Source of the DNA: a virus
IMG/VR virus record: IMGVR_UViG_3300031812_000001
Span: 1 to 64,000 of that record
Strand: one strand, 5' to 3'
Length of the DNA stretch: 64,000 nt
The position numbers and the translations under genes are program-made. Positions 1-64,000 of this stretch are shown here, in pieces (the stretch's first letter is position 1; every line of letters begins with the position of its first letter). The notes below the pieces were generated by a model that was given only the letters and a program-made list of their open reading frames with translations, ran no database searches and had not been told where the DNA came from.

Positions 1-13
1 GGTTCTGCTTCCC

Positions 14-682
14 ATGCTCTATGCGGCGATGACCGTCGTTCTGCTCCAGCTCGCCCTCCTGCTGCATGAAGTAACCAGAGCAATCAGAACCCTGCCCGAC
101 CGGATCATCGAACTCGCCAGCTCCGAGTGCCAGGCCACAAGAGAGGCCGCGCTTCAGGCCATTGCCGCACTTCAGAAAGATGCGGTCAAAGAGATTGATA
201 CGACCAGATCTATGCTGATTGGACGCGCCGACCAAAAGATGGATCGAATCGTTTCCATATTGGATGAGCGCACCAGAGAGATCCAGAGGGACGTAGCCGC
301 TGCGTCGAGCCGGGCTACAGAAACCGCGACCACCGCTACGTCCCTCCTGGAAGATGCTCGTCCAGCGGTTCAGGCTTGGGCGAAGATCTCTCCAGAGCTG
401 GCGGCAAACACCCTGGGACTCGTGGCCGCCTCCAAGGTTACCGCCGGACAAGCTGCGCAGACCATGCGTGAGATCCAGCGGGCCACGCCGGACATCGTTG
501 CTTCGATTCAATCCTCCGCAACCGCCTCTCAGCAGGCGGCCATGTCTGCGGCGCAGACCTCTCAGAACCTTGCCATTATCACCAAGCCCGGTCCACGGTG
601 GCTGCGGTATTTGGGGATCGGCGCCGCTGTCGCCGTCCCCGCATCGCAGGTCGCAATTCCTGCGGTGTTGGCTGCGAAGTAA
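14..682 (+). CDS. Membrane-anchored coiled-coil protein in head gene cluster (5' end may be cut)
   Basis: A 222-residue reading frame whose first visible ATG is at 14. The frame stays open to the window edge, so the true start may lie upstream. Residues 1-20 are strongly hydrophobic and are followed by a long Ala/Thr/Ser/Gln-rich helical region with heptad-like spacing. A second hydrophobic stretch ends the protein (about 198-222). This looks like an anchored coiled-coil rod. It lies between the expected coat gene and the gp4-like adaptors, so a virion or assembly role is plausible, but I do not recognise the family. Confidence 0.6.
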   Translation: MLYAAMTVVLLQLALLLHEVTRAIRTLPDRIIELASSECQATREAALQAIAALQKDAVKEIDTTRSMLIGRADQKMDRIVSILDERTREIQRDVAAASSRATETATTATSLLEDARPAVQAWAKISPELAANTLGLVAASKVTAGQAAQTMREIQRATPDIVASIQSSATASQQAAMSAAQTSQNLAIITKPGPRWLRYLGIGAAVAVPASQVAIPAVLAAK

Positions 683-703
683 TTGAAAAGAAAGGAGAAA
701 TGC

Positions 704-1081
704 ATGAACAGGGTGCTGAATGCTGTAGCCCGAATCGGAAGGGCAATCACTTCGATTTTCACCGGAGCGCCCGACGCGCTGGTGGCCGCCGTGGAGACTG
801 CTTTGATCACGGCAAAGCCCTACTTCCCGTATGCGCTGGAGCTTTCCGAGCTTGCTGCCAAGGTGTTTACGCCGGGCGTCACTGTCGACGACGCCATCGT
901 CGCCTTCGCCAAGAAAGTCAACCTCGAACTCAACGAGGCCGGGATCATTGTGGCCGGACGAAGGCAGGGTGACATCATCCGGGATCTCGTTCGTTATGCC
1001 CTCCAGAAAGCATTCCCGGATGCGTCCACCCGGTGGCTGAACAGGGCCATCGAACTTGCCTACGCCAAGGTGAAGCCGTAG
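704..1081 (+). CDS. Small hypothetical virion-region protein
   Basis: A protein of 125 residues. The ATG at 704 is preferred over an in-frame TTG at 683 because AAAGGAG lies 7 bases upstream of 704. It begins with a basic amphipathic segment, continues with an Ala/Val-rich helical body and ends basic (AYAKVKP). It follows the coiled-coil gene after 21 bases and precedes the first gp4-like gene by 10 bases, so it belongs to the late virion operon. No family recognised. Confidence 0.65.
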   Translation: MNRVLNAVARIGRAITSIFTGAPDALVAAVETALITAKPYFPYALELSELAAKVFTPGVTVDDAIVAFAKKVNLELNEAGIIVAGRRQGDIIRDLVRYALQKAFPDASTRWLNRAIELAYAKVKP

Positions 1082-1091
1082 GGGGGAGAAA

Positions 1092-1775
1092 ATGCCTACT
1101 GGCCTGGACATCATCAAGGCGTCCATGAGGCTGATCGGGGTCCTCGCGCAAGGCGAGACCCCATCACAGTCCGAAGCCGATGACGCTCTAAGCCGGCTCA
1201 ATCTCATGTTGGCCGGATGGTCGGCTGAGCGAATTGCCGTCTATTCGAAAGAGGTTTTGACCGTCTCCCTCTCTGGGGCTCAAAGCTACACAATTGGACC
1301 GGGAGCGGACATAAACACCCCCGTCCGGCCTCCGTGCATCGAAGCGGCCAGCATTTCTAGCGTCGCTGGGTCACAGGTTCAGATTGAGATCGTTGATGAA
1401 AATGGGTGGATGAACATCCCAGATCGGTCCGCGACTGCAACCTTTGCCCTAAAGCTCTTCTACGACAGGAAATATCCTACTGGAACCATCTACTTGTGGC
1501 CGAGACCCGCCGCCAGCGGCAGTCTACAGCTTATCGTCTGGACTCCGCTTCCTTCTTTTACTCTAAACGACACTGTTGACTTGCCTCTGGGCTATCAGCA
1601 GGCAATCGAATTCAATCTGGCGGTAGCCTTGGCGCCCGAATATGGCAGGCCGGTTCCCGCGGAACTGGCGGCGCTTGCCGGAAACGCAAAATCGAGCCTT
1701 GCTCAGTTGAATATCAGCATGGTGTCAGCCGGCAAGGTTCCACTTCAACCCCAAGCCCCTCCGGGCAATGGGTAA
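1092..1775 (+). CDS. P22 gp4-like head-completion/tail adaptor, copy 1
   Basis: A 227-residue protein. The N-terminal helix pair (residues 5-45: DIIKASMRLIGVL, then ALSRLNLMLAGW) followed by a QSYTIGPG beta motif near 70-80 and a C-terminal YQQAIEFNLAVALAPEYGRP helix is the pattern of P22 tail accessory factor gp4 and related head-tail connectors. These bind below the portal, seal the packaged head and create the tail attachment site. GGGGGAG precedes the ATG. Two further paralogues follow immediately, so three adaptor-like proteins are made in a row. The family call is by motif recognition; the division of labour between copies is unknown. Confidence 0.75.
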   Translation: MPTGLDIIKASMRLIGVLAQGETPSQSEADDALSRLNLMLAGWSAERIAVYSKEVLTVSLSGAQSYTIGPGADINTPVRPPCIEAASISSVAGSQVQIEIVDENGWMNIPDRSATATFALKLFYDRKYPTGTIYLWPRPAASGSLQLIVWTPLPSFTLNDTVDLPLGYQQAIEFNLAVALAPEYGRPVPAELAALAGNAKSSLAQLNISMVSAGKVPLQPQAPPGNG

Positions 1776-1784
1776 GGAGGACCC

Positions 1785-2447
1785 ATGACAGCAAGAGAGA
1801 TCATTACCGCAGCGCTCCAATGCATTGGGGTTCCTGCGCTTGTTGACCCGAACAACAGCGCCCTCGGCGCCCTCAACAGGATCTTGGACTCGTGGAATGC
1901 ATCTGGACTCTACGTCTATTCTGTTCTGGTTCACCAGTATATCCTGACCGTCGGCCAAAGATCCTACACCATTGGGCAGGGCGGACAAATCAACATCCAG
2001 CGTCCAGTAAAGATCCAGGCTGCCGCGTGCATCTCGGGCGGGGCGAGATTTCCTGTAGAGGTCGCGGATTCAGAAAGATGGAACAGTCTGATTTTGGTGG
2101 ACGACATGACCGGCAGCGTCATTCTGGCGCTGTACAACGACTATGCCTATCCGATTTCCACAATCCGCGTCTGGCCCACGCCATCAGCGGCCTCAACGCT
2201 GGAACTGCATGTATGGGCACAACTTGAGAAATTCAGCGCCCTTGACTCGAACGTCTCTTTCCCGCCCGGCTACGACCGTGCGCTGATTTACCAGTTGGCT
2301 GCTAACCTGGCGCCGTCTTTCGGTCGAGTCATAGGTCAAGACCTGGCGGCCCTCGTGGAAGACTCAAAGGCAATGTTGATCGCCAGCAATAAAGCCCTTC
2401 CCGGAGTCTTGCCGGTTCCAGCTAAAGTCGAGGAACGAGCGCAATGA
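1785..2447 (+). CDS. P22 gp4-like head-completion/tail adaptor, copy 2
   Basis: A 220-residue paralogue of the preceding gene, starting 9 bases after it behind AAGGAGG. It keeps the same landmarks in the same order: short N-terminal helices with LNRILDSWNASG, QRSYTIGQG near residue 63, a conserved YPISTIRVWPTPS strand, and the C-terminal YDRALIYQLAANLAPSFGR helix. It overlaps the next gene by 4 bases (ATGA), so translation is probably coupled. Inferred role: neck/connector protein acting with copies 1 and 3. Confidence 0.75.
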   Translation: MTAREIITAALQCIGVPALVDPNNSALGALNRILDSWNASGLYVYSVLVHQYILTVGQRSYTIGQGGQINIQRPVKIQAAACISGGARFPVEVADSERWNSLILVDDMTGSVILALYNDYAYPISTIRVWPTPSAASTLELHVWAQLEKFSALDSNVSFPPGYDRALIYQLAANLAPSFGRVIGQDLAALVEDSKAMLIASNKALPGVLPVPAKVEERAQ

Positions 2448-3241
2448 GTTCCCCCGTTGTCCCTGCCTTTCCCGGAACAGCCCCTTGGAACGCAGGTGTC
2501 TTTGGCGGTCCTGGCTCCACGGTCGGATCAGACATCATCTACCCTGCCCTTCGATTGATCCGAGTCATCCGCCCGGGCCACGGACCCCAAAGCGAAATCC
2601 TAACCGAGGCGCTGGCTTGCCTGAATGCGCTGCTCGATGCATGGAATACAGAGCGGCTTACCATCCCATGCGTCCTCGGGCGCACCTTTCAGGTCGTCTC
2701 CGGCCAGCAGTCCTACACGATTGGTCCGACCGGACAGTGGCTTCTGGAAGAGAGGCCGCAGCGCATTGAGGGCGCGAGTCTGATCCGCAACCAGAGCGGT
2801 GGGTCACCCATAGAGATTCCGCTGAAGATCCTCATTTTGGATGAGTGGCAGGCCATCCCGGTTAAGGCCATTCAATCGCCAGCCCCTCAGTCTCTCTATT
2901 ACGATCCGTCACTAAATCTAGGAAATGGAACGGTTTACGTCTATCCCGTTCCGACTGAGGCCAACGACATCGTGCTTCATCTTTGGAATCAGCTCAAGCA
3001 GTTTGAGTCACTTTCGGACCAGTTTGTGCTGCCTCAGGGATATCTCAAGGCGTTGCAGTACAGCCTGGCCGTCGAGCTTGCCCCAAGGTATGAAAACTCA
3101 GTTCTGAGTCCGCTCGTGATCGACACGGCGGTGAAATCAAAAGCGCAAATCAAGTCAATGAACGTCGTCCCGCTTCCGCTTCGGTGTGACGAAGCGCTGG
3201 TTGCGCGGCGCGGCGGATTCGATTGGAGAACCGGAAGATGA
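2444..3241 (+). CDS. P22 gp4-like head-completion/tail adaptor, copy 3 (extended N-terminus)
   Basis: A 265-residue third paralogue. It has the shared motifs (LNALLDAWNTERL, QSYTIGPTG, NGTVYVYPVPTEA, YLKALQYSLAVELAPRYEN) plus an N-terminal extension of about 25 Pro/Gly-rich residues and a Arg/Gly-rich tail. Its ATG overlaps the previous stop, and its own stop overlaps the start of the fibre gene (ATGA at 3238). The extension may contact the portal or the gp10-like protein; this is inference. Confidence 0.73.
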   Translation: MSSPVVPAFPGTAPWNAGVFGGPGSTVGSDIIYPALRLIRVIRPGHGPQSEILTEALACLNALLDAWNTERLTIPCVLGRTFQVVSGQQSYTIGPTGQWLLEERPQRIEGASLIRNQSGGSPIEIPLKILILDEWQAIPVKAIQSPAPQSLYYDPSLNLGNGTVYVYPVPTEANDIVLHLWNQLKQFESLSDQFVLPQGYLKALQYSLAVELAPRYENSVLSPLVIDTAVKSKAQIKSMNVVPLPLRCDEALVARRGGFDWRTGR

Positions 3242-5832
3242 GAAAAACCGCATTACTGATTCTCTCTGTTTCTCTTCTCACTGCTGGCCTTCTTGCGCAG
3301 AATCCGAATCTGCCGGTGTTCCCGAACAGCATTGCGCAAGACAAGCACCTGCTCGTCGCCGTGGATTCTTCCATGTCGGTGCTCGCTGCAAACATCAACC
3401 AAACAACTCTTTCGATTCCGGTTGCGGACGGGACAAAATTCCGGGCCTATCAGGTGGTGAGAATCGACAACGAGAGCATTCTGATCTGCTCGGTGAACGG
3501 AAACATCCTCAATGTCTGCAATGATGGAAGGGGATTTGGCGGGTCAACCCCAGCAATACACGGAGCGGGAGCGGAGGTCAAGGGGCTGATATACGCTTGG
3601 CACCATAACCAATTGGCGGCTGAAATTAAGGCAATCCAGCAAGCGTTGGGGGTGAACCTGTCTTCTGTGGCCCCTGCCCAGCATAATCACGATGCCCAGA
3701 ACATCACGTCTGGAACGCTCCCGGTCAGCCGCGGCGGTACCGGAGCCTCCACCCCTGAGGGAGCTCGACAGGCCCTCTCTACAGGCTACGTCAGGGTGCA
3801 GGCCAATCCACCCGCGAGCTGTTCCGTCGGCGACCTGTGGTTTGACTCCGACGCAACCCCAGGGAAAAATTGGTTCGGATGCACGGCTGCGAACACGTGG
3901 ACGTTGCTTGGGTCCAGCTCCATCGAATGGGGGAGCATCACCGGAACGCTATCGAACCAGACGGACTTGCAGGCGGCCTTGGACGGAAAGGCCAACGCCA
4001 CCCACAACCACGACAGCACCTATCAGGCCCTCAATCAAAAGAATCAGCCCAACGGCTACGCCGGACTGGACGGTTCTGGAAAGCTGTCTGCTTCGCAGGT
4101 TCCAGATTTGAGCAGCGTTTATCAGCCTCTCGACAGCGACCTGACGGTCATCGCCGGGCTGTCGTGCAGTTCTGGGCAAATCATCAAGCGCAACGCCAGC
4201 GGACTTTGGGAATGCGCGAATGACGCCACCGGAGGAAGCCCAACGTGGGGATCTATCACCGGAACGCTGTCGAACCAGACGGACTTGCAGGCTGCTCTGG
4301 ACGGCAAGGCCAACGCAACCCACAATCACGACAGCACCTATCAGGCGCTCAGCCAAAAGAACCAAGCCTATGGCTACGCCGGACTGGATGCCTCCGGCCT
4401 GCTGGCTGTTTCTCAAATCCCCGGCCTTCCAGCCTCCAAGATCACCAGCGGGCAGCTTTCGACAGCCTACGGCGGAACCGGACGAGGGGTGACCTGGACG
4501 CCCGGCTCCATGCTATTCATCAACTCCTCGAATGTCTTTGAACAGGACAATGCCAACCTGTTCTGGGACAACACCAACAAGCGCCTGGGTATTGCAACAA
4601 ACGCCCCGACGACTTCTCTGGATGTTAACGGCATCGTCCGCGCCAGAAATGGTTTCCGCATCAGCTCGTCGCCAGCGGCAGGCACATACCTGCGCAGTAA
4701 TGGCTCTGAATTTGTGGAGAGTTCAATCCAGGCTTCCGATTTGCCTGATTTAAGCGAGACGTACCAGCCCAAAGACAGCGACTTAACCGCGATTGCTGGC
4801 TTGAGCTGTTCTAACGGGCAGGTGATCAAGCTGTCCAGCGGAGCGTGGGCCTGCGGCACAGACGAGCAGGGCGTCACGTCTGTTTCTGGCACAAGCAATG
4901 AGATCACGTCGAGCGGCGGGGCGACCCCCACTTTGAGCATCGCCGACACATTCCGCATCACAGGCAAAACAGCAACCGCCCCGGTGAAAGCCGCAACGTC
5001 TTTGCCGGCAACCTGTGCTATTGGCGACCTGTTCTTCAAAACAGACGCCACAGCAGGCCAGAACATGTATGGCTGTACGGCCACAAACACGTGGACCCTG
5101 TTGGGCGACGGAGGCGGCGGCAGCAGCGAGCCTTCTATCAATACATCTATCATCCAAGACTTTGAGGAATGGCTTTCACACGGAAATAACGCTACTGCAC
5201 CCGTGGGCCGTTTGGGTTGGACCGTCAACATGGACAACGGCAGCGGTGCAGCTACGGCCGGATACGAGTCTTATTCTTCTTATAACCTCATTGGTGTTGC
5301 GGAGATGGCCCCCGCTGGCGTCAACGCCCGCGTCACCCTGCATTTAGGCGCATATGGCATGGGCTATCGTTGGTTTGCCGCTGCCATTAACTCTTGGGAG
5401 TACCAGTTTGTCGTCCGCACCGATAACTACGAGAACACGCAAGTGTCATACATCGTCGGACTTGCTGACGCTGTAAGTCAGCAGCCGTCAAACGGAATCT
5501 GGGTGCGGTACCGTAATAACACCGGATGTACCGTAACAGGATCAGACTCCGGCTGGGTGTACGAAACGCGTTCCAGCGGCGCCAGCACCACTCAGGCGTC
5601 CGGCATGAGCGTGTCCACGGCTACGGTATACCGCATCCGAATCCGCAAGTCCGGCAGCGGCGTGGGATTTTCCATGTGTTCCGGCGGGCCAACATGTACG
5701 TTGGGCAGCGAAACGGTTATCACAACCAATATTCCAACAGCTAACCTGTCGCCATATATTCAGTCCGTTAGTTGCGGCGCCGGCTATCACAAATTGTTTG
5801 CAGACCGCTTTGATGTTCTGATTCAGAGGTGA
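3238..5832 (+). CDS. Tail fibre/spike protein with an N-terminal secretion-like signal
   Basis: A protein of 864 residues from the ATG at 3238, which overlaps the upstream stop; an in-frame TTG at 3223 is less likely. Residues 1-22 (MRKTALLILSVSLLTAGLLA) have the layout of a Sec signal peptide: basic start, hydrophobic core, small residues before QNP. The body is a modular fibre. It has HNHD motifs and the repeat TLSNQTDLQAALDGKANATH at nucleotides about 3930-4030 and 4250-4350, nearly identical at DNA level. Repeated DLSSVYQPLDSDLTVIAGLSC blocks recur three times. The last 250 residues are Gly/Ser/aromatic-rich and are likely the receptor-binding tip. A cleavable signal on a phage fibre is odd. 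Confidence 0.8.
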   Translation: MRKTALLILSVSLLTAGLLAQNPNLPVFPNSIAQDKHLLVAVDSSMSVLAANINQTTLSIPVADGTKFRAYQVVRIDNESILICSVNGNILNVCNDGRGFGGSTPAIHGAGAEVKGLIYAWHHNQLAAEIKAIQQALGVNLSSVAPAQHNHDAQNITSGTLPVSRGGTGASTPEGARQALSTGYVRVQANPPASCSVGDLWFDSDATPGKNWFGCTAANTWTLLGSSSIEWGSITGTLSNQTDLQAALDGKANATHNHDSTYQALNQKNQPNGYAGLDGSGKLSASQVPDLSSVYQPLDSDLTVIAGLSCSSGQIIKRNASGLWECANDATGGSPTWGSITGTLSNQTDLQAALDGKANATHNHDSTYQALSQKNQAYGYAGLDASGLLAVSQIPGLPASKITSGQLSTAYGGTGRGVTWTPGSMLFINSSNVFEQDNANLFWDNTNKRLGIATNAPTTSLDVNGIVRARNGFRISSSPAAGTYLRSNGSEFVESSIQASDLPDLSETYQPKDSDLTAIAGLSCSNGQVIKLSSGAWACGTDEQGVTSVSGTSNEITSSGGATPTLSIADTFRITGKTATAPVKAATSLPATCAIGDLFFKTDATAGQNMYGCTATNTWTLLGDGGGGSSEPSINTSIIQDFEEWLSHGNNATAPVGRLGWTVNMDNGSGAATAGYESYSSYNLIGVAEMAPAGVNARVTLHLGAYGMGYRWFAAAINSWEYQFVVRTDNYENTQVSYIVGLADAVSQQPSNGIWVRYRNNTGCTVTGSDSGWVYETRSSGASTTQASGMSVSTATVYRIRIRKSGSGVGFSMCSGGPTCTLGSETVITTNIPTANLSPYIQSVSCGAGYHKLFADRFDVLIQR

Positions 5833-6043
5833 CCTGCATCGTAGCGCCCTTGCCATGCCTCAATTCAACGAAGCGCTGTTTGGACAACATCTTTTCGGAG
5901 AACCAATCCCTCAGCCCGGGGCGTCTCAGGCGGCCTCGCTGCTCGGGGTTGTTTCTGTACTGCCTGTGCGATTCGGGGTTGTTTCAGTGCGGCCCATGCG
6001 ATGCGGCTTCATCCGAATCAGCCGTTTTGTGAAGGACATGCAA
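5833..6043 (+). repeat. Intergenic stretch with a 30-bp tandem direct repeat
   Basis: This is the gap between the fibre stop and the next well-supported start. Around 5943-6002 a unit beginning TCGGGGTTGTTTC and ending TGCGAT occurs twice with a 30-bp period and a few differences. The gap is also open in the frame of the following gene from an ATG at 5855, but that ATG has no ribosome site and the encoded stretch (GVVSVLPVRFGVVSVRPMR) looks like translated repeat. I see no terminator or promoter that I would defend. Confidence 0.45.
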
Positions 6044-6331
6044 ATGAACCAACGTCCCATAGAACTCCGCCAATACGACGCCAAAGACGTGTACTGGGAA
6101 ATCTCGGACGGGACCATTCAGTCTGTAACCTGGTTCAGTCTCGTAATGTTCCCACAGTCCCCGCCCGGCACACAAAGTCTTGTCATTCAGCCTCTCTCAA
6201 ACACCAGCACCAAGGCTTTCGCCAGAATTTCGGGCGCCTCAAAGGGCTCGTTGCACAAGCTCACTGCGGTGATCTGGCTTACGGACGGGCAGTCTAGGGA
6301 GTGTTCCCGGTTCGTGCTTGGAGTGGATTAA
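6044..6331 (+). CDS. Small beta-rich virion-region protein
   Basis: A protein of 95 residues from the ATG at 6044, chosen because GAAGGA lies 7 bases upstream; the longer in-frame start at 5855 lacks a ribosome site. The sequence is rich in predicted strands, with polar turns (DAKDVYWEISDGTIQSV, SRFVLGVD). Its TAA is followed directly by the ATG of the gp10-like gene. A virion accessory role is likely from position, but the family is unknown. Confidence 0.6.
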   Translation: MNQRPIELRQYDAKDVYWEISDGTIQSVTWFSLVMFPQSPPGTQSLVIQPLSNTSTKAFARISGASKGSLHKLTAVIWLTDGQSRECSRFVLGVD

Positions 6332-8008
6332 ATGCAGGTTCCACTGTTCCAGGGCGGCAGCTACCTTTCGTCGAGTCCAAGATGGTCGGCGGACCGAACG
6401 CTGAATCTGTTCTCGGAGGTGGGCGAGAGCGGCGCGACCAGATCCAAAATGCGCCTGCGTGGGACCCCGGGACTGTCGTGGTTCTGTCAACTTCCCTACG
6501 GTCCGGTTCGTGGTTTTTGGGCGAACGAGTACCGCCTGTTTGCCGCGTCCGGGTCGTATCTATATGAGATATTTCCCAATGCAAGTTATGCCTACCTTGG
6601 AAACATCGGGAACGACGCCTCGAATTCTCCGGTGCAAATGTTCGCAAACGGGACTCAGCTTTTTATCGTTTCGGCAGGCAACTGCTATATCCACACTGGC
6701 GTAAATCTAATACAATGTGTCCTTGCGCAGATAAGAGGAACAATTAAAACCGTATCGTATACCGCGCACACCCGCCGCGACAGAGAAGACGTTTATCGCC
6801 CAATGGAAGGCGTCTCATCCGGCACGACAGTTCAATGGACCGGCGGCGACCTGTTTGATCCGACAATGGTTGGCGGCACAATCAAAATCAACGGGCAGAC
6901 AAAGCATGTGCTGTGGGTTAGCGACAACCGTGAGTTTCTTGTTGTGCAAGAAACCGATCTGGGAAGTCTGGTTGACGCACCGTATGAGGCCGACATCCCC
7001 GTCAAGGCAAAGACGGGCGCCTTCATAGACGGGTACTTTGTGGCGGCCCCGGAAAGCCACAAGTATTTTTACATCAGTGACCTGTACAACGGACTGACCT
7101 GGGACCCGTTGGATTTTGCGGTGAAGGAGGGCTGGCCCGACAATATCGCGTGCGTTCTGACCGATCACGGGGATCTCTGGTTGATGGGGAGGGAAACCAT
7201 TGAAGTCTGGAGGAACACCGGGAACCCGGACTTTCCGTTCGAGAGGTTTCTTCCGGGCTTCATCCAACAAGGCGTTGTCGCGCCATTCAGCGTAGTCCGT
7301 TTCGCTGATGGAGTGGCATGGTTGGGCGGAGATACTCGCGGCAGGTTGAGCGCGTGGCTCGCGCGAGGATACCAGCCGGTCAGAATCTCCACTCATGCCA
7401 TAGAGGAACAATGGGCCTCATATCAGGTGCCCGAAATCGCCGAAGCCTTCACCTACCGATACGAGGGACATGAGTTTTGGCAAATCACATTTCCGTACGA
7501 CGAGAAGACTTGGGTTTTCGATGCAAACACTAAATTATGGCACGAGCGTTCTTCCAGGGCCGAGGACAACAGCCAGAAAAGGCACCGCGCCAGGTGTTGC
7601 GCTTCGGTGTGGGGGAAAATCTTTGTTGGCGATTGGTACGACGGAAACATCTATCAGATGACCGGATCTGCTTATACAGACAATGGGACCCCCATCCTCA
7701 GAATGCGCCAGGCGCCCCACATGCTGGACGAGATGAAGAATCATTTCTACAGCCGCCTGCAACTCGATGTCGAGACCGGGGTTCAGGTCAGTTCGCCGGA
7801 GTTCAATCTATCGTGGTCCGATGATGGCGGCTATACCTTTAGACCTCCAATCACGGCCACCGGCGGCGACCTTAATGAGTACGCCAAACGCGTAGTCTGG
7901 CGCCGGCTTGGAAAGAGCAGGGACCGGGTTTTCAGGATCTCCTCGGAAGCGCCCATTCCGCATGTTTGGATTGACGCATACGTGGACGTACTGCCTGGGA
8001 ATAGCTGA
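6332..8008 (+). CDS. P22 gp10-like packaged-DNA stabilisation protein (tail hub)
   Basis: A 558-residue protein. The start (MQVPLFQGGSYLSSSPRWSA) followed by RTLNLFSE and a long beta-propeller-like body matches the P22 gp10 family, which sits below gp4 in the tail hub and helps keep packaged DNA inside. P22 gp10 is 472 residues, so this copy is somewhat longer. Recognisable family segments include GMRLRGTPGL-like, LVDAPYEADIPVKAKTGAFIDGY-like and WLGGDTRGR sequences. It overlaps the next start by one base (TGATG), indicating translational coupling. Confidence 0.82.
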   Translation: MQVPLFQGGSYLSSSPRWSADRTLNLFSEVGESGATRSKMRLRGTPGLSWFCQLPYGPVRGFWANEYRLFAASGSYLYEIFPNASYAYLGNIGNDASNSPVQMFANGTQLFIVSAGNCYIHTGVNLIQCVLAQIRGTIKTVSYTAHTRRDREDVYRPMEGVSSGTTVQWTGGDLFDPTMVGGTIKINGQTKHVLWVSDNREFLVVQETDLGSLVDAPYEADIPVKAKTGAFIDGYFVAAPESHKYFYISDLYNGLTWDPLDFAVKEGWPDNIACVLTDHGDLWLMGRETIEVWRNTGNPDFPFERFLPGFIQQGVVAPFSVVRFADGVAWLGGDTRGRLSAWLARGYQPVRISTHAIEEQWASYQVPEIAEAFTYRYEGHEFWQITFPYDEKTWVFDANTKLWHERSSRAEDNSQKRHRARCCASVWGKIFVGDWYDGNIYQMTGSAYTDNGTPILRMRQAPHMLDEMKNHFYSRLQLDVETGVQVSSPEFNLSWSDDGGYTFRPPITATGGDLNEYAKRVVWRRLGKSRDRVFRISSEAPIPHVWIDAYVDVLPGNS

Positions 8009-8520
8009 TGCCATTCAACATCAGGCGCTCGCAACAGATTCAGGTTCCGGTTCGCAGCCCTCTCTTCGACGAAGTTGAAGGCGCAAGCGAGGGATCGAGG
8101 GAAAGATTTGCGCCCTTAAACCGAAACTGGATTCAGTTCTTTACGGCACTTGCGTCGAAAGCGACTTCAGCCGATGAAAACAGATACCGACCAGTGATTG
8201 TTCTGTCCGTCAACGGAACACTCGGGATTGGCTCTGATCTGACCCCCCGGCTTCGCTTTCCATTGGACATCAAGCCGACCGGAGTTCTAGCTGAGGTCAA
8301 GCAGGCCCCGGTTGGGGACTCCATCGTCTTGAAAATCTTATCTAATGAGACACTGTGGATGCAGCTTTCCATTCCGGATGGGCAGACCTCGGTTTCGGCA
8401 GCCCCGCAAGAAGTCGAGGACGCCCGACCCATCCCTGCTGGAAACAACATCCGCTTAGACGTCGTTCAAGTCGGAACCACATTTCCGGGAGCAGACCTTG
8501 TCGTGCTCCTGTACACGTAA
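8008..8520 (+). CDS. Hypothetical virion protein
   Basis: A 170-residue protein starting at the ATG that overlaps the gp10-like stop. It has an N-terminal charged segment with APLNRNWIQFFTAL, typical of small proteins next to podovirus tail hubs. A beta-rich C-terminal half resembles a bacteriophage surface or immunoglobulin-like fold (LRFPLDIKPTGVLAEV, LDVVQVGTTFPG). It lies between the stabiliser and the giant tail protein, so I infer a structural part, perhaps a chaperone or decoration of the tail. Confidence 0.6.
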   Translation: MPFNIRRSQQIQVPVRSPLFDEVEGASEGSRERFAPLNRNWIQFFTALASKATSADENRYRPVIVLSVNGTLGIGSDLTPRLRFPLDIKPTGVLAEVKQAPVGDSIVLKILSNETLWMQLSIPDGQTSVSAAPQEVEDARPIPAGNNIRLDVVQVGTTFPGADLVVLLYT

Positions 8521-8550
8521 TGCGTCTCAGCAAGCGAATCGGCATTGTCA

Positions 8551-11500
8551 ATGGCAGCGGAAACGATATTTAAGCTCCAGCCCAATCGGACCATGTACTT
8601 GCGCGGGTTCGACCGCAGGGGGGCTTGCGCCGCACTCTGCGAAGCCACCGATACGTCCTTTAAGGTCTACGGCGTGTTTCGGGACATGGCCGATTTCGCG
8701 GTGGTGGTCCTGTGGGATGCGGACAACTTCTTCGAGCATTACTCGATGAAGTACTTGCCGGACTTCAACTTCATGGGACTGGTCCTCACCTTTGACCTTC
8801 ACTACCAGGGACTCCAGCCGATTGACAGTCCGAAGTACAACTGGATTGACTGGGCCACTCTGGACGTGCTTAAGCCAACCGGCGAGACGATGCAGGTTCG
8901 GCTCTGGGACCATGCGACGCTTCAAAGCGGAACGTTCTCGGTTGCCTCGGGGGAGATTACAGTTCAGGCGAACTACGTGGCGCCGTATGACCGCATTACG
9001 CTGTGGCTCAACAACGTGGCCTTCGACCACATTGTTCCTTGGTTTCCCGAAAACTGCCTGCACGCCGTTTGGTGGCAGGGAGACCCAAATTACGTCCACT
9101 GGGTGAAGATCGGCGACACAACCTATTCATGCATCGAGGATGGCTACAGCAGCGCCCAGATTGCCCAGAACATAGCGGCGCAGATCAACGCCAACGACCC
9201 CTACTGCACCGCGAGCACGGGTGGAACCTATGGAAACGAGATCACCATCAGGTTGCGCCCAGGCCAGTACGGTCCGGTGAACGTCACGAGTTCCGACGGC
9301 TCGGCCCCCTCTTCCATCTACCGCCCAAGTCCAGAATCAATGGCCGCAATCCTTAGAGACCAGATCAATGAGGCAAACTGGCCGGCGCTCGGACCGACGA
9401 TTGCGGTGATGGCCAGCACGTCAGGCGCAACGCTCACCATCAAGGCGGCGCGTTACGGAACGGTCAACACGGACGGGACTTCCGTCTCTTGGGTCAGCGG
9501 CGACAAGTTCACGGCCATAGCGCCCGGCTCGCCCATATTCATAAACGGCAATCAGTACACGGTGGACTCCGTATCCAGCGCAACATCTCTGACGCTGACA
9601 ACCTCGGCGGGCACGCAGTCAGGGGTCCGATACCTAGCCGAGCGCGGCGGCGACGACGGGAACATGGTCACGCTCTATGCCACGTGGAAGAACAACTATC
9701 TGAAATTCGACAAGTCGGTCCTGAAGTTGTCTGGAGGGTCTTCAGATGTGACGTGGCGCGTTTCCCTAGACTTCTCGGCCCTGGGCATTGATGAGGTGCG
9801 ACAGATGTGGCTCACGCTCGCCCCGAAGCTGGCAGACGGCGCCGCCTATCAAGACACTGAGTGGACCGCAACTTTTACGAACTGGACCGTCAGCGGATTG
9901 CCTGAATTGCGCGCGCTGAAGGTTGCCGGGCCGGGAAGCGTCCGCGTCGGAAGCCGCGATGCACGTGTAAGATACAGAGGCTTAAGTTGGGAGCGTCAGT
10001 GGTCAAACAACCTGTATGGCGGAACCGCCATGCAGACCAGCGAGCCATTGAGCGAGCTGACCATCCAATACGCCTGCAACGCTTTCCACGACCTCTGGCT
10101 GGGGACGCGTCTTTATCGAGACTGTGGAATCGTTTATGTTAGCGTGGACGGGGGAGACCCAAGGCAACTGGATTGCTACCTTGATTCCAATGAACCGATT
10201 TTGACTAGAAGGAGAATTTGGTCGGACCTCTTGCCTGGAACGCACTCCGTTACCATATATTTGTCAACAACGAAAAACCAAAACTCGACCGGAACTAATT
10301 TCCTGTTTGATTATTTGGAGGCCGTCGTTCCGTCTGACGTTCCCGATCCGCAACGGGTCTACCAAAACGTCTCGCTGGCAATAGACTACGACACGGACCA
10401 CACCTACAAGATCCCACCCGCGCGTCTCGTTTGGAACCTTGACCGTCTCGGAATGCGCGGCGCCGTCAACGAGTACGTCGGCGTCTTCTGGTGGAATCAG
10501 AGGAAGCGCGTCGGAGGCTGGTGGAAGACCTGGGTGTTGAGGTTCGGAGGAACATGGCGGGACGGAGATGAGGTGTTTCTATCCATAGGCTCGTTCACGA
10601 TGGGCAAGAGCGTCTTCCCGCAGGATACGGTTTCCACCATCGCAGCGCATTTCAAGTATTTCATAAACCACTCGCTGGTGAGCGTGTGGGCAGAGACCAC
10701 AGAGGTGCCAGGGGAACTGAAGATCCACGTGCGCACGCCGATCTGGTCAGACACTAAGAGCGTGAGCAAGTCCTCGGCAAACGGAACGATTGCCCAGGTC
10801 GGCGACCTGTCGGCTGGAATCGAGGGGACGTGGGTCATTGACGACGAAGCCCAGAACCCGATCAACTGGCCGGCGAGGAAGTGGCACTCTGACCTCTTTG
10901 CGCAGGTGGCGGCAAAGGGCTGGGGTGCGGTTGCCGCGTTTTCTATGGAACTGGTCAACCCGCCTGATGACCCGGACGGCGGCAAGGTGTACGCAGCGCG
11001 GTTCTACGAGGGGAACCCGGTCGAGACAGACGTAGGCTTTGCCAATCTCAAGAGCACACACTGCGCGTTCTCCGCAACCATGCTCGAATACCAGAAGGCC
11101 GCCTACAAGGAAATGGCCAAGCTCATGTCCGATGCTGGCCTTACGCCTTGGCTCCAGTTCGGCGAGTTCCTCTGGTGGTTTTTCTCGTCTAAGGCGCTTG
11201 TGGTTACTGCCGTTGACGGCAACGAAATCACCGTGAACGCTGATCACGGATTCTCCTCTGGCGACCGGGTGGTGATTGCTGGCACTCGCGTGTTGGACGG
11301 GACTAGGACGGTCACCCCCCATGCAACGGACCCGAAAAAGTTCACCGTCGGCGGGGAGGTGAATCCCGGACCCTGGACCGGCACGGGGCAGGTTCGCGGC
11401 GGCTCAATGGCCTATTATGATGCCGACACGCAAGCCGCAGCCGTGTCCCAGCTTGGGCGACCGCTTGCCCGCTTCACCTGCCAGGATGATGATCCAGAGG

Positions 11501-12018
11501 TAAATGACGGACAGGATGCCAACTTTTTGGCCGAGCGGCTGAGGTCCCACATGGACGCGATCCGGGAACACGTGTTGGCGTCGTACCCAAACGCGAAGTT
11601 TGAGTGGCTGTTCCCTTACGACGTTAACCATCCGTCCTGCTACTACACCAATGCCCTTCCCTACCCTCAGGGCGGAAGGATGAACGCTCGCGTGAATCTG
11701 CCGCAAGCCCTCACCCAGAAGACAGGAAGCGGACTGTACAGAATCAAAATGGAGGCTTTGTCTTGGGGTTCCTTTTATCGGAACTGGAGCCGAGCAGCCG
11801 AGTCTATCTCGTTCCCATTCAACCAGTTACAGTGGCCCAAGGACTCCTGCGCCTACCTCATCCCGTGGTTCAATGGCGGATGCTTCTGGGCTAAAGAGTA
11901 CCTGGAGTGCATTAGACACGGCCTTCCCCTCATCAACTTCTGGGCCTTCGACCACGCTTGTCTAATGGGTTGGCCTCTTGCCTTTCCAGAAGAGGAACGC
12001 ACGGCCCGGGTGATGTAG
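8551..12018 (+). CDS. Very large tail/fibre-associated protein with glycosidase-like C-terminal region
   Basis: A protein of 1155 residues from the ATG at 8551; a TTG two codons earlier is possible and no strong ribosome site is seen. The N-terminal third has beta-sandwich-like repeats with Trp and Asp clusters (FDLHYQGLQ, YNWIDWATLDV). The middle holds antigen-like domains (GNEITIRLRPGQYG; VVTAVDGNEITVNADHGFS near 890-910, a ubiquitous phage beta module). The C-terminal 250 residues (MDAIREHVLASYPNAKFEWLF-type helices, LPYPQGGRMN, FWAFDHACLMGWPL) have the look of a TIM-barrel glycoside-hydrolase-like region. Position and size suggest a tail appendage that binds or degrades a surface polymer. 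This assignment is from general appearance, not a firm family match. Confidence 0.6.
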   Translation: MAAETIFKLQPNRTMYLRGFDRRGACAALCEATDTSFKVYGVFRDMADFAVVVLWDADNFFEHYSMKYLPDFNFMGLVLTFDLHYQGLQPIDSPKYNWIDWATLDVLKPTGETMQVRLWDHATLQSGTFSVASGEITVQANYVAPYDRITLWLNNVAFDHIVPWFPENCLHAVWWQGDPNYVHWVKIGDTTYSCIEDGYSSAQIAQNIAAQINANDPYCTASTGGTYGNEITIRLRPGQYGPVNVTSSDGSAPSSIYRPSPESMAAILRDQINEANWPALGPTIAVMASTSGATLTIKAARYGTVNTDGTSVSWVSGDKFTAIAPGSPIFINGNQYTVDSVSSATSLTLTTSAGTQSGVRYLAERGGDDGNMVTLYATWKNNYLKFDKSVLKLSGGSSDVTWRVSLDFSALGIDEVRQMWLTLAPKLADGAAYQDTEWTATFTNWTVSGLPELRALKVAGPGSVRVGSRDARVRYRGLSWERQWSNNLYGGTAMQTSEPLSELTIQYACNAFHDLWLGTRLYRDCGIVYVSVDGGDPRQLDCYLDSNEPILTRRRIWSDLLPGTHSVTIYLSTTKNQNSTGTNFLFDYLEAVVPSDVPDPQRVYQNVSLAIDYDTDHTYKIPPARLVWNLDRLGMRGAVNEYVGVFWWNQRKRVGGWWKTWVLRFGGTWRDGDEVFLSIGSFTMGKSVFPQDTVSTIAAHFKYFINHSLVSVWAETTEVPGELKIHVRTPIWSDTKSVSKSSANGTIAQVGDLSAGIEGTWVIDDEAQNPINWPARKWHSDLFAQVAAKGWGAVAAFSMELVNPPDDPDGGKVYAARFYEGNPVETDVGFANLKSTHCAFSATMLEYQKAAYKEMAKLMSDAGLTPWLQFGEFLWWFFSSKALVVTAVDGNEITVNADHGFSSGDRVVIAGTRVLDGTRTVTPHATDPKKFTVGGEVNPGPWTGTGQVRGGSMAYYDADTQAAAVSQLGRPLARFTCQDDDPEVNDGQDANFLAERLRSHMDAIREHVLASYPNAKFEWLFPYDVNHPSCYYTNALPYPQGGRMNARVNLPQALTQKTGSGLYRIKMEALSWGSFYRNWSRAAESISFPFNQLQWPKDSCAYLIPWFNGGCFWAKEYLECIRHGLPLINFWAFDHACLMGWPLAFPEEERTARVM

Positions 12019-12062
12019 GAAGAGCCAGGGTTTCTTTTCGCACAACACTGGAGAGAAGTGTA

Positions 12063-12398
12063 ATGCAAATTGGAAACGCCGAACGCAGCGAACGAAAACC
12101 GATGTACCACAAGATACCCGCTTGTGCCTTGAGGCGACTGGCGGAGCGCTACACCGAAGGGTCCAGGTATGACGGCCCCGACGGGTCGATGAAGATTCCG
12201 GCTGTGCAGAACTGGCAGCAGGGCAACGCTGAATTTTTTGCCGATGCCTTCAATCATCTGGTCGAACACCTGTTCCGGTGGGCCTCTGGAGACCGCACCG
12301 ACGATCATCTGGCGGCAGCGGCATGGGGGTGCTTCGCTCTCATGTGGGCGCAAGAGCAAGGAATCATAGACCCTCCGCCAGGAAACCTGCGACTTTAG
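12063..12398 (+). CDS. dATP/dGTP diphosphohydrolase N-terminal-domain-like protein (DUF5664 type)
   Basis: A protein of 111 residues from the ATG at 12063 (upstream GGAGAGAAG). ALRRLAERYTEGSRYDG, then a helix with HLVEHLFRWASGDRTDDHLA and AAAWGCFALMW, matches the small phage family annotated as dATP/dGTP diphosphohydrolase N-terminal. This family has a conserved His/Asp/Asp-His layout that can bind metal and nucleotide. It may adjust purine dNTP pools; a MazG-type protein is also present at 44.2 kb. The stop codon lies in the loop of the first hairpin of the element described at 12386. Confidence 0.65.
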   Translation: MQIGNAERSERKPMYHKIPACALRRLAERYTEGSRYDGPDGSMKIPAVQNWQQGNAEFFADAFNHLVEHLFRWASGDRTDDHLAAAAWGCFALMWAQEQGIIDPPPGNLRL

Positions 12399-12606
12399 TC
12401 GCGGGAGGAATGGCGCTTGCGCGAAGCGCACCATAGTGTGGTTTCCGGGCGCACGCCGACTGCAATGCCAGTCGAAACCTTGCCCGGATTGGCAGTGGTG
12501 CCCCGCTGCCAAGGGCGGCTGTAAACACGCCTAATGTTGGGGATGCCAACCATGTCTGTTGCGTCTCACAATAAAGCCTTCGACTTCAGTCGAGGGTTGT
12601 TTACAG
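12386..12606 (+). mobile_element. Structured IS200/IS605-like element or OMEGA-type RNA remnant
   Basis: No gene of its own lies between 12399 and 12682. Two near-identical terminal hairpins bound the stretch: CCTGCGAC-TTTA-GTCGCGGG (about 12386-12405) and CCTTCGAC-TTCA-GTCGAGGG (about 12577-12597), followed by TTGTTTAC. Each has an 8-bp stem and a TTYA tetraloop, a shape I associate with right ends of IS200/IS605-superfamily elements and with the RNA scaffolds of TnpB/IscB. The ~170 bases between them hold more hairpins (GCGCTT-GCGCG-AAGCGC at 12413; GACTG-CAATGC-CAGTC near 12458). No transposase, TnpB or IscB frame is present. It could be a trans-mobilised element, a relic, or a free-standing guide-RNA-like gene. 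Confidence 0.4.
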
Positions 12607-12682
12607 ATGGACATCGCCATGACGCCGAATCGCAAGACCGAAAGGCCATTGCAGGTCAAATTCCAATTTTCGGAGGACCGGT

Positions 12683-13525
12683 TTGACTCAGAGTAAAGCG
12701 ATTTTAGTCGTCTCGGATCTCCACTGCGGAAGCATCTATGGGATGCTGCCGCCCGGGTTCAAGACCTCGGACGGGAAGATCCTTGGACAGAACAGCGGCC
12801 AAAAGTATTTGTGGAAATGCTGGCAGGAACTTTCCGCGAAAGTGGCCAGGCTGCCCATTGCAGCCGTAGTGATCAACGGTGACATCGTGGACGGACGCCA
12901 GCAGGCGCAGCGCGGCACGGAACTGGCCCTGCCGCTGGTGGAAGATCAATCCGCGGCAGCCGAGATTGTTCTGTTGAACCTAATCTCTGGACTGCCCAAG
13001 AAGCCGAAGCTGTACTTCACTCAGGGAACGGAATTTCACGACCAGCGGGCAGGCCGAGAAGTCGAGGTTGTGGCTCGGGCGATGGGCGCCATCCCGTACT
13101 CTGGCGCTGGAACTGGGCGCTACTGCCGCGAGGTTTTGGACTTGGAGGTTGACGGGGTGGTGATCAATTTTGCGCACGGGATCTCCGTCGCCGGCGGACT
13201 TTACCGGGCCACGGCGCCAGACCGCGAGGGAGTGTGGTCAGCCCTGGCCGGCAAAGAGGGCAAGCTGCCTCGCGCGGATGCGGTTATCCGCAGTCATGCG
13301 CACCATTTCGTCCACGTTGAACACCAAAGCAAGCACATTGCCATCACTCCGTGCTGGCAATTGCAGACGCGCTACATGCGCAGGCACTCCGTCTACCGAA
13401 TGTTGCCGGACATAGGCGCCTTGATTCTGTGGATTGACGGCGCCGCCAAACGGAACGGCGGAGACGGAGTGTTCATTGAGAAGATACTGTGGCCATTGCC
13501 GCCAATTGGGACCGTAAAGCTATGA
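12683..13525 (+). CDS. Calcineurin-like metallophosphoesterase
   Basis: A 280-residue protein. The TTG at 12683 is chosen because GGAGG is 7 bases upstream and no nearby in-frame ATG precedes the first catalytic motif. Motifs of the family appear in order: SDLHCGS (11-17), NGDIVDG (near 64-70), GTEFHD replacing the usual GNHD (near 113-118), a His in NFAHG (near 160) and SHAHHFVH (near 211). These would bind two metal ions and hydrolyse a phosphoester, possibly nucleic acid ends or a nucleotide second messenger. It overlaps the next gene by 4 bases and lies among ejection and tail genes, an unusual place for this enzyme. Confidence 0.78.
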   Translation: MTQSKAILVVSDLHCGSIYGMLPPGFKTSDGKILGQNSGQKYLWKCWQELSAKVARLPIAAVVINGDIVDGRQQAQRGTELALPLVEDQSAAAEIVLLNLISGLPKKPKLYFTQGTEFHDQRAGREVEVVARAMGAIPYSGAGTGRYCREVLDLEVDGVVINFAHGISVAGGLYRATAPDREGVWSALAGKEGKLPRADAVIRSHAHHFVHVEHQSKHIAITPCWQLQTRYMRRHSVYRMLPDIGALILWIDGAAKRNGGDGVFIEKILWPLPPIGTVKL

Positions 13526-13815
13526 GCTCACAGGGTTTTTCTTGGGAGAAGTTCTGGGCTGAACTTGATCAGTACCAGAGGTCGCAGACGGTGGCCCCAG
13601 AGGGCGCCTTTTCGGTCAACGACTACGCCAAACGCTACGGGATTCCGAGAGAAACAGCCAGGCGTCAACTGGAGGGGCTAGTTGAGTCTGGGTTGCTGAG
13701 AACCAGAATGGTGCTCTTGCCGAGCGCCTCTGGAGTACGTCGCACGACCAGGCTGTTCTGGCCCGCTGAATTGGAAACGGAGAAGAAAGCCAATGCCAAA
13801 AAGCCCAAGCGTTAG
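13522..13815 (+). CDS. Small winged-helix DNA-binding protein
   Basis: A protein of 97 residues starting at the ATG that overlaps the phosphoesterase stop. Residues 30-60 (FSVNDYAKRYGIPRETARRQLEGLVESGLLR) read as a helix-turn-helix plus wing, typical of GntR/ArsR-sized regulators, with a lysine-rich tail. It overlaps the following gene by 23 bases. It may regulate late expression or simply bind DNA during packaging or ejection; nothing in the sequence tells which. Confidence 0.6.
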   Translation: MSSQGFSWEKFWAELDQYQRSQTVAPEGAFSVNDYAKRYGIPRETARRQLEGLVESGLLRTRMVLLPSASGVRRTTRLFWPAELETEKKANAKKPKR

Positions 13816-14257
13816 CTGGCGGCCGGCGACGCCGGAGGACATCCCGTCCCTTGAACCGCTGGCTCGACAATTCTACGAAGAATCGGTCAACCTCAAGGAC
13901 CTTGATTGGGATCGGTTCCGGCAATTGTGGGAAGTTCTTCTGGGCAACCAGGTTGGTTTTATCGCGGTCGCCGAGAGGGATGGGCAGATCATTGCCGCGA
14001 TTGGCGGGGTTATCTACCCGGACGCCTACAGTCAAAAAATGATTGCCACCGAGTTTTTCTGGTTCGCCCTGAAAGAACATCGTGGCTTTGGGTTGCCCCT
14101 GCTGCGAATGTTTGAGCAATGGGCGGCCTGCCAAGGCGCATCTGAGGTTCGCATGGTTCACTTGTCAGACGTGATGTCGGACAAGCTGTCTCGGGTCTAC
14201 CGGAAATTGGGCTACCGCCCGATAGAAACCCACTACGCAAAGGAGGTGTCGTCATGA
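13793..14257 (+). CDS. GNAT-family N-acetyltransferase
   Basis: A 154-residue protein. RPATPEDIPSLEPLARQFY at the start, a VAERDGQIIAAIGGVIYP strand pair, an acetyl-CoA loop region around EHRGFGLPLLRMFEQWA (near 95-110), and the C-terminal SRVYRKLGYRPIETHYAKE motif are all classic GNAT. The substrate is unknown. Similar GNATs are common near tail and ejection genes of P22-like phages. Its last codons overlap the next start by 4 bases (ATGA). Confidence 0.78.
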   Translation: MPKSPSVSWRPATPEDIPSLEPLARQFYEESVNLKDLDWDRFRQLWEVLLGNQVGFIAVAERDGQIIAAIGGVIYPDAYSQKMIATEFFWFALKEHRGFGLPLLRMFEQWAACQGASEVRMVHLSDVMSDKLSRVYRKLGYRPIETHYAKEVSS

Positions 14258-15072
14258 TTGGAACAACCACCGCCCTACTGCTGGCCGGAGGGCTTGGACT
14301 CGGAGGCAAGGCCTTATCCTCTCTCATTACATCAAGGGCAGCCCAGCAAGCAGCGGAAACTCAAGCCAGAGCCGCGCAGCACGCCGAAGATGTTGCCAAC
14401 ACGCAGGCGGGCTATATCTACGACACCGCCATGAGCATCAAGGACAACATCCTGGATGCAGGGAAGGAGGCGCAAGAGAAGCTCTCGGGGTCCTACGGAG
14501 AGGGACGCAAGGCCCTGTCTCCCTACATTCAGGCCGGGGAAGAGTCCCTCGGCGGACTTCTGAATCTTGCCCAAAAGGGCCTCTCTGCGCAAGACGTGTA
14601 CGCCGACCCAGGCTATCAGTTCCGGTTGCAGGAGGGCGAGAAGGCGCTTCAGCGCTCAGCGGCAGCCAAGGGTGGAGCGCTTGGCGGCGCAGCGACGAAG
14701 GCGCTGGCCCGATACTCACAGGGACTCGCCTCTCAAGAATACCAGAACGCATTCAACCGAAAGTATGGCCTGCTGTCAACCATTACCGGCTTTGGACGGT
14801 CGGCGGCGTCAGAGGCGGCGGACCTTGCTCGATGGTACGGAACAACGTCCGCCACCTCCAAAATGGACACGGCGGTAAAGGCCGGACAGTTCGCTATGGG
14901 CGGAACGAGCGAGGCGGCAAACATGCGGCTCCGTGGCGCCGAATACGGCATCGCCGGAGCAAACGCAAGAGCAGCCGGAACGGTCGGATCTGGCAATGCT
15001 TGGGCGGCTGGCATTGGCGGGGCTACAAAATCAATCCAGGACGTGCTCATTCTTCAAGCGCTCTTGAAGTAA
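14254..15072 (+). CDS. DNA ejection (injection) protein, P22 gp7-like position
   Basis: A 272-residue protein. It starts with a Gly/Leu-rich hydrophobic segment (ALLLAGGLGLGGKAL), continues with an Ala/Gln coiled region, and contains YADPGYQFRLQEGEKALQRS, GGALGGAATKALARYSQG and ASQEYQNAFNRKYG near 115-170. That block recurs in many podovirus DNA transfer proteins. Ejection proteins leave the virion with the DNA and line or cross the cell envelope. It follows the GNAT gene directly and precedes a second ejection-like protein. Confidence 0.72.
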   Translation: MIGTTTALLLAGGLGLGGKALSSLITSRAAQQAAETQARAAQHAEDVANTQAGYIYDTAMSIKDNILDAGKEAQEKLSGSYGEGRKALSPYIQAGEESLGGLLNLAQKGLSAQDVYADPGYQFRLQEGEKALQRSAAAKGGALGGAATKALARYSQGLASQEYQNAFNRKYGLLSTITGFGRSAASEAADLARWYGTTSATSKMDTAVKAGQFAMGGTSEAANMRLRGAEYGIAGANARAAGTVGSGNAWAAGIGGATKSIQDVLILQALLK

Positions 15073-15103
15073 ACCTAAGTTCAGAGAAAAGAAAGGAGAA
15101 ATC

Positions 15104-16666
15104 ATGCCTGTCGATGCATCCATCCCGCTGCGGGTTCAAACCGCGGACATTCCTTCTCCGCTCGATGTCTACGGGCGCTACCTGGGATTAAAGTCTGCCA
15201 TCACAAGAGACAAAATCGCGGACATCCAGCTCCGCGATCTTCAGCGTCAAGAGAACGAGATTCAGCAACAGAAAAAGGACGAAGATGTTATCCGGCAGGC
15301 CCTTGCGGACGTGAATGGAGACTGGACCAAGCTCCCAGAGGCGGTTGCGGGCAAGGTTTCTCCGCAAACCTACTCGAAGTTGCTCGCCGACATCGAGGCT
15401 CACCGCAAGCGCGTCTTGGACTCCAGCAAGGAACAGCTCGAGCTTGATCTGAAGAAGATGCAGGCGCTCGGGTCCATCGCCGGAAGCATTCAGGATGAGA
15501 ATACCTACAAGGCTGGAGTCCAGCGGGCATATCAGATGGGACTGCTGGATAAAGATCAGGCTGAACGTCTCATTGGCCAGCCCTGGAACGACGAAACCAA
15601 GTCTCTGGTGGAGCAGTTTCGGCAGTCCTCTCTCAGCGCCCAACAGCAGCTTGAAAATTCGATCAAGTATTGGGAGCAGCAAAGGGCCGCCCAGCGGCAA
15701 TCAGCCGAACTGACCGGGATTCAGGCAGACGTTGAGCGCAAGCAACTGGAGAACGCCGCGTCGCAACTTGCCTCAGCCACCAACGCGCAAGAGTATCAAG
15801 CGATCTGGGAGCAACTCCCGGCTGGGATTGCGTTGAGATTTCCGAGGCCAGACCAATGGAACAAAGAGACCCCCAATCGGGTTCGGCTCATGGGCATGGC
15901 GCCCAAGGATCAAGCCGAAGCGCTCAAGGCATCCCGTCCGTTCCTTCAGGAGGGGGCGACGGGAACCTATCTCGTGGACCCGAACACCGGCGAAGCCAAG
16001 GAGGTCAAAACCCCCGCCGGCGAGCCCATTGTGAAGCCTGGATCTGTCCCGAGAACCCCTGAGGGGATGACCATCGGGCAGGCCATTCGGAGGGCCGATG
16101 ACGCCAAAAGGGAACACGACGAGCTCCAAATGAAGGAGCAAGAGCTTCACTCGAAGCGCATCAGGATTGGCCAAGCCATAACCGCTCTCAGAAAGGCTCA
16201 GTCCGAAGGGAAAGACCGCTATGTCGCCCCGGACGGGAAGGAATACCCAGCCACCGAAGAGCAGGCAAACGCATTGGGGGCGGAGCTGGAGGGCGCGACC
16301 CGGCTCATTGACGTTCTGCAACGCCGCCAGCGAGACATCCGGGCTCAATTTGGCTGGGGCGAGTTCGGAAGATCACCGCAGTTCGGAGCCCCGCCCTCGG
16401 ACCTGGCGGAGAATTCTGGCCCGGAGCTTCCCAGCAAGTTTCGGTGGATGGCCTATCCTGCCAAGGTTGTGGATTCTGAACAGCAGTCAAACGCCCAGGG
16501 GCCCGTCCCAAGCGTTACTCAGGACACGAAGATTCCAGCACGCGGGACCCCTGAAGGCAGACAGCGGATACGGGTTCGGCTGGCAGACGGGCGGACCGGC
16601 ACCATCGAGGCCAGTGAATTCGATCCGAACACAATGACGAGACTCCCCTGGACACAGGTTCGCTAG
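15104..16666 (+). CDS. Large coiled-coil ejection/internal virion protein
   Basis: A 520-residue protein behind AAAGGAG. Residues about 35-240 are Gln/Glu/Lys/Ala-rich helices (LRDLQRQENEIQQQKKDEDV, QQRAAQRQSAELTGIQADVE), and the C-terminal part is Pro/Gly-rich and flexible. Gene order (gp7-like, this protein, then a lytic transglycosylase-bearing giant) matches a podovirus ejection trio, with this one in the gp20-like place. There is no sequence motif that fixes the function. Confidence 0.65.
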   Translation: MPVDASIPLRVQTADIPSPLDVYGRYLGLKSAITRDKIADIQLRDLQRQENEIQQQKKDEDVIRQALADVNGDWTKLPEAVAGKVSPQTYSKLLADIEAHRKRVLDSSKEQLELDLKKMQALGSIAGSIQDENTYKAGVQRAYQMGLLDKDQAERLIGQPWNDETKSLVEQFRQSSLSAQQQLENSIKYWEQQRAAQRQSAELTGIQADVERKQLENAASQLASATNAQEYQAIWEQLPAGIALRFPRPDQWNKETPNRVRLMGMAPKDQAEALKASRPFLQEGATGTYLVDPNTGEAKEVKTPAGEPIVKPGSVPRTPEGMTIGQAIRRADDAKREHDELQMKEQELHSKRIRIGQAITALRKAQSEGKDRYVAPDGKEYPATEEQANALGAELEGATRLIDVLQRRQRDIRAQFGWGEFGRSPQFGAPPSDLAENSGPELPSKFRWMAYPAKVVDSEQQSNAQGPVPSVTQDTKIPARGTPEGRQRIRVRLADGRTGTIEASEFDPNTMTRLPWTQVR

Positions 16667-16674
16667 GAGGTTAG

Positions 16675-19600
16675 ATGTCGAACGTTCCTGCTTCCTTTAT
16701 CCCAGATCCAACCCCAGACGAGGTCAAAGCCGAACTGCAACGGGCCGCTCAGCGCTATGGGGTTGACCCGAACCTCGTGATAAGGGTTGCCCGTCAAGAG
16801 AGCGGCTTCCGAGCGGACCTTGCCAGTCCCAAAAACGCCCTGGGCATTATGCAACTTTTGCCCGGCACGGCCAGAGACCTTGGGGTTGATCCCGCAGACT
16901 GGCGGCAAAACATTGACGGCGGCGTTCGGTACCTCAGGCAAATGCTGAACCGCTATCAAGGCGATCTTCAAAAGGCTCTTGCCGCCTACAATGCCGGCAT
17001 GAAGAACGTGGACCGATACGGCGGGGTTCCACCGTTCGAGGAAACGCGCAAGTATGTGAGGGCAATTACCGGAACCCCGGCCACCTTTATTCCAGATGAA
17101 GGAAGCAAACCAACCGAGACCAAAGACCCGGCGCCCGGATATCGGGAGCCGAAGAGTTTCTCTCTGGACGAGACCTTCCAGGCGCCAGCGGCGGATGGAT
17201 TCCCGGAAGGCGTCGAGTCCGAGTCCAAGCCCCCAGAACCATTCGCTGGCCGAATTCCGAGCGCGGATGAGATTGAGGCTGCGTCCATACGTATCAGCAC
17301 GCTGAAGACCGTTCTGCAAAGCCAAGCGGAGGAACTTCGGAAGCGACAACAAGAACTCGCAAAAGAAGCGGAGCGCCTTAACTCCGTGGGGGCCACGCCT
17401 GAGCAGCTACAGGACTTCCAGCGCCGAGTCATGCTTCACGATGCGGACCGAATGCAACTGGAGCATGGCTTGAGGTCCCTTGAGGAACAGGTGAAGGATT
17501 ACAACGCCGGGGTTTCAGCCTTCCAGGAAAACCTCAAGCGGTATGAGAGCCTGACTGTCCCGCCGGGCGCGGAGAAAACCGGGCTCCCCGGCGTCCCGAT
17601 GCAGGTTCGTGAACCATCGAGAGGCGTTCCAGCCCAGGTGAAGGTCGGCAGGGGCGGCGCCGAATATGGCTACGTTCCGCCGGAAGATGTCCCAAAGGGC
17701 GAGTTTCGGGACTACATGACCAAGGTTTTCACGGGCCAAGTTGTTGATGAAGCCCTCGCCCCCAAGCCAACCGACACCACCGCCGAGTCCATCGCAAAGG
17801 GTGTCGTTAAGGTCGGCCTTGGCCTTGTCAGTCCTCAGGCATTGGCCACGATGTTGGCCGCCGGGGGACTCGCGGGCGCCCTTCGTGCAGCCGTGAATTC
17901 TCCGAAAGTAGCCAATGCCTTGAGCCGCCTCCCCAATTTTACTGGGATCATGAAGGCCACAGAGGTTGCCGCTGAGACTGCGGTCCCGGCGGCCTTTACC
18001 GCTCTGGCCGGAAAAGGCGCAGTAGAAGGAGCCCTTGCCACAAAATCGGCCTTCGAGAAAGGCGAGACCCCTGCTGCAACCCAGTACACGGTAGAGACCA
18101 TCGCCAATGCAATTTTGGCCGCGCTGGGCGCCGCTGGAACAGCGAAGGCATACCTCAGAACAACTGAGGCATACCCGGCTGGGCCGATACCGGAGTCCGA
18201 CGCCGCCAGATACAGAAGGCTGAAGACCGGAGTTCAAGAGGGTTCGGCCCTTATGCGGTCTGGCCGAACAATGGCTGCGAAGGCTTGGCTGGAACAGGCA
18301 AGGCGGATTGCAGAAGAAGATTGGGCCAAGGTGTTTTCCGAGCCGATTCGACTACAGCTTGGTCAAAAGGTGGTCCGGGTAGAGTTTGCCGGCTCCACTC
18401 AGCCGAAGACCCATGATATGCGTGGTAGGCCCATATTCCAGGTTGTGGACGAGTCAACCGGAGCCATATTGACCAGTGGCGAACCATCAAGCGTCGCGCA
18501 TTACCTTGAACATAGAGGGGCCAAACGGATCGCTGCGCCCAAAGAGGAAGACGTTGCAAGCAAAATCGCAGAACTTGAGGATGAACTTGCGGATGCCCGA
18601 GCTGCGGTTGAAAGTCGAAATTGGATCAGGACTGCCTCAGAGCAAGAGCTTCTGAAAGAAAAGGATCGGCTGGAGCGCTTCCTTGCAAAGGTCAGGGAAG
18701 TCAAGTCTTCGGGCCAAACCCCGAAAGATGAGGCTACGGTCTTTTCTGTTCAGCAAGATCTTGAACTGATTTCCCGTCGCCTTGCCGGGAAAGACGTTCC
18801 GCCAGACACGTTTTCGGAGCTGGAGGTCAAGGAACTCGAAGCTGAAATCAACAGACTGCGATCAAAGCCGGATGCCGCGCAGGGCGGCAGCGCCACTCCC
18901 CAGACCCCCGGCACAGAACCGGCGCAAGCGCCGGGCGCAGAGCCGATGCCAGAGCCGGGAAAGGTTTATCTGGGAAGGGCTGGAGAGGTTAAGGTCGTTG
19001 AGGTCAAGGATGGCCACGTACGCTTTGAGCGCACGATTGGCAAAACCACCGTCATTGGCACCATGCCGCTGGATTCCTTCCAGCGTAGTTTCACGAGGCT
19101 GCCTGAAACTGGTCAGGCGCCAGCCAGCGCGACGCAGACTCAGCAGCAACGGCCAGAGACCGGAACTCCGACCAGCGAGACGCCGCAGGCGCAATCATCC
19201 ACAGCCCCATCCGAACCCGAGTCTACAGAACCGCCAACCACCCCAGAGGGAAGAATTGCCGATCACAAAAATCCTCAACCGGGCGACGTGTTTGAGATTC
19301 CGGGAGCCGGAAAGTTCCACGTCACGAACGTTGATTCGGAACGGGTCTACTATGATTTCTACCCGCACAACAAGAACAACAAGGTCAACAGGGGCCTTTC
19401 ATTAGAACGCTCTGTGTTTGCCGGCTACAAGAGCATCAGGCCAGTTCTGTTCGAGCCCACGCAAGCCACAACTGCTGGCGCCGCCCAGTCCCATGAGGGG
19501 GCGGTCAGGGCGCGTTTGCCTCGTGATCTGGCCGGAGCCACCCCTCGCTACAACTACGGTTCGAAGTCATTTGAACTCCAGTTTGAGTCTGATCTTGACC

Positions 19601-22600
19601 GAGCCGCCTACATCGCCGCTCAACCCAAGCCGTCCAAGCGCGACGAAGACTACGTGCGCTTTGTATCCGAAGCGACTGGGATGAGCGAAGATGAGGTTCG
19701 GGCATACGGCAGACGAGTTCGAGACGCGATTAAGGGGTTGGCCAAGGGCTCAGAGTCGGGCAAGTTATTGATTCCTGATGATATCTCCGGCCAATTCCTG
19801 AGGCCGACCGCTCAAACTCCAGTGGGGGCCACGCAGACCCAGCCCGCTCCTCAGGAAGGTCCGGCTGCCCAATCCACCGAACCAGCCACAGCCGTCCAGT
19901 CCCAGACCACCGAACAGACAGGTGCGCCGTCACAAGCGGAGTCCCCCACTGTTCAAAGCGCTCTACCGGAACCGCAGCCCGGTCAGGTCTACGAGGACGA
20001 TTCCGGGTTAGTGAAGATCGTTGAGGTTCGTGATGGCCGGGTTGTCTATGAAGACGCCAGGGGCAGCGGGGACCGCTGGACCAGAGGACTGGAGGCGTTC
20101 CTCAAAACCTTCCGTGGTCCGATTTTGCCCGCCCCCTCCGGGCCACGGGCGTCGTCTTCTGCGGCCCACACGGCTCCAGTAACGCCAGCTCCGACCGTTC
20201 GGCCAACGGCGACAACTGAGCCAGCTCAAACTGGCCAGCCCACCGAGACCACCAAAACCCCTGCGTCTTTCATCCCTGACGAACCACAGCAGGCAGCCGA
20301 ACCCCAGGCCGCCGAGACTACAGAACAGCAGGCCGGGGCCACGCTGGTTCAACCCCCCGCTCTGCCGTCTCAGCCTGAATCTAAGACTACCGAGACTCCA
20401 ATTCAGACCGAGGGGATCTCGACCCCAGCAACGTTTGTCCCGGACCAGCGGATAGCATCGGGAGCGGAGTCTCCGTCACCTGCGAGGGGCGCATCCACGA
20501 ATCGAAGGATTGAAGACCTCAAGGCCAAGATCAACATACTGGAGGGCGCCAACGCGAGACTTCTCGCGGCCTTCGCAGACAAGGATCACCCCGCCATTGT
20601 CGAGAACAACCAGAGCATTTCAGGGGCCAGAAAAGAACTGGAGCGTCTCCAGTCAGAAGGAGCCGCTCCACAGGAACCGACGCGGACCGAATCACCGCTG
20701 CCAGAGCTGGAACGCCAGATCGTCGAGCTGGAAAGCGACCTGAGGGATGCCTCTGCCAGGTATGAGCAGGCCGACGAATACACGGTAGCCAGGGAAGAAG
20801 CTCTCCGCGACATGTACGAGATCTCCACAAAGCTAGACGCGCTTCGTCAAGAGGCGTCCCGGTTTAATCCGCTTCTGGTGGAACAAGAGGGTGCGCACCC
20901 ACACCTTGGACTGCCAGAAATTCCACGGGGGAAGGACAGCTTCTACGACAGCATGATGGCTGAGGTCCCAGACTTGGCACATGCGGCCTCAGAGTCCTAT
21001 GGCTACGAATACGAAAAATGGCTTAAGGGCGGCAAGAGCGGCTCTCCGCCAAAGATCCCTTCCGGGACTGAGGTTGTGCAGAGGGAGTTTGCTGAGTACC
21101 CGGAGAAGTGGCGCAAGGCCGCCGCCCGCCGGTTCGACAACCGGTTCCTGGAAGACGCCCGGAATTTCTTGCAAGGCCTATATCGAGAGGGGGACATTTC
21201 AGAACTTCCTCCTGAATTGTTCCCCGAAGAGGCGGCATCCAAGCCACAGCCAACCCCCGCTGAACAGCTCCCGGCCCAGCCGGAGGGGGCCGGTCTACAG
21301 GAGCCTGAACCCCAAGCCGCCGAGACTTCTGAACCGGAATCCAGGTCTCCCGCCGAGACAGCGGCGCAGCCGTCTCCGCTGGCACAGATGACGCCAGCCG
21401 CCGCTCAGCCCACAGAGGCCAGCCTGCGCCCCTTTGCCGGCGCCGCCGAGTCCGTCATGGCGCAAGGCCCGTTCTCCAGAGCCACCCCGCCAGTGGGAAC
21501 TCCAGAGAGGCAGGCGATGGTCGAGGGGGTGGAGAATGCCAGGAAAGACTACGAGCAGAAAGTCTGGGCTCTCAATGATCTCTATCGGGATCTGAACAAA
21601 ACAAGTCCCAGGAGCCCGCTCTACTCGGAGATTGAGGACAAGATCTCCAGGCAGGCGATGGTCGTTGATGCCGCCAAAGAAGAACTGGAGGCCAAGAGAA
21701 GGTCTGTCGGCCTCGCCTTGCTCGAAGATGCGGCTGAAGCCAGCGGCAGTCCATTTCACAAAATCCTCGGACACTTGCACCGATTCGGGACTGACCTAAC
21801 TCAAGACCAAAGGAATGTTCTCCTTCGGGCAGCGGAAGAGGAAGTCCGCAGGCTCATGGCGCAGGTCAACACTGGCGGCTTAAGGTACGATGCCGAACTT
21901 ACTCCGGAACAGCGAGAGCGGTCCATCCGCGCCGCCGCGCACGGTGTCGTCGCCCGCGCCCATGAGAATCCAGAGGTTGCGGCCAAACCGCTGACTCCAG
22001 AGGACCTAGCAACTGAAATTGACCGGCAACAGGACGAGATCTTTGCAGAAAAAGTCAAGGACCAGATCCGTGAAATCGCTCGGGAGCTTCGTGAGGCGGG
22101 CATAGACGGCGCGGACGAGATCAGCCGGCTCGTTGACTTTGTTCTACCGGGAGAAGATCATCGCGGGAGCCTGGAGAGTGCTCGGGCTAGAGCCAAGGAA
22201 TTGAGGGAGAAACACGAGCAACGGGAACGGGAAAAAGCAGAGCGACAGAAATCTTTGATCGAGTCTCTGAAACCCCTGTCCGAGGCCCCGAAAGGGACGT
22301 GGAAGGATTGGGGCGGAACGGCCTCTGCTCCCGGGCGTTTGGTTACAGATGGAGTTTTTATCTTTGATCGAGAGGCAGTAAAGACAAAGATCCCGGACTC
22401 TGTTCTCAAGCGACAAGAGGGCAAGCGCGAGGTATCACAGGAGGATGCGCGAAAACTCTGGACTCAAATCGTTGGGTCTGCCGGACAAGAACTGGTTCCG
22501 CTAGGGGCCGTCGCGGACCCGGAGCGCTCGTATTCCGACTTTGCGTTCTTTGCAACCCCTGATGGAACCAAGCTATATCCTGCCCCGCTCAAGCTTGTCA

Positions 22601-25600
22601 AACTTGCTTTTGACAAGATCGGCGCCACGTCTGCGCGCTCCGCTCTTCATAGATATAGGGGTCAGGGTCGGACCGCAGATGCCATAGTTTTCTACAAAGG
22701 AGACGTTCCGCTTGCCCTGTGCTTGACGGCGCGAACCGACATCTATTTCGACCCCAAGCTGGCGATGGAGCGTCTCGGCATTCCAGTGGCTCCCCAACAG
22801 GCCAGCGGCCCCAATGCGGTGGATGAGATTCTGTCCCAGTACAGCGTGGTGCGCTCGACCCCTAGAGCGGGCGCCGAAAGGCGCGAACAGCTTGAGCAGA
22901 AACTCAAGGAGGCCCGCCAGAAGTACGAAGAGGCGCTCAGGGTGGAGCAGGCTCTCACCAAGGAACTAAGGAAAGAAGGGTCGATAGAGAAAAGAAAGCT
23001 CATCGAGGGGCGTCTCGAAAAGGCTGAAAATGATACCACTGAAACCAAAATCAAGTTTGATCAACTGAATGTCGAGTCTTTGGTTGCGGCCATAGAAGAC
23101 GCGGCGGAACAACATCAAGATCGACTCGCAAGGCTTAGCGCCTTCCTGAACCTGTTCGGCGAACTCATCGAATCGAAAGAGCATCAATGGAAGGCCATTA
23201 ACTCCGAGCTGGAGAAAGAGGCCCTACAATACCTCTGGTCTATCGCCACCGACCTTGACCCACACCTGACAGACGAACAGCGAAAGCAATCAAGGCAAGA
23301 AGCGGCCCGCACGCTTGTTCGCGCCGTCGGGCATGATCAGGAGGCCGCAGCCGACCCGCGGTCCGCGCTGAAAGGGCGGCTAGATCGGAACCAGCGCTCT
23401 TACATTGAACGGTGGGTCAAAGAGCAGGTTCAGCAAATCAAGGAATCCCTATGGGAAGAGCACGGCATTGTTCTTCCTGAAATCGAAGAGTTCCAACTCA
23501 ACCCCGACGTAAACCCGCTGGAAGAATTCGAGAAGATCAAGCAAAGGGCCTCCCAGAAGATAGCAGAACTGTATGAGGCTCCGGGGACCTCGCTGTTCCA
23601 GCAACCCGCAGAGACAAGGCAGCCAGAACCGGAACCGGAACCAGAACCAAAACCGAGTTCCCCGCCGTCCGGCGCCGAAACCGAGGCTCAAGGCCAGCCC
23701 GTCGCCATTCCAAACGAGATCCGGTCCATACTCTTGAAGTATCCGGTCGTCAGAACAACCCCTGCGCCGGGAACCCCGGAAAGGGAGCGGCTCCAGAGCC
23801 AATATCAGAAGGCCGATGACACCTATGCCGGACTGGTGAATGCGGTGGCCCATGCCAAGCGCGATCTGGGGAAATACCCCAGGGGCAGCAAGCGGTATGC
23901 CCTTGTGCAGAAGAGGCTTGAAAGGGCCGAAGAGAAGCAGGACGAATCCTTCCGAAAACTGAGGGAGCTTCGGGATCTCTTGCGTCAAGCCGAGCTGGAA
24001 GACTGGGCCCTGCAAGACGACAACCCACTCATAAAGGTCGGAAGCCACCTGTGGCTGCTCGGAGAACTGATGTTGCCTGACGACGCAAGCGAGCTCAGAG
24101 AATGGGTAGAGCGCCAGGCGTTCCGTCTGGTTCGCGCTGCAACGGACGATCAGTATGCGCCACACCTGACGCCGGAGGAATTGGAGCGGAGCAGGGAGAA
24201 TGCGGCGCGGGAGCTTGCTTCCGAGATCATGAAAGCGTCTCCCGATATAGCTGCAAATCCGGTCGCAAGGGCCAACAAGTGGTTTACCCTAAGCAATAGA
24301 GACAAGCTGCTGCGGAAGGCGACCCTGGAAATCAGGGAGATGCTGGGGCGCCTCCGCAGGGACTATGGATTTGACAGCCAAGAACTAAAAGACATTGCGG
24401 AGCAGCTCCGCATACTGACCATTGATCCGATCAAGGCCCTGGAAAAGGCTCGCAGTTACTTCGACGACACCATCAAGACGCTTGACAATCAGCGGGATGC
24501 CTACACCCTGAGGCTCAAGCCGGTTCCGGCTCACGAGTCGTACGTGTCAGGGTGGCCTGGAAACCTTGTTAAGCCTGGACGATTCATTGGAGACAGGGAC
24601 CGCGGCATAGACTCAAGGGCGTTGCCAGAGGAAATCAGGGCCGAGCTTTCGGAGGCGCAGGAGGGGGAGACTCCGCAGATCGACCAAAGCGAGATTGAGG
24701 TTTTGTTCGAGAGGGCCTTATCCGAACCCAAGACCCCGTTGGCTTCACTGGGAATTGTGGATGGGGCGCTTGCTTATTACGCAGAACCAGGTGGGAGCGC
24801 TGCTTACGCCATACCCGCACGAATCGCCACGCTAGCTGAAAACGTGATGGGGGCCGACGAGATCAGTTTGTTCGAGTGGGCCATGACCCCCCGCGTGGTG
24901 TTCTTCCGCTCGGGCAAGCCGGTTGCTGTAGCTTCGGCTGTTCAGGATGCGCCAAGGATCAACCCAAGACTCGCCCTAGACAGGGCAATGGGCACGAAGA
25001 CGGTCCAGGCTGGATGGTCTCCGCGTTGGACGGAAACGGTCCCGGAAGAACTCAAGAAGAACTTTGGCGGAAGCGCGTGGCGCTACTTTGAGAGACTCCG
25101 GCATCAAGCCAGGGGGCTCTTGGCTTTCATTGAGGCGTTCCCGCAGCATGAGACAGAAGCCCGCTGGACACCCGGCGCCGATAAGCTGCGCCAAGAGAAT
25201 CAGAGGCGCATAGACGCCGCCAAGCAGCAATACGTCAGCGTGTTGGCTGATGCGGAGAAGAACCTTGGCCGTGAGGCGCGCGAGTTGCTTCATGACCAGG
25301 TTATGAGAAAGAGTCCGCTGATGCCCCCTGGAGACCCAGAAGCATTTGATGACTTCTGGAACGGGCTTCGGGTGAACGACAGGATTGCCGTCCCGAATGG
25401 GGTTATCCGGGTCACCGACGTGGAATCGCTATCGCTTCAGGCGGTTGTCCCCGGCGTCGGTTCGTTCGGGTTGCCCTCCAGGAGAGTGACGAAGATTGCG
25501 GCCCACGTGCCGGGCGAGGATGGCGCAAAGTTCTTCTCAAGTTCCGATCTGAAGTCCTACCTGTATCCTGGATCGGGTGTTTCCGGGGCGGACTCGATCC

Positions 25601-28600
25601 CGAGCCAGTCTCCGCAGCCGACGCCGGCCAAAAGTGAGAGTCCGTCGCGCTATGCCTTGAGCGGCGACACATACCGGCACCGGCAACAGATCAAGAAGCT
25701 TGGGGGCAGGTGGATTCCAGAGGAAAAAGTCTGGGTGATCCCAGCCGAAAATGTATCCAAGGCACAAAGGCTGTCCCGCAAGATTGAGATCAAGCCGTAC
25801 TGGGGCAAGGAACAGGCCACGGAAGGGGCAAAGGCAGCAACGCCGGAACCGCTCCCGCCGCAGGCGCCGAAGGAAGAGGCGGAGAATCCAAACCATCGGC
25901 CCGAGCGTGTGCTGGCGAAGGCCAAAGAGATCCTCTCAAAGTTGACGGATTCTCAGTGGACTGGCATCCGCCACGGCATGTTCCCGGCAGAGGTCATGGA
26001 TGAGGCCAGGGCGCAAGGGTATGACATGCCGGCCCTTACGAAGACTTTGATGGAGCTGGCATCCAAGAGGAAACGCAGCGCGCTAGAGGCCGAAGAGGAA
26101 GAAAATGAAAGGCTGACAATCCTTTTTGCGATTGACAAGCGGGGGCCGATTGAGGTGTCGGAGCTGTTGGGTCTGCCTGAAGTGTCTGGCATCAAGCACA
26201 CTCGCGTGCTTGATCACCTCTATCGGATGGAGTTCCACGGGCTTGTCAAGGAAGTTGAGGACGAAACATACGTCCTGACTGACACTGGACGATTGATGAT
26301 TTCCAGTGGGTCAGAGACCACGGAAGGCGAACTTCCAAGCCCAAGCGGAGGGTTCACATACGAAATCCTGGTGAACGGCTCTTGGCAGCCGTCTGGTGCG
26401 GTCTTTGAGTCCAAGGAAGACGCTGAAATAGCCGCCACGTCTGAGCTGTCGCGGCTGCGGGAGTCGGAGGACTACCGGATCATTGAGCTCAACCAGGGTG
26501 CGCCAATCGACCAAGAGGTCGTCGCCGAACTGAAGCGCAAAGGAACGGCGCAGCGGGGCGATGTTTCGGCCAAGATCGTGGTGCATCCGTCCATCGTAGG
26601 CGCGCCGGAAGCCGGGGAAGCACACTGGGCGGTCGAGCTTACCGCCGGCGGAAACCGGCAGATGCTGGAAGCGGAACCGATGACGTTCGAGCAGGCCGTG
26701 GAGTCGGCGGCCCGCGCTCTTGCGGAATCTGCTGGAAGTACAATCACTAAGGGGGATCAGTCTCATGGCGAAACCCAAACCGAAACAGATCAACCAGGAC
26801 GAAGACCCGGATCTGACTCTGGAAGTCGTCCGCAAAATGTCCGACGAGGAAGCCAAGGCCAATCTCAAGCACGTCCCGCTGAGCCTGACGATTCTAAAGC
26901 ATTGGCGGGAGTTCTGTCCGAAAACCTATCGGAGTCTCAAGCGGGCAGGGCGCCTTCACAGCACGGTGCTGGAGCGGGCGATCATGACGATAGAGCTGGC
27001 GTGCAGTCTGTGGAAGGACGGACTGGACGCGGTTCGGGCGCGGGAGATAGCCGACCGGGAGTACTGGCTTCTCACGGACAAAGAGCTGTTTCCGTAGACG
27101 CCACCCCAACCGGAAACATTGAGGGCGACTTCCATCTGAGCGTTGAGGAAGCCGTCCGGATCGAAACCGGCGGGGCCAAAACCAAGGCTCGCAACAACCT
27201 CGAAGCGATTCGTATCGCCAAGCAACTGATCGAAGAGAAGCGTCCGGCAACCCCAGAAGAACAGGAAAAGCTGGCCAGGTTTGTCGGCTGGGGCGACGCC
27301 GAACTGGTGACCGGCATGTTCACCGCCCGGGATAGTAGTTGGGACGAGCTGCGCGGGCAAATGGACAGCCTGTTGACCCTGGAGGAATATGAGGCGGCGC
27401 GGCTATCAACCCTTAACGCGCATTACACCAGGCGGGACTTGGCCTTCGAAATGTGGCAGCTTGCCAAGAGGCTTGGTTTCCGGGCCGGAGGGACTGTGCT
27501 GGAGCCGGGCATGGGCGTCGGCAACTTCTTCATGGTGATGCCGAAGGACTTAATGCCGGGAACGCGCAGGGTCGGCGTGGAGATGGACGAGCTAACGGGC
27601 GCGATTGCCAAGGCTCTATTCCCGAACTCGACCGTCCTCATCGAGCCCTTCCAGAAGACCTCCCTGCCGGACAACTACTTCGACCTGGTAATCGGAAACG
27701 TTCCGTTTGGGAAAATCGAGGTTGTTGATCCGGCGTTCAGGCGCGAACCGTTCATCACCAGAAACATCCACAACTACTTCCTGGCCAAGTCTCTGCTTAA
27801 GCTGCGTCCGGGCGGAGTGTTGATTGCCATTACATCGCGGCACACGATGGACGCCAAGACGGGCAAGTGGTTCCGGGCCTGGATGTCGGAAAGGGCAGAG
27901 CTGTTGGGCGCAATTCGTCTGCCGCGTGAAACCTTCCAGCGCAATGCCGGGACATCGGTTACGACCGACATTTTGGTCCTTCGCAAGAGGGTTCCGGGAG
28001 AAGCCCCGATCTCCAGTGAAACATGGATCGAGGCGCCGGAGATCACTACTGAGGACGGCCAGGAAACCTTCAGCATCAACGAGTACTTCTACCGCCACCC
28101 GGAAATGATGATGGGGGTGATGAGGCCGGGACAGCAGTACCGCAGGGGATACCCCGAATTGTTCGGAGTATTCAGCATTAAACACCTGACGGATCTGTTT
28201 GAGAAGTTCCCAGAAAACGTGATTCCAAGCTGGAGTGAGACCAGCCGCGCCGAGGCGGTTTCCGAACAGGCTTACCCGGACGCCAGGTTCATCAAGGAGG
28301 GCCAGTTTGCCATCGTCAATGGACAGGTGGTCCAGAAAGACGGACTGCATTTGAGGCCGGTGGTCGAGAGCAAGCAAAAGCTGGAGAGGATCAAGGGCAT
28401 GATTGAAATCCGCGGAGCCGCCCGAGAAGTGATCCGAACCCAGCTTTACAGCGACGACGACGCCGAGCTTGCAAAGGCGCAGAAGGAACTGAATGAGGTC
28501 TACGACCGCTTCGTTAAGCAGCACGGCTACATCAATGACCCCAGGAACGCCAAAGCCATGTCCGAAGACCCGGACTGGCCCCTTCTGTCTGCTCTCGAAA

Positions 28601-31600
28601 ACTGGGACCCGGTGAATAAGACCGCCACAAAGAGCGACCTTTTCTCTCGCAGGACCATCCACAAGCCGAAGCCCGTTGAAAAGGTTGACACCGCGCGGGA
28701 GGCGCTGGCGGTGAGTCTGGCGGAAACCGCTTCGGTGAACTGGGAGAGGATGAAGCAGCTTACCGGAAAGTCCGAATCAGAGCTGCAAGCAGAACTTACA
28801 GGGCTGGTATTCAAGGACCCATTAACGAACAACTGGGTCACGGCGGACCTTTACCTCAGTGGAAACGTCAGGCAAAAACTCCGGGATGCCGAGTTTGCGG
28901 CTCAGAGGGACCCATACTACCAAGTCAACGTGGATGCGCTCAGAAAGGTTCAGCCCAAAGAACTCAATCCGTCTGAAATTGATGCCGTCGTTGGCGCAAC
29001 GTGGATTCCGGATGAGATCTACAGCAGATTCCTGCAAGAAACGTTTGGGGCCAGCACGAGGGAAAGCGAAAAACCTGTACAGCAGGTTCCAATTTTGGGC
29101 ACTTTCGTTGTGGCGAGGGACATAGTTGTTAGGAGCAGAGCCGCCAACGAGCTTGAGTATGGCACGCCCTATTTCACTGGAGTCGATCTTTTCACCCTAG
29201 CCTTGCACAAGAGGGTTCCCGTGGCCTACGACTACATCCGAGTCCCAACGGGTTCAGGAGGCTACCGGGATATAAGGGTGCGAAACAACGACGCCACCAT
29301 CGCCGCCGTGGAAAAGCAAATGAAGCTCATTGAGCGCTTCGAGCGGTGGTTCTGGGAAGACCCGGAGCGGGCCAAGGTGATGTCCGAGCTATACAATGAA
29401 CTGCGCAACAACTTGCGGTTCCCGGAGTTTGACGGAAGCCACCTTACGTTTCCTGGGTTGAATCGGGACTGGCTTAGGAACGGAAAGCCGGACAAGCACC
29501 AAGTGGACGGGGTTTGGAGGATCATTCAGGTTGGCAACACCCTTTTGGCCCACTCGGTTGGAAGCGGCAAGACCCTGACCATCATCATGGCAGTCATGGA
29601 GCTGCGCCGTCTGGGAATGGCGAGGAAGGCCATGATCATTGTCCCCAACCATTTGGTTGCTCACTGGGCGAGGGAATTCCTTCGGGCTTATCCGTCCGCT
29701 CAACTTCTGGTTCCAGACAAGGAGGACTATTCCCCCAAGAACCGGAAGAAGCTCATGGCCCGCATTGCGGTGGGGAACTTTGACGCGATCATTGTTCCGA
29801 TGTCGAGTTTTGAAAAGCTGCCCGTGAAGCGTGAAACCTACGAGAGGTTCATGCGGGAGCAGCTTGCGGAAATTGATGCTGCGATTGAGGAGCTCTCCCG
29901 GGGGTCTCAGGATGATGCCGAGCTGGGCACCAGAGCGAGTTCAAGCAGAAAAAAGCGCAAAAACGGCAATCCTACTGTCAGGCGGCTGGAGAAGCGCCGG
30001 GCGCAGATTATGGCGAGACTGGAAAAGCGCCTAAGGCAATGGGAAAAGGATGACGGGGTAACGTTTGAAGAACTGGGCGTGGACTGGCTGTTTGTGGACG
30101 AGGCCGACATGTACAAGAACCTCGGCTACATCAGTTCGATACGAAACGTAGCCGGCCTGCCGAACGCGGATGCGAACCGGTCCAACGATTTGCTCATGAA
30201 GGCCAGGCATGTCATGGGCTTGCATGGCGGACGCAGGGGACTGGTATTCGCAACCGGGACGCCCATTTCCAATACGCTGGCCGAAGTGTGGACCATGATG
30301 CGGTATCTGATGCCGGACTATTTGCATCAGGTCGGGTTCGATCAATTCGACGCATGGGCGGGCACGTTTGCCCAGCTCACCGCGCAGTTTGAGATTGCGC
30401 CGGAGTCAAACCGGCTGATGTCGCGCTTGAGGTTCCGCAGCTTCAACAATGCCCCAGAGCTCATGCAGATGTTCCGGCTGATTGCCGACGTGCGCACCAA
30501 GGAGCAGCTTGGACTGCCTTCCCCGCCGATCTATCAGGGGGGTCCGATCACGATCTCCGTTCCAGCGACCGAGGAACAGAAGGAGTACATCCGAAGTCTT
30601 GGAGATCGAGCCGACCAGATTCGATCTGGATTGGTTGAGCCCGAAGAAGACAACATGCTCAAGCTCTCCAGCGACGGACGCAAGGCCGCCCTGGACATGC
30701 GGCTGATTGATCCCAAGCTTCCAAGGAACCCAAACGGCAAGGTGCAGCGGGCCATAGAGAACATCTTGCAGATTGCCAAGGAGTTCGAACAATACAGGGC
30801 GACGCAGCTTGTGTTCTTGGATCTGTCGATCCCAAGGGCGGACGGGGGAGACGAGACCGGCGCGGGCGCCGAGGTTGAAGCAGGACCGGAAGCCGAGCGG
30901 TTCAACAGCGTCTATCACGACATCCGAAACGGACTAATTAAGGGCGGGATGAAGCCAAGCGAGGTTGTCTTCATCCACGACTTCAAAACCAAAGAGGCCC
31001 TGAATGACCTTTACAAAAAAATGAACTCCGGGGAGATCCGGGTTTTGATTGGAAGCCGGTCTAAGATGGGGCCGGGCATGAACGTCCAAGAGCGGCTGAT
31101 TGCAGTCCACCATCTGGATGTTCCGTGGCGTCCGCGAGATCTTGAGCAAGCCGACGGTCGCATTGAGCGCCCGGGGAACAAGCTGTGGGATGAGCACAAG
31201 ATTCCGGTTCGGATCTACCGCTACGTTACCGAGGGAACCTTTGATGCCTTCATGTGGGAGGCGGTCACCAGCAAGGCCAAGCCCATTGAAATGTTCATGA
31301 AAGGAGATACGTCCGTTCGACGGATTGAGGACGTTTCGGAGGTGGTTCTCAGTTACGAGCAGGCGAAGGCGCTGGCGAGCGGAAGCCCGTTGATCCGGGA
31401 AAACATCATCTTGGGCCAGGAGATCCGCAAACTGCAACTTCTCCATTCCCAATGGATGGAAGAAATACGCATGGCCGAAGGCCAGCTTGCCCAAAGGACC
31501 GCGCACTTAAAACGGGTGCGAGAGCAAATCCCGCTGTACCGAGAGGCGAGCGAGGAGATCAAAAACAACCAGACCTTTGAATGGGGCGACCACGTTTACA

Positions 31601-34600
31601 GCGGAGAAGACATCCGGGACAAGGGAATCCCGGCCATGATTGGGTACCTAAAGAGCCTTGGCCCAATCGAAACGAAAATGACGCTCCGGGGGAGATATCG
31701 CGGCTTTGACCTGTCTGCGGAGCCAAACAGCAGGGTATTCTTCACGATTACGCTGCATAGTGACAGCAATGGACTCAAGGCTGGAGTATATCATCACGAC
31801 AAGTCAAGCGGAAAAGTATACAAGGTAAAATCTAGGCGGCCAGACAGGAAATTCATAACAGTCAATGACATAATTTACGAGCAAGTCGAAGACCCTGAAG
31901 CGAAAGATAAGCTCATGAAAAGCGGCGGGGGAATGACCCTGGAGTCGCATTGGCCTCTGGATTACCCGAAGATTGAATTGAAACGCGGAACCATTAGCGA
32001 GTCTGTGGAGATTGACTACAATAATCCAGGCCGGACCCACAAATCCATTGATGCGGCATTGGAGAGGGTCGCCTCACGCGTCAAGGAACTTGAGGAAGAA
32101 GCCGACAACACCGAAAAAGACATTGTCAAGCTGGAGAGCATGAGGAACAAGCCCTTTGATCGGGCGGAAGAGCTGCAAAGGAAACTCCAGCGGAAGCAGG
32201 AACTAGAGGATCTGTTGGGGATGAATCGAACGGACGCGCAGGCTGCGGCTGCTGTGGAGCAAGCCTCCGAGGACGAGGTCTCGGAAGAAGTGGACGCGGC
32301 GGGCGACCGCGAGCCGGACGAAGCCGACGCGATTCGCGTCATGCAGAAAACGCCTGGCGTGCCTGTGCTTCCCGAGTGGTGCCGGTCCAGGATGATGATG
32401 GTGGAAACCGCCTATAATCACAAGGAGTCAAAGCAGGTTTACATGGTCGGCAGGTGGCTGGCGGCCTATCTAAGCGACAGAAGCACGCGCAGAAATAGGT
32501 GGAAAGTTGTTCACGCCGGGAGCGGAAAAGAAATAGCGTCGTTTGAATACCCCGCCGATGCTTCCTTGTTCGTGAAGACGCTCGAAGAGAAGATTCCCAG
32601 TGAGCTCTCACAGCCAGAGTTAAGCCATGAGGCTGAAGAGAAAATCTACAGGGAACTTAGGGAATACAAGCCCACGCACCTGGACCCAATGTCCATCTTC
32701 CAAAGAACCCTTGAAGATCTCCGGGCCAAGTGGCGCGAGCAGAGGGGGCTCAATGCGCCGCCGCAAGAGAATCGTCTCGGACCGGAGGCCGGCTCTGCGC
32801 CGATGCTTGTGGACCTGGCTCAATGGCTGGCGAACCGGTTTGGGTCGGACGCTCCGAAGGCGAACTATACCGGACTGGGCGCCTTTTCTTACGGCAAGGC
32901 AGTGGCCAAAAACTGGCTTGTGCGCAATCTATCCGTGCTTGAAAAGGTAAGCCCCGAGGCGCACGAGGCGGCGGTCCGGGCCGCCAGCGCAAAAGGTCAG
33001 GCCGTTGCGACCTTGCGCGCCGCCATCCCGCCCATACTGGATGCCCTGAAGGGCTCTGGTCACACATGGGAAGAGTTGCGGCTGGCCCTGATTGAATCTC
33101 GTCTGCGCGGCATCCGGCAGAGGTGGCTGAATCTTGCGGACCAAGCTGAGGAGATGACCGACGAACAGACCAAGCAAGCCTTCGATGATGCATTGGCCGA
33201 CCTGGTGTCGGAGATCAGCGGCCGGGCGGGGTTGCCGAAGGAAGCCATTCAGACCGCCGCGGCTCTAGCTGAGGCTCAAGAGTGGGAGGGACTGAGGTTG
33301 TTCCTGGCCGATCTGTTCCGAGACGCGGCCAGCCGGGTCGCCACAGTCATGGAAGAGGGCTGGTTCGATGAGGTCAGGAACGACCCGAATGTGCGGCGCG
33401 CGCTGCAAATCTACAAGAGCACGGTGGAGGCGGCAATGGCGGAAAGCCATGCCCTTAACGAGGGCATCTTCTCTGATGCGCTCGGGCCGCTTCAAACGTA
33501 TTACCCGTTGGTGCCAATCGGAAAAGAACGGCCATCGGCGCCGCTGCGCCGGGTTCCTTATCACAAGCCGAAGAACCTTGCGAATTACTTCGCCACAGGA
33601 TTGTCTGAGGCTTATGATGTCGGGATGGAATCGCTGCGTGACCGGCTGACGGCCAACATTTTGGCCAATGATCGGGCGCACCTATTGAGGGTCCTTGAAC
33701 AGGAAGGGCTCGTGACTCCGGCTGTCCCCGGTCAGAGGACGTTTATCGGCGAGAACGGTCAGGAATACCTTGGGGTTCGCGTGGAGATCCAGCCCGCAAG
33801 GACCATCATTCGGGAGACCGGGGAGGTGGTAAACATTCCTCCGAGAATGGGCGTCATGCCCGCCCAGCTTTATGGAGAACTAAAGCCGATTTTGGAGTCC
33901 GACAACTGGTCTAAGGCTGATGTCATAGCGCGGATCTTGAAAGCAGTCAATGAGTTGGCCCTGGTTGGACCGTTCGACTTCGTGTTCCACACGGCCAACC
34001 TGATGGGCACCCTGGTCGCCAATACCCCGTTTCTGGAAAAATCCATCCGGGGAGGGGTTCTGTCGCTTCCGGTATTGAAGCGCTTCTATGCCATCGTGAA
34101 ATCCGTCTCGACGGACCCGACGACAGAAGAGGCCGCACGGGACATCATTGAAATGGCAAAAATCGGACTCGTCCCAGACCGATATGCGTCCGTAACCTTC
34201 AGCAAGCGGTTGGCTGAAGAGCTGGGTGCGAAGCAAAGGTTCACCCTCGGTCCCATCCTGTACGGACCGAGGGGACTGGACATCCGCGCCAGGCTATTGA
34301 TGTACCGGTTGGCAAAAGAGATCAATCCGGATGCCGGAAAGCGGGAGATCCGGGAGTTCGTCAATCAACTTGGAAACTATGTTTTCTCGCTCCAGGGTGT
34401 GATCGAAAGGGCGCTGAAATCCACCTTCATCGCTCCGTTCTTCACCGCCGGAAGTTCCATGATCCGCAACGGGATTAACGCATGGCTTGGAACCGGTCCG
34501 ATTCCAAAGAAGGGACCGGCGCTTCGTCTCTACCAGCTTCTTGTCTCCGGTGCGATTGGGACGATTGCCCTGTGGGTGCTGGTTTACAACGCGCTCACGG

Positions 34601-35292
34601 GGAAATGGCCGTGGGAGGACCGCCGGGCGCGCTTGCTTCAGATTCCGGTTGGCGGAGGCGGTGGTCCGATTGACAAATACCGGCACTCGACCTTGGGCCG
34701 CCTGATGTGGGGAGCAGGAAACGAGGTCGGATACCTGAACTTCGGGTTCTTCAATCCCATCGTCACGCGCGGCGCCAGGGCGCTTGGGCTCCAGGAGGCA
34801 TTCAACACTCAAGCGCTGGGCGGAAATTTTGACCAGGCGCTGGAGGGCGCGGTCCGAGGCGCGATCAACACCTTTGCTCATCCGGCCTTAGGGCCGATCC
34901 CGAGGGCCACGTGGACGGCTCTTTCGGGGACCCGTCCGTATCTCACTGGCTACCGGGACATCACCGGCAGCATTTCGCCTCAATTTTACAGGGTGATCCC
35001 GCGTGACACGAAGCCTGGACGCGAAACGTTTGGTCGGATGCTGCTGGCCGGAACGTCCGAGGTAAACCCGTTCTATCAGTCCCTGGCTGAGGCGACCGGG
35101 CTGGTGGGGGCAGATCGTGAGAACCGGGGCAACGCATACTTGCGGATGATCCTAGACCTAACGGCGCCAGGTTTGGTTGGTGAAGCCTCAAAGTGGGAGG
35201 TTCGGGCGGAGACGCTGAGGAGGCAACAGCAACGGTTTTGGGGCCTTCGGTCTGGCCGCGTGCCGGACTTCAGCAAGGCATCTGGGTTCTAG
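16675..35292 (+). CDS. Giant 6205-residue polyvalent virion/ejection protein (transglycosylase, methylase-like, SNF2 helicase, membrane tail)
   Basis: One uninterrupted frame behind AGGAGG. Residues 20-125 are a soluble lytic transglycosylase with catalytic Glu42 in RQESGF and the GIMQLLPGTA and AAYNAG motifs. Then come coiled coils, a hydrophobic region (about 360-510), three SH3-like repeats (about 760, 865, 1100), three large repeated blocks opening with VVRSTP-type sequences (about 1602, 2058, 2358), a KLGGRWIPEEKVWVIP (DUF5710-like) module near 3005 and a winged helix near 3145-3205. A SAM-dependent methylase-like domain follows: VLEPGMGVGNF at 3608-3618 and NVPF at 3675. A SNF2-type helicase comes next (Walker A GSGKT at 4296-4300, DEAD-box-like DEAD at 4475-4478, motif VI region QADGRIERPG near 4830). 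The last ~1000 residues hold helices and a membrane segment (about 5952-5976). This domain mix defines phage polyvalent proteins (P1 DarB is one), injected with DNA to protect it. A separate gene is embedded at 26765-27097. Confidence 0.85.
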   Translation: MSNVPASFIPDPTPDEVKAELQRAAQRYGVDPNLVIRVARQESGFRADLASPKNALGIMQLLPGTARDLGVDPADWRQNIDGGVRYLRQMLNRYQGDLQKALAAYNAGMKNVDRYGGVPPFEETRKYVRAITGTPATFIPDEGSKPTETKDPAPGYREPKSFSLDETFQAPAADGFPEGVESESKPPEPFAGRIPSADEIEAASIRISTLKTVLQSQAEELRKRQQELAKEAERLNSVGATPEQLQDFQRRVMLHDADRMQLEHGLRSLEEQVKDYNAGVSAFQENLKRYESLTVPPGAEKTGLPGVPMQVREPSRGVPAQVKVGRGGAEYGYVPPEDVPKGEFRDYMTKVFTGQVVDEALAPKPTDTTAESIAKGVVKVGLGLVSPQALATMLAAGGLAGALRAAVNSPKVANALSRLPNFTGIMKATEVAAETAVPAAFTALAGKGAVEGALATKSAFEKGETPAATQYTVETIANAILAALGAAGTAKAYLRTTEAYPAGPIPESDAARYRRLKTGVQEGSALMRSGRTMAAKAWLEQARRIAEEDWAKVFSEPIRLQLGQKVVRVEFAGSTQPKTHDMRGRPIFQVVDESTGAILTSGEPSSVAHYLEHRGAKRIAAPKEEDVASKIAELEDELADARAAVESRNWIRTASEQELLKEKDRLERFLAKVREVKSSGQTPKDEATVFSVQQDLELISRRLAGKDVPPDTFSELEVKELEAEINRLRSKPDAAQGGSATPQTPGTEPAQAPGAEPMPEPGKVYLGRAGEVKVVEVKDGHVRFERTIGKTTVIGTMPLDSFQRSFTRLPETGQAPASATQTQQQRPETGTPTSETPQAQSSTAPSEPESTEPPTTPEGRIADHKNPQPGDVFEIPGAGKFHVTNVDSERVYYDFYPHNKNNKVNRGLSLERSVFAGYKSIRPVLFEPTQATTAGAAQSHEGAVRARLPRDLAGATPRYNYGSKSFELQFESDLDRAAYIAAQPKPSKRDEDYVRFVSEATGMSEDEVRAYGRRVRDAIKGLAKGSESGKLLIPDDISGQFLRPTAQTPVGATQTQPAPQEGPAAQSTEPATAVQSQTTEQTGAPSQAESPTVQSALPEPQPGQVYEDDSGLVKIVEVRDGRVVYEDARGSGDRWTRGLEAFLKTFRGPILPAPSGPRASSSAAHTAPVTPAPTVRPTATTEPAQTGQPTETTKTPASFIPDEPQQAAEPQAAETTEQQAGATLVQPPALPSQPESKTTETPIQTEGISTPATFVPDQRIASGAESPSPARGASTNRRIEDLKAKINILEGANARLLAAFADKDHPAIVENNQSISGARKELERLQSEGAAPQEPTRTESPLPELERQIVELESDLRDASARYEQADEYTVAREEALRDMYEISTKLDALRQEASRFNPLLVEQEGAHPHLGLPEIPRGKDSFYDSMMAEVPDLAHAASESYGYEYEKWLKGGKSGSPPKIPSGTEVVQREFAEYPEKWRKAAARRFDNRFLEDARNFLQGLYREGDISELPPELFPEEAASKPQPTPAEQLPAQPEGAGLQEPEPQAAETSEPESRSPAETAAQPSPLAQMTPAAAQPTEASLRPFAGAAESVMAQGPFSRATPPVGTPERQAMVEGVENARKDYEQKVWALNDLYRDLNKTSPRSPLYSEIEDKISRQAMVVDAAKEELEAKRRSVGLALLEDAAEASGSPFHKILGHLHRFGTDLTQDQRNVLLRAAEEEVRRLMAQVNTGGLRYDAELTPEQRERSIRAAAHGVVARAHENPEVAAKPLTPEDLATEIDRQQDEIFAEKVKDQIREIARELREAGIDGADEISRLVDFVLPGEDHRGSLESARARAKELREKHEQREREKAERQKSLIESLKPLSEAPKGTWKDWGGTASAPGRLVTDGVFIFDREAVKTKIPDSVLKRQEGKREVSQEDARKLWTQIVGSAGQELVPLGAVADPERSYSDFAFFATPDGTKLYPAPLKLVKLAFDKIGATSARSALHRYRGQGRTADAIVFYKGDVPLALCLTARTDIYFDPKLAMERLGIPVAPQQASGPNAVDEILSQYSVVRSTPRAGAERREQLEQKLKEARQKYEEALRVEQALTKELRKEGSIEKRKLIEGRLEKAENDTTETKIKFDQLNVESLVAAIEDAAEQHQDRLARLSAFLNLFGELIESKEHQWKAINSELEKEALQYLWSIATDLDPHLTDEQRKQSRQEAARTLVRAVGHDQEAAADPRSALKGRLDRNQRSYIERWVKEQVQQIKESLWEEHGIVLPEIEEFQLNPDVNPLEEFEKIKQRASQKIAELYEAPGTSLFQQPAETRQPEPEPEPEPKPSSPPSGAETEAQGQPVAIPNEIRSILLKYPVVRTTPAPGTPERERLQSQYQKADDTYAGLVNAVAHAKRDLGKYPRGSKRYALVQKRLERAEEKQDESFRKLRELRDLLRQAELEDWALQDDNPLIKVGSHLWLLGELMLPDDASELREWVERQAFRLVRAATDDQYAPHLTPEELERSRENAARELASEIMKASPDIAANPVARANKWFTLSNRDKLLRKATLEIREMLGRLRRDYGFDSQELKDIAEQLRILTIDPIKALEKARSYFDDTIKTLDNQRDAYTLRLKPVPAHESYVSGWPGNLVKPGRFIGDRDRGIDSRALPEEIRAELSEAQEGETPQIDQSEIEVLFERALSEPKTPLASLGIVDGALAYYAEPGGSAAYAIPARIATLAENVMGADEISLFEWAMTPRVVFFRSGKPVAVASAVQDAPRINPRLALDRAMGTKTVQAGWSPRWTETVPEELKKNFGGSAWRYFERLRHQARGLLAFIEAFPQHETEARWTPGADKLRQENQRRIDAAKQQYVSVLADAEKNLGREARELLHDQVMRKSPLMPPGDPEAFDDFWNGLRVNDRIAVPNGVIRVTDVESLSLQAVVPGVGSFGLPSRRVTKIAAHVPGEDGAKFFSSSDLKSYLYPGSGVSGADSIPSQSPQPTPAKSESPSRYALSGDTYRHRQQIKKLGGRWIPEEKVWVIPAENVSKAQRLSRKIEIKPYWGKEQATEGAKAATPEPLPPQAPKEEAENPNHRPERVLAKAKEILSKLTDSQWTGIRHGMFPAEVMDEARAQGYDMPALTKTLMELASKRKRSALEAEEEENERLTILFAIDKRGPIEVSELLGLPEVSGIKHTRVLDHLYRMEFHGLVKEVEDETYVLTDTGRLMISSGSETTEGELPSPSGGFTYEILVNGSWQPSGAVFESKEDAEIAATSELSRLRESEDYRIIELNQGAPIDQEVVAELKRKGTAQRGDVSAKIVVHPSIVGAPEAGEAHWAVELTAGGNRQMLEAEPMTFEQAVESAARALAESAGSTITKGDQSHGETQTETDQPGRRPGSDSGSRPQNVRRGSQGQSQARPAEPDDSKALAGVLSENLSESQAGRAPSQHGAGAGDHDDRAGVQSVEGRTGRGSGAGDSRPGVLASHGQRAVSVDATPTGNIEGDFHLSVEEAVRIETGGAKTKARNNLEAIRIAKQLIEEKRPATPEEQEKLARFVGWGDAELVTGMFTARDSSWDELRGQMDSLLTLEEYEAARLSTLNAHYTRRDLAFEMWQLAKRLGFRAGGTVLEPGMGVGNFFMVMPKDLMPGTRRVGVEMDELTGAIAKALFPNSTVLIEPFQKTSLPDNYFDLVIGNVPFGKIEVVDPAFRREPFITRNIHNYFLAKSLLKLRPGGVLIAITSRHTMDAKTGKWFRAWMSERAELLGAIRLPRETFQRNAGTSVTTDILVLRKRVPGEAPISSETWIEAPEITTEDGQETFSINEYFYRHPEMMMGVMRPGQQYRRGYPELFGVFSIKHLTDLFEKFPENVIPSWSETSRAEAVSEQAYPDARFIKEGQFAIVNGQVVQKDGLHLRPVVESKQKLERIKGMIEIRGAAREVIRTQLYSDDDAELAKAQKELNEVYDRFVKQHGYINDPRNAKAMSEDPDWPLLSALENWDPVNKTATKSDLFSRRTIHKPKPVEKVDTAREALAVSLAETASVNWERMKQLTGKSESELQAELTGLVFKDPLTNNWVTADLYLSGNVRQKLRDAEFAAQRDPYYQVNVDALRKVQPKELNPSEIDAVVGATWIPDEIYSRFLQETFGASTRESEKPVQQVPILGTFVVARDIVVRSRAANELEYGTPYFTGVDLFTLALHKRVPVAYDYIRVPTGSGGYRDIRVRNNDATIAAVEKQMKLIERFERWFWEDPERAKVMSELYNELRNNLRFPEFDGSHLTFPGLNRDWLRNGKPDKHQVDGVWRIIQVGNTLLAHSVGSGKTLTIIMAVMELRRLGMARKAMIIVPNHLVAHWAREFLRAYPSAQLLVPDKEDYSPKNRKKLMARIAVGNFDAIIVPMSSFEKLPVKRETYERFMREQLAEIDAAIEELSRGSQDDAELGTRASSSRKKRKNGNPTVRRLEKRRAQIMARLEKRLRQWEKDDGVTFEELGVDWLFVDEADMYKNLGYISSIRNVAGLPNADANRSNDLLMKARHVMGLHGGRRGLVFATGTPISNTLAEVWTMMRYLMPDYLHQVGFDQFDAWAGTFAQLTAQFEIAPESNRLMSRLRFRSFNNAPELMQMFRLIADVRTKEQLGLPSPPIYQGGPITISVPATEEQKEYIRSLGDRADQIRSGLVEPEEDNMLKLSSDGRKAALDMRLIDPKLPRNPNGKVQRAIENILQIAKEFEQYRATQLVFLDLSIPRADGGDETGAGAEVEAGPEAERFNSVYHDIRNGLIKGGMKPSEVVFIHDFKTKEALNDLYKKMNSGEIRVLIGSRSKMGPGMNVQERLIAVHHLDVPWRPRDLEQADGRIERPGNKLWDEHKIPVRIYRYVTEGTFDAFMWEAVTSKAKPIEMFMKGDTSVRRIEDVSEVVLSYEQAKALASGSPLIRENIILGQEIRKLQLLHSQWMEEIRMAEGQLAQRTAHLKRVREQIPLYREASEEIKNNQTFEWGDHVYSGEDIRDKGIPAMIGYLKSLGPIETKMTLRGRYRGFDLSAEPNSRVFFTITLHSDSNGLKAGVYHHDKSSGKVYKVKSRRPDRKFITVNDIIYEQVEDPEAKDKLMKSGGGMTLESHWPLDYPKIELKRGTISESVEIDYNNPGRTHKSIDAALERVASRVKELEEEADNTEKDIVKLESMRNKPFDRAEELQRKLQRKQELEDLLGMNRTDAQAAAAVEQASEDEVSEEVDAAGDREPDEADAIRVMQKTPGVPVLPEWCRSRMMMVETAYNHKESKQVYMVGRWLAAYLSDRSTRRNRWKVVHAGSGKEIASFEYPADASLFVKTLEEKIPSELSQPELSHEAEEKIYRELREYKPTHLDPMSIFQRTLEDLRAKWREQRGLNAPPQENRLGPEAGSAPMLVDLAQWLANRFGSDAPKANYTGLGAFSYGKAVAKNWLVRNLSVLEKVSPEAHEAAVRAASAKGQAVATLRAAIPPILDALKGSGHTWEELRLALIESRLRGIRQRWLNLADQAEEMTDEQTKQAFDDALADLVSEISGRAGLPKEAIQTAAALAEAQEWEGLRLFLADLFRDAASRVATVMEEGWFDEVRNDPNVRRALQIYKSTVEAAMAESHALNEGIFSDALGPLQTYYPLVPIGKERPSAPLRRVPYHKPKNLANYFATGLSEAYDVGMESLRDRLTANILANDRAHLLRVLEQEGLVTPAVPGQRTFIGENGQEYLGVRVEIQPARTIIRETGEVVNIPPRMGVMPAQLYGELKPILESDNWSKADVIARILKAVNELALVGPFDFVFHTANLMGTLVANTPFLEKSIRGGVLSLPVLKRFYAIVKSVSTDPTTEEAARDIIEMAKIGLVPDRYASVTFSKRLAEELGAKQRFTLGPILYGPRGLDIRARLLMYRLAKEINPDAGKREIREFVNQLGNYVFSLQGVIERALKSTFIAPFFTAGSSMIRNGINAWLGTGPIPKKGPALRLYQLLVSGAIGTIALWVLVYNALTGKWPWEDRRARLLQIPVGGGGGPIDKYRHSTLGRLMWGAGNEVGYLNFGFFNPIVTRGARALGLQEAFNTQALGGNFDQALEGAVRGAINTFAHPALGPIPRATWTALSGTRPYLTGYRDITGSISPQFYRVIPRDTKPGRETFGRMLLAGTSEVNPFYQSLAEATGLVGADRENRGNAYLRMILDLTAPGLVGEASKWEVRAETLRRQQQRFWGLRSGRVPDFSKASGF
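26765..27097 (+). CDS. Small basic protein encoded in another frame inside the giant gene
   Basis: A protein of 110 residues, frame +1 relative to the giant ORF, starting at the ATG at 26765 with AAGGGGGA about 9-11 bases upstream. It reads like a true protein (DLTLEVVRKMSDEEAKANL, then FCPKTYRSLKRAGRLHS, ending REYWLLTDKELFP), and normal codons are used throughout. The PKTYR..K.AG.L and EYWLL..E pattern recalls a family of small phage/mobile-element proteins of unknown role. Over the same bases the giant frame gives low-complexity Gly/Arg/Ser/Gln sequence, as expected for an out-of-frame shadow serving as a linker (residues about 3364-3474). I consider the small gene real. Confidence 0.7.
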   Translation: MAKPKPKQINQDEDPDLTLEVVRKMSDEEAKANLKHVPLSLTILKHWREFCPKTYRSLKRAGRLHSTVLERAIMTIELACSLWKDGLDAVRAREIADREYWLLTDKELFP

Positions 35293-35324
35293 ATCCCAGA
35301 GGATTTCTCTGCTTGGAGGTGACA

Positions 35325-35738
35325 ATGGAACGGGTCTGTCTATACCTTGCCGGCGGACTGCTCGGCTTGATCGGCGCGGTGCTTGGGGGGGTGCCGGACG
35401 TCATCGTAGCTCTGCTGGTTTTGATGGGAATTGACATCCTCACGGGCGTACTGGCCGCGACAGTGAGCAAAAACGTGCGCAGCTCGAGCTATTGGGTGGG
35501 CGTGGTTCGGAAGCTGGTGACGCTCTGTATTCTGTCTGCGGTGGCCGTTCTGGACATGATGGACGCAATGCCGGTGAAGCTGTTGTCGGTTTCGGCGGGC
35601 GCCTTCTGTGCGCACGAGTTCATCAGCATCATTGAAAACGCGGGAAAGAGCGGCCTTTGGCTGCCGCGCCAGGTGCTCGATGCGGTTGCGGTGCTGAGGG
35701 GGCGAGAAGTGGGCGAAAAAACCAGTGACAGGGAATAG
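35325..35738 (+). CDS. Phage holin (Phage_holin_4_1 / TcdE-like)
   Basis: A protein of 137 residues from the ATG at 35325, with GGAGG 6 bases upstream. It has three hydrophobic segments (about 5-22, 26-48, 65-82), the family motif MGIDILTGVLAA and, near the end, EFISIIENAGKSGLWLPRQVL, which is the hallmark EhiSIiENa..G.pvP block. Holins open the inner membrane at lysis. No separate endolysin gene is seen next to it. The stop codon lies inside the spacer of the promoter at 35725. Confidence 0.8.
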   Translation: MERVCLYLAGGLLGLIGAVLGGVPDVIVALLVLMGIDILTGVLAATVSKNVRSSSYWVGVVRKLVTLCILSAVAVLDMMDAMPVKLLSVSAGAFCAHEFISIIENAGKSGLWLPRQVLDAVAVLRGREVGEKTSDRE

Positions 35739-35753
35739 CTGTCATGGTATAAT
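35725..35753 (+). promoter_or_regulatory. Dyad-spacer promoter 1, leaderless output
   Basis: -35 GTGACA (35725-35730), 17-bp spacer GGGAATAGCTGTCATGG, -10 TATAAT (35748-35753). Only six bases separate the -10 from the ATG of the next gene, so the transcript should start at or beside that ATG. The spacer shares the central CnG and the right half-site GTCATGG with the promoters at 37436 and 48794. Confidence 0.7.
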
Positions 35754-35759
35754 CTGGTC

Positions 35760-36002
35760 ATGAAGATTGACCAACGTGTTCGTGCGTTTTTGAGTCACAT
35801 CGGGAAAATTGGCGCCCAAAGGGGCGGATTCAGGGCGTGGCAGGCAAAGCTCACCCCTGAGCAGAAAAGGGAGCACGCCAGGCGTGCGTCCAAGGCTCGA
35901 TGGGCGAAGATGAGCCCGGAGGAGCGTTCTGAGCACATGAAGAAGGTTCGCGCCGGGGTCAAGATCTCGGCAGAGCGCAAGCAGTCCAGGCCCAAGTCCT
36001 AG
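35760..36002 (+). CDS. Small basic protein from a probably leaderless mRNA
   Basis: An 80-residue, Lys/Arg-rich protein. FLSHIGKIGAQRGG, then LTPEQKREHARRASKARWAK and MSPEERSEHMKKV, is a pattern seen in small phage proteins of unknown role that look able to bind nucleic acid. There is no ribosome site: the -10 box TATAAT ends 7 bases before the ATG, which fits leaderless translation as known for lambda cI. Its place beside the integrase makes a lysogeny regulator possible, but no classical helix-turn-helix is evident. Confidence 0.6.
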   Translation: MKIDQRVRAFLSHIGKIGAQRGGFRAWQAKLTPEQKREHARRASKARWAKMSPEERSEHMKKVRAGVKISAERKQSRPKS

Positions 36003-36072
36003 CCGCCGCTTTAGCCAAGTCAACCGCAAGTCATTGTCTGCAAGGGACTTATCTCTAGTCGCAGAAAAACCA

Positions 36073-36126
36073 TTGCAAATTTTTAGGTTCAGTGGTACTA
36101 TCTAGTACCGGTACCGTTATGGTACT
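36073..36126 (+). promoter_or_regulatory. Integrase promoter with GGTAC palindromes (operator-like)
   Basis: TTGCAA (36073-36078), 17 bp, TACTAT (36096-36101). The -10 lies inside the perfect dyad GGTACTA-TC-TAGTACC (36094-36109), followed by GGTACC (36110-36115) and GGTACT (36121-36126). A second short dyad, GGGACC-GA-GGTCCC, lies near 36137-36150. The rest of 36003-36224 shows nothing else. A repressor or excisionase binding here would switch integrase transcription. Confidence 0.5.
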
Positions 36127-36224
36127 GAGCGGATTGGGACCGAGGTCCCATTACCACGCGACGAGGAGAATTTTCTGTGTCATCTGCGGTTCGGTTTGCT
36201 ATGCTCCCATGTGAGGAGGAGAGC

Positions 36225-37415
36225 ATGGCGAGGAAACGATTGCAGAGGTTGGGACACCTCAGAAAAAAGGGCGGTAGCTGGATTCTGGAGTGGAGAGAGT
36301 ACCGCCGGGACGAAAATGGGAACACGGTTGCGGTGAGGCGGTCCGCGGCGATTGCGCGGTACATTGGTCCGGGCGCAATCACGTCCGAACGTCAGGTCCG
36401 CCGGGAGATCGTGGACCCGATGCTTCGGGAGATCGACCAGAGGGCGATTCGCCCGGAGACCCTCATGACGCTCGCGGATTTCTGGCGGACGAAATTCGCG
36501 GCCTACCACATTTGGAAGCTAAAACCGGCTGGGCAAAAGCACTATTCCTATGTGTGGAGGAAGCTGGAGCCGGTGATTGGGCAGCGGAGGCTGGCTGATG
36601 TCACGCCGGAGGACATTGAAGAAGTTCTGGCTCAGTTTCATCGCAACGGCTTTTCCAGCCAGACCGTAAGGCACTTTCGAAATGCGCTCTCGGCCCTGTT
36701 CCGGTGCGCCAGGAGGCTCGGCTTGTATTGCCGGGAGAACCCGGTTTCGCTTACCGAAGCTCCTCCGGTGGAGGCAGCGCGCAGGCCGGGCTACACGGTT
36801 GAGCAAGCCCGCCGGGTTTTGGCTTCGCTTCCTTCGCCGGTACGGGAAATGGCGACACTGAGCCTGGCGTGCAGCTTGAATGTGTCAGAGATGTGCGGTC
36901 TTCGCCGGAAGTGGGTGAATGTTGGCGAGGCTGCCGCTGTCGTAGACGGGGAGGTTTTGGCGCCCATGAGTCTGGCCGTGCGCGAGCACTACTACAATGG
37001 GCGCTACGGAAGTCTGAAGACTGGCCGGCGACGGCGCATCGTGCCTCTCACGCCGGAGCTGGTGGAGATGCTGCGGGGCGTGATGCTCCGCAGCCGGGAC
37101 CAGTCGCCCGAGGCCCCGGTGTTCCAGAGCCGCAGCGGAACCCCCATTGATTCCCACAACGTTTCGAATCGAATTTTCAAGCCCCTTGCCGAGCGCCTAG
37201 GCTTTCCGGTCACGTGGCACGCATTCCGGCGTGCTCACTCCACGCTGGCCGGACAGCTCGAGGGCATCCCGGTGGAAGACCGGGTGGCGATGATGGGGCA
37301 CTCGGATGCGTCCATGACCCTTTACTATTCGATCTCCGACACGGAGCGGCGGCGGGAACTGCCGCGCCGGATTCTGGAGGAACTGGTGGGTGGCGCGGGA
37401 AATCGGACGCAGTAA
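36225..37415 (+). CDS. int: Tyrosine recombinase integrase
   Basis: A protein of 396 residues from the ATG at 36225, behind GAGGAGGAGAG; upstream in-frame starts lack a ribosome site. The N-terminal third is basic and would bind arm sites. A SAM-like core-binding domain spans about 85-180 (TLADFWRTKFAAYHI, VTPEDIEEVLAQF). The catalytic domain carries the expected Arg in SLACSLNVSEMCGLRRKW with Leu/Cys-Gly-Leu-Arg spacing, a Lys in the SLKTGRRRRIVPL hairpin, HAFRRAHST (H-x-x-R), GHSDASMTLYYS with the His, and the nucleophile Tyr. It lies 180 bp from attP, so it should act there. Confidence 0.9.
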   Translation: MARKRLQRLGHLRKKGGSWILEWREYRRDENGNTVAVRRSAAIARYIGPGAITSERQVRREIVDPMLREIDQRAIRPETLMTLADFWRTKFAAYHIWKLKPAGQKHYSYVWRKLEPVIGQRRLADVTPEDIEEVLAQFHRNGFSSQTVRHFRNALSALFRCARRLGLYCRENPVSLTEAPPVEAARRPGYTVEQARRVLASLPSPVREMATLSLACSLNVSEMCGLRRKWVNVGEAAAVVDGEVLAPMSLAVREHYYNGRYGSLKTGRRRRIVPLTPELVEMLRGVMLRSRDQSPEAPVFQSRSGTPIDSHNVSNRIFKPLAERLGFPVTWHAFRRAHSTLAGQLEGIPVEDRVAMMGHSDASMTLYYSISDTERRRELPRRILEELVGGAGNRTQ

Positions 37416-37435
37416 AAAAAAATCGCACCGGGGGC

Positions 37436-37464
37436 TTGACAAGCCAATACAGTCATGGTACATT
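37436..37464 (+). promoter_or_regulatory. Dyad-spacer promoter 2, reading into attP
   Basis: TTGACA (37436-37441), spacer AGCCAATACAGTCATGG, TACATT (37459-37464). It lies between integrase and attP and points right, so in the circular phage it reads across attP toward the early operon. In a lysogen it would be parted from those genes. A terminator at 37679 lies in its path. Confidence 0.65.
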
Positions 37465-37530
37465 GGGCTTGAGAACGGCGATGAGGAACGGCGAGGACAG
37501 GCCGATTGGGGCGAAAAAAAGCAACGGATT

Positions 37531-37735
37531 TTGCCGTACCGTTGCCGTACCGCTCCATGCAAGCTCCTGGAAACAGGCGGCTTACGTACAAGACGATCTG
37601 CCTTCTAAGCAGATGGTCGCAGGTTCGAGTCCTGCCGGGCCTACCAGTTTTCAATCACTTGCGGCTTCCTCCTCTCACGGCGCATCTGCCATGTTTTCGG
37701 CAGATGCGCCGTTTTTGCCGTCCTATTGCCGTACT
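37531..37735 (+). other. attP: attP: tRNA-Arg(UCU) 3' half as core, flanked by TTGCCGTAC arm sites
   Basis: Bases 37596-37646 are the 3' part of a tRNA gene: anticodon stem TCTGC/GCAGA with loop CTTCTAA (anticodon TCT, Arg), T-arm GCAGG-TTCGAGT-CCTGC, acceptor strand CGGGCCT, A, CCA. The sequence upstream does not supply a D-arm or a matching 5' acceptor strand, so it is not a tRNA gene but an attachment core that restores the host tRNA on integration. Direct repeats TTGCCGTACCG (37531, 37542) on the left and TTGCCGTCC (37715) and TTGCCGTACT (37726) on the right are likely integrase arm sites. Confidence 0.8.
37679..37716 (+). terminator. Rho-independent terminator beside attP
   Basis: A perfect 12-bp stem GGCGCATCTGCC / GGCAGATGCGCC with loop ATGTTTTC, followed by GTTTTTG. 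It may have been captured together with the end of a host tRNA gene. It would stop transcription coming from the promoter at 37436. Confidence 0.8.
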
Positions 37736-37762
37736 CAATCCACTTCGTCCTGCGGAGGAGCT

Positions 37763-38077
37763 ATGTCTTTCAACCACCCCATCATGCTGATCCCAACGCG
37801 CGAGATGGTGGAGAACCTGAAGGTCGGCGACCTGGCGCTGGACTGCTTTGGCAACATGAGCCCGGTTGTCGAGATCACCCGGCGCTGTGACGATGCGCGT
37901 GGACGCGCCGTGGTCTTCTTCTATACCGCCCTTGGCAGCGGGCGGGTGTCTGGCCATTACAAAGAGGGCAGCCTGGTGCGGACGGTCCCGCTGAGCCGCC
38001 TATACACCTCATGGGATCTGGACAAGCTGGAGCGGGAACTGTCGGGTTCTCCTGTTCCTGTTGGGGGGAGGCCATGA
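37763..38077 (+). CDS. First early-operon protein, unknown
   Basis: A protein of 104 residues from the ATG at 37763, with GGAGGAG just upstream. It contains a small beta-barrel-like stretch (VENLKVGDLALDCFGNMSPV) and a basic middle. Its stop overlaps the next start (ATGA). The frame is open upstream as far as 37214, through attP, but that part does not look like protein. Function unknown. Confidence 0.6.
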   Translation: MSFNHPIMLIPTREMVENLKVGDLALDCFGNMSPVVEITRRCDDARGRAVVFFYTALGSGRVSGHYKEGSLVRTVPLSRLYTSWDLDKLERELSGSPVPVGGRP

Positions 38078-38655
38078 ACCTGACCTTCCACGAGGACACC
38101 CACGCCTACCGTCTGGACGGGGTTCCTGTTCCATCGGTGACGCAGATTCTCCACCGCGCCGGGCTGATCGACGACACCTGGTTCACGCGCTATTCGGCTG
38201 AGCGCGGCAGCCGGGTGCACCTGGCCCTGCGCTATCTGGATGAGGACCGCCTGCGCGATGAAACGGTTTCTCCCTACGAGCAGGGGTTCGTGGATGCCTA
38301 CAAAAGGTTCCTGGCGGATACGGATTTTGTTCCGGCCCTGATTGAGAAGCGGGTGGCGCATGAAGTCTACCGCTACGCCGGAACTCTGGACAGAACGGGT
38401 TCGCTTGGCGGTCCGTTTGGCGGTGCGATGTGCCTGATCGACATCAAAACAGGACACGCTCAGCCGTGGGCCGCCCTGCAAACCGCCGCTTACGCGGCAT
38501 GTCTTCCCAAGGGCGCAAAATACCGGCGCTTTGCGCTTGAGCTGCGCGGGGACGGAACTTACCGTCTCATTGAGCACAGGGATTGGGGCCGGGATTTTCG
38601 GGTGTTTCTGGCGGCGCTGGAGATCGCCGCATGGAAAGGAGAGCAGGAGAGATGA
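38074..38655 (+). CDS. PD-(D/E)XK exonuclease, RecB/Cas4-like
   Basis: A 193-residue protein. FHEDTHAYRLDGVPVPSVTQIL is the typical start of phage RecB-type nucleases. The active site appears as YAGTLDRTG (Asp) followed by LIDIKTG (D-x-K) near 130-135 and the Q-motif QTAAYAACL. These single-domain enzymes usually resect dsDNA for the annealing protein encoded nearby, here at 39369. It overlaps its neighbours by 4 bases on both sides. Confidence 0.8.
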   Translation: MNLTFHEDTHAYRLDGVPVPSVTQILHRAGLIDDTWFTRYSAERGSRVHLALRYLDEDRLRDETVSPYEQGFVDAYKRFLADTDFVPALIEKRVAHEVYRYAGTLDRTGSLGGPFGGAMCLIDIKTGHAQPWAALQTAAYAACLPKGAKYRRFALELRGDGTYRLIEHRDWGRDFRVFLAALEIAAWKGEQER

Positions 38656-39356
38656 GTGAGGCGGTAGTTGTTGTGGGGTTGGAGCCGGAGGCGATGGAGC
38701 TGGAACGGGCTGCGGTTAGCTGGCCCGAGAGAGCCAAGGCTCTGGTGGTCACGGACGAGCAAACCTTGAGCTTGGCATCAGACGCGCTGGCCGGCATCAA
38801 GTCGTTGCGAGCCAAAATTGAAGAGACCTTTGGCCCGATCATCAAGCGGGCTTACGAGGCGCACCGCGAGGCTGTTGCGCAGCGGAAGAAGGTGGAGGCG
38901 CCGCTGGAAGAGGCCGAGCGCATCATCAAGGGTTCGGTTGCGGCGTACCTGGCGGAACAGGAAAGGCTCCGGCAGGAAGCCGAGCGCCGGGCGCGGGAGG
39001 AAGCCGAGCGCAGGGCGGCGGAGGCGCTGGAGCGGCAGATTGAAGACGCGGAATCCGCAGGTGCAAGCCCAGAGGATATCGAGGCGATGATCGACTCTGC
39101 GCCAACCGTCGTTCCCGTTGTTTCGGAACCGAGGCCGCGGAAGCCGGAGGGGATTTCGGTCCGGACCACCTACAAGGCTGAGGTGACGGACATGCTGGCG
39201 TTGGTGCGCTGGGTGGCGAGCAACAACCGGTACATCAACCTTCTGTCGGTCAATCAGTCGGCGTTGAATCAACTGGTCCGCAGTTTGGGACCGACGGCGA
39301 AGATTCCAGGCGTGCGCCTGGTGGCACAAGGGACAGTAGCAGTTAGGACAAGGTAG
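38652..39356 (+). CDS. Coiled-coil recombination-cluster protein
   Basis: A protein of 234 residues starting at the ATG overlapping the nuclease stop. Residues about 60-160 form a long charged helix (RLRQEAERRAREEAERRAAE). The C-terminal ~75 residues (VRTTYKAEVTDMLALVRWVA, then LNQLVRSLGPTAKIPGVRL) are a conserved-looking small domain found beside phage annealing proteins. A nuclease inhibitor or recombination partner is plausible; no residue proves it. Confidence 0.6.
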   Translation: MSEAVVVVGLEPEAMELERAAVSWPERAKALVVTDEQTLSLASDALAGIKSLRAKIEETFGPIIKRAYEAHREAVAQRKKVEAPLEEAERIIKGSVAAYLAEQERLRQEAERRAREEAERRAAEALERQIEDAESAGASPEDIEAMIDSAPTVVPVVSEPRPRKPEGISVRTTYKAEVTDMLALVRWVASNNRYINLLSVNQSALNQLVRSLGPTAKIPGVRLVAQGTVAVRTR

Positions 39357-39368
39357 TAGGAGGACAAC

Positions 39369-40130
39369 ATGGAGAACGTTACGGAGAATCAATTGGTTCC
39401 TTTCGACGGCGGCGGCGACATCTATCAGGTTCCCCGTCCGCCGGAGGCGGTGTTGGCTGAGGCGCAGGCTTGCGCCAAGGCGTTGAAGCGGGTCGTGTCG
39501 GCAACCAAGGCGGTGAGCGTCTTCGGCGGGCGAGAGCACCTGCATTTCACGGCGTGGCAGACGCTTGCCACGTTTTTCAGGCTATCGCCGAGAATCCGAG
39601 AGACCCGGCTGATCGACGTGAACGGAGTTGTGGGATATGAGGCGTTCGCCGAGGTGGTGCATATCCCCACCGGGCAGGTGGTTTCCTCCGGTGAGGGGAT
39701 GTGCCTGAATGACGAGGCGAACTGGGGCACGCGACCGAAGTACGAGTGGCGCGACGGCAAGAAGGTCAAGGTGGGCGACGAGCGGGTTCCGTTGTTTCAG
39801 CTTCGGTCGATGGCCCAAACCAGGGCTGCGGCCAAGGCGCTGCGGAACGTTCTCTCATGGGTTGTGGTGATGGCCGGTTATGAGCCGACCGCCGCCGAAG
39901 AGATGGACGGAACCGCCGACATGTCTGGTCCGATTCCTCAACCGCAACCCAAGGAGAGCACGGGGACGATCTCCGAAAAGCAGGCCAAGCGGCTGTGGGC
40001 GCTGGCTCACCAAGCTGGAAAGCCGAAGGATGAGGTTGTGGCAATCATCAAGAGCCACGGTTTCTCCAGCACCGCCGAAATCACCACGGACGTTTACGAG
40101 AAGATCTGCGAGGAGGTGTCGGCGTCATGA
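39369..40130 (+). CDS. Single-strand annealing protein (ERF/Rad52-like)
   Basis: A 253-residue protein behind AGGAGG. The core (FFRLSPRIRETRLIDVNGVV, EAFAEVVHIPTGQVVS, then RSMAQTRAAAKALRNVLSWVV near 150-170) is the signature of phage Rad52/ERF-type annealing proteins. The C-terminal ISEKQAKRLWALAHQAGK domain ending DVYEKICEEVS is a separate helical module often fused to them. With the nuclease upstream and SSB at 48.3 kb it makes a full recombination set. Confidence 0.72.
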   Translation: MENVTENQLVPFDGGGDIYQVPRPPEAVLAEAQACAKALKRVVSATKAVSVFGGREHLHFTAWQTLATFFRLSPRIRETRLIDVNGVVGYEAFAEVVHIPTGQVVSSGEGMCLNDEANWGTRPKYEWRDGKKVKVGDERVPLFQLRSMAQTRAAAKALRNVLSWVVVMAGYEPTAAEEMDGTADMSGPIPQPQPKESTGTISEKQAKRLWALAHQAGKPKDEVVAIIKSHGFSSTAEITTDVYEKICEEVSAS

Positions 40131-40540
40131 CCACCCAAGAGGCGCGAGACCTGTACGCGGACGAGGGCGTTGTCGGTTGCAGGTGCGGGTGGCAGTCGGG
40201 GTACGACAGCCACCCCGTCTGTTCTGAATGCGGCCGGGACATGTGTTTGGACCGAAGCGAACTGGAGTTTGCAATGGGCGTCTGCGCGGCTTGCATGATG
40301 CCGGAACTCCGGGAACTCTACAAGATGCTTGGTTCGTGCTTGACGGAGCTGCGGCTCATCCGGGTGTCTCTGATGATGGGGCGTCCGGTGGACGTAGAGC
40401 GGTTGGAGAAGCTGATCACGAAGCTGGACGAATCTGGCGTTGGACTCTCGGCGGAGGACATTCTGCGGCGAGAGGAAGACATTGAGATCGCCAAGCAAGA
40501 GGCGCGAGAGCGCAGGGAAATGGAGGCGGAATGTCGGTAA
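40127..40540 (+). CDS. Zinc-ribbon protein
   Basis: A 137-residue protein. Cysteines in GCRCGW, VCSECGRDMC and VCAACMMPEL (residues 18-60) look like one or two zinc-binding knuckles. The second half is a helix with many Glu/Arg residues. It overlaps the annealing gene by 4 bases and is likely co-translated. Function unknown. Confidence 0.6.
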   Translation: MTTQEARDLYADEGVVGCRCGWQSGYDSHPVCSECGRDMCLDRSELEFAMGVCAACMMPELRELYKMLGSCLTELRLIRVSLMMGRPVDVERLEKLITKLDESGVGLSAEDILRREEDIEIAKQEARERREMEAECR

Positions 40541-40686
40541 TTGAGAGAATCAGGCGCTTTATCAGGAAATGGCAGGGGCCTAGGGTTCGGCCCCTGACCG
40601 AGAAAGACATCCGGGCGATTCGGGAAAGCCTGTCCAGAGAGGACGTGGTGAGCCCGGCGTTCAGAAGGAGGGTGCGATGGTCGTAA
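40531..40686 (+). CDS. 51-residue basic protein
   Basis: The ATG at 40531 (AGGCGGA just upstream) opens a 51-codon frame ending with TAA at 40684. The protein is strongly basic (IRRFIRKWQGPRVRPLTEK, then FRRRVRWS). It overlaps the genes on both sides by about 10 bases, as is usual in this tightly packed operon. No family recognised. Confidence 0.5.
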   Translation: MSVIERIRRFIRKWQGPRVRPLTEKDIRAIRESLSREDVVSPAFRRRVRWS

Positions 40687-40907
40687 TGTCGGAAATCAGC
40701 GGCGGGCGGCGGCGGAGGTGCGATGCTCGCTGCTACAACGGAAAGCCAACAAGCCGCTGCAAGTGCATTTGCGGCGGCCACAACCACGCCGTTGGCGAGA
40801 AAAGGGCCATCGAGAACATCCGGGACTTGTTCCTCAGGAAGGAGGAAGGGGTTCATGAAGCGCAAGAGCAAGCAGCCGGCAATGTTGGCGTGGGCTGTCA
40901 CCTATGA
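40677..40907 (+). CDS. Small Cys-rich protein
   Basis: A 76-residue protein. CDARCYNGKPTSRCKCICGG followed by HNHAVGEKRAIENI is a compact zinc-binding phage motif (four Cys plus His) that I have seen in many phage early regions. AAGGAGGG precedes the ATG. Role unknown. Confidence 0.6.
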   Translation: MVVMSEISGGRRRRCDARCYNGKPTSRCKCICGGHNHAVGEKRAIENIRDLFLRKEEGVHEAQEQAAGNVGVGCHL

Positions 40908-41103
40908 GGAACACGGCACGGCGTTCGGGTTCATCCCGAAGTGGGGCAACGGTCACGAGTTGCAGTACCCGGTCTTTCCGACGCAGGAAGAGGCGCGGCG
41001 CTGGAAGAAGCGGCACCAAGTGGGACTGTCTGGACGGCTTGGGGTTGTTCCGGTGGCAATCGTTGTAGGGAGAGACGGCGGTGACCAAAAAGAGGACAAT
41101 TGA
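40855..41103 (+). CDS. Small hypothetical protein
   Basis: A protein of 82 residues from the ATG at 40855, with GGAGGAAGG upstream. It has WAVTYEEHGTAFGFIPK and QEEARRWKKRHQVG, probably a small alpha/beta fold. It overlaps the preceding gene by 53 bases and the following one by 23. Confidence 0.55.
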   Translation: MKRKSKQPAMLAWAVTYEEHGTAFGFIPKWGNGHELQYPVFPTQEEARRWKKRHQVGLSGRLGVVPVAIVVGRDGGDQKEDN

Positions 41104-41287
41104 GTACGAAACGGCGGCTGGTGTTTGGGACGCCGGTAGGACACGACCCTTGATTGTCACCCTGCACCCGGGGTTCATTGAGGTCCGACAGAAGGCGAGC
41201 CGGACCTCTTACACCATCACATACGATTCCGTGTACAGGATGGCGGCGGCTGTGGGAGGGAGAAAGCAAAAGGAGGCAAGAGGGTGA
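41081..41287 (+). CDS. Small hypothetical protein (GTG start)
   Basis: A protein of 68 residues opening with GTG at 41081 (GGGAG upstream). It is beta-rich in the middle (PLIVTLHPGFIEVRQKA), with SYTITYDSVYRMAA and a basic end. This pattern is frequent among phage proteins of unknown role located near SSB and resolvase genes. It overlaps the next gene by 4 bases (GTGA). Confidence 0.55.
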   Translation: MTKKRTIEYETAAGVWDAGRTRPLIVTLHPGFIEVRQKASRTSYTITYDSVYRMAAAVGGRKQKEARG

Positions 41288-41499
41288 TCTTCATTTACGC
41301 GATTGGATTGTGTTTAGGGGCCGGAGCGCTTGCCTGCATCGTGTCGTCGAGTGCGGCCCGCGCCTTGGCCACCATGTTGTTGTGCCACGCGGAGGCTCTG
41401 GAGAGCGGACGGCGGGCGAGGAAGGCGGCATGGAAGAAATGGAGCCGAGGTTTAATCCCCGACCTGGTGACCACGGAGGCAGAGCGATGGCGGGCGTGA
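41284..41499 (+). CDS. Small membrane protein
   Basis: A protein of 71 residues with a GTG start overlapping the previous stop. Residues 2-24 (IFIYAIGLCLGAGALACIV) are one hydrophobic segment, followed by a basic cytoplasmic-type tail (RRARKAAWKKW). Function unknown. Confidence 0.5.
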   Translation: MIFIYAIGLCLGAGALACIVSSSAARALATMLLCHAEALESGRRARKAAWKKWSRGLIPDLVTTEAERWRA

Positions 41500-42110
41500 T
41501 GGGGTTGCCTTACGACTCCGGGGTTAGGGCCGTCCCCGACACGGAAGGCTCGCAGGCCCCTGGGCCTTGGATTCTGACGTTCACTGGGATCGAGTTTTAT
41601 CCGCTGGACCCGAGGCCGGATGACATCCGGGTGACGGACATTGCGCACGCGCTGGCGAACCAGTGTCGGTACAGCGGTCACACCTTGTTTTTCTATTCGG
41701 TTGCGGAACACTGCGTTCACGTGAGCCGCATGGTTCATGAGGCGACAAACAGCTCTGTGGCGGCGCTGGATGCGCTTCTGCATGATGCATCGGAGGCTTA
41801 CCTGGTGGATTTGCCGGGGCCGCTCAAGATGCAGTGGGCGGTTGGCCAAGAATACAGAAAAGCGGAGCATCGGCTTCAGTCCGCAATCCGGTCGGCGTTC
41901 GGACTGGACGGGGAGATTCCGGAGGTTGTGGGCAAGGCGGACAAGGCGATGCTCTGGTTTGAGTACAGGACTCTGATGCAGAGGCACGAGGGGTTCGAGA
42001 AGTGGAGCCGGTTCACGGGTAGGTTTAGCGAGCCGAAGATTGAGTGTTGGGACCCCGGCGTGGCTGAAATGCGGTTTTTGGGAAGGTTTCTGGAGCTTAG
42101 CGAAAAATGA
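41487..42110 (+). CDS. HD-domain phosphohydrolase (YfbR-like)
   Basis: A protein of 207 residues from the ATG at 41487; a longer frame upstream is a shadow. It has H in SVAEHCVHVSR, the HD pair in LLHDASEAYLVDLPGPLK (about 90-107), and a distal Asp in VVGKADKAMLWFEY. This layout matches the phage YfbR/5'-nucleotidase-type HD family, which dephosphorylates deoxynucleoside monophosphates. It would salvage or remove nucleotides during infection. Confidence 0.75.
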   Translation: MAGVMGLPYDSGVRAVPDTEGSQAPGPWILTFTGIEFYPLDPRPDDIRVTDIAHALANQCRYSGHTLFFYSVAEHCVHVSRMVHEATNSSVAALDALLHDASEAYLVDLPGPLKMQWAVGQEYRKAEHRLQSAIRSAFGLDGEIPEVVGKADKAMLWFEYRTLMQRHEGFEKWSRFTGRFSEPKIECWDPGVAEMRFLGRFLELSEK

Positions 42111-42155
42111 ACCAAGTACAAAGACAACCGAGCGAAAAATGAACCAAGTACAAAG
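42099..42155 (+). repeat. Duplicated 25-bp start-codon region
   Basis: AGCGAAAAATGAACCAAGTA followed by CAAAG occurs at 42099-42123 and again at 42131-42155. Each copy holds an ATGA overlap. GTACAAAG then recurs at 42159 and 42202. The first ATG (42107) opens an 11-codon frame that ends on the second ATG (42139), so a ribosome can step from one start to the other. Confidence 0.65.
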
Positions 42156-42423
42156 CGAGTACAAAGCAAGCACAAACGGGGCCGAGAAAAAAATGAAGCG
42201 AGTACAAAGCGGAACGGCGCGGGTGGTGGTTGAGGGCGGACAGATCAAGCTGCTGTTCCTTGACGAAAGCGGCAAGCGGGTTTTTAGCGCGATTCCGACG
42301 GCGGAAATGGCGATTCGGCTTGCGGTTTCGCTGGTGAACGCCGTCAAGCAAACGGGGAGAAAACTGGAGTTTAGGATCGAAGACGGTGTTCGGCAGAGCC
42401 TGGACATTGTTGTACTGAACTGA
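42139..42423 (+). CDS. Small hypothetical protein after the duplicated start
   Basis: A protein of 94 residues from the ATG at 42139; an internal ATG at 42193 would give 76. No ribosome site is visible, so expression probably depends on coupling through the overlapping ATGA codons. The core (ARVVVEGGQIKLLFLDESGK, VSLVNAVKQTGRKLEFRI) looks like a small beta-alpha protein. Family unknown. Confidence 0.55.
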   Translation: MNQVQSEYKASTNGAEKKMKRVQSGTARVVVEGGQIKLLFLDESGKRVFSAIPTAEMAIRLAVSLVNAVKQTGRKLEFRIEDGVRQSLDIVVLN

Positions 42424-42426
42424 GCT

Positions 42427-42747
42427 ATGGGGGAGAAAATCCTGACGCGCCAAGACGTGGCCTGGCTGAAGGCGATTGGCATCGTGCCCGATTTGGGCGC
42501 AAGCGGAACGGTCCAAAGCGACATCCGCGTGGAAGATGAAATCCATCCAGACAAGGGTTCGCCCAAGCAAAGATGGGTGGACCGCTCTGTTTACGACCGG
42601 CAGGGCAGGATGCTGCAAGCGGCGTGGCAGGAGGAAGAGCGGCTGGCGATTGCCGTAAAACGTCTGCGGATCTATCTCGCGTTGTCGCTGGCCGCAACCG
42701 CTGCGTCTCTGACGGTAGCGGTCCTTTCATTGAGGGGGCAAATCTAA
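42427..42747 (+). CDS. Tail-anchored membrane protein
   Basis: A 106-residue protein. The N-terminal part (RQDVAWLKAIGIVPDLG) is soluble, and residues about 82-102 (IYLALSLAATAASLTVAVL) form one membrane segment near the C-terminus. GGGGGAG-like purines precede the ATG. It may be a host-membrane-acting early protein; no family known to me. Confidence 0.5.
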   Translation: MGEKILTRQDVAWLKAIGIVPDLGASGTVQSDIRVEDEIHPDKGSPKQRWVDRSVYDRQGRMLQAAWQEEERLAIAVKRLRIYLALSLAATAASLTVAVLSLRGQI

Positions 42748-42807
42748 GCGCTGGCGGGGACAGGGCGCCATCGGAGCGGCGTCCAAGACGCTTGAGGTGT
42801 AAGAGCG

Positions 42808-43251
42808 ATGGAAAAGACGGAAACGCATGAACCTGAAGCAGTTATTCACCTGAGCACGGTCAGGCTTCCGGTCAAACCCAGCGGTCCAAAGGTCCCCGGC
42901 GACGTGAAGGCGTCCATTGAGTCCATTACGTGGCAGGCCCGAGCGCAATGGGCGGGCGCGCGACCGATGGAAAACCCGGCGGTGGCGTATGAACTGCACC
43001 TGAGGGACTTGCGCCGGGACCCGGACGAGATCCTGCGCACGATTCAAGATGCGCTGTGTGACGCCGGGGTGATCAAGGGCGGGGTTTCGGAAAAGCACCG
43101 CGGTCCTCAAATCAAGCTCCCCATTGTCCACATTGGCAGCCGGGCGCTTTTGGAAGAGGCTCACGTCTATCTCTGGCGCGATTGGGTGTCGTTTGCTCTC
43201 TGGATGCAGGCAAACTCCGAGCGTCTGAAGGGGGTAGTGAGAACCAAATGA
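42808..43251 (+). CDS. RusA-like Holliday-junction resolvase candidate
   Basis: A 147-residue protein. The order of elements (basic strands at the start, YELHLRDLRRDPDEILRTIQDALCDAGVIKGG near 60-92, then conserved basic residues) resembles RusA resolvases, whose D..N..K.ilDal...gvi.DD segment binds metal. Here several of the usual Asp residues are changed, so activity is doubtful. Position between recombination and replication genes fits. Confidence 0.42.
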   Translation: MEKTETHEPEAVIHLSTVRLPVKPSGPKVPGDVKASIESITWQARAQWAGARPMENPAVAYELHLRDLRRDPDEILRTIQDALCDAGVIKGGVSEKHRGPQIKLPIVHIGSRALLEEAHVYLWRDWVSFALWMQANSERLKGVVRTK

Positions 43252-43712
43252 TCTTCGAGGCAACTGGCGATGTTTTCGACTACGAGGCCGCCGTGGTTCC
43301 TGTGAACTGCTCTGGGATTGCCGGAGCTGGCCTTGCTCTTCAGTTTCGGCGGCGGTTTCCAGATTCGTATGCGGTCTACCGGGAGCTGTGCGAGAGGCAT
43401 GGCTTGAGGATTGGAACGGTGGCGGCGATTCGGCGGCAAGAGCCGTGTGATGTTCCGCTGTGGCTGGTGATGTTCCCGACCAAGCAGCATCCTTGGCAGA
43501 AGTCGCGGTTGGAGTGGATTGAGGCTGGCGTGGACGATCTAGTTCGGAAGTGCGCCGAGTGCGGGATGACCTCGGTGGGCATTCCGCGTCTTGGGTGTGG
43601 ACTGGGCGGCCTGAAATGGAGGGAGGTTCGGGCGGTGCTGGTACGAGCTTTTTCGGCCTGCCCGGAGATTGGGTGGACGCTGGTCAGCGAAGGAGGGGGT
43701 GGGGCGTGTTGA
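43248..43712 (+). CDS. Macrodomain protein, DarG-like (ADP-ribose hydrolase type)
   Basis: A protein of 154 residues from the ATG at 43248. GDVFDYEAAVVPVNCSGIAG, GLALQFRRRFPDSYAVYREL, FPTKQHPWQKSRLEWIEAG and SVGIPRLGCGLGGLKWREV match, in order, the macrodomain of DarG antitoxins, including the Lys in FPTK and the GCGLGGL phosphate loop. DarG removes ADP-ribose that DarT puts on thymidines in DNA. No DarT is next to it and the DNA-binding C-terminal domain of DarG is absent. A stand-alone phage copy could undo DarTG or other ADP-ribosylation defences (inference). Confidence 0.8.
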   Translation: MIFEATGDVFDYEAAVVPVNCSGIAGAGLALQFRRRFPDSYAVYRELCERHGLRIGTVAAIRRQEPCDVPLWLVMFPTKQHPWQKSRLEWIEAGVDDLVRKCAECGMTSVGIPRLGCGLGGLKWREVRAVLVRAFSACPEIGWTLVSEGGGGAC

Positions 43713-44182
43713 CGCTGCGGAAGCGGCAGAGCATCCGGGCCGCGGTTGATCGGGCGATTGGGGCGGTTGCTGAGGTGGCCGGCGAGGGATACCCGAGGGC
43801 GACGACGAGGGCGAGGGACCGGGAGAGCGTAGAGGTGCGGCACGCGGTGATTTGGGTGGCCAAGCAGCTAGTTCCGTGGGCGAGCGCGGCGGCGCTGGGC
43901 AGGGCGCTGGGTGGGATGCATCACACCAGCGTCAGGTATGCGCTGCGGCGGATGGAGTCTGGCGAGTGTCAGCGGGCCTTGGAGATTGCGGTTGAGGCGC
44001 TGAAGGCTGCTACGCGCCCAAGCTGGTCTAGGCCGGTGGGGCGCGGGGACGCCGAGGCCAAGGCTCTGGTGGCGGAGCTGGGACTGTTGATTCAGCAGTG
44101 TCGGCTGGTGATGGATCGGGCCTCTCGGATCATGGACGGATTTCAGGCGGCCATAGATGATGACCGCCGTCAAGCAGCGTGA
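43706..44182 (+). CDS. DnaA domain IV-like DNA-binding protein
   Basis: A protein of 158 residues from the GTG at 43706, which has AAGGAGGGGG upstream and overlaps the macrodomain gene by 7 bases. SVEVRHAVIWVAKQLVPWA, AAALGRALGGMHHTSVRYAL matches the DnaA domain IV signature (..aR.iamyl.relt..s...iG..fg.rdHtTV.ha). There is no AAA+ domain. It could bind DnaA boxes; one perfect box lies at 47792-47800 in the initiator gene. Confidence 0.68.
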   Translation: MLTLRKRQSIRAAVDRAIGAVAEVAGEGYPRATTRARDRESVEVRHAVIWVAKQLVPWASAAALGRALGGMHHTSVRYALRRMESGECQRALEIAVEALKAATRPSWSRPVGRGDAEAKALVAELGLLIQQCRLVMDRASRIMDGFQAAIDDDRRQAA

Positions 44183-44197
44183 AAGGAGTGAAGGGAC

Positions 44198-44524
44198 GTG
44201 ACGTTTAACGAGTACCAATTGGGAGCAAGAGAGTTTGCGGTTTACCCCGCCGTTGGGGAGAACCTGATCTATCCGGTTCTGGGCTTGGTTGGGGAGGCTG
44301 GAGAGCTGGCGAACAAGGTGAAGAAGATCCAGCGCGACGGCGGGGCACTGACGGATGAGATCCGGTCGGCGCTGATTTCCGAACTTGGCGACGTTCTGTG
44401 GTATGTGGCGGCGGTGTGCGGCGAGCTGGGGGTTCGGATGGGAGACGTGGCGGAGTCGAATCTGTCGAAGCTGTCGGGACGGCTGGAGCGCGGGACTCTG
44501 CGCGGGAGCGGGGATAGAAGGTAG
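44198..44524 (+). CDS. MazG-like nucleotide pyrophosphohydrolase
   Basis: A protein of 108 residues with a GTG start behind AAAGGAG. GLVGEAGELANKVKKIQRD (E-x-x-E) and SELGDVLWYVAAVCGELG (E-x-x-D) are the metal-binding motifs of the all-alpha NTP pyrophosphatase family. It would hydrolyse dNTPs or (p)ppGpp-like nucleotides. After it, 44525-44599 holds no gene. Confidence 0.8.
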   Translation: MTFNEYQLGAREFAVYPAVGENLIYPVLGLVGEAGELANKVKKIQRDGGALTDEIRSALISELGDVLWYVAAVCGELGVRMGDVAESNLSKLSGRLERGTLRGSGDRR

Positions 44525-44599
44525 GGGTGGATGTGGCTTTACGTTCCTTGTCTCTCTGCTAAGGATTGGGTGCTAGGCGGGGGCAGGAGGGGGTGAAGC

Positions 44600-45532
44600 A
44601 TGGCGCGAACAAAGATTGAATGGGCGGACGCGGTTTGGAACCCCATTCGTGGTTGCAGCGCGGTGAGCGAGGGCTGCCGGAACTGCTACGCGGCGCGGAT
44701 GGCGGCGCGCTTCTGGCATGGCGACTGGGGACTGGCGGAGTTTGGCGCGGATGGAAGGGCGCGCTGGACTGGGCGGATAGAGAAGGTGGACGTGAACAAG
44801 CTGCTGGAGCCGCTCGGATGGCGCAAACCGCGGCGAGTGTTTGTGAACTCGATGGGCGATTTGTTTCACGAGGGGGTGCGGCGGGAGTGGATTGAGCAGG
44901 CGTTTGGGGTGATGGCGCTGGCGCGGCAGCATGTCTTTATGGTGCTGACGAAGCGTGCGCTGCGGATGCGGATGCTTTTGGCGGACGATGTTGCCATGAG
45001 GAAGGGTGTCCATAGGGCGGCTCGAATGATTGGGCGCTCCTTGGGACTGGAAACGTGGCCGACTCGCAATGTTTGGCTGGGGGTTAGCGTGGAGGACCAG
45101 CGGGCGGCGGACGAGCGCATCCCTGAACTGCTTGCGACGCCGGCGGCGATGCGGTTTGTGAGCTGCGAGCCATTGCTTGGGCCGGTGGATTTGAAGCCCT
45201 GGTTGGGTGAGAGGCGGCGGCTGGACTGGGTGATTGTTGGCGGAGAGACCGGACCGGGGGCCAGGCCGATGCATCCGGATTGGGCGCGATCACTGAGGGA
45301 TCAGTGTACGGCGGCGGGCGTGCCATTCTTTTTCAAGCAATGGGGGGAGTGGCTGCCGGAGGGCCAGTTTGGTGCGGATGGCGACACGCCGACGCCGGCC
45401 AATACGGGTTGCCAGCGGGCGCTGGTGGGGCTCCTGGAGGGGGGCGACGGAGTGGTGTGCTACCGGGTTGGGCGGCGCAACGCCGGGCGGCTGCTGGATG
45501 GTCGCACTTGGGACGAGTCTCCGATTGAATGA
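44600..45532 (+). CDS. Phage Gp37/Gp68-family protein (DUF5131)
   Basis: A 310-residue protein. KIEWADAVWNPIRGC at the start, then SEGCRNCYAARMAARF, FVNSMGDLFHEGV, WLGVSVEDQ and CEPLLGPVDL, ending GETGPGARPMHPDWARSLRDQC and FFKQWGEW, is a complete match to the DUF5131 family. The CX..SxGCxxCY cluster resembles an iron-sulfur site of radical-SAM-like enzymes. The biochemical role is unknown to me. GGAGGGGG precedes the ATG. Confidence 0.85.
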   Translation: MARTKIEWADAVWNPIRGCSAVSEGCRNCYAARMAARFWHGDWGLAEFGADGRARWTGRIEKVDVNKLLEPLGWRKPRRVFVNSMGDLFHEGVRREWIEQAFGVMALARQHVFMVLTKRALRMRMLLADDVAMRKGVHRAARMIGRSLGLETWPTRNVWLGVSVEDQRAADERIPELLATPAAMRFVSCEPLLGPVDLKPWLGERRRLDWVIVGGETGPGARPMHPDWARSLRDQCTAAGVPFFFKQWGEWLPEGQFGADGDTPTPANTGCQRALVGLLEGGDGVVCYRVGRRNAGRLLDGRTWDESPIE

Positions 45533-45542
45533 GGTGAACGAC

Positions 45543-46031
45543 ATGGATTATTACGATGATCTGATCAGACAACGCGGAGAGGCGGAGGCCTCCGCGATCA
45601 TTGCAGACGATGCGCGAAAGCTGCGCCGCCACTTGTGCCTCATCCGGCTCATGGCGGCTGTGGCTGCTGCGCGGGAATTGTGTCGGCATGGCATCAAGGC
45701 GCCCTCCGGCACTTGGCAGTTCGAACAGGGCTGGATGGGTCTCATGCGGGAGGCGCGCTACGCGAAGGTGGCGGACGGACCGGCGCCGGAGTACGTCGTG
45801 CGCATAATCGCGTCCGGCGTTCCGATAGACGATACTGAGCACATCGTCTTGAATGCTGGCCTCTTGCTCAGCCGGATGCAACACGGATTCATTCCGTCCG
45901 CTCCGTTCCCGTCCGAGGACTATCAGCGCGGCTGGGAAGCCGCATGTCAGGCGCTGCGGGAATCCCATGAGGCGCGCCTTTTGGCCGAGGCGTTGGAGGA
46001 GATCAGGGGCATGTGCGGTGATGGATTCTAA
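45543..46031 (+). CDS. Hypothetical protein
   Basis: A protein of 162 residues from the ATG at 45543 (GAGGTGAA upstream). It is mostly helical, with RLMAAVAAARELCRHGIKAP and a later DTEHIVLNAGLLLSRM. No motif recognised. It overlaps the next gene by 11 bases. Confidence 0.5.
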   Translation: MDYYDDLIRQRGEAEASAIIADDARKLRRHLCLIRLMAAVAAARELCRHGIKAPSGTWQFEQGWMGLMREARYAKVADGPAPEYVVRIIASGVPIDDTEHIVLNAGLLLSRMQHGFIPSAPFPSEDYQRGWEAACQALRESHEARLLAEALEEIRGMCGDGF

Positions 46032-46251
46032 GGCAGACGCGCCACTGTGGGAATTGGCCGGCCCACGGCTGGAGGCCGGCCTCGAGCCCCGGTCCGCCAA
46101 GCTAATGATGGCCATTGAGCGGCACGTCGCGCGGCGGACGCGTCACGGGCGCGGGTGCCGTTGTATGCGGTGTGCGGCGTGGCGCGTTCGACTGAAGCGC
46201 TACGCCAGGATCATCGGGCTGGCGGAGGCGAGAGGGGCGCTGGAGGCGTAA
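46021..46251 (+). CDS. Small Cys/Arg-rich protein
   Basis: A protein of 76 residues from the ATG at 46021, which overlaps the previous stop. RRTRHGRGCRCMRCAAWRVR gives a CxCxxC knuckle in a very basic setting, suggesting nucleic-acid contact. Family unknown. Confidence 0.5.
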   Translation: MDSKADAPLWELAGPRLEAGLEPRSAKLMMAIERHVARRTRHGRGCRCMRCAAWRVRLKRYARIIGLAEARGALEA

Positions 46252-46254
46252 GGG

Positions 46255-46449
46255 ATGGATCAATCGGTTAAGCTGAGGCGGCTGCGGCAGGAGTGGTTGA
46301 GGGAGACGCGGCGGGAGTTGACGCAGTTGGCGATGCGGATGGTGGAACTGCGCGACCGGGAGCGGAGGCTGTTGTGTGAACTGAAGCAGGATGAGGCGAG
46401 TGGCGGGGGAGCAGAAGCGTCTGGTCTAGCGGGGCGGGGCGATGAGTAA
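46255..46449 (+). CDS. Small coiled-coil protein
   Basis: A 64-residue protein with a Leu/Arg/Glu-rich helix (LRRLRQEWLRETRRELTQLA) and a Gly-rich tail. It overlaps the next start by 8 bases. Its only likely role, from shape, is as a partner of another operon protein. Confidence 0.45.
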   Translation: MDQSVKLRRLRQEWLRETRRELTQLAMRMVELRDRERRLLCELKQDEASGGGAEASGLAGRGDE

Positions 46450-46903
46450 GGACGTTGCGGCGAGGCAACGCTGGCGGCATCCGAACGACCGGAACCTGGC
46501 GATTCTGCGCGAGCGGCTGGAGGGGGTCTCGATGGGGGACCTGGCTGAGAAGCACGGGATCAGCCGGGCGAGGGTTAAGCAGATCGTGGACTCAACATCC
46601 CTATTGATAAGGTGGGCGTCCTACGAGATCGAGCGTTTGACGTACAGGGTCGAGCGGCTGGAGAAGCTGCTGCTTTTGGCGAGGCGGATTCGTGGCCGGA
46701 ATTTCGAGAGGATTCCGGTGACGGAACTCCACATACCACCGCAGAACGTAAAGCTGCTGGTGGGCGCGGGCCTTACGACGGTGGGGTCCGTAGAAAAGGC
46801 TACAAATGAACAACTTAAGGAGATTGGTCTATCGAAATTTTCGGTAAAGGGCCTTCGGGCTGAATGCTTGCGGCTGCGTGCTGCATGGAGGTCGCGTCGA
46901 TGA
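46442..46903 (+). CDS. HTH protein fused to an RNA polymerase alpha-CTD-like domain
   Basis: A 153-residue protein. Residues about 18-50 (LAILRERLEGVSMGDLAEKH, ISRARVKQIVDS) form a sigma-region-4-like helix-turn-helix. A helix of Leu/Arg heptads follows. The C-terminal 50 residues (IPPQNVKLLVGAGLTTVGSV, EKATNEQLKEIGLSKFSVKG) have the helix-hairpin-helix pattern of the alpha-subunit C-terminal domain, including the GLTTVG..EKAT..QL.EI core. A protein joining promoter binding to an alpha-CTD mimic could redirect host polymerase. It is a candidate regulator for the dyad-spacer promoters, by inference only. Confidence 0.6.
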   Translation: MSKDVAARQRWRHPNDRNLAILRERLEGVSMGDLAEKHGISRARVKQIVDSTSLLIRWASYEIERLTYRVERLEKLLLLARRIRGRNFERIPVTELHIPPQNVKLLVGAGLTTVGSVEKATNEQLKEIGLSKFSVKGLRAECLRLRAAWRSRR

Positions 46904-47108
46904 TGGACAAGGACTTGAAATACCTGTTTACGATGCTGATGCTGTTCGGGCTTGAGAGCCTGGCGATATGGCTGCTGGCGGTTGCGTCGGTAGCGATTGG
47001 TGGACTGGCCGGCGTGCTGGTCGTTGGGCTGGTGATCATACCGGGGATTGTGGTGGTTGTGGATCGGTGGGGCAAGGGCGGCGGCAGGCGGCCGGTTGGG
47101 GGTGGAAA

Positions 47109-47112
<4 letters not shown>
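46900..47112 (+). CDS. Small two-segment membrane protein
   Basis: A protein of 70 residues from the ATG at 46900 (GGAGG upstream; overlaps the previous stop). Two hydrophobic stretches, about 9-28 and 32-55 (GGLAGVLVVGLVIIPGIVVV), are followed by a Lys/Gly/Arg tail. An upstream in-frame ATG at 46864 is possible but less well placed. Confidence 0.5.
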
Positions 47113-48329
<1,217 letters not shown>

Positions 48330-48340
48330 AAGGAGATAAC

Positions 48341-48790
48341 ATGGCAAGAAGCATCAACAGGGTGATCCTGCTCGGGTACATCGGCAGCGAACCCGAGATC
48401 AAGCACACCGCGAGCGGCACGCCAGTGGCCCAGTTCAGCATCGCCACAAACCGGCGATGGAAAGACAGAAACACGGGCCTGCTGCGGGAAGAAACCGATT
48501 GGCATCGGGTCGTGCTGTGGCAGCCGGAGAACGTAAAGCCATTTCTGCGCAAGGGTGCACTTGTGGCTGTCGAGGGCAGACTGCAAACCCGTAGCTGGGA
48601 TGACAAGAACGGAATTACGCGCTATATCACTGAAATCATTGCGGAAAGCCTGTCGTTCTGCGGCGGACCGGCGGGCTCCGGTGACAAGCAGGCTAAGCCG
48701 CCGGCAGGGGCCGCGGCGGTCGAGGCCGAAGGAGCGCAAGCCAATGAAAATAAACCGTTTGAGGCTACCGATGATGATGTTCCGTTCTGA
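48341..48790 (+). CDS. ssb: Single-stranded DNA-binding protein
   Basis: A 149-residue protein behind AAAGGAG. It has the full OB-fold pattern: SINRVILLGYIGSEPEIKHT, VAQFSIATNRRW, WHRVVLWQPENVKPFLRKGA, LVAVEGRLQTRSWDD. A flexible Gly/Ala/Pro tail ends in the acidic tip DDDVPF, which recruits host repair proteins. It closes the early operon. Confidence 0.92.
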   Translation: MARSINRVILLGYIGSEPEIKHTASGTPVAQFSIATNRRWKDRNTGLLREETDWHRVVLWQPENVKPFLRKGALVAVEGRLQTRSWDDKNGITRYITEIIAESLSFCGGPAGSGDKQAKPPAGAAAVEAEGAQANENKPFEATDDDVPF

Positions 48791-48793
48791 GGC

Positions 48794-48822
48794 TTGACAA
48801 GCATTGACGGTCATGGCATAAA
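48794..48822 (+). promoter_or_regulatory. Dyad-spacer promoter 3
   Basis: TTGACA, 17-bp spacer AGCATTGACGGTCATGG, CATAAA. It starts three bases after the ssb stop and serves the gene at 48840. Half-sites GC and GC plus the central CGG fit the family. Confidence 0.75.
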
Positions 48823-48839
48823 GGGTTCAGGAGGAAAAC

Positions 48840-49121
48840 ATGCAGTACCCGCTGATTCACCTGAACGGAACAAGCCCCGAGCGGTTGCTCGACGACTACT
48901 GCCGGGCCGCCAATGCTGTTCGCGCCGCTATCGAGGCCGTCCAACTGGCGGCGCCCAACCTGCGGGACTACTACCCGCTCGAACCCGCGTGCTGGAATAC
49001 CGCCATCGGCGAACACCAGGCGCGCATGGACCGGCTGCGGTCCGTGCTGGCCGAGCTGGAGCAACTGGCCGAGTATGCCTGCGATTGGGCAGATCGAAAG
49101 GGGGCGTCCGTGGGCGGATAG
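48840..49121 (+). CDS. Hypothetical accessory protein
   Basis: A 93-residue protein behind AGGAGG with its own dyad-spacer promoter and a following terminator, so it is a single-gene unit. It is helical and contains LLDDYCRAANAVRAAIEAVQ and MDRLRSVLAELEQLAEYACD, likely an antiparallel coiled coil. Function unknown. Confidence 0.6.
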   Translation: MQYPLIHLNGTSPERLLDDYCRAANAVRAAIEAVQLAAPNLRDYYPLEPACWNTAIGEHQARMDRLRSVLAELEQLAEYACDWADRKGASVGG

Positions 49122-49154
49122 TCGAATTTGCGCATTAGAGGCGCTAGGATCAAT

Positions 49155-49199
49155 CGGCGGGCCGGGGGCGGTATAAACCCCTTGCCCGCCGCTTTCGTT
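49155..49199 (+). terminator. Terminator-like hairpin after 48840 gene
   Basis: CGGCGGGC (49155-49162) pairs with GCCCGCCG (49184-49191), with an inner GGGG/CCCC stem, followed by CTTTCGTTT. The U-run is interrupted, so strength is uncertain. Confidence 0.6.
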
Positions 49200-49859
49200 T
49201 CAATGGCGGGGCTCTAATGCGCAGCAATGGGCATTTCTCGCGGCGGTCTGGACGCAGGGGTGCGGGGGTGGGGGTGGACATGGCTGCGGAGGCGGGCGGT
49301 TGGTCTTGCCGGCTGAACGGGCACGGTGGCCGGCGGAAGGCCGGGGGTTCTGAATGGACCAGCACCTCAGAGTGAGAATGAATAAGTGTCCTAAAATCAA
49401 CAACTTGCAAGCCAAAGTTAAAGTAATACTTGAAGTGGCTTGCGGCCCATCGCCTTTTCTCTGCCGGACACAGGACTTCGGGGCAGGTGACGCCAGCGAG
49501 CGCGAGTTAACAAGTCCTGTATTTTCAGCAAGATGCAGCCACAACTTCAAGTACCGCATGGGGTTGTTTCCGGCTGGTTCTGGTGTGCCAGCATTATCAG
49601 CAGCTTGCCGTGGAATTGCGATGTGCTACTTTAGGTTTGGCTTGCAATCTACTGATTTTAAAGGGTTTACGTGTTGCAGAATTGTGCTGGTTCTGGCTTG
49701 CCTGTATTATCATCGGCTTGCGGTTGGATTTGTGTGTGTTACTTTAAGTTTGGCTTGTAATTTACTGATTGCAATGGAGTTAGGCGTTGCAGAATTTTGC
49801 GGGCCACGTGGCCTTGCCTCTGGCCATTGGCGTGCTACGATGTCTGAGTTGGAGGGATC
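49200..49859. repeat. 660-bp non-coding region with a long hairpin and three related repeats
   Basis: No convincing gene is present, and the second half is richer in A/T than its surroundings. TACTTGAAGT (49427-49436) pairs perfectly with ACTTCAAGTA (49544-49553). Inside this stem GGCTTGC pairs with GCAAG..GCC, and ACAGGACTT pairs with AAGTCCTGT, making one hairpin of about 125 nt. Two diverged tandem units of about 112 bp follow (from about 49577 and 49689), each with GGTTCTGG, ACTTTARGTTTGGCTTG and GTTGCAGAATT. An inverted copy of ACTTTAAcTTTGGCTTGCAA lies at about 49402-49426. A structured RNA, a small inverted-repeat element, or a decayed mobile element are all possible. Confidence 0.5.
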
Positions 49860-50195
49860 ATGAGATACATCCTCAACAGCGCTGTTGTTACTTCGCCCGG
49901 CGACTACCGCTATACGCTTCTGACCGTCGATGAGGCCAGATCGTGGGTGTGCGATGGGCCGTATTTGTCCACGATGGGGTATCAAGAGACGGCGGAGCTG
50001 GCGCAGGAGATCCTCGGAGTGCCCGTGCCCATGAACCGGGTGATGATCCGGATGGAGCCCGGCGACGAAGCGCTGGTGGTGCGGATTAATCTGCCGCCGG
50101 GCAGCCCGAGGCTGAACCCACGCGACAAGGGCCGGCTGCGGGAGGTGCTGCGTCAGCAGCAGATCGAGATCGGACTACTGAAGAGAACGGCGTAG
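49860..50195 (+). CDS. DUF1874 family protein (AcrIII-1/STIV B116-like), catalytic His replaced by Tyr
   Basis: A 111-residue protein behind GGAGG. MRYILNSAVV, the TVDEAR helix, STMGYQETAELAQEILG, VNR-type MNRVMIRMEPGDEALVVRI and the final helix match DUF1874. Members such as SIRV1 gp29 (AcrIII-1) cut the type III CRISPR signal cyclic tetra-adenylate using a His in an SxGHxxT motif. Here Tyr41 occupies that place (GYQET), one base away from His. The protein may bind but not cut the ligand, or do something else. A second family member with the His is at 56065. Confidence 0.78.
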   Translation: MRYILNSAVVTSPGDYRYTLLTVDEARSWVCDGPYLSTMGYQETAELAQEILGVPVPMNRVMIRMEPGDEALVVRINLPPGSPRLNPRDKGRLREVLRQQQIEIGLLKRTA

Positions 50196-50234
50196 TCTTC
50201 TTGTAATACGCTGATGCTGCGGCATTTTTGTCTC

Positions 50235-50263
50235 TTGACACACAATGGCGGTCATTGTATATT
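50235..50263 (+). promoter_or_regulatory. Dyad-spacer promoter 4
   Basis: TTGACA, spacer CACAATGGCGGTCATTG, TATATT. The dyad ACAATG-GCGGT-CATTGT is perfect in its 6-bp arms. It serves the gene at 50280. Confidence 0.85.
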
Positions 50264-50279
50264 GTGGGGGGAGGAAAAA

Positions 50280-50597
50280 ATGAGAGCCTACACTCCAACC
50301 CGTTACGAGATCGTGGCACAAAAGGACGGCGTCGCGCTTCTGGTCGCATACACCAGCCGCCGGAGCCTGAGAACGCTTGTGCGGGCCTGCCAAGCTGTCG
50401 GACGCGATCTTCTGGCGGCTCTTGGTGGCCTGCCTGAGGATTCGGTGATGACACGGCGCAGCGGGGAGATTGCGCTGGACCTATCTGGTTGGACCATCCG
50501 ATACTCGGGCCGAACACAAAGAGAGGCGGAACTCGAGGGGGAACTCCCTTGGGTTCGGGATCTGGCAAAAAAGCGCTTGACATGCCCTGTCGGATAG
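50280..50597 (+). CDS. Hypothetical accessory protein
   Basis: A protein of 105 residues from the ATG at 50280 with GGGGGGAGG upstream and its own promoter. It has YTSRRSLRTLVRACQAVGRD and EIALDLSGWTIRYSGR; no family known. Its 3' end contains the promoter for the next unit. Confidence 0.55.
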   Translation: MRAYTPTRYEIVAQKDGVALLVAYTSRRSLRTLVRACQAVGRDLLAALGGLPEDSVMTRRSGEIALDLSGWTIRYSGRTQREAELEGELPWVRDLAKKRLTCPVG

Positions 50598-50605
50598 GGC
50601 ATAAT
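50577..50605 (+). promoter_or_regulatory. Dyad-spacer promoter 5
   Basis: TTGACA, spacer TGCCCTGTCGGATAGGG, CATAAT. The dyad ATGCCCT/AGGGCAT spans the spacer and the edge of the -10. It lies within the last codons of the upstream gene. Confidence 0.82.
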
Positions 50606-50623
50606 GAGCGCATGGAGGAAACG

Positions 50624-50674
50624 ATGCTATACAGGACATGCAAGATCGAAAAGTTCATGGAGGTGCGTCCGTGA
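50624..50674 (+). CDS. 16-residue leader peptide candidate
   Basis: GGAGGAA sits 4 bases before an ATG that opens a 16-codon frame (MLYRTCKIEKFMEVRP). Its TGA overlaps the GTG of the next gene (GTGA). The position and coupling suggest a translated leader; it may also be a chance frame. Confidence 0.4.
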   Translation: MLYRTCKIEKFMEVRP

Positions 50675-50904
50675 AGCGAGATCCGGTGATTCACCTCCCC
50701 ATACCCGGAGTGACTCGCGGTCTGGTCGGACTCGCGCGCTGCGGTCGCGTTGTCACGTGGTGGAGCGGGGACCACCAGCAGACGCTCCGCGATTTTGCGC
50801 GAGATTCAGCCCGCGGGGACACCGCGGGCTACTGTCGGGCCTGCATCAGAGCGCTGGTGGCCACTCGCCGCCGGCGCGCCAAGAGCAAGATCGGACGAGG
50901 ATGA
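50671..50904 (+). CDS. Small basic protein (GTG start)
   Basis: A protein of 77 residues. The GTG at 50671 has GGAGG 7 bases upstream. It contains CGRVVTWWSG and YCRACIRALV with a very basic end (RRRRAKSKIGRG). It overlaps the next gene by 4 bases (ATGA). Confidence 0.55.
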   Translation: MKRDPVIHLPIPGVTRGLVGLARCGRVVTWWSGDHQQTLRDFARDSARGDTAGYCRACIRALVATRRRRAKSKIGRG

Positions 50905-51596
50905 GCATGAACCTAGACTTTCAGGAAGTGGTTAAGCGCGCCAAACAAGCCGCAGCCTACAGGGAAGTCATGGAGGATCTCGAATCCATGAGCGGATGGG
51001 ATGATTTTGTCCGCCACCCGAAGGCTCATGATTTGGCCTGCTGGTATGCCAGACGTATCGCCACGGGGCCTGTGCCAGACCTGGAACCGATCATCGCGCG
51101 GGATGCCGCCGCTGCGTGCGAGTACGCCAGAGACATCCTGCGCGCAAGGTTTCCCGAAGCGGAGCCGACCATCGCCGCGCACCCGGATTGGGCGTGCAAC
51201 TACGCCCGAGAAATTATTGGCGGGCTGTGGCCGGAGGCGGAGGAAGCCATCGCCAGCCAACCGGGATCTGCATACTACTATGCCCGCAACCTCATCCGGG
51301 GACGCTGGCCAAACGGTGAACCAGCGGTTTCCCGGAGCCCGCGCTACTCGTACTGCTACGCCAGAGACATTATCCGTGGCCGCTGGCCGGAGGCTGAGCA
51401 TACCATTGCTCAGGACTGCATTTACGCGCTTCAATACGCCCGGGATGTGATCAAAGACCGCTGGCCGGAGGCAGAACCCGTGATTGTTAAAGATCCACTT
51501 CAGGCGTACTTCTATGCTCGTGAGGTCCTGAAATGCAGTCCGCGGGAGGCGCGAAGGGGCTTCCTTCCGAAGCCGCGTCAAGGGGCGCGGCGCTGA
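50901..51596 (+). CDS. WPEAEP-repeat protein, paralogue 1
   Basis: A protein of 231 residues from the ATG at 50901 (a second ATG at 50907 is equally possible). It has an N-terminal conserved block (VVKRAKQAAAYREVMEDLES, MSGWDDFVRHP) and then five 26-residue units, each with RWPEAEP..I...P..A..YAR.(V/I)(I/L). The units are likely paired helices stacking into a solenoid. I know this repeat only as an uncharacterised phage sequence. It is coupled to the upstream gene, whereas paralogues 2 and 3 follow a promoter of their own. Confidence 0.7.
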   Translation: MSMNLDFQEVVKRAKQAAAYREVMEDLESMSGWDDFVRHPKAHDLACWYARRIATGPVPDLEPIIARDAAAACEYARDILRARFPEAEPTIAAHPDWACNYAREIIGGLWPEAEEAIASQPGSAYYYARNLIRGRWPNGEPAVSRSPRYSYCYARDIIRGRWPEAEHTIAQDCIYALQYARDVIKDRWPEAEPVIVKDPLQAYFYAREVLKCSPREARRGFLPKPRQGARR

Positions 51597-51607
51597 TAAG
51601 ATCCTGC

Positions 51608-51636
51608 TTGACACACTATGCCAGATAGTGTATGAT
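51608..51636 (+). promoter_or_regulatory. Dyad-spacer promoter 6 with 5'-terminal hairpin
   Basis: TTGACA, spacer CACTATGCCAGATAGTG, TATGAT. The dyad ACACTAT-GCCAG-ATAGTGT is perfect. Seven bases after the -10 the transcript would begin with the hairpin GCGG-GAAG-CCGC (51644-51655), followed by the ribosome site AGAGGAGGAA. Confidence 0.87.
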
Positions 51637-51669
51637 GCAAGCAGCGGGAAGCCGCAAAGAGGAGGAAAG

Positions 51670-52389
51670 ATGAACTTAAGCTTTCACGATGCAGTTAAGC
51701 GCGCAAGGGACGCCGGAGCCTGCCGGGAGGTGGTCCGAAAGCTGGAAGCCATGACCGGCTGGGACGAATTCGCCCGGCATCCGATGGCCCCCGATTGGGC
51801 CTGCTGGTATGCCATCCGTGTCGTCAGGCAGCCCGTGCCCGACCTGGAGCCGATCATCGCGCGAAACGCCAGAGACGCTTATATGTATGCCGAGGGCATT
51901 CTCCGCCGCAGATTCGAGCCTGGAGAGCCCGCCATTGCAACCAGATCAACCTACGCCTATTACTACGCCCGCGACGTGATCCGCGCCCGCTGGCCGCAAG
52001 GGGAGCCGGCAATTGCCCGGAGCGCGGTGACGGCATCATTGTATGCTATTGACCTGATCGGAGGAAGGTGGCCCCAAGCCGAGACCACCATCATGAAAGA
52101 TCCCGGATCAGCATGTTTGTATGCTCGGCAGGCCATTCGGGGCCGCTGGCCGGAAGCGGAGCCGGTCATCGCCAGCGAGCCTTGGGCTGCTATGATGTAC
52201 GCCCGAGAGGTTCTGCGGTCTAGATGGCCCGAGGCAGAGCCCCTGGTTTCTCGGGAGCCGGAGTCGGCCTTCCACTACGCTCGGGATGTGATCGGCGGCC
52301 GCTGGCCGGAAGCCGAACCGGTCATCCTGTCGGATGACGACTACGCCTGGCGTTATGAGCACGAGGTTTTAGAGAGAGCTGAACCTTAA
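51670..52389 (+). CDS. WPEAEP-repeat protein, paralogue 2
   Basis: A protein of 239 residues from the ATG at 51670 behind GAGGAGGAA. The N-terminal block (FHDAVKRARDAGACREVV, MTGWDEFARHP) is shared with its neighbours, and six 26-residue WP[EQ][AG]E repeats follow. It has the promoter at 51608 and the downstream paralogue probably shares that transcript. Confidence 0.72.
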   Translation: MNLSFHDAVKRARDAGACREVVRKLEAMTGWDEFARHPMAPDWACWYAIRVVRQPVPDLEPIIARNARDAYMYAEGILRRRFEPGEPAIATRSTYAYYYARDVIRARWPQGEPAIARSAVTASLYAIDLIGGRWPQAETTIMKDPGSACLYARQAIRGRWPEAEPVIASEPWAAMMYAREVLRSRWPEAEPLVSREPESAFHYARDVIGGRWPEAEPVILSDDDYAWRYEHEVLERAEP

Positions 52390-52426
52390 CGGTCAGCGGC
52401 AAACCGCAGAGAGAGGAGGAAAGAAC

Positions 52427-53155
52427 ATGGAATTTCACGACGCAATCGCGCGCGCCCGCCAAGCCGGAGCCTGCCGGGAGGCGCTTGAGGCTGTGGAGTC
52501 TATGAGCGGCTGGAATGAATTCGCACTCCATCCAAGGGCCGCAGAATGGGCCATGTGGTATGCGTCCAACGTGATGCAGGACCGTGTCCGGCGGCTGGAA
52601 CCGATCATCGCGCGCCATCCTGAGTACGCCTACCGCTATGCCAGTGAAGTGATCCGCGCCCGCTGGCCTCAGGGGGAGGCGGCAATCGCCAAGGACGCGC
52701 AGTGGGCGTGGCGATACGCCAAGCACGTGATCGGCGGACCGTGGCCTCAGGCGGAACCAGCAATCTCCCAACATCCTGAGTGGGCGTGCTGCTACGCCGT
52801 TGATGTGATCCGCGCTCGCTGGCCCCAAGGGGAACCGGCGATTGCGCGCAACCCATACTACGCTTACTACTACGCACGAAAAATTATCCGCGCCCCCTGG
52901 CCGGAGGCGGAGCCTGTCATGGCCCAACATGCGCAGTGGGCTTACTGCTACGCCCGCGACGTGATCCGCGGGCGGTGGACTCAAGTGGAGGCAGCCATCG
53001 CCAAGCATCCGCATTGGGCGTACTGCTACGCTCGGCACGTGATTGGCGGCCGCTGGCCAGAGGCGGAACCGGTCATTGCCAGAGATGGGTTCGCTGCGCA
53101 CTACTACGACTGCACAGTTCGAGGCGTTTTAGGCCGCAAGGAGGAGGAGAAATGA
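52427..53155 (+). CDS. WPEAEP-repeat protein, paralogue 3
   Basis: A protein of 242 residues with the same N-terminal block (FHDAIARARQAGACREAL, MSGWNEFALHP) and six repeats, several with QHPEWACCYA-type Trp/Cys/Tyr signatures. The leader has the conserved hairpin GCGG-CAAA-CCGC (52400-52411) and AGAGAGGAGGAA but no clear promoter, so the hairpin may mark a processing site. Its stop overlaps the next start. Confidence 0.72.
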   Translation: MEFHDAIARARQAGACREALEAVESMSGWNEFALHPRAAEWAMWYASNVMQDRVRRLEPIIARHPEYAYRYASEVIRARWPQGEAAIAKDAQWAWRYAKHVIGGPWPQAEPAISQHPEWACCYAVDVIRARWPQGEPAIARNPYYAYYYARKIIRAPWPEAEPVMAQHAQWAYCYARDVIRGRWTQVEAAIAKHPHWAYCYARHVIGGRWPEAEPVIARDGFAAHYYDCTVRGVLGRKEEEK

Positions 53156-53496
53156 CTGACGAGTTGATCACTGCATTCGGCCCCGATATCCCCATGCAGG
53201 AAATCGCGGCCGCGCTCTGGTACTACGACCGCGGCGAGATCGAGGACATCATCGAGCTGGCCAACACGGACATACAAGAGGCCTGCCAGCGGCTGATGCA
53301 GGCAAAAAAAGAGGCCGATGAAGCGTTCGGCGAGGGCTGGCAGGTTGTCGAGACCGTCAGCCCAGAAACACCGTGGGCCGTGGAAAAGCGGTTGTGGGAC
53401 ATGGATTTGTCTTGTGGTCGAGACGGCGCGGTGACGTATTGGTTGGTGCCCAAGAGGAGGCTCCGCCGGGTGCAGAGGCTGCTGGACAAGTGTTAG
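53152..53496 (+). CDS. Hypothetical protein coupled to the repeat family
   Basis: A protein of 114 residues from the ATG at 53152, overlapping the upstream stop, with AAGGAGGAGG upstream. It is acidic at first (YYDRGEIEDIIELANTDIQE), with Trp residues in the middle and a basic end (PKRRLRRVQRLLDKC). No family recognised. Confidence 0.55.
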   Translation: MTDELITAFGPDIPMQEIAAALWYYDRGEIEDIIELANTDIQEACQRLMQAKKEADEAFGEGWQVVETVSPETPWAVEKRLWDMDLSCGRDGAVTYWLVPKRRLRRVQRLLDKC

Positions 53497-53531
53497 TCTG
53501 GGCAGATCTGAGCCCGTGTAACCAGAGGTCC

Positions 53532-53560
53532 TTGACACGCGTTGCCAGATATAGTATATT
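53532..53560 (+). promoter_or_regulatory. Dyad-spacer promoter 7 with 5'-terminal hairpin
   Basis: TTGACA, spacer CGCGTTGCCAGATATAG, TATATT. The hairpin GCGGC-AATAG-GCCGC starts about six bases after the -10 (53567 on), then AGAGGAGGAA. Confidence 0.85.
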
Positions 53561-53596
53561 GAGGATGCGGCAATAGGCCGCAGAGGAGGAAGAGAC

Positions 53597-54064
53597 ATGG
53601 AAAACACGATCATTGATCAACTTCGCGCCGTGATAAAGGCGCATCAGGACTCGCTGGCTGCACTCCGCGAGCGCATTGCCGACCTGCTTGATCCAATCCC
53701 CGTGGGGGTGACCCTTTCAGACGCCGACGGCGAGGTCTGCCGGATCGTCCCAGTCTGCACGGGGGCCTCCCAGTGGGCCAATCGCACGTGGGATGTCACC
53801 ATACGCGGAAAGGGCGCGCTGAGCCCACAGGGAAAGCTGATCTGCGAGTGGCTCAAAGACGCGTATTGGGACGGCAATAACTTACACCGCCGGAAGACCG
53901 AGGCTACGTGTAGCTACGAGCGCGGCGAGATCGGCGATGAACTCCAGTGGCTCTCAAGCCGTGAAACGCGCGCTCTGGCTGTGCGACTGCCGGCCGCAAT
54001 TGCCAAATACATGCAGGAGTGCGAGGAAGAGACCAAGGCCAACCACGCGACGCTAGCCCGCTGA
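53597..54064 (+). CDS. Hypothetical accessory protein
   Basis: A 155-residue protein forming a complete promoter-gene-terminator unit. It has an N-terminal helix (LRAVIKAHQDSLAALRERIA), a beta middle (DVTIRGKGALSPQGKLICEW) and an acidic C-terminus. The family is unknown to me. Confidence 0.6.
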   Translation: MENTIIDQLRAVIKAHQDSLAALRERIADLLDPIPVGVTLSDADGEVCRIVPVCTGASQWANRTWDVTIRGKGALSPQGKLICEWLKDAYWDGNNLHRRKTEATCSYERGEIGDELQWLSSRETRALAVRLPAAIAKYMQECEEETKANHATLAR

Positions 54065-54076
54065 TCACCATCCCAC

Positions 54077-54119
54077 GCCCCCGGACCGCCGGCGAGCGGT
54101 CCCGGGGGCTTTGTTTTTT
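54077..54119 (+). terminator. Rho-independent terminator
   Basis: GCCCCCGGACCGC pairs with GCGGTCCCGGGGGC (one bulge), loop CGGCGA, followed by TTTGTTTTTT. It closes the 53597 unit. Confidence 0.92.
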
Positions 54120-54135
54120 CTGGTGCAGCCGAATC

Positions 54136-54164
54136 TTGACAAGCCATGCCGGATATAGTATTAT
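54136..54164 (+). promoter_or_regulatory. Dyad-spacer promoter 8 with 5'-terminal hairpin
   Basis: TTGACA, spacer AGCCATGCCGGATATAG, TATTAT. The hairpin GCGGC-GCAA-GCCGC, with a GNRA-type loop, begins about six bases downstream (54171 on), followed by AGAGAGGAGGAA. Confidence 0.85.
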
Positions 54165-54204
54165 GAGGATGCGGCGCAAGCCGCAGAGAGAGGAGGAAGA
54201 GACG

Positions 54205-54840
54205 ATGGAGCCTATGGACATGATGAAAGAGCTGGCCAGCCGGGTGGCTGCTGGGCAGACCACGATTGACGCGCTTGCCGCTGAGCGCGGCTGGCGGATC
54301 ATCGAGGACTGGAGGGAGGGCCGCTGCGTGCTGCCGGAGCCCCCGCTGTGGTGTGTCGCCGATGAAGGCGGTGTCTGGCCGTGCCCGGATGCCCGGACGC
54401 CGGAAGAGACCGCTCGGGAGTACCTCTACGGGGCAGACTGGATCGAGCCCAGCTCGCGCACCCAGTGGGCGAACGTCACTGTATTCCGCCCGGCGATAGA
54501 CGCCGATGGGTTCCTCTGCCGGGTGGACGACCAGATCGTGAAAGTCAGCATCCACCCGGACGAGCCCCCCTGCGTGGACGACGACGACCATGATTGGCGC
54601 GCGCCACACGAGATCGTAGGCGGCTGCGAGTCCAATCCGGGCGTTTGGGCGAGCGGCGGCGGAGTCATGATCGTCGAGGTCTGCGTCCGCTGCGGGTGCG
54701 GGAAAATCACGGATACATGGGCACAAGACCCGCAGGATGGGACGCAGGGACTTGAGAGCGTGGAGTATCAGCCCGGGCGCTATACGGACAAGCTGAGGAA
54801 GCGGAGGAACCGAAAGGCTCCATCACAGGAGGTAAAGTGA
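54205..54840 (+). CDS. Hypothetical protein with zinc-binding C-terminus
   Basis: A protein of 211 residues from the ATG at 54205. It has an N-terminal HTH-like helix (TIDALAAERGWRIIEDWR), an acidic middle (PCVDDDDHDW) and, near the end, VEVCVRCGCGKITDTWAQDP with closely spaced Cys and the QGLESVEYQPG segment. That C-terminal part is seen in other phage accessory proteins. It is coupled to the next gene (TGATGA). Confidence 0.58.
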   Translation: MEPMDMMKELASRVAAGQTTIDALAAERGWRIIEDWREGRCVLPEPPLWCVADEGGVWPCPDARTPEETAREYLYGADWIEPSSRTQWANVTVFRPAIDADGFLCRVDDQIVKVSIHPDEPPCVDDDDHDWRAPHEIVGGCESNPGVWASGGGVMIVEVCVRCGCGKITDTWAQDPQDGTQGLESVEYQPGRYTDKLRKRRNRKAPSQEVK

Positions 54841-55334
54841 TGATTTTACGAGACCTATTGGCCCTGCGCAGGGCCATCCAGAGCCTGACCGAGTCGACTA
54901 GGGCCACGCTCGTCCTTGGCGGCGTGGCCGCCCACCTCGACGGCCGGCGTAGTCCCTACGTCTCGGGCCGCCGCGTGGAGTACCAATGCGCCGTCGAGGT
55001 CGACGGCGCGAAAAACCTCAGGTATCAACTGGCGTTTTCGGGGCCCACGGCCCGGCCGGAGCCCCTCGAGGGCTACGAGCATGAGTGGCGCGCCCTGGTC
55101 GTCCCGGAGTCCCTGCTCACACCGCTCCGGGATGAGTTCATTCTCTATTTCGGCCGGGCACCGTGGAGCCCCGGCTGCGGACTGGTGCACGTCTGGGTAG
55201 CGGTGCGGGTGCTCGAGGGATGGGAGTCCGATGGCCGCCCGCGGTACAGGTATGCGCCAGCAGACCAGCCGGAGCCTGGCCTCGTACTCCCGCCGCTCTG
55301 CCCGCCGCCGCCGAGCTGGCCAGCAGCTCAGTGA
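54840..55334 (+). CDS. Hypothetical protein
   Basis: A protein of 164 residues from the ATG at 54840, with AGGAGG upstream; a GTG one codon earlier is also possible. It has a helical start (LLALRRAIQSLTESTRA), a beta body with Trp and Tyr, and a Pro-rich tail. No family recognised. A terminator follows. Confidence 0.52.
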   Translation: MILRDLLALRRAIQSLTESTRATLVLGGVAAHLDGRRSPYVSGRRVEYQCAVEVDGAKNLRYQLAFSGPTARPEPLEGYEHEWRALVVPESLLTPLRDEFILYFGRAPWSPGCGLVHVWVAVRVLEGWESDGRPRYRYAPADQPEPGLVLPPLCPPPPSWPAAQ

Positions 55335-55365
55335 GCCCACCCGCCTGATGAGGCCGGGGGGCGGC

Positions 55366-55403
55366 CCCCGGCCCCTTCCCGGGGCCGGGGCTCCGATTTT
55401 TTT
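55366..55403 (+). terminator. Rho-independent terminator
   Basis: A perfect 10-bp stem CCCCGGCCCC / GGGGCCGGGG with loop TTCCC, then CTCCGATTTTTTT. It ends the 54205-55334 unit just before the next promoter. Confidence 0.8.
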
Positions 55404-55429
55404 GCCCATTTTTTTCGCGCGGGGGGGGC

Positions 55430-55458
55430 TTGACATGCCATGCCTGCCATGCTATAAC
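55430..55458 (+). promoter_or_regulatory. Dyad-spacer promoter 9
   Basis: TTGACA, spacer TGCCATGCCTGCCATGC, TATAAC. The dyad is CATG-CCTGC-CATG. It serves the gene at 55498. Confidence 0.85.
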
Positions 55459-55497
55459 TTAGGCATGGCGCACCTGGCGCGGAGAGGAGGTGAGAAA

Positions 55498-55833
55498 ATG
55501 ATGACCCGTGAGCTATTTCTCGAAGGCCTCCGCCGGTGGCAGGAGTCCGCGCCCGAGGAGTCGCTGATAACAGCGGTGCGCTTCAACGAGTGGTCCAATG
55601 ACGGGCCCACAAAGATGGCCCTATACCCCGGCCATCTTGTCGGTTCGCTGAGGACCCGCGGGCGCGAGGTGGAGGTCTCATTTCTGCGTGGCCCCGATGG
55701 GAACCTCATCGATGTCTGCTCTTGGTGCGGCCCCCGGGCTGCCTGCCGGCACGCCGCCGGGCTCGCGGAATGGGCCTTGAAGGTCCAGCTCGCGCCCGGA
55801 GCGTTGGCCAACTGGCCCGTCACAACTTTCTGA
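55498..55833 (+). CDS. SWIM-zinc-finger-like accessory protein
   Basis: A protein of 111 residues from the ATG at 55498, with GAGGAGG upstream. VEVSFLRGPDGNLIDVCSWC then CRHAAGLAEWAL near 70-97 fits the C-x-C..C-x-H spacing of SWIM zinc domains, which bind DNA or proteins. It forms a single-gene unit with two hairpins after it. Function unknown. Confidence 0.58.
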   Translation: MMTRELFLEGLRRWQESAPEESLITAVRFNEWSNDGPTKMALYPGHLVGSLRTRGREVEVSFLRGPDGNLIDVCSWCGPRAACRHAAGLAEWALKVQLAPGALANWPVTTF

Positions 55834-55837
55834 TCCC

Positions 55838-55925
55838 AGCCCCCTGCAATGGGGGCTTCCGGAAGACCTAATTCCCGGCCCCCGGGCCCCGTCGATGGGG
55901 CTCCGGGGGCTTCGACTTTCTTGGC
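55838..55925 (+). terminator. Tandem terminator hairpins
   Basis: First AGCCCCC-TGCAAT-GGGGGCT (55838-55857), then GCCCCCGG.GCCCC-GTCGAT-GGGGC.CCGGGGGC (55878-55910) followed by TTCGACTTTCTT. Confidence 0.7.
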
Positions 55926-55993
55926 GGCAATCCGCCGCCGCGCCAAGCCCAATCCCTGCCGGCATCCCGCAGCGTGAGCCCCAAAAAAGCAAA

Positions 55994-56024
55994 AGCCCCC
56001 TGCCCCGAGAAGGGGCAGGGGGCT
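55994..56024 (-). terminator. Terminator for the minus-strand gene
   Basis: A perfect 13-bp stem AGCCCCCTGCCCC / GGGGCAGGGGGCT with loop GAGAA. On the minus strand it is followed by TTTTGCTTTTTT. A second C7/G8 hairpin lies at about 56040-56058. Confidence 0.85.
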
Positions 56025-56064
56025 ATGGTCTCTCGGAAGCCCCCCCTTTTAGGGGGGGGCGGGC

Positions 56065-56415
56065 CTACCCGTCCCAGTCCTCCGGGTAGGGTGCATACAG
56101 CCTTACGAGAAAGTACCGGATCTCGGCCCCGGGAGGCAGGGCGGTTGCCCCCTCAGGGAGCCGCGGGCCAGTGTACTGCGCCACAACCAGCGAGTCCCCC
56201 GGCTCGAGCGAGATCGAGGTCCGGTTCACCTCGACCTCCAGACCTAACTGCGAGGCGATCAACCGGGCAGTGTCCGCGTGGCCGACCGCGGACACAAAGC
56301 CCTCGGATAGAAGGGCCTTGGCGTTCTGCGGATGAACCGGGAAAACACTGAAGTTGTGCACGAAGCCCCCTTGCGGGAGCATGTTGAGCGAAAAGGCGTT
56401 TGTAAGGTATCTCAT
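56065..56415 (-). CDS. AcrIII-1-like ring nuclease candidate (DUF1874), His present
   Basis: A 116-residue protein, the only well-supported minus-strand gene. MRYLTNAFSLNML, SAVGHADTARLIASQLG, VNRTSISLEPGDSLVVAQY and a final AEIRYFLVRLY match DUF1874/AcrIII-1 closely. His46 in the SxGHxxT motif corresponds to the catalytic His of SIRV1 gp29, which cleaves cyclic tetra-adenylate and so disarms type III CRISPR. It has its own promoter and terminator, and its mRNA appears leaderless. The anti-CRISPR role is inferred from the family. Confidence 0.83.
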   Translation of the reverse strand: MRYLTNAFSLNMLPQGGFVHNFSVFPVHPQNAKALLSEGFVSAVGHADTARLIASQLGLEVEVNRTSISLEPGDSLVVAQYTGPRLPEGATALPPGAEIRYFLVRLYAPYPEDWDG

Positions 56416-56421
56416 GCCCTA

Positions 56422-56450
56422 ATCGTACACTGATAGCTAGCGCATGTCAA
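56422..56450 (-). promoter_or_regulatory. Dyad-spacer promoter 10 (minus strand), leaderless output
   Basis: On the minus strand: TTGACA, spacer TGCGCTAGCTATCAGTG, TACGAT, then six bases to the ATG. There is no room for a ribosome site, so the DUF1874 mRNA should be leaderless, as at 35760. Confidence 0.78.
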
Positions 56451-56775
56451 GCCCCAATCCCTGCCGGCTGCCCGCCGCGCTCGCGGCGCGCGCCCCGCGC
56501 GACGCCGCCCAACCCACACCCCACACGCGTCCCGCGCGCCAAGCCCGATGCCGCCGCCCCCCCACACCCCCCATTTAAAAAAGGAAGCCCCCCCGCCCCC
56601 TAAGGTTTACCGATCTTTTTTCTCGGCCACTTTTTCAGAAACCGATTCACGGACAAAGCCAGCCATAGCACGTAAAACACAAGCGTTACCTTAGATCCAT
56701 GACCCCCAGTACCAAACCACAGAATCCACCTGAACTTTCGTCGCCAAGTCATTGATTCCACTGCAAATAAAAATC
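56451..56775. other. Intergenic region between divergent promoters
   Basis: The left half is C-rich on the plus strand with CGCG clusters, and the right half is closer to balanced in composition. A minus-strand frame at 56600-56752 could encode about 50 residues with one hydrophobic segment (VTLVFYVLWLALSV) and a Lys/Arg end. It has a weak ribosome site and I do not count it as a gene. No terminator for rightward transcription is evident. Confidence 0.4.
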
Positions 56776-56804
56776 TTGACAATTCACCTTCACGGTGCTA
56801 TAAA
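56776..56804 (+). promoter_or_regulatory. Dyad-spacer promoter 11, packaging/late operon
   Basis: TTGACA, spacer ATTCACCTTCACGGTGC, TATAAA. The dyad is CACC/GGTG, but it lacks the central CnG of the other members. It is the only promoter seen ahead of the terminase-portal operon. Confidence 0.75.
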
Positions 56805-56892
56805 ATTGGCTTATACATAGCGGTAGACTCCGCTCCGCCTGGCGCCGGGTGGGATAGGCCGACCGAACCGGCTAAAGTTCGGGCGCAGAAAT
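56805..56892 (+). promoter_or_regulatory. Structured leader of the late operon
   Basis: About 80 nt between the late promoter and the first ATG. AGCGG-TAGACT-CCGCT and CCGAAC-CGGCTAAA-GTTCGG can form hairpins with a GC-rich part between them. It could be an antitermination (put-like) element or simply a stable 5' end. No known riboswitch was recognised. Confidence 0.35.
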
Positions 56893-57180
56893 ATGTACGC
56901 TAGGCGTGTTCGAATACTGGCGAGCCGGGCGGTTCAGCGGACGGTGAGGGTTGTACATGCGGACGAGGCTGAGCGTCTGGTTAAGGCTGGATATGCGAAG
57001 CCCGAGTGGGTAGATGGTGGAGTGATCCGGGCGGTGGCACTGACTGTGGGGAGCGGCGGTTCTGGTTTGTTGGCGCCGTATTCGACGGCGATTTGGCAGG
57101 AGCTTAGGCGCGGGGACGAGGTAATTGGGCACGCTTGGGCGATGAAGTTTGTGAGTGAGGGGGAGTCATGGGTATTATAG
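56893..57180 (+). CDS. First late-operon protein, unknown
   Basis: A 95-residue protein. There is no good ribosome site near the ATG at 56893. It has VRVVHADEAERLVKAGYAKP and GHAWAMKFVSEGESW; it may be a small alpha/beta protein. It overlaps the next gene by 13 bases. Confidence 0.52.
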   Translation: MYARRVRILASRAVQRTVRVVHADEAERLVKAGYAKPEWVDGGVIRAVALTVGSGGSGLLAPYSTAIWQELRRGDEVIGHAWAMKFVSEGESWVL

Positions 57181-57515
57181 AGTTTCCGTTCTCTCCGCAG
57201 CGCAACACAGAGGCGGCTCCGGCCTCTGCGATTCCTCCTTCTCCCTCCTCTCAACCTCCTCGTCTAGGGGGGCAGTCTGAGGCTGCCCCCCGCGCTTTTA
57301 GTGCGAAGGACATGGAGGAAGCGGAGGAGATAGTGGCGTGGCTGGTGATTCAGTATGGGGTGCCGGAGGGGGGTGGGAGATACCATTCTGGGTATTTGAC
57401 TGCGATGGCGGACGCGATGCGGTGGCTGGCATCGCGGGGCAAGGCCGAGATGGTGAAAGACGGTCCTGGGCGGAACGTAGTGATTCGGATACCTTGGGCT
57501 GAGGATCTTTGTTGA
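57168..57515 (+). CDS. Hypothetical protein
   Basis: A protein of 115 residues from the ATG at 57168, with GAGGGGGAG upstream. The first 45 residues are Pro/Ser-rich and disordered. The rest (MEEAEEIVAWLVIQYGVPEG, YLTAMADAMRWLASRGKAEM) is helical. It ends four bases before the tRNA. Confidence 0.52.
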   Translation: MGIIEFPFSPQRNTEAAPASAIPPSPSSQPPRLGGQSEAAPRAFSAKDMEEAEEIVAWLVIQYGVPEGGGRYHSGYLTAMADAMRWLASRGKAEMVKDGPGRNVVIRIPWAEDLC

Positions 57516-57518
57516 AGG

Positions 57519-57593
57519 CGCGGGGTAGCGCAGCGGTAGCGCGGCGGACTCATAATCCGCAGGCCGTGGGTTCGATTCCCACCCCCGCAACCA
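57519..57593 (+). tRNA. tRNA with anticodon CAU and initiator-like C1:A72 mismatch
   Basis: 75 nt with an encoded CCA. Acceptor CGCGGGG pairs with CCCCGC and leaves C1 opposite A72, the mismatch typical of bacterial initiator tRNA. Anticodon arm GCGGA-CTCATAA-TCCGC (anticodon CAT), T-arm GTGGG-TTCGATT-CCCAC. Two of the three G:C pairs that mark initiators are present (29:41, 30:40), but 31:39 is A:U and 11:24 is C:G as in elongators. It could be initiator-like, elongator Met, or tRNA-Ile with modified C34. Confidence 0.9.
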
Positions 57594-57600
57594 GGTTTAG

Positions 57601-57948
57601 ATGCAGAGAAGGCCGCGTCTTACAGAAAACCAGATTGCGCAGCAGATAGTGGATTATCTGCGGCTGCGCGGCTGGCGGGTGCATCGTCTGGAGGCGGACT
57701 TACGTGGTCCGAAGGCGCGGGTCAAGAGGGAGGAACCCGGGACTCCGGACTACATTGCGGTGCGGACCGCGACGGGGGTTGCGTCTTTTGTGCGCGGTTA
57801 CGATGTGGTCTACATCGAGGTCAAGCGTCCTGGCGCGAAGTTGCGTCGCTCGCAGGAGATTTGGATTTCTCGGGCGCGGGATGAAGGTTGGGACGTAGTG
57901 GTGGCGACTGGCGTTGAGGACTTGATTAACTCTGGTTATGGACTTTGA
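57601..57948 (+). CDS. VRR-NUC domain nuclease
   Basis: A 115-residue protein. ENQIAQQIVDYLRLRGWRVH at the start, GTPDYIAV (G-x-PD) near 45, VVYIEVKRPGAKLRRSQEIW (E-x-K and Gln) near 70-85, and WDVVVATGVEDL complete the VRR-NUC fold. Single-domain phage members cut branched DNA. Here it may process packaging concatemers, given its place before terminase. Confidence 0.85.
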   Translation: MQRRPRLTENQIAQQIVDYLRLRGWRVHRLEADLRGPKARVKREEPGTPDYIAVRTATGVASFVRGYDVVYIEVKRPGAKLRRSQEIWISRARDEGWDVVVATGVEDLINSGYGL

Positions 57949-58228
57949 GAGAACGACGGTACAGCCCAGATACGTGTACGACTATCAGGGGGAGGTGAGG
58001 GCGGCGGCGGCTGAGCGCGCCGAGTTGCTGATTGGGGCGGCCAAGAGGCTGCCACGACCGCAGCGGCTGATGGTGTTATTTGAACTGGAGGATTGGCCGC
58101 CGGAGAAGATTCAGCGGTTTCTGGGGATGTCGAAGAGCGCCTATTACCGGAACCGCAGCGAGGCGCTGGAGCAGATGAGGGCGCTTTTAGCGGAGAAGGG
58201 GGTCACGGAATCATGGCAAGTTCTTTGA
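57938..58228 (+). CDS. Sigma-70 region 4-like HTH protein
   Basis: A protein of 96 residues overlapping the nuclease by 11 bases. LPRPQRLMVLFELEDWPPEK followed by IQRFLGMSKSAYYRNRSEAL has the spacing of region-4 helix-turn-helix domains. No other sigma region is present. It may control late transcription, as small sigma-like phage proteins upstream of terminase often do. Confidence 0.6.
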   Translation: MDFERTTVQPRYVYDYQGEVRAAAAERAELLIGAAKRLPRPQRLMVLFELEDWPPEKIQRFLGMSKSAYYRNRSEALEQMRALLAEKGVTESWQVL

Positions 58229-58246
58229 TTTCAGAGAGTTGATGAT

Positions 58247-58423
58247 ATGCCTGCAAAGACAGCGAAGCAGTACCGGCTCATGGCGGCCATCGCGCATGGG
58301 GCGAAACCGAAGGGTGGCAGGGGGCCAAGCCGGGAGGTGGCCAAGGAATTCGTGAAGGAGACCCCGCCGGCCAAGAGGCGCGAATTCATGGCGCAGCTCA
58401 AGGGGCGGGGCAAGCGCAGGTGA
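58247..58423 (+). CDS. 58-residue basic protein (DUF3008-like)
   Basis: The ATG at 58247 opens a 58-codon frame ending TGA at 58421. MPAKTAKQYRLMAAIAHGAK, then SREVAKEFVKETP, resembles the small phage family DUF3008 (MPAKSKAQQRLM..). It lies just before the small terminase gene, as in many phages. Its role is unknown. Confidence 0.65.
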   Translation: MPAKTAKQYRLMAAIAHGAKPKGGRGPSREVAKEFVKETPPAKRREFMAQLKGRGKRR

Positions 58424-58427
58424 AGCA

Positions 58428-58961
58428 ATGCCGCGCAAACGTGAGACATACGCCAAGACTGCGCTGTTAGAGGACAGCGACGATGAAATCCGCGAACTGG
58501 AAACGCGGCAGATGGCCCGCGGGAAGTTGCGCCAGAGGGCGTTCTTGGCGGCGTTTCGTGAGACCGGCTCGGTTACGGTGGCGGCTCGCGCCGCGCGGGT
58601 TTCCAAGAATGCGCATGTCAAATGGATGAAAGATCCGGAGTACGCCGCCGAGTTCGAGAAGGCGCGTGCCGAGGCCGCACAAAGCCTCGAAGACGAAGCC
58701 GTCCGCCGGGCGCGAGAAGGCTGGAAGGAACCGGTTTTTTATCGGGGGAAGATTTGCGGTTATACGCATCGGTACTCGGACCCCTTGCTTATGTTCTTGC
58801 TGAGGGGCTGGCAGCCGGCGCGCTACAGGGATCGGACCGAGATCAGCGGACCCGAGGGCGGCCCGATTCGGATCGACCAGAAGGTGGTGGCGCTGGCTAA
58901 GGTATTGACGGTAGATGAGCTCAACGAACTCCGTTCTCGACTTGAGGCTGTCGATAGCTGA
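58428..58961 (+). CDS. terS: Terminase small subunit
   Basis: A 177-residue protein. RQRAFLAAFRETGSVTVAAR and ARVSKNAHVKWMKDPEYAAE form the DNA-binding HTH. A coiled oligomerisation helix follows, then AREGWKEPVFYRGKICGYTH and LLMFLLRGWQPARYRDRTEI, which is the typical TerS C-terminus. It recognises the packaging site and feeds the large subunit, whose gene overlaps it by 47 bases. Confidence 0.82.
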   Translation: MPRKRETYAKTALLEDSDDEIRELETRQMARGKLRQRAFLAAFRETGSVTVAARAARVSKNAHVKWMKDPEYAAEFEKARAEAAQSLEDEAVRRAREGWKEPVFYRGKICGYTHRYSDPLLMFLLRGWQPARYRDRTEISGPEGGPIRIDQKVVALAKVLTVDELNELRSRLEAVDS

Positions 58962-60441
58962 TATCGACGCGGCGATTCAGTGGAGACGCCAGCACAGGAT
59001 ACTCGATTACTACCCGGACAGGGGCTCGCTGGCGAGGGAGAAGTACGTGAAGCACATGGCGTACTTCGCCGCTGGCGGAAAACATGAACCCGTCGAGGGC
59101 GCCTGCCCCGAAGGATGCTCCGGGGAACCGCACCGGGAGAGGCTGTTTCTGGCGGCCAACCGCGTTGGCAAGACCGAGGGAGTCGGCGCCTATGAACTGA
59201 CCCTTCACCTGACCGGGGATTATCCGAAGTGGTGGCCCGGCAGACGCTTCGACCGCCCCATCACCGCTTGGGCCGCCGGCCAGACAAACAGCACCACCAG
59301 GGACATTCTCCAGTCCAAGCTGCTTGGACGGATGGTCCGGCAGCCCGGCGATTCGCCCAATGAGGCGATTGGCCTTGGGACCGGAATGATCCCCGCCGAC
59401 ACCATCATCACCATGCGGCCCAAGGCTGGAATCCCCAACGCCATTGAGACCGTCTGGGTGCGCCACGTCTCCGGCGGAGCCTCAACGCTCGTGTTCAAGA
59501 GCTACGAGCAGGGCGTCGAGGCTTTCATGGGAACCGAGATTGATTGCGTCTGGTTTGACGAAGAACCACCAGAGGACGTGTATTTCGAGGGACTCGTCCG
59601 AACCATGCAGACGTCCCGCTTCGGCGGCGGCCTGGTTATGGTCACCTTTACCCCCCTGATGGGATGGACCAACGTCGTCCGCCGCTACCTGGATGACGCC
59701 GAACGCAAGGCCGGACACAGGTTTGTCGTGCAAGCCGGATGGGACGACGCTCCACACCTGTCCGAAAGCGAAAAGGCTGACATGGCCTCCAAGCTCCCGC
59801 CGCACCAGCGGGACGCCAGAAGCAAAGGCATTCCGAGTCTGGGGTCGGGCGCCATTTATCCGGTGGAAGAGTCCAATCTGATCGTCGAACCGTTCGATAT
59901 CCCAGAGACGTGGCCGCGCGGCTTTGCGATGGATGTCGGCTGGAACCGCACAGCCGCAGTCTGGGGCGCCCTGGACCGCGACAACGACACCCTGTACATC
60001 TACAGCGAGTACTTGCGCGGCGACGCCGAACCATCCGTCCATGCCGCCGCAATCCGCGCCAGAGGGGAATGGATACCCGGCGTCATCGACCCCGCCGCCC
60101 GTGGCCGCAGCCAGGTGGACGGTCGCAGCCTCATGGAAATGTACCAGCAACTTGGCTTGAAGCTCGAACCCGCCGAGAATGCGGTCGAGGCCGGCATCTA
60201 CGAGGTCTGGATGCGCATGTGCTCCGGGCGCCTGAAGGTCTTCAAGAACCTCAATCATTGGCTTGAGGAACTCCGCCAGTATCACAGGGACGACAAGGGG
60301 CGCATCGTCAAACAAAACGACCACCTGATGGATTGCACAAGGTATTTGTGCATGTCGCTGGACCGCATGAGCGCCAAGCCGCAGGCCAAGACTCCGGTTA
60401 TGGTCATGGCCTATCCCCACGAAGCCTCTTGGATGAACTGA
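58915..60441 (+). CDS. terL: Terminase large subunit
   Basis: A 508-residue protein. Walker A-like LAANRVGKTEG (near 80), Walker B with catalytic Glu in CVWFDEEPPED (near 208), and the nuclease domain starting FAMDVGWNRTAAVWGALDRD (near 338) identify the motor and headful nuclease. P22 gp2 is similar in length (499). The ATG at 58915 is the first good start after the terS core; the overlap suggests coupling. Confidence 0.92.
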   Translation: MSSTNSVLDLRLSIADIDAAIQWRRQHRILDYYPDRGSLAREKYVKHMAYFAAGGKHEPVEGACPEGCSGEPHRERLFLAANRVGKTEGVGAYELTLHLTGDYPKWWPGRRFDRPITAWAAGQTNSTTRDILQSKLLGRMVRQPGDSPNEAIGLGTGMIPADTIITMRPKAGIPNAIETVWVRHVSGGASTLVFKSYEQGVEAFMGTEIDCVWFDEEPPEDVYFEGLVRTMQTSRFGGGLVMVTFTPLMGWTNVVRRYLDDAERKAGHRFVVQAGWDDAPHLSESEKADMASKLPPHQRDARSKGIPSLGSGAIYPVEESNLIVEPFDIPETWPRGFAMDVGWNRTAAVWGALDRDNDTLYIYSEYLRGDAEPSVHAAAIRARGEWIPGVIDPAARGRSQVDGRSLMEMYQQLGLKLEPAENAVEAGIYEVWMRMCSGRLKVFKNLNHWLEELRQYHRDDKGRIVKQNDHLMDCTRYLCMSLDRMSAKPQAKTPVMVMAYPHEASWMN

Positions 60442-60459
60442 CCGAAAGGAGAAAAAGTT

Positions 60460-60735
60460 ATGCCCCAAATCGTAATCGCTAAAGCATCCGCCCCGCTGGA
60501 CAGTGGCCGGATTGAGGCCATCCACATCGACGCAGCCGCAAACGGCTACGTCTTGCGCGTTTATCGTGCAGGCTCCGGCCCGGGGAACAACGAGGTCTTC
60601 CAGGGCAAAGAAGAATTGCTCAGCCGCTTGTCGGAGATCCTGGACGGGACTAAGCAGGGCAAGGCAAAGGCTGCCCCTCCCCAGGAGGAAGAGCCCGAGG
60701 AACTCGAAGAAGAGGAACTCGAAGAAGAGGAATAG
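60460..60735 (+). CDS. Small acidic-tail protein
   Basis: A protein of 91 residues behind AAAGGAG. The body is beta-rich (IEAIHIDAAANGYVLRVYRA), and the last 20 residues are almost all Glu with Leu. It lies between terminase and portal. It may shield or regulate the portal, or serve as a small chaperone; unknown. Confidence 0.6.
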   Translation: MPQIVIAKASAPLDSGRIEAIHIDAAANGYVLRVYRAGSGPGNNEVFQGKEELLSRLSEILDGTKQGKAKAAPPQEEEPEELEEEELEEEE

Positions 60736-60738
60736 CCC

Positions 60739-62835
60739 ATGAGCGTCTTCCAGCAGGGCGCCGAGGACCTGGTCATCGTCAGGACATCGCCAGAGAACCC
60801 TGAGCCTGACTCGCGGGCCTCCGATGAAAGCCTCATCCGCACCGCCTTGGACCGTTGGCGTCTCGCAGATGAGGCCGAACGGGAGATCCGGCTCAAGGCG
60901 ATGGAGGATCTGCGCTTCTTTGCCGGAGACCAGTGGCCAGCCGAGATCCGCGAACAGCGGGCCATCGCCGGGCGCCCTTGCCTGGAATTGAATCGCCTGC
61001 CAGAGCTGGTTTCCGTCATCGTCAACCAGCAGCGGCAGGCCAAACCCCAGATCCAAATCAACCCTCGCGGCGGCGGAGCAACCCTTGAAATGGCACAGAT
61101 CATGCAGGGCTTGGTCCGCCACATCGAGGTCAGCTCCGACGCCGAGAGAGCCTACGACTGGGCCTTCCAGTATGCCGTCATCTCAGGCTTCCCCGGCTAC
61201 ATCAGGGTGATCACCGAATACGTGGACGCCGACACCTTCGACCAGCAAATCCGCATCAAGCGCGTCCTGAACCCGTTCTCAATCTACATGGACCCCGGCG
61301 CCCAAGAGATGGACGCCTCCGATGCTAAGTGGTGCCTCGTCGTAGAGGACATCAGTCACGACGAGTTCAAACGGCGATACCCGAACTCCGAATTGGCGGG
61401 CCTCCGCTCCATGTCCAGCCTGGGAGACAGAGAACCAAACTGGTTCACCCGGGAGTCCATCCGCATCGCCGAGTACTGGCACATCGAGACCGTCGAGCGC
61501 ACCCTCGTCGCCCTGTCCGACGGCTCCGCCGTCTTCGAGGAAGACCTCACCCCGGATGCATCCATCGCCGTCGGACCCGATGGACCTATCCGCCGCACCG
61601 TTCAGGTTCCCCAGGTCTACTGCGACATCATCAGCGCCGCCGAGGTCTTGGAGCGGCACCTCTGGCCCGGACGCTACATTCCAATCGTTCCGGTCATCGG
61701 CGAAGAACTCTACCTGGATGGCAAACGCATCCTGTCCGGCATGGTCCGCTTCGCCAAGGACGCCCAGCGGCAGTACAACTACTTCCGCTCCGCCTTGGCC
61801 GAAGCAATTGCCTTGGCTCCCAAGGCGCCGTTCGTCGCCGAATGGAGCCAGATCGAAGGCTTTGAGGAAATCTGGAAATCCGCCAACCGCAACAACGTGG
61901 CCGTACTTCCATACCGGGCCGTAACCTCCGGCGGACAGTTGGTCCCCCCACCCCAGCGGCAATTCGGGGAGGCCGCCATTGGGCAAATCGCCGCCGCCAT
62001 CCAGTTGTCTGACCAAGACTTGAAGGCCACCACCCGCATCCGGGAACCGCTCATCGGCCTCAGCTCCGGCGAACAGTCCGGAAGAGCAATCCGCCTGCGT
62101 CAAGCCCAAGGAAGTCTGGCGAACTTCGCCTACATGGACAACTTGGCCCGCTCGATCCAGCACGTGGGCAGGATTATCGTTGACCTGGCCCCGAAAATCT
62201 ACGACCGCCCAGGCCGTCTCATCCGCATCATAAGGCCGGATTCAACCAGCGTGGTCATACCGCTTAAGCAGCAGGTCCAAGAGCGCGAAGGCGTCATCAA
62301 GTTTTATGACCTCTCTTCCGGCACCTACGACGTGACGATCAGCGTCGGCCCCGGCTACGAGACCAGACGGCAGGAGTTCGTCGAGAGCGTGATGCAGTTG
62401 ATTCAAACCGCTCCGCAGGTCGCCCAGTACATCCTGCACTTGGTCGTTCGCAACATGGATTGGCCCGGCGCAGAACAGATCGCAGAGCAACTCGAAAGGT
62501 TGCTGCCTGCCCACCTGAGAAGCCAAAAGCCGGATGAGGATGGTTCTGGCGGCGCAGAGTTGCCGCCCGAGTGGAAGGAAAAGTTCGCTCAGCTCATGCA
62601 GCAACACCAGGCCCTCACCGAACAGCTCAATGCGGCCAAGGAAATCATCAGCAACCGCCGCATGGAGATCGAAAGCCGGGAGCGGATCGCGGCGCTGCAA
62701 GAGCAAACCAAGCTCATGATCGCCGAGCTTAAGGCGCAAAGTTCGGAGTCTATCGAACGGCTCCGCCAACAGGTCGCTTCCATCGACCAGAAGCTCAACG
62801 CTTTTGAAAAGTATGGCCTAGCGGCCGGCCAGTAG
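60739..62835 (+). CDS. P22-like portal protein
   Basis: A 698-residue protein, close to P22 gp1 (725). LKAMEDLRFFAGDQWPAEIR, LELNRLPELVSVIVNQQRQA and VLNPFSIYMDPGAQEMDASD are portal-family landmarks. A long C-terminal coiled region (about 600-690) matches the barrel helices of P22 portals. Forms the dodecamer through which DNA enters and leaves. The upstream gene ends three bases before it. Confidence 0.9.
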   Translation: MSVFQQGAEDLVIVRTSPENPEPDSRASDESLIRTALDRWRLADEAEREIRLKAMEDLRFFAGDQWPAEIREQRAIAGRPCLELNRLPELVSVIVNQQRQAKPQIQINPRGGGATLEMAQIMQGLVRHIEVSSDAERAYDWAFQYAVISGFPGYIRVITEYVDADTFDQQIRIKRVLNPFSIYMDPGAQEMDASDAKWCLVVEDISHDEFKRRYPNSELAGLRSMSSLGDREPNWFTRESIRIAEYWHIETVERTLVALSDGSAVFEEDLTPDASIAVGPDGPIRRTVQVPQVYCDIISAAEVLERHLWPGRYIPIVPVIGEELYLDGKRILSGMVRFAKDAQRQYNYFRSALAEAIALAPKAPFVAEWSQIEGFEEIWKSANRNNVAVLPYRAVTSGGQLVPPPQRQFGEAAIGQIAAAIQLSDQDLKATTRIREPLIGLSSGEQSGRAIRLRQAQGSLANFAYMDNLARSIQHVGRIIVDLAPKIYDRPGRLIRIIRPDSTSVVIPLKQQVQEREGVIKFYDLSSGTYDVTISVGPGYETRRQEFVESVMQLIQTAPQVAQYILHLVVRNMDWPGAEQIAEQLERLLPAHLRSQKPDEDGSGGAELPPEWKEKFAQLMQQHQALTEQLNAAKEIISNRRMEIESRERIAALQEQTKLMIAELKAQSSESIERLRQQVASIDQKLNAFEKYGLAAGQ

Positions 62836-62866
62836 AGTAGACCGCGCAAACCCCAAGGGAGAATAC

Positions 62867-63946
62867 ATGTCGGTAACCGTAAGCAGCACAACGGACAGTC
62901 CAGAGCAGATCCAAGACGCTCTGGCCCACTACGGAGAAAAAACCTCCGAGGTGGAAATCATTCAAACCAAAGCGACGCCCGAGCCGCAACCGGGCGCCGA
63001 ACCGTCCGCGCCTGCCGAACCGGAACCTCCAGAGGCGGGCATAACCGCCGGCGAGCCGGACACGCCGGAAGACCACGACCAGGGCGTTCAGCGCAAGCCC
63101 AGAAAGCCCAAGAAGGGCATCGAACAGAGATTCAGCGAGCTAACCAAGGCGCGGCGCGAAGCAGAGCGCCAAAGAGACGAACTGAAGGCGTACCTTGAGG
63201 AACTGCGCAACGAACTCCGCGAGCTGAAGCAAGGGAGCAAGCCTGCCGAAGCAACCCAGCCCAGCCAGCCGCCGCCGGAAACCAAGGCGGCGCAACCTGT
63301 CGCCGAACAGGACAAAGAGCCCCAGCTTGAGGACTTTGACACCTATGAAGAATGGGTCAAAGAGCATCAGGCATGGCTGGTCCGCAAGGAGACGGCGCCG
63401 CTCCGCTCCCAAGTCGAGATTCTCCAGAAGGAACTCGAACGGGAACGGAGCAAACAACAGCAAGCGGAGCTGGAAGAAAAGCGACGGGCCGAGATTGAGG
63501 CCTGGGAAAAGCGAATCGCGCAAGCCAAGGCCAAGTACCCCGACTTCGATGAGGCTATTGAAGCCGCAGACAAGTCCGGCGTGACCGTCACCGGCGCGTT
63601 CCAGCAGGAAATCCACAACTCGGAATACGGACCCGAGATCGCCTATTGGTTGGCCAAGCACCCAGATGAAGCGGCTCGAATCGCGGAACAGACAGCCGTT
63701 CCCGAAAACCCCACGCCGCAACAGATCATGGCCGCCCAGAGAGCGGCGGCCAGAGAAGTGGGGAGAATCGAAGCCCTTCTCGCCTCTGGCTTGACGAGAA
63801 CCCCCGGTAAACCGTCAACCCGGCTGAGCAGCGCACCGCCGCCAATCCGCCCCGTAAGCACAAAAACCGCCGGCGGAGTCGTCGATCCCGAATCCATGAC
63901 TCCAGCCGAATACATGCGGTGGCGAGATCAGCAGCGTGGCGGCTGA
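62867..63946 (+). CDS. Scaffolding protein
   Basis: A 359-residue protein. An acidic, Pro-rich N-terminal part, a long charged coiled coil (about 85-130 and 180-235), a folded region (YEEWVKEHQAWLVRK, KYPDFDEAIEAADKSG, SEYGPEIAYWLAKHPDEAAR) and a C-terminal helix are typical of phage scaffolds between portal and coat genes. It would guide procapsid assembly and leave before maturation. Confidence 0.8.
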   Translation: MSVTVSSTTDSPEQIQDALAHYGEKTSEVEIIQTKATPEPQPGAEPSAPAEPEPPEAGITAGEPDTPEDHDQGVQRKPRKPKKGIEQRFSELTKARREAERQRDELKAYLEELRNELRELKQGSKPAEATQPSQPPPETKAAQPVAEQDKEPQLEDFDTYEEWVKEHQAWLVRKETAPLRSQVEILQKELERERSKQQQAELEEKRRAEIEAWEKRIAQAKAKYPDFDEAIEAADKSGVTVTGAFQQEIHNSEYGPEIAYWLAKHPDEAARIAEQTAVPENPTPQQIMAAQRAAAREVGRIEALLASGLTRTPGKPSTRLSSAPPPIRPVSTKTAGGVVDPESMTPAEYMRWRDQQRGG

Positions 63947-63989
63947 CGGCCACAACCGCCGCTCTATGCGGCAGAAGGAGTTTTGACGC

Positions 63990-64000
63990 ATGGCGAACAC
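63990..64000 (+). CDS. Start of the next gene, probably major coat protein (cut by window edge)
   Basis: AGAAGGAG precedes an ATG at 63990, and only MAN and part of a fourth codon are visible. The position directly after the scaffold gene is where P22-like phages encode the coat protein. This is from gene order only. Confidence 0.5.

Follow-up and report, generated by a model that had tools for sequence, protein, structure and literature searches.

Evidence for a conserved TnpV-like gene nested in the +1 frame of DarB-like polyvalent protein genes

A small gene may lie out of frame within a larger gene and be read from its own start, as comS is inside srfA. Likewise, Rz/Rz1 consists of a small gene wholly inside a larger one, in another frame and with its own start (PMC10269572). 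The LPD36–methylase–SNF2 dyad was described by Iyer et al. 2017 (PMC5512222), and a nested gene is not mentioned in the searched passages of that paper. DarB-like polyvalent proteins of Bcep22-like and other phages join a methylase–SNF2 module to an SLT domain, while P1 DarB has neither an N-terminal extension ahead of the methylase nor a nested gene. TnpV (PF14198) of Gram-positive mobile elements has been described as a standalone gene, with a postulated Xis-like role in Tn4451-type elements (PMC3158075), and has been called a cargo transposase (PMC9815147). In contrast, we report here a family, sharing the helical domain of TnpV by profile comparison and likewise carried on mobile DNA, that lies out of frame inside methylase–SNF2 genes. 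Compared with Rz/Rz1 and comS/srfA, the partner is the gene of a giant multidomain enzyme, the overlap falls in a linker, and the same pairing is seen in phages, conjugative elements and Verrucomicrobia alike. No description of this nesting was found in the literature searched, mainly open-access papers.

The window analysed is a stretch of 64,000 nt, positions 1 to 64,000 of IMG/VR virus record IMGVR_UViG_3300031812_000001, and all features given below are on its plus strand. A giant gene of 6205 codons (16675–35292) encodes an N-terminal SLT lytic transglycosylase domain (PF01464; 16738–17049, residues 22–125 of the giant protein, Pfam E=3.4e-23) and, in mid-protein, a DarB-like methylase and SNF2 helicase. 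The segment at 27148–30699 matched the DarB-like phrog_10089 (E=0), and Pfam placed within it the core of an Eco57I-type adenine methylase (PF07669; 27664–27906) and that of an SNF2-related helicase (PF00176; 29398–29706); a weak match to the helicase C-terminal domain (PF00271; 30961–31176) fell under the curated cut-off. By these matches the giant protein is DarB-like, an adenine methylase being fused to an SNF2 helicase. From the alignment, and from the GXGU motif in the searched passages of PMC5512222, the sequence IETGGAKTK (27160–27186) would mark where the LPD36-like N-terminal region of the methylase begins. The giant protein thus resembles the polyvalent proteins of Bcep22-like and other phages and, unlike P1 DarB, has both the N-terminal extension and the nested gene.

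The nested gene, P0001 (26765–27097), encodes 110 aa in the +1 frame of the giant ORF. An original prediction had proposed here a normal-looking protein with a ribosome site and a stop, and all its elements were present: an ATG, a Shine–Dalgarno-like AAGGGGG (26749–26755) 9 nt ahead of it, and a TAG stop. A +2-frame TAA (26748–26750) stands directly before the ribosome site, where the stop of an upstream gene sits in an ordinary operon. The giant frame, said to be of low complexity over exactly the bases 26765–27097, proved to be so: its linker under the nested gene (26767–27099) was of low complexity, free of stops and not conserved in amino acids. At around 26740, codon log-odds in 40-codon windows dropped in the giant frame (+0.33 to −0.19) and climbed in the +1 frame (−0.2 to +0.28), and they swapped back at around 27097. 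Read in the small frame, the nested gene had a GC content of 0.62/0.38/0.76 at codon positions 1, 2 and 3, as is normal for this genome; read in the giant frame, it gave 0.76/0.63/0.38. When the whole giant ORF was scanned with codon usage trained on the other genes of the window, the giant gene being left out, the nested gene was the sole extended stretch in which another frame won. These results, and most decisively the comparison with relatives given below, strongly support the claim of a gene in another frame within the linker of the giant gene, at the junction of a variable N-terminal module, here SLT, and the methylase–SNF2 module. Given the small protein, the probability of an open giant frame was 0.0015 under genome codon usage, 0.022 when the codons of P0001 itself were shuffled, and 0.025 with empirical windows as the null. 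In P0001, T was found at 0/29 third positions at risk of a giant-frame stop and at 13/52 other third positions (Fisher p=0.003).

As a sole query, P0001 found no relative in phages, plasmids, or viral or genome contigs, which we attribute to its divergence. We then gathered 80 viral loci by the methylase domain alone and searched them by tblastn with P0001, followed by an iterated HMM. Of the 80 loci, 71 proved to have a P0001 homologue directly ahead of the methylase (E<1e-3); six more gave a weak match to the family (E<0.05), and in the last three (L026, L073 and L086) this position was occupied by a +1 ORF that was similar by eye. Only this methylase-gathered set gives an unbiased frequency of the nested gene, since many loci of the wider scan were found via the small gene and are biased towards carrying it; the loci are also related to one another. 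In all 85 scored cases the register was +1 relative to the methylase and the giant frame was open. The conserved domain corresponds to 26891–27073 within P0001 (family HMM, E=4.8e-19 after iteration), and a typical family member starts with MNLxNWI..AR.HWKE..P..Y.EL...G.L..AL..AAE.T. In PEp14, Pavtok, Stean, LASTA, SJM3, SopranoGao, Itty13, VvAW1, POI1126, Atu_ph08, Mwe-JY07, DC1, BcepIL02, USP_18 and JC1, the nested ORF lies under the annotation of the giant gene with no gene of its own, and it was absent from all annotations checked (RefSeq in part). No nested gene was detectable in methylases without the N-terminal extension (L002, L003 and P1 darB), nor a nested copy in the extended methylase gene of Streptococcus phage L180; the extended methylase genes L247 and L249 had no convincing copy. 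In Bacteroides phage BKO1-TP3 (L248), an 87-aa +1 ORF (3654–3917) at the equivalent place has no visible similarity to TnpV and is possibly a different nested gene.

P0001 itself matched no Pfam family at E≤0.1 and fell short of the 27-bit cut-off of TnpV (PF14198); it is therefore placed in TnpV via its relatives. Among 40 aligned family members, 22 matched TnpV at E≤0.1 (best, 4.9e-6), and the cut-off was exceeded by nested members of loci L126 (27.2 bits), L115 (39.1) and L201 (92.6), the values at nested loci in G001, G003 and G002 being 39.1, 28.4 and 27.3, respectively. The Gram-positive TnpV profile and the profile of the phage small protein, which may include a few Gram-positive phages, aligned with 99.0% probability in hhalign, with 1.5% for a reversed control. 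In Clostridia, canonical TnpV genes were in several cases nested +1 in methylase genes, and in plasmids of E. faecalis, Virgibacillus and Listeria a nested +1 TnpV lay beneath the annotation 'SNF2-related protein'. Genomes scanned with an alignment of the small protein, together with a set of sampled genomes, revealed the same nesting in proviruses and at many Verrucomicrobial loci. Judged by these occurrences, the arrangement is not specific to the phage of the window and is shared by phages, Gram-positive plasmids and elements, and Verrucomicrobia, and a widespread mobile-DNA family appears to have been overlooked inside related giant genes of phages, plasmids and bacteria. Other TnpV genes were standalone and annotated as such, some of them away from any methylase. 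Standalone small genes of the phage type with their own start were also found (L092 and L112), as were a few relatives whose methylase ORF has its start directly ahead of the small gene (L014, L036 and L051), so that relatives of the kind suggested for a search were recovered. In L112 (7974–8762, Pseudidiomarina), the small domain forms part of a fusion with a predicted membrane protein, away from any methylase. In Streptococcus suis, integrative elements with TnpV show a preference for insertion into snf2 genes (PMC9815147), a preference that may have some connection with nested TnpV.

We assign a probability of about 0.85 to the reading that P0001 is a true TnpV-superfamily gene, nested and internally initiated in the +1 frame of a DarB-like polyvalent gene whose own frame is read through as a linker. 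Ribosomes would initiate at the Shine–Dalgarno site of the nested gene on the giant-gene message, while those in the giant frame would pass through the overlap and make a disordered linker, so that every message could yield both proteins. Apart from the proteomics of phage JC1, the whole case is based on sequence.

Internal initiation agrees with the signals ahead of the nested start. A Shine–Dalgarno match of at least 4 nt was found at 71% of the nearest ATGs, approximately four times the 18% found at control ATGs, which were +1-frame ATGs elsewhere in the same genes, and a match of at least 5 nt at 45% against 4.5%; an obvious site was absent at 8 of the 85 chosen starts. This strong enrichment of a well-placed site and start argues against a programmed +1 frameshift before 26765, by which slipped ribosomes would end at 27097, yielding a protein that runs from the SLT domain to the TnpV-like domain, and the others would make the whole giant protein. 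Such slippage would be consistent with the invariable +1 register and with orf33 of Sinorhizobium phage PBC5 (L005), an upstream ORF that continues in frame into the small domain at its C-terminus. The giant gene of PBC5 is split into orf33 and orf23 (4949–11506 and 12163–20712), orf33 ending in the frame of the small gene. PBC5 is an exception, however, since its close relatives have one ORF, and the split may be a sequencing frameshift in the 2001 record. The open +1 frame upstream of the nested start has a median length of 25 codons and is closed by a stop within 6 codons in 14 of the 85 loci, which leaves almost no room for slipping, and the standalone small genes have starts of their own. 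We therefore regard frameshifting as very unlikely.

The state of the giant frame bears on a second alternative, in which separate genes lie on either side of the small one and chance or an assembly artefact accounts for the open giant frame. The few relatives whose methylase ORF opens directly ahead of the small gene are in keeping with it, as is the +2-frame TAA before the Shine–Dalgarno site, as if an upstream gene had once ended there. Over the small gene, however, the giant frame contained no stop in 84 of 84 loci, whereas simulation with the codon usage of each locus would leave approximately 5 loci open, at 3.8 stops per locus. When each 40%-identity cluster was represented by its least-surprising member, 30 of 30 were open against 3.0 expected, and in the AT-rich nested loci of Gram-positive elements there were no giant-frame stops against 7–13 expected. 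The comparison across 84 loci also ruled out sequencing error as the source of the open frame. Many finished phage genomes contain single giant ORFs, and the JC1 homologue of the giant protein was identified in purified virions by 51 unique peptides (PMC9144972). The JC1 giant gene contains the nested ORF, at positions 49303–49641 of the JC1 record, and these peptides indicate that in this phage group the product of a gene with the nested ORF is made and packaged; the nested protein itself would be detectable in such data only if the database searched had included it. Separate genes are thus highly improbable, and the distribution of stops over the 84 loci points to a giant frame that is kept open by selection and not by chance.

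The preferred reading, a nested gene within a giant frame that is read through, also accounts for how the overlap has changed. Codon-position conservation in relatives had been proposed as a check, and differences between close pairs were concentrated at third positions of the small frame, with 56, 32 and 140 at positions 1, 2 and 3, respectively. In the adjoining methylase, differences between close pairs fell at third positions of the giant frame. Over the overlap, most close pairs had a higher identity in the small frame than in the giant one, and the low-complexity giant frame showed no conservation of amino acids. No homologue was found with the opposite pattern, a broken +1 frame and a giant frame conserved as amino acids, which had been named as the refuting observation. 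Taken together with the absence of stops, the 56/32/140 pattern places the amino-acid constraint on the small frame and a no-stop constraint on the giant frame. A small frame that is untranslated, whether as a fossil or as an effect of the composition of the low-complexity linker, is hardly credible in view of a protein family conserved over very distant relatives, the substitutions at its third positions, the Shine–Dalgarno enrichment, the standalone homologues and the confident helical models. Substitution pattern and distribution show the conserved coding frame of 26765–27097 to be the small one, whose nesting and register persist in very distant relatives, and both frames are very probably translated. 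The locus would thus represent a conserved out-of-frame gene in one of the largest known gene families of phages and conjugative elements, and an unusually deep and countable example of a gene overlap that has persisted through wide divergence.

Modelling gave all-helical structures for P0001 and for a core family member (pLDDT 81 and 87). A PDB fold search with the small-protein models gave no significant match, and an NCBIfam search of the small protein nothing consistent. Repeated matches to the fold of the type IV secretion adaptors IcmS/IcmW had E>1 and TM of approximately 0.34, and are at most a lead. In a viral fold library, the sole significant match was PBC5 orf33 (E=3e-3). The same orf33 is the source of PHROG 938: the match of P0001 to phrog_938 'endolysin' traces to its in-frame fusion with the small domain, and a lysis function for the small gene was dropped.

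The nesting had been explained either by insertion of the small gene, the giant frame staying open by chance and selection, or by fusion of two proteins through this gene. The second history is favoured, as an event of long ago; of the first, the part ascribed to selection stood and that ascribed to chance did not. The codon structure of the small frame is normal, its helical fold is conserved and some of its homologues stand alone; it is therefore probably the older frame, and the giant-frame linker was probably overprinted on it as the methylase acquired its N-terminal extension. One ancient origin of the nesting fits the constant register without being proved by it, since repeated fusions would also give +1, the other register being closed by stops in the window sequence. 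In a first test, distances of the small domain and of the methylase were correlated with rho 0.57.

The constant tie of the small gene to the methylase–SNF2 module across phages, conjugative elements and Verrucomicrobia suggests that the small helical protein could be a partner of this module, as a helper, chaperone or restraint, a role that we put at somewhat below even odds. Against this role count the lack of a fold match in the PDB and the TnpV genes that stand alone, away from any methylase. A helper is plausible in that P1 DarB depends on other proteins and a DarA homologue was reported to be absent from phage CSP3 and its relatives (PMC10269572); for DarB-like proteins, the small protein may be the missing helper, and TnpV would acquire a new setting and a candidate partner. 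Tentatively, TnpV-like proteins might be dedicated partners of LPD36–methylase–SNF2 proteins, in a pair older than the exchange of the module among phages, conjugative elements and Verrucomicrobia. On this tentative proposal, the nesting itself would be selected, as it forces co-inheritance and co-production while the upstream modules (SLT, an ArdC-like part or a short clamp-motif tail) swap freely.

In Verrucomicrobia, the methylase–helicase gene has only approximately 1720 codons and starts just upstream of the small gene. The N-terminus of its product often carries a QLDLF-like motif ahead of the nested gene (L126 from 7925 onward, L123, L134 and L145), and these motifs resemble sliding-clamp binding sites.

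Follow-up and report, generated by a model that had tools for sequence, protein, structure and literature searches.

Background

Proteins of the DUF1874 family are treated as ring nucleases that act on cyclic tetra-adenylate (cA4), as in AcrIII-1 and Crn2. A single histidine is prominent in what is known of their chemistry: H47 of AcrIII-1 is the likely general acid (PMC12830947), and replacing His495 of Csx1-Crn2 by alanine yields a variant that fails to degrade cA4 (PMC7293037). SIRV1 gp29 with the H47A exchange, in turn, retains cA4 binding at about 25 nM (PMC7213978), so that loss of the histidine need not cost binding. Here we describe a phage genome that encodes two members of the family, one with the histidine and one with a tyrosine in its place, and a widespread clade of proteins to which the second belongs. 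In the literature searched, outside which lay the original 2020 Nature paper on AcrIII-1, we found no description of a DUF1874 protein of the tyrosine type.

Two DUF1874 genes in one viral record

The window that we analysed comprises positions 1 to 64,000 of the virus record IMGVR_UViG_3300031812_000001, a contig that, from its gene content, looks like a temperate, P22-like tailed phage. Its portal protein is 35-38% identical to P22-like portals and is without a close relative, and the record also carries an integrase, an SSB, a MazG-like protein, a VRR-nuclease and one tRNA-Met. A search of an annotated phage collection returned no DNA match and no close relative of the record, and a host was not found.

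An earlier note on this DNA had proposed two DUF1874 genes. Both open reading frames are present and intact, one of 111 aa on the plus strand (49860..50195) and one of 116 aa on the minus strand (56065..56415), and both products score well above the curated PF08960 cut-off of 26 bits, with 55.9 bits (E 4.9e-15) for the 49860 protein and 48.4 bits (E 1.1e-12) for the 56065 protein. The two are 35% identical over 65 residues, and the full 66,473-base record contains no third DUF1874 gene. As the note had read them, His46 of the 56065 protein lies within an SxGHxxT motif (SAVGHADT; codon at 56278-56280, minus strand), and Tyr41 of the 49860 protein (STMGYQET; codon TAT at 49980-49982) falls in the same alignment column. 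We refer to proteins with histidine or tyrosine in this column as H-type and Y-type, respectively.

The combination of both types was seen in this record only; no such pair was present in any of the 16 other virus records with a Y-type gene or in the 34 with an H-type gene, a count that does not establish that the pair is rare, since many of these records are fragments. Another record, L013, holds two H-type copies.

The H-type protein and its cassette

The 56065 protein shares with SIRV1 gp29 the aligned motifs NAFSLNM, SAVGHADT and NR together with Q80, and the catalytic set is in place, with His46 in the H47 column and R85 and E88 in their AcrIII-1 columns. The protein matches phrog_5063 (E 7.5e-18), and its AF2 model matches the structure 6scf with a Z score of 14.7, which places it within the DUF1874 fold. 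Among named proteins, the closest relative is Tsac_2833 from phage THSA-485A of Thermoanaerobacterium, at 42.6% identity, which was reportedly among the proteins assayed in the 2020 AcrIII-1 paper. Every relative read, on 36 viral contigs, has the histidine, a count that is biased because one of the search patterns included this residue, and nearly all have R85 and E88. Sequence, structure model and phylogeny all support the reading of the earlier note, and the 56065 protein is very probably an AcrIII-1-type cA4 ring nuclease.

The H-type gene is organised as a self-contained cassette of promoter, gene and terminator on the strand opposite to its neighbours, which is how a phage 'moron' is arranged. 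A promoter-like site (TTGACA-N17-TACGAT; 56422..56450, minus strand; 10 of 12 consensus matches) ends 6 nt before the ATG, and a hairpin resembling an intrinsic terminator, with 13 pairs and a T-rich tail, lies downstream of the gene (55994..56024, minus strand). Between 48 and 58.5 kb we counted nine sigma-70-like sites where 2.6 were expected. Three of the promoter-like sites in the region, at 50235..50263 (plus strand), 50577-50605 and 51608-51636, are of the TTGACA-N17-TATA type, have perfect spacer dyads of 6-7 bp and belong to neighbouring small cassettes. The placement of both DUF1874 genes in the dyad-promoter region by the earlier note is only partly right: the H-type gene has its own promoter, and the Y-type gene lies upstream of all three. 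The latter gene has a ribosome-binding site (GGAGGG, 49851-49856) and lacks a consensus promoter; by eye, a weak TTGCCT/TACGAT pair can be read ahead of it. Upstream of this gene also stand two tandem 113-bp copies that are 78% identical (49573..49798, plus strand) and have no coding or Rfam match, an Rfam search of the region having returned nothing besides a tRNA.

The Y-type protein keeps the fold and most of the pocket

The 49860 protein matches Marinitoga Csx1-Crn2 (8y7g) without gaps from residue 29 to 86 (chain residues 483-540), and this match places Tyr41 on His495. The histidine that is catalytic in AcrIII-1 and Crn2 (H47 / H495) is thus replaced, and the active-site Glu88 (SIRV1 numbering) is also absent, with Asn in its position. 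The AF2 monomer model (pLDDT 88) nevertheless matches AFV3-109 (2j6b), Csx1-Crn2 (8y7g) and 6scf with Z scores of 16.1, 15.5 and 15.2, and we conclude that the fold is kept. The statement of the earlier note that the 49860 protein keeps the core makes too little of the change. The rest of the pocket is retained (Thr44, Arg60, Arg75, Lys90), but the note overlooked the loss of Glu88, and the loop that bears R85 and E88 in AcrIII-1 has been rebuilt, with a new invariant lysine. Two further SIRV1 pocket residues, Ser11 and Asn13, are Val and Thr in the Y-type, as they are in the majority of YddF-like proteins of the H-type.

A widespread clade with an invariant tyrosine

Relatives were gathered by scanning viral and genome contigs with patterns that did not contain the GY motif, and the resulting Y-type group comprises 30 sequences including the window protein, four of which had first been found by a scan that included the motif. 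They come from phages and from metagenome-assembled genomes labelled Nitrososphaerota, Methanoperedens, Desulfobacterota, Caldisericota, Chloroflexota, Myxococcota and Bacillota, among many phyla. The same scans retrieved relatives from Tepidimonas and Tepidicella, both of the H-type. In annotated phage and plasmid collections no Y-type protein was seen among the matches read, and the best phage matches read were all H-type.

The column of the catalytic histidine is tyrosine in 30 of 30 members. The E88 column never holds glutamate (0/30) and is aspartate in 21 of the 30, whereas almost every other DUF1874 protein in the comparison has both the histidine and Glu88. Invariant across the clade are T44, R60, R75, K90, W29, E103 and G105. 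In a maximum-likelihood tree the Y-type group shares one branch, with support of 100/99, with a long-branch Bacteroidetes sequence (L077) that has Asn at the His/Tyr position, and this branch stands among YddF/Crn2-like H-type proteins. After exclusion of that sequence and of the columns for H/Y, E88 and the loop, the 30 Y-type sequences again form one clade (100/99). Four close Y-type pairs have dS of 0.49-1.36 and dN of 0.03-0.12 (dN/dS about 0.04-0.09), and dN so far below dS indicates purifying selection. The Y-type is a conserved, histidine-less branch of a known anti-CRISPR fold.

From this tree and these conservation patterns, it is extremely improbable that the 49860 gene arose from the 56065 gene by recent duplication or is a copy of it in decay, as its lack of the catalytic His and Glu and its presence in the same phage might suggest: the two fall in well separated clades, which rules out recent duplication, and an intact frame with a ribosome-binding site, a tyrosine in 30 of 30 members from bacteria, archaea and viruses, and purifying selection rule out a pseudogene.

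Genomic surroundings of Y-type genes

Most Y-type genes adjoin genes of phages or mobile elements, such as terminases, integrases and primases, and most have no CRISPR neighbour. An all-against-all BLAST of about 600 neighbouring ORFs revealed no conserved partner gene. One clear exception is contig L068 (DYFC01000059.1), on which the next gene after the Y-type gene, separated from it by no more than a few bases, encodes a regulator of CARF-sigma54-AAA-HTH architecture; a CARF nuclease resembling Card1 and a further CARF protein, the third, come next. The same contig carries Cas1, Cas2, Cas6 and a CARF-HEPN Csx1/Csm6, and we regard the whole as a type III CRISPR accessory locus; its assignment to a Nitrospira japonica bin is doubtful because its G+C content is 34%. 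On contig L069, a CRISPR array and a Card1-like gene are found at a distance of a few kilobases from the Y-type gene. Placement with type III accessory genes thus amounts to one clear case and one nearby, most members being in phages or mobile elements. A padloc match to 'Csx1, found elsewhere' in one neighbour set was not recovered by phmmer with the CARF proteins of L068 and L069.

On the contigs of the nearest H-type sequences, Cas10 is about 6 kb away. Cas10 itself was detected in 8 of 13 genomes with a Y-type gene versus 44 of 148 in one phylum (E up to 1e-15), an enrichment to which we give little weight because the phyla are unmatched and the bins uncertain. In the few cases of L068, L069 and the nearest H-type sequences, genomic context ties the Y-type branch to cyclic-oligoadenylate signalling.

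Proposed function and alternative readings

We propose that this phage carries two proteins of the AcrIII-1/Crn2 fold with different chemistry, one a predicted His-dependent ring nuclease and the other a predicted His-independent handler of cyclic nucleotides, a reading to which we assign a probability of about 0.55. The 56065 protein would act as a dimer, binding cyclic tetra-adenylate and cleaving it through His46 as the general acid, and would thereby shut down the effectors of type III CRISPR systems. The 49860 protein, having kept the fold and a basic, polar pocket while giving up the His/Glu acid site, would most likely bind a cyclic oligoadenylate or a related cyclic nucleotide and neutralise or buffer it without cleavage of the His type. 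The earlier note had suspected that the two differ in function, and the case is strengthened by the clade-wide tyrosine, the joint loss of the glutamate and purifying selection; since the key histidine is always a tyrosine in this branch, its members probably deal with alarm molecules differently.

Since H47A of SIRV1 gp29 still binds cA4, the simplest interpretation is that the Y-type binds its ligand and does not cut it. With its acid site lost and its pocket retained, the Y-type may act as a cyclic-nucleotide sponge. It has, however, been argued that type III systems produce messenger in such quantity that sponging is ill suited to counter it (PMC13148439), and messenger abundance on this scale makes a tyrosine-based nuclease or a scarcer ligand quite possible in place of a plain cA4 sponge.

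The first of these, an active ring nuclease in which Tyr41, with Lys90 and Arg75, has replaced the histidine, and whose substrate may be some cyclic oligonucleotide different from cA4, would explain why the tyrosine is invariant and not drifting and why Lys90, Arg75 and Glu103 form a new invariant set. It would also suit the member whose place in a CRISPR accessory locus is one in which a Crn2 off-switch could be anticipated, and at high messenger levels degradation would be more sensible than sponging (PMC13148439). We consider it less likely all the same, as both residues of the acid site have been lost together, the sole studied mechanism of this fold needs the histidine, and the literature searched offered no precedent for a catalytic tyrosine in the AcrIII-1/Crn2 fold.

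A role unrelated to nucleotides, with the fold reused as a protein- or DNA-binding regulator, is more doubtful still. In their records, several H-type relatives carry the label 'DNA binding protein', the surroundings of Y-type genes are mostly ordinary phage genes, and on contigs L064 and L069 the Y-type gene has a JAB-like gene on one side and a large gene on the other, the latter encoding a fused RNA polymerase in L069. Against this, the Thr, Arg and Arg/Lys residues of the pocket are invariant, and CARF effectors adjoin one Y-type member and lie near another.

Returning to a His-independent handler of cyclic nucleotides, we tentatively entertain a broader hypothesis, for which we would claim less than even odds: the Y-type may represent a new class of such proteins, either tyrosine ring nucleases or binders of another signal, used by both phages and type III loci, and this phage may pair it with an AcrIII-1 so as to cover two signals. 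The clade points to an uncharacterised way of disarming or tuning cyclic-nucleotide immunity, and the presence of both types in one phage and of a Y-type gene in a type III accessory locus makes the question directly testable. A widespread clade with an invariant tyrosine and no active-site glutamate also means that a domain match alone can mislabel proteins as ring nucleases.

Comparison with known systems

Phages are known to encode sponges, among them Tad1, Tad2, Acb2 and Acb4, which bind immune cyclic nucleotides and leave them uncut (PMC12043709, PMC11722364). Like the 49860 protein these are phage proteins, but they belong to other families; none appeared when the Y-type model was compared with PDB folds, a result that does not speak against a distant relation. 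Csx15 is a ring-nuclease family of which some members only sequester cA4, and it has a CARF-type fold, forms filaments and has not been seen in phages (PMC13148439); we cite it as a functional precedent for possible sponging by the Y-type and claim no homology.

With AcrIII-1, represented by SIRV1 gp29 and Tsac_2833 of THSA-485A, the 56065 protein has in common family, fold, motif set and phage setting. The 49860 protein differs from AcrIII-1 in having Tyr for the catalytic His, in lacking Glu88, in its rebuilt loop and in a different C-terminal part. Its closest surroundings are the Crn2/YddF-like proteins (Csx1-Crn2, AFV3-109, YddF and those of Tepidimonas and Tepidicella), among which the Y-type clade is nested and with which it shares the LN(S/T)...T and NR motifs and an E..G.L..R end. 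The two groups separate at the acid site: all 12 YddF-like sequences compared keep both the histidine and Glu88, whereas all 30 Y-type sequences have lost both.

Repeats, promoters and a very long gene in the window

Upstream of the Y-type gene, which encodes the DUF1874 protein with Tyr at the catalytic His position, we observed at window 49392-49798 a 113-bp tandem duplication together with inverted partners, 34-35 nt long and 200-300 nt away. Near-consensus promoters are found at window 50235, 50577 and 51608 (+), each with a perfect dyad inside its 17-nt spacer. The dyads differ in sequence and there is one per small cassette; they may be operator sites of different repressors. Three consecutive genes at window 50604-53155 (+) encode repeats of type YARDVIRGRWPEAEPVIARD; the two of these genes that were scanned against Pfam gave no convincing match. 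The longest gene of the phage by far spans about 18.6 kb at window 16675-35292 (+), in one uninterrupted frame of 6,205 aa.

DUF1874 genes in other contigs and phages

In two MAG contigs, L069 and L064, a Y-type gene has a JAB-like gene on one side and a very large one on the other (L069 locus: 9530-15943 (+), with 7712-8992, 5594-6712 and 18518-19210; L064 locus: 7-789 and 1275-6050). The product of the very large gene in L069 is a fused beta/beta' RNA polymerase of 2,138 aa, a single chain holding Rpb2 and Rpb1 domains with the GADFDGD motif. Close to this gene are ThiF and a second JAB gene, along with an E2-like fragment and a gene of the sigma54-type AAA kind. The arrangement is possibly an undescribed ubiquitin-like/RNA polymerase locus.

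Two different H-type genes, which keep the catalytic His, occur about 2.4 kb apart in a 7.5-kb virus record, L013 (477-839; 2912 onward). Searching BFVD with the AF2 model of the Y-type protein, we observed that the DUF1874 fold is matched by several proteins of Erwinia phage vB_EamM_Kwan and by one phiEaH2 protein, at a low sequence identity of 9-13%; these matches could represent a distant paralogue expansion.
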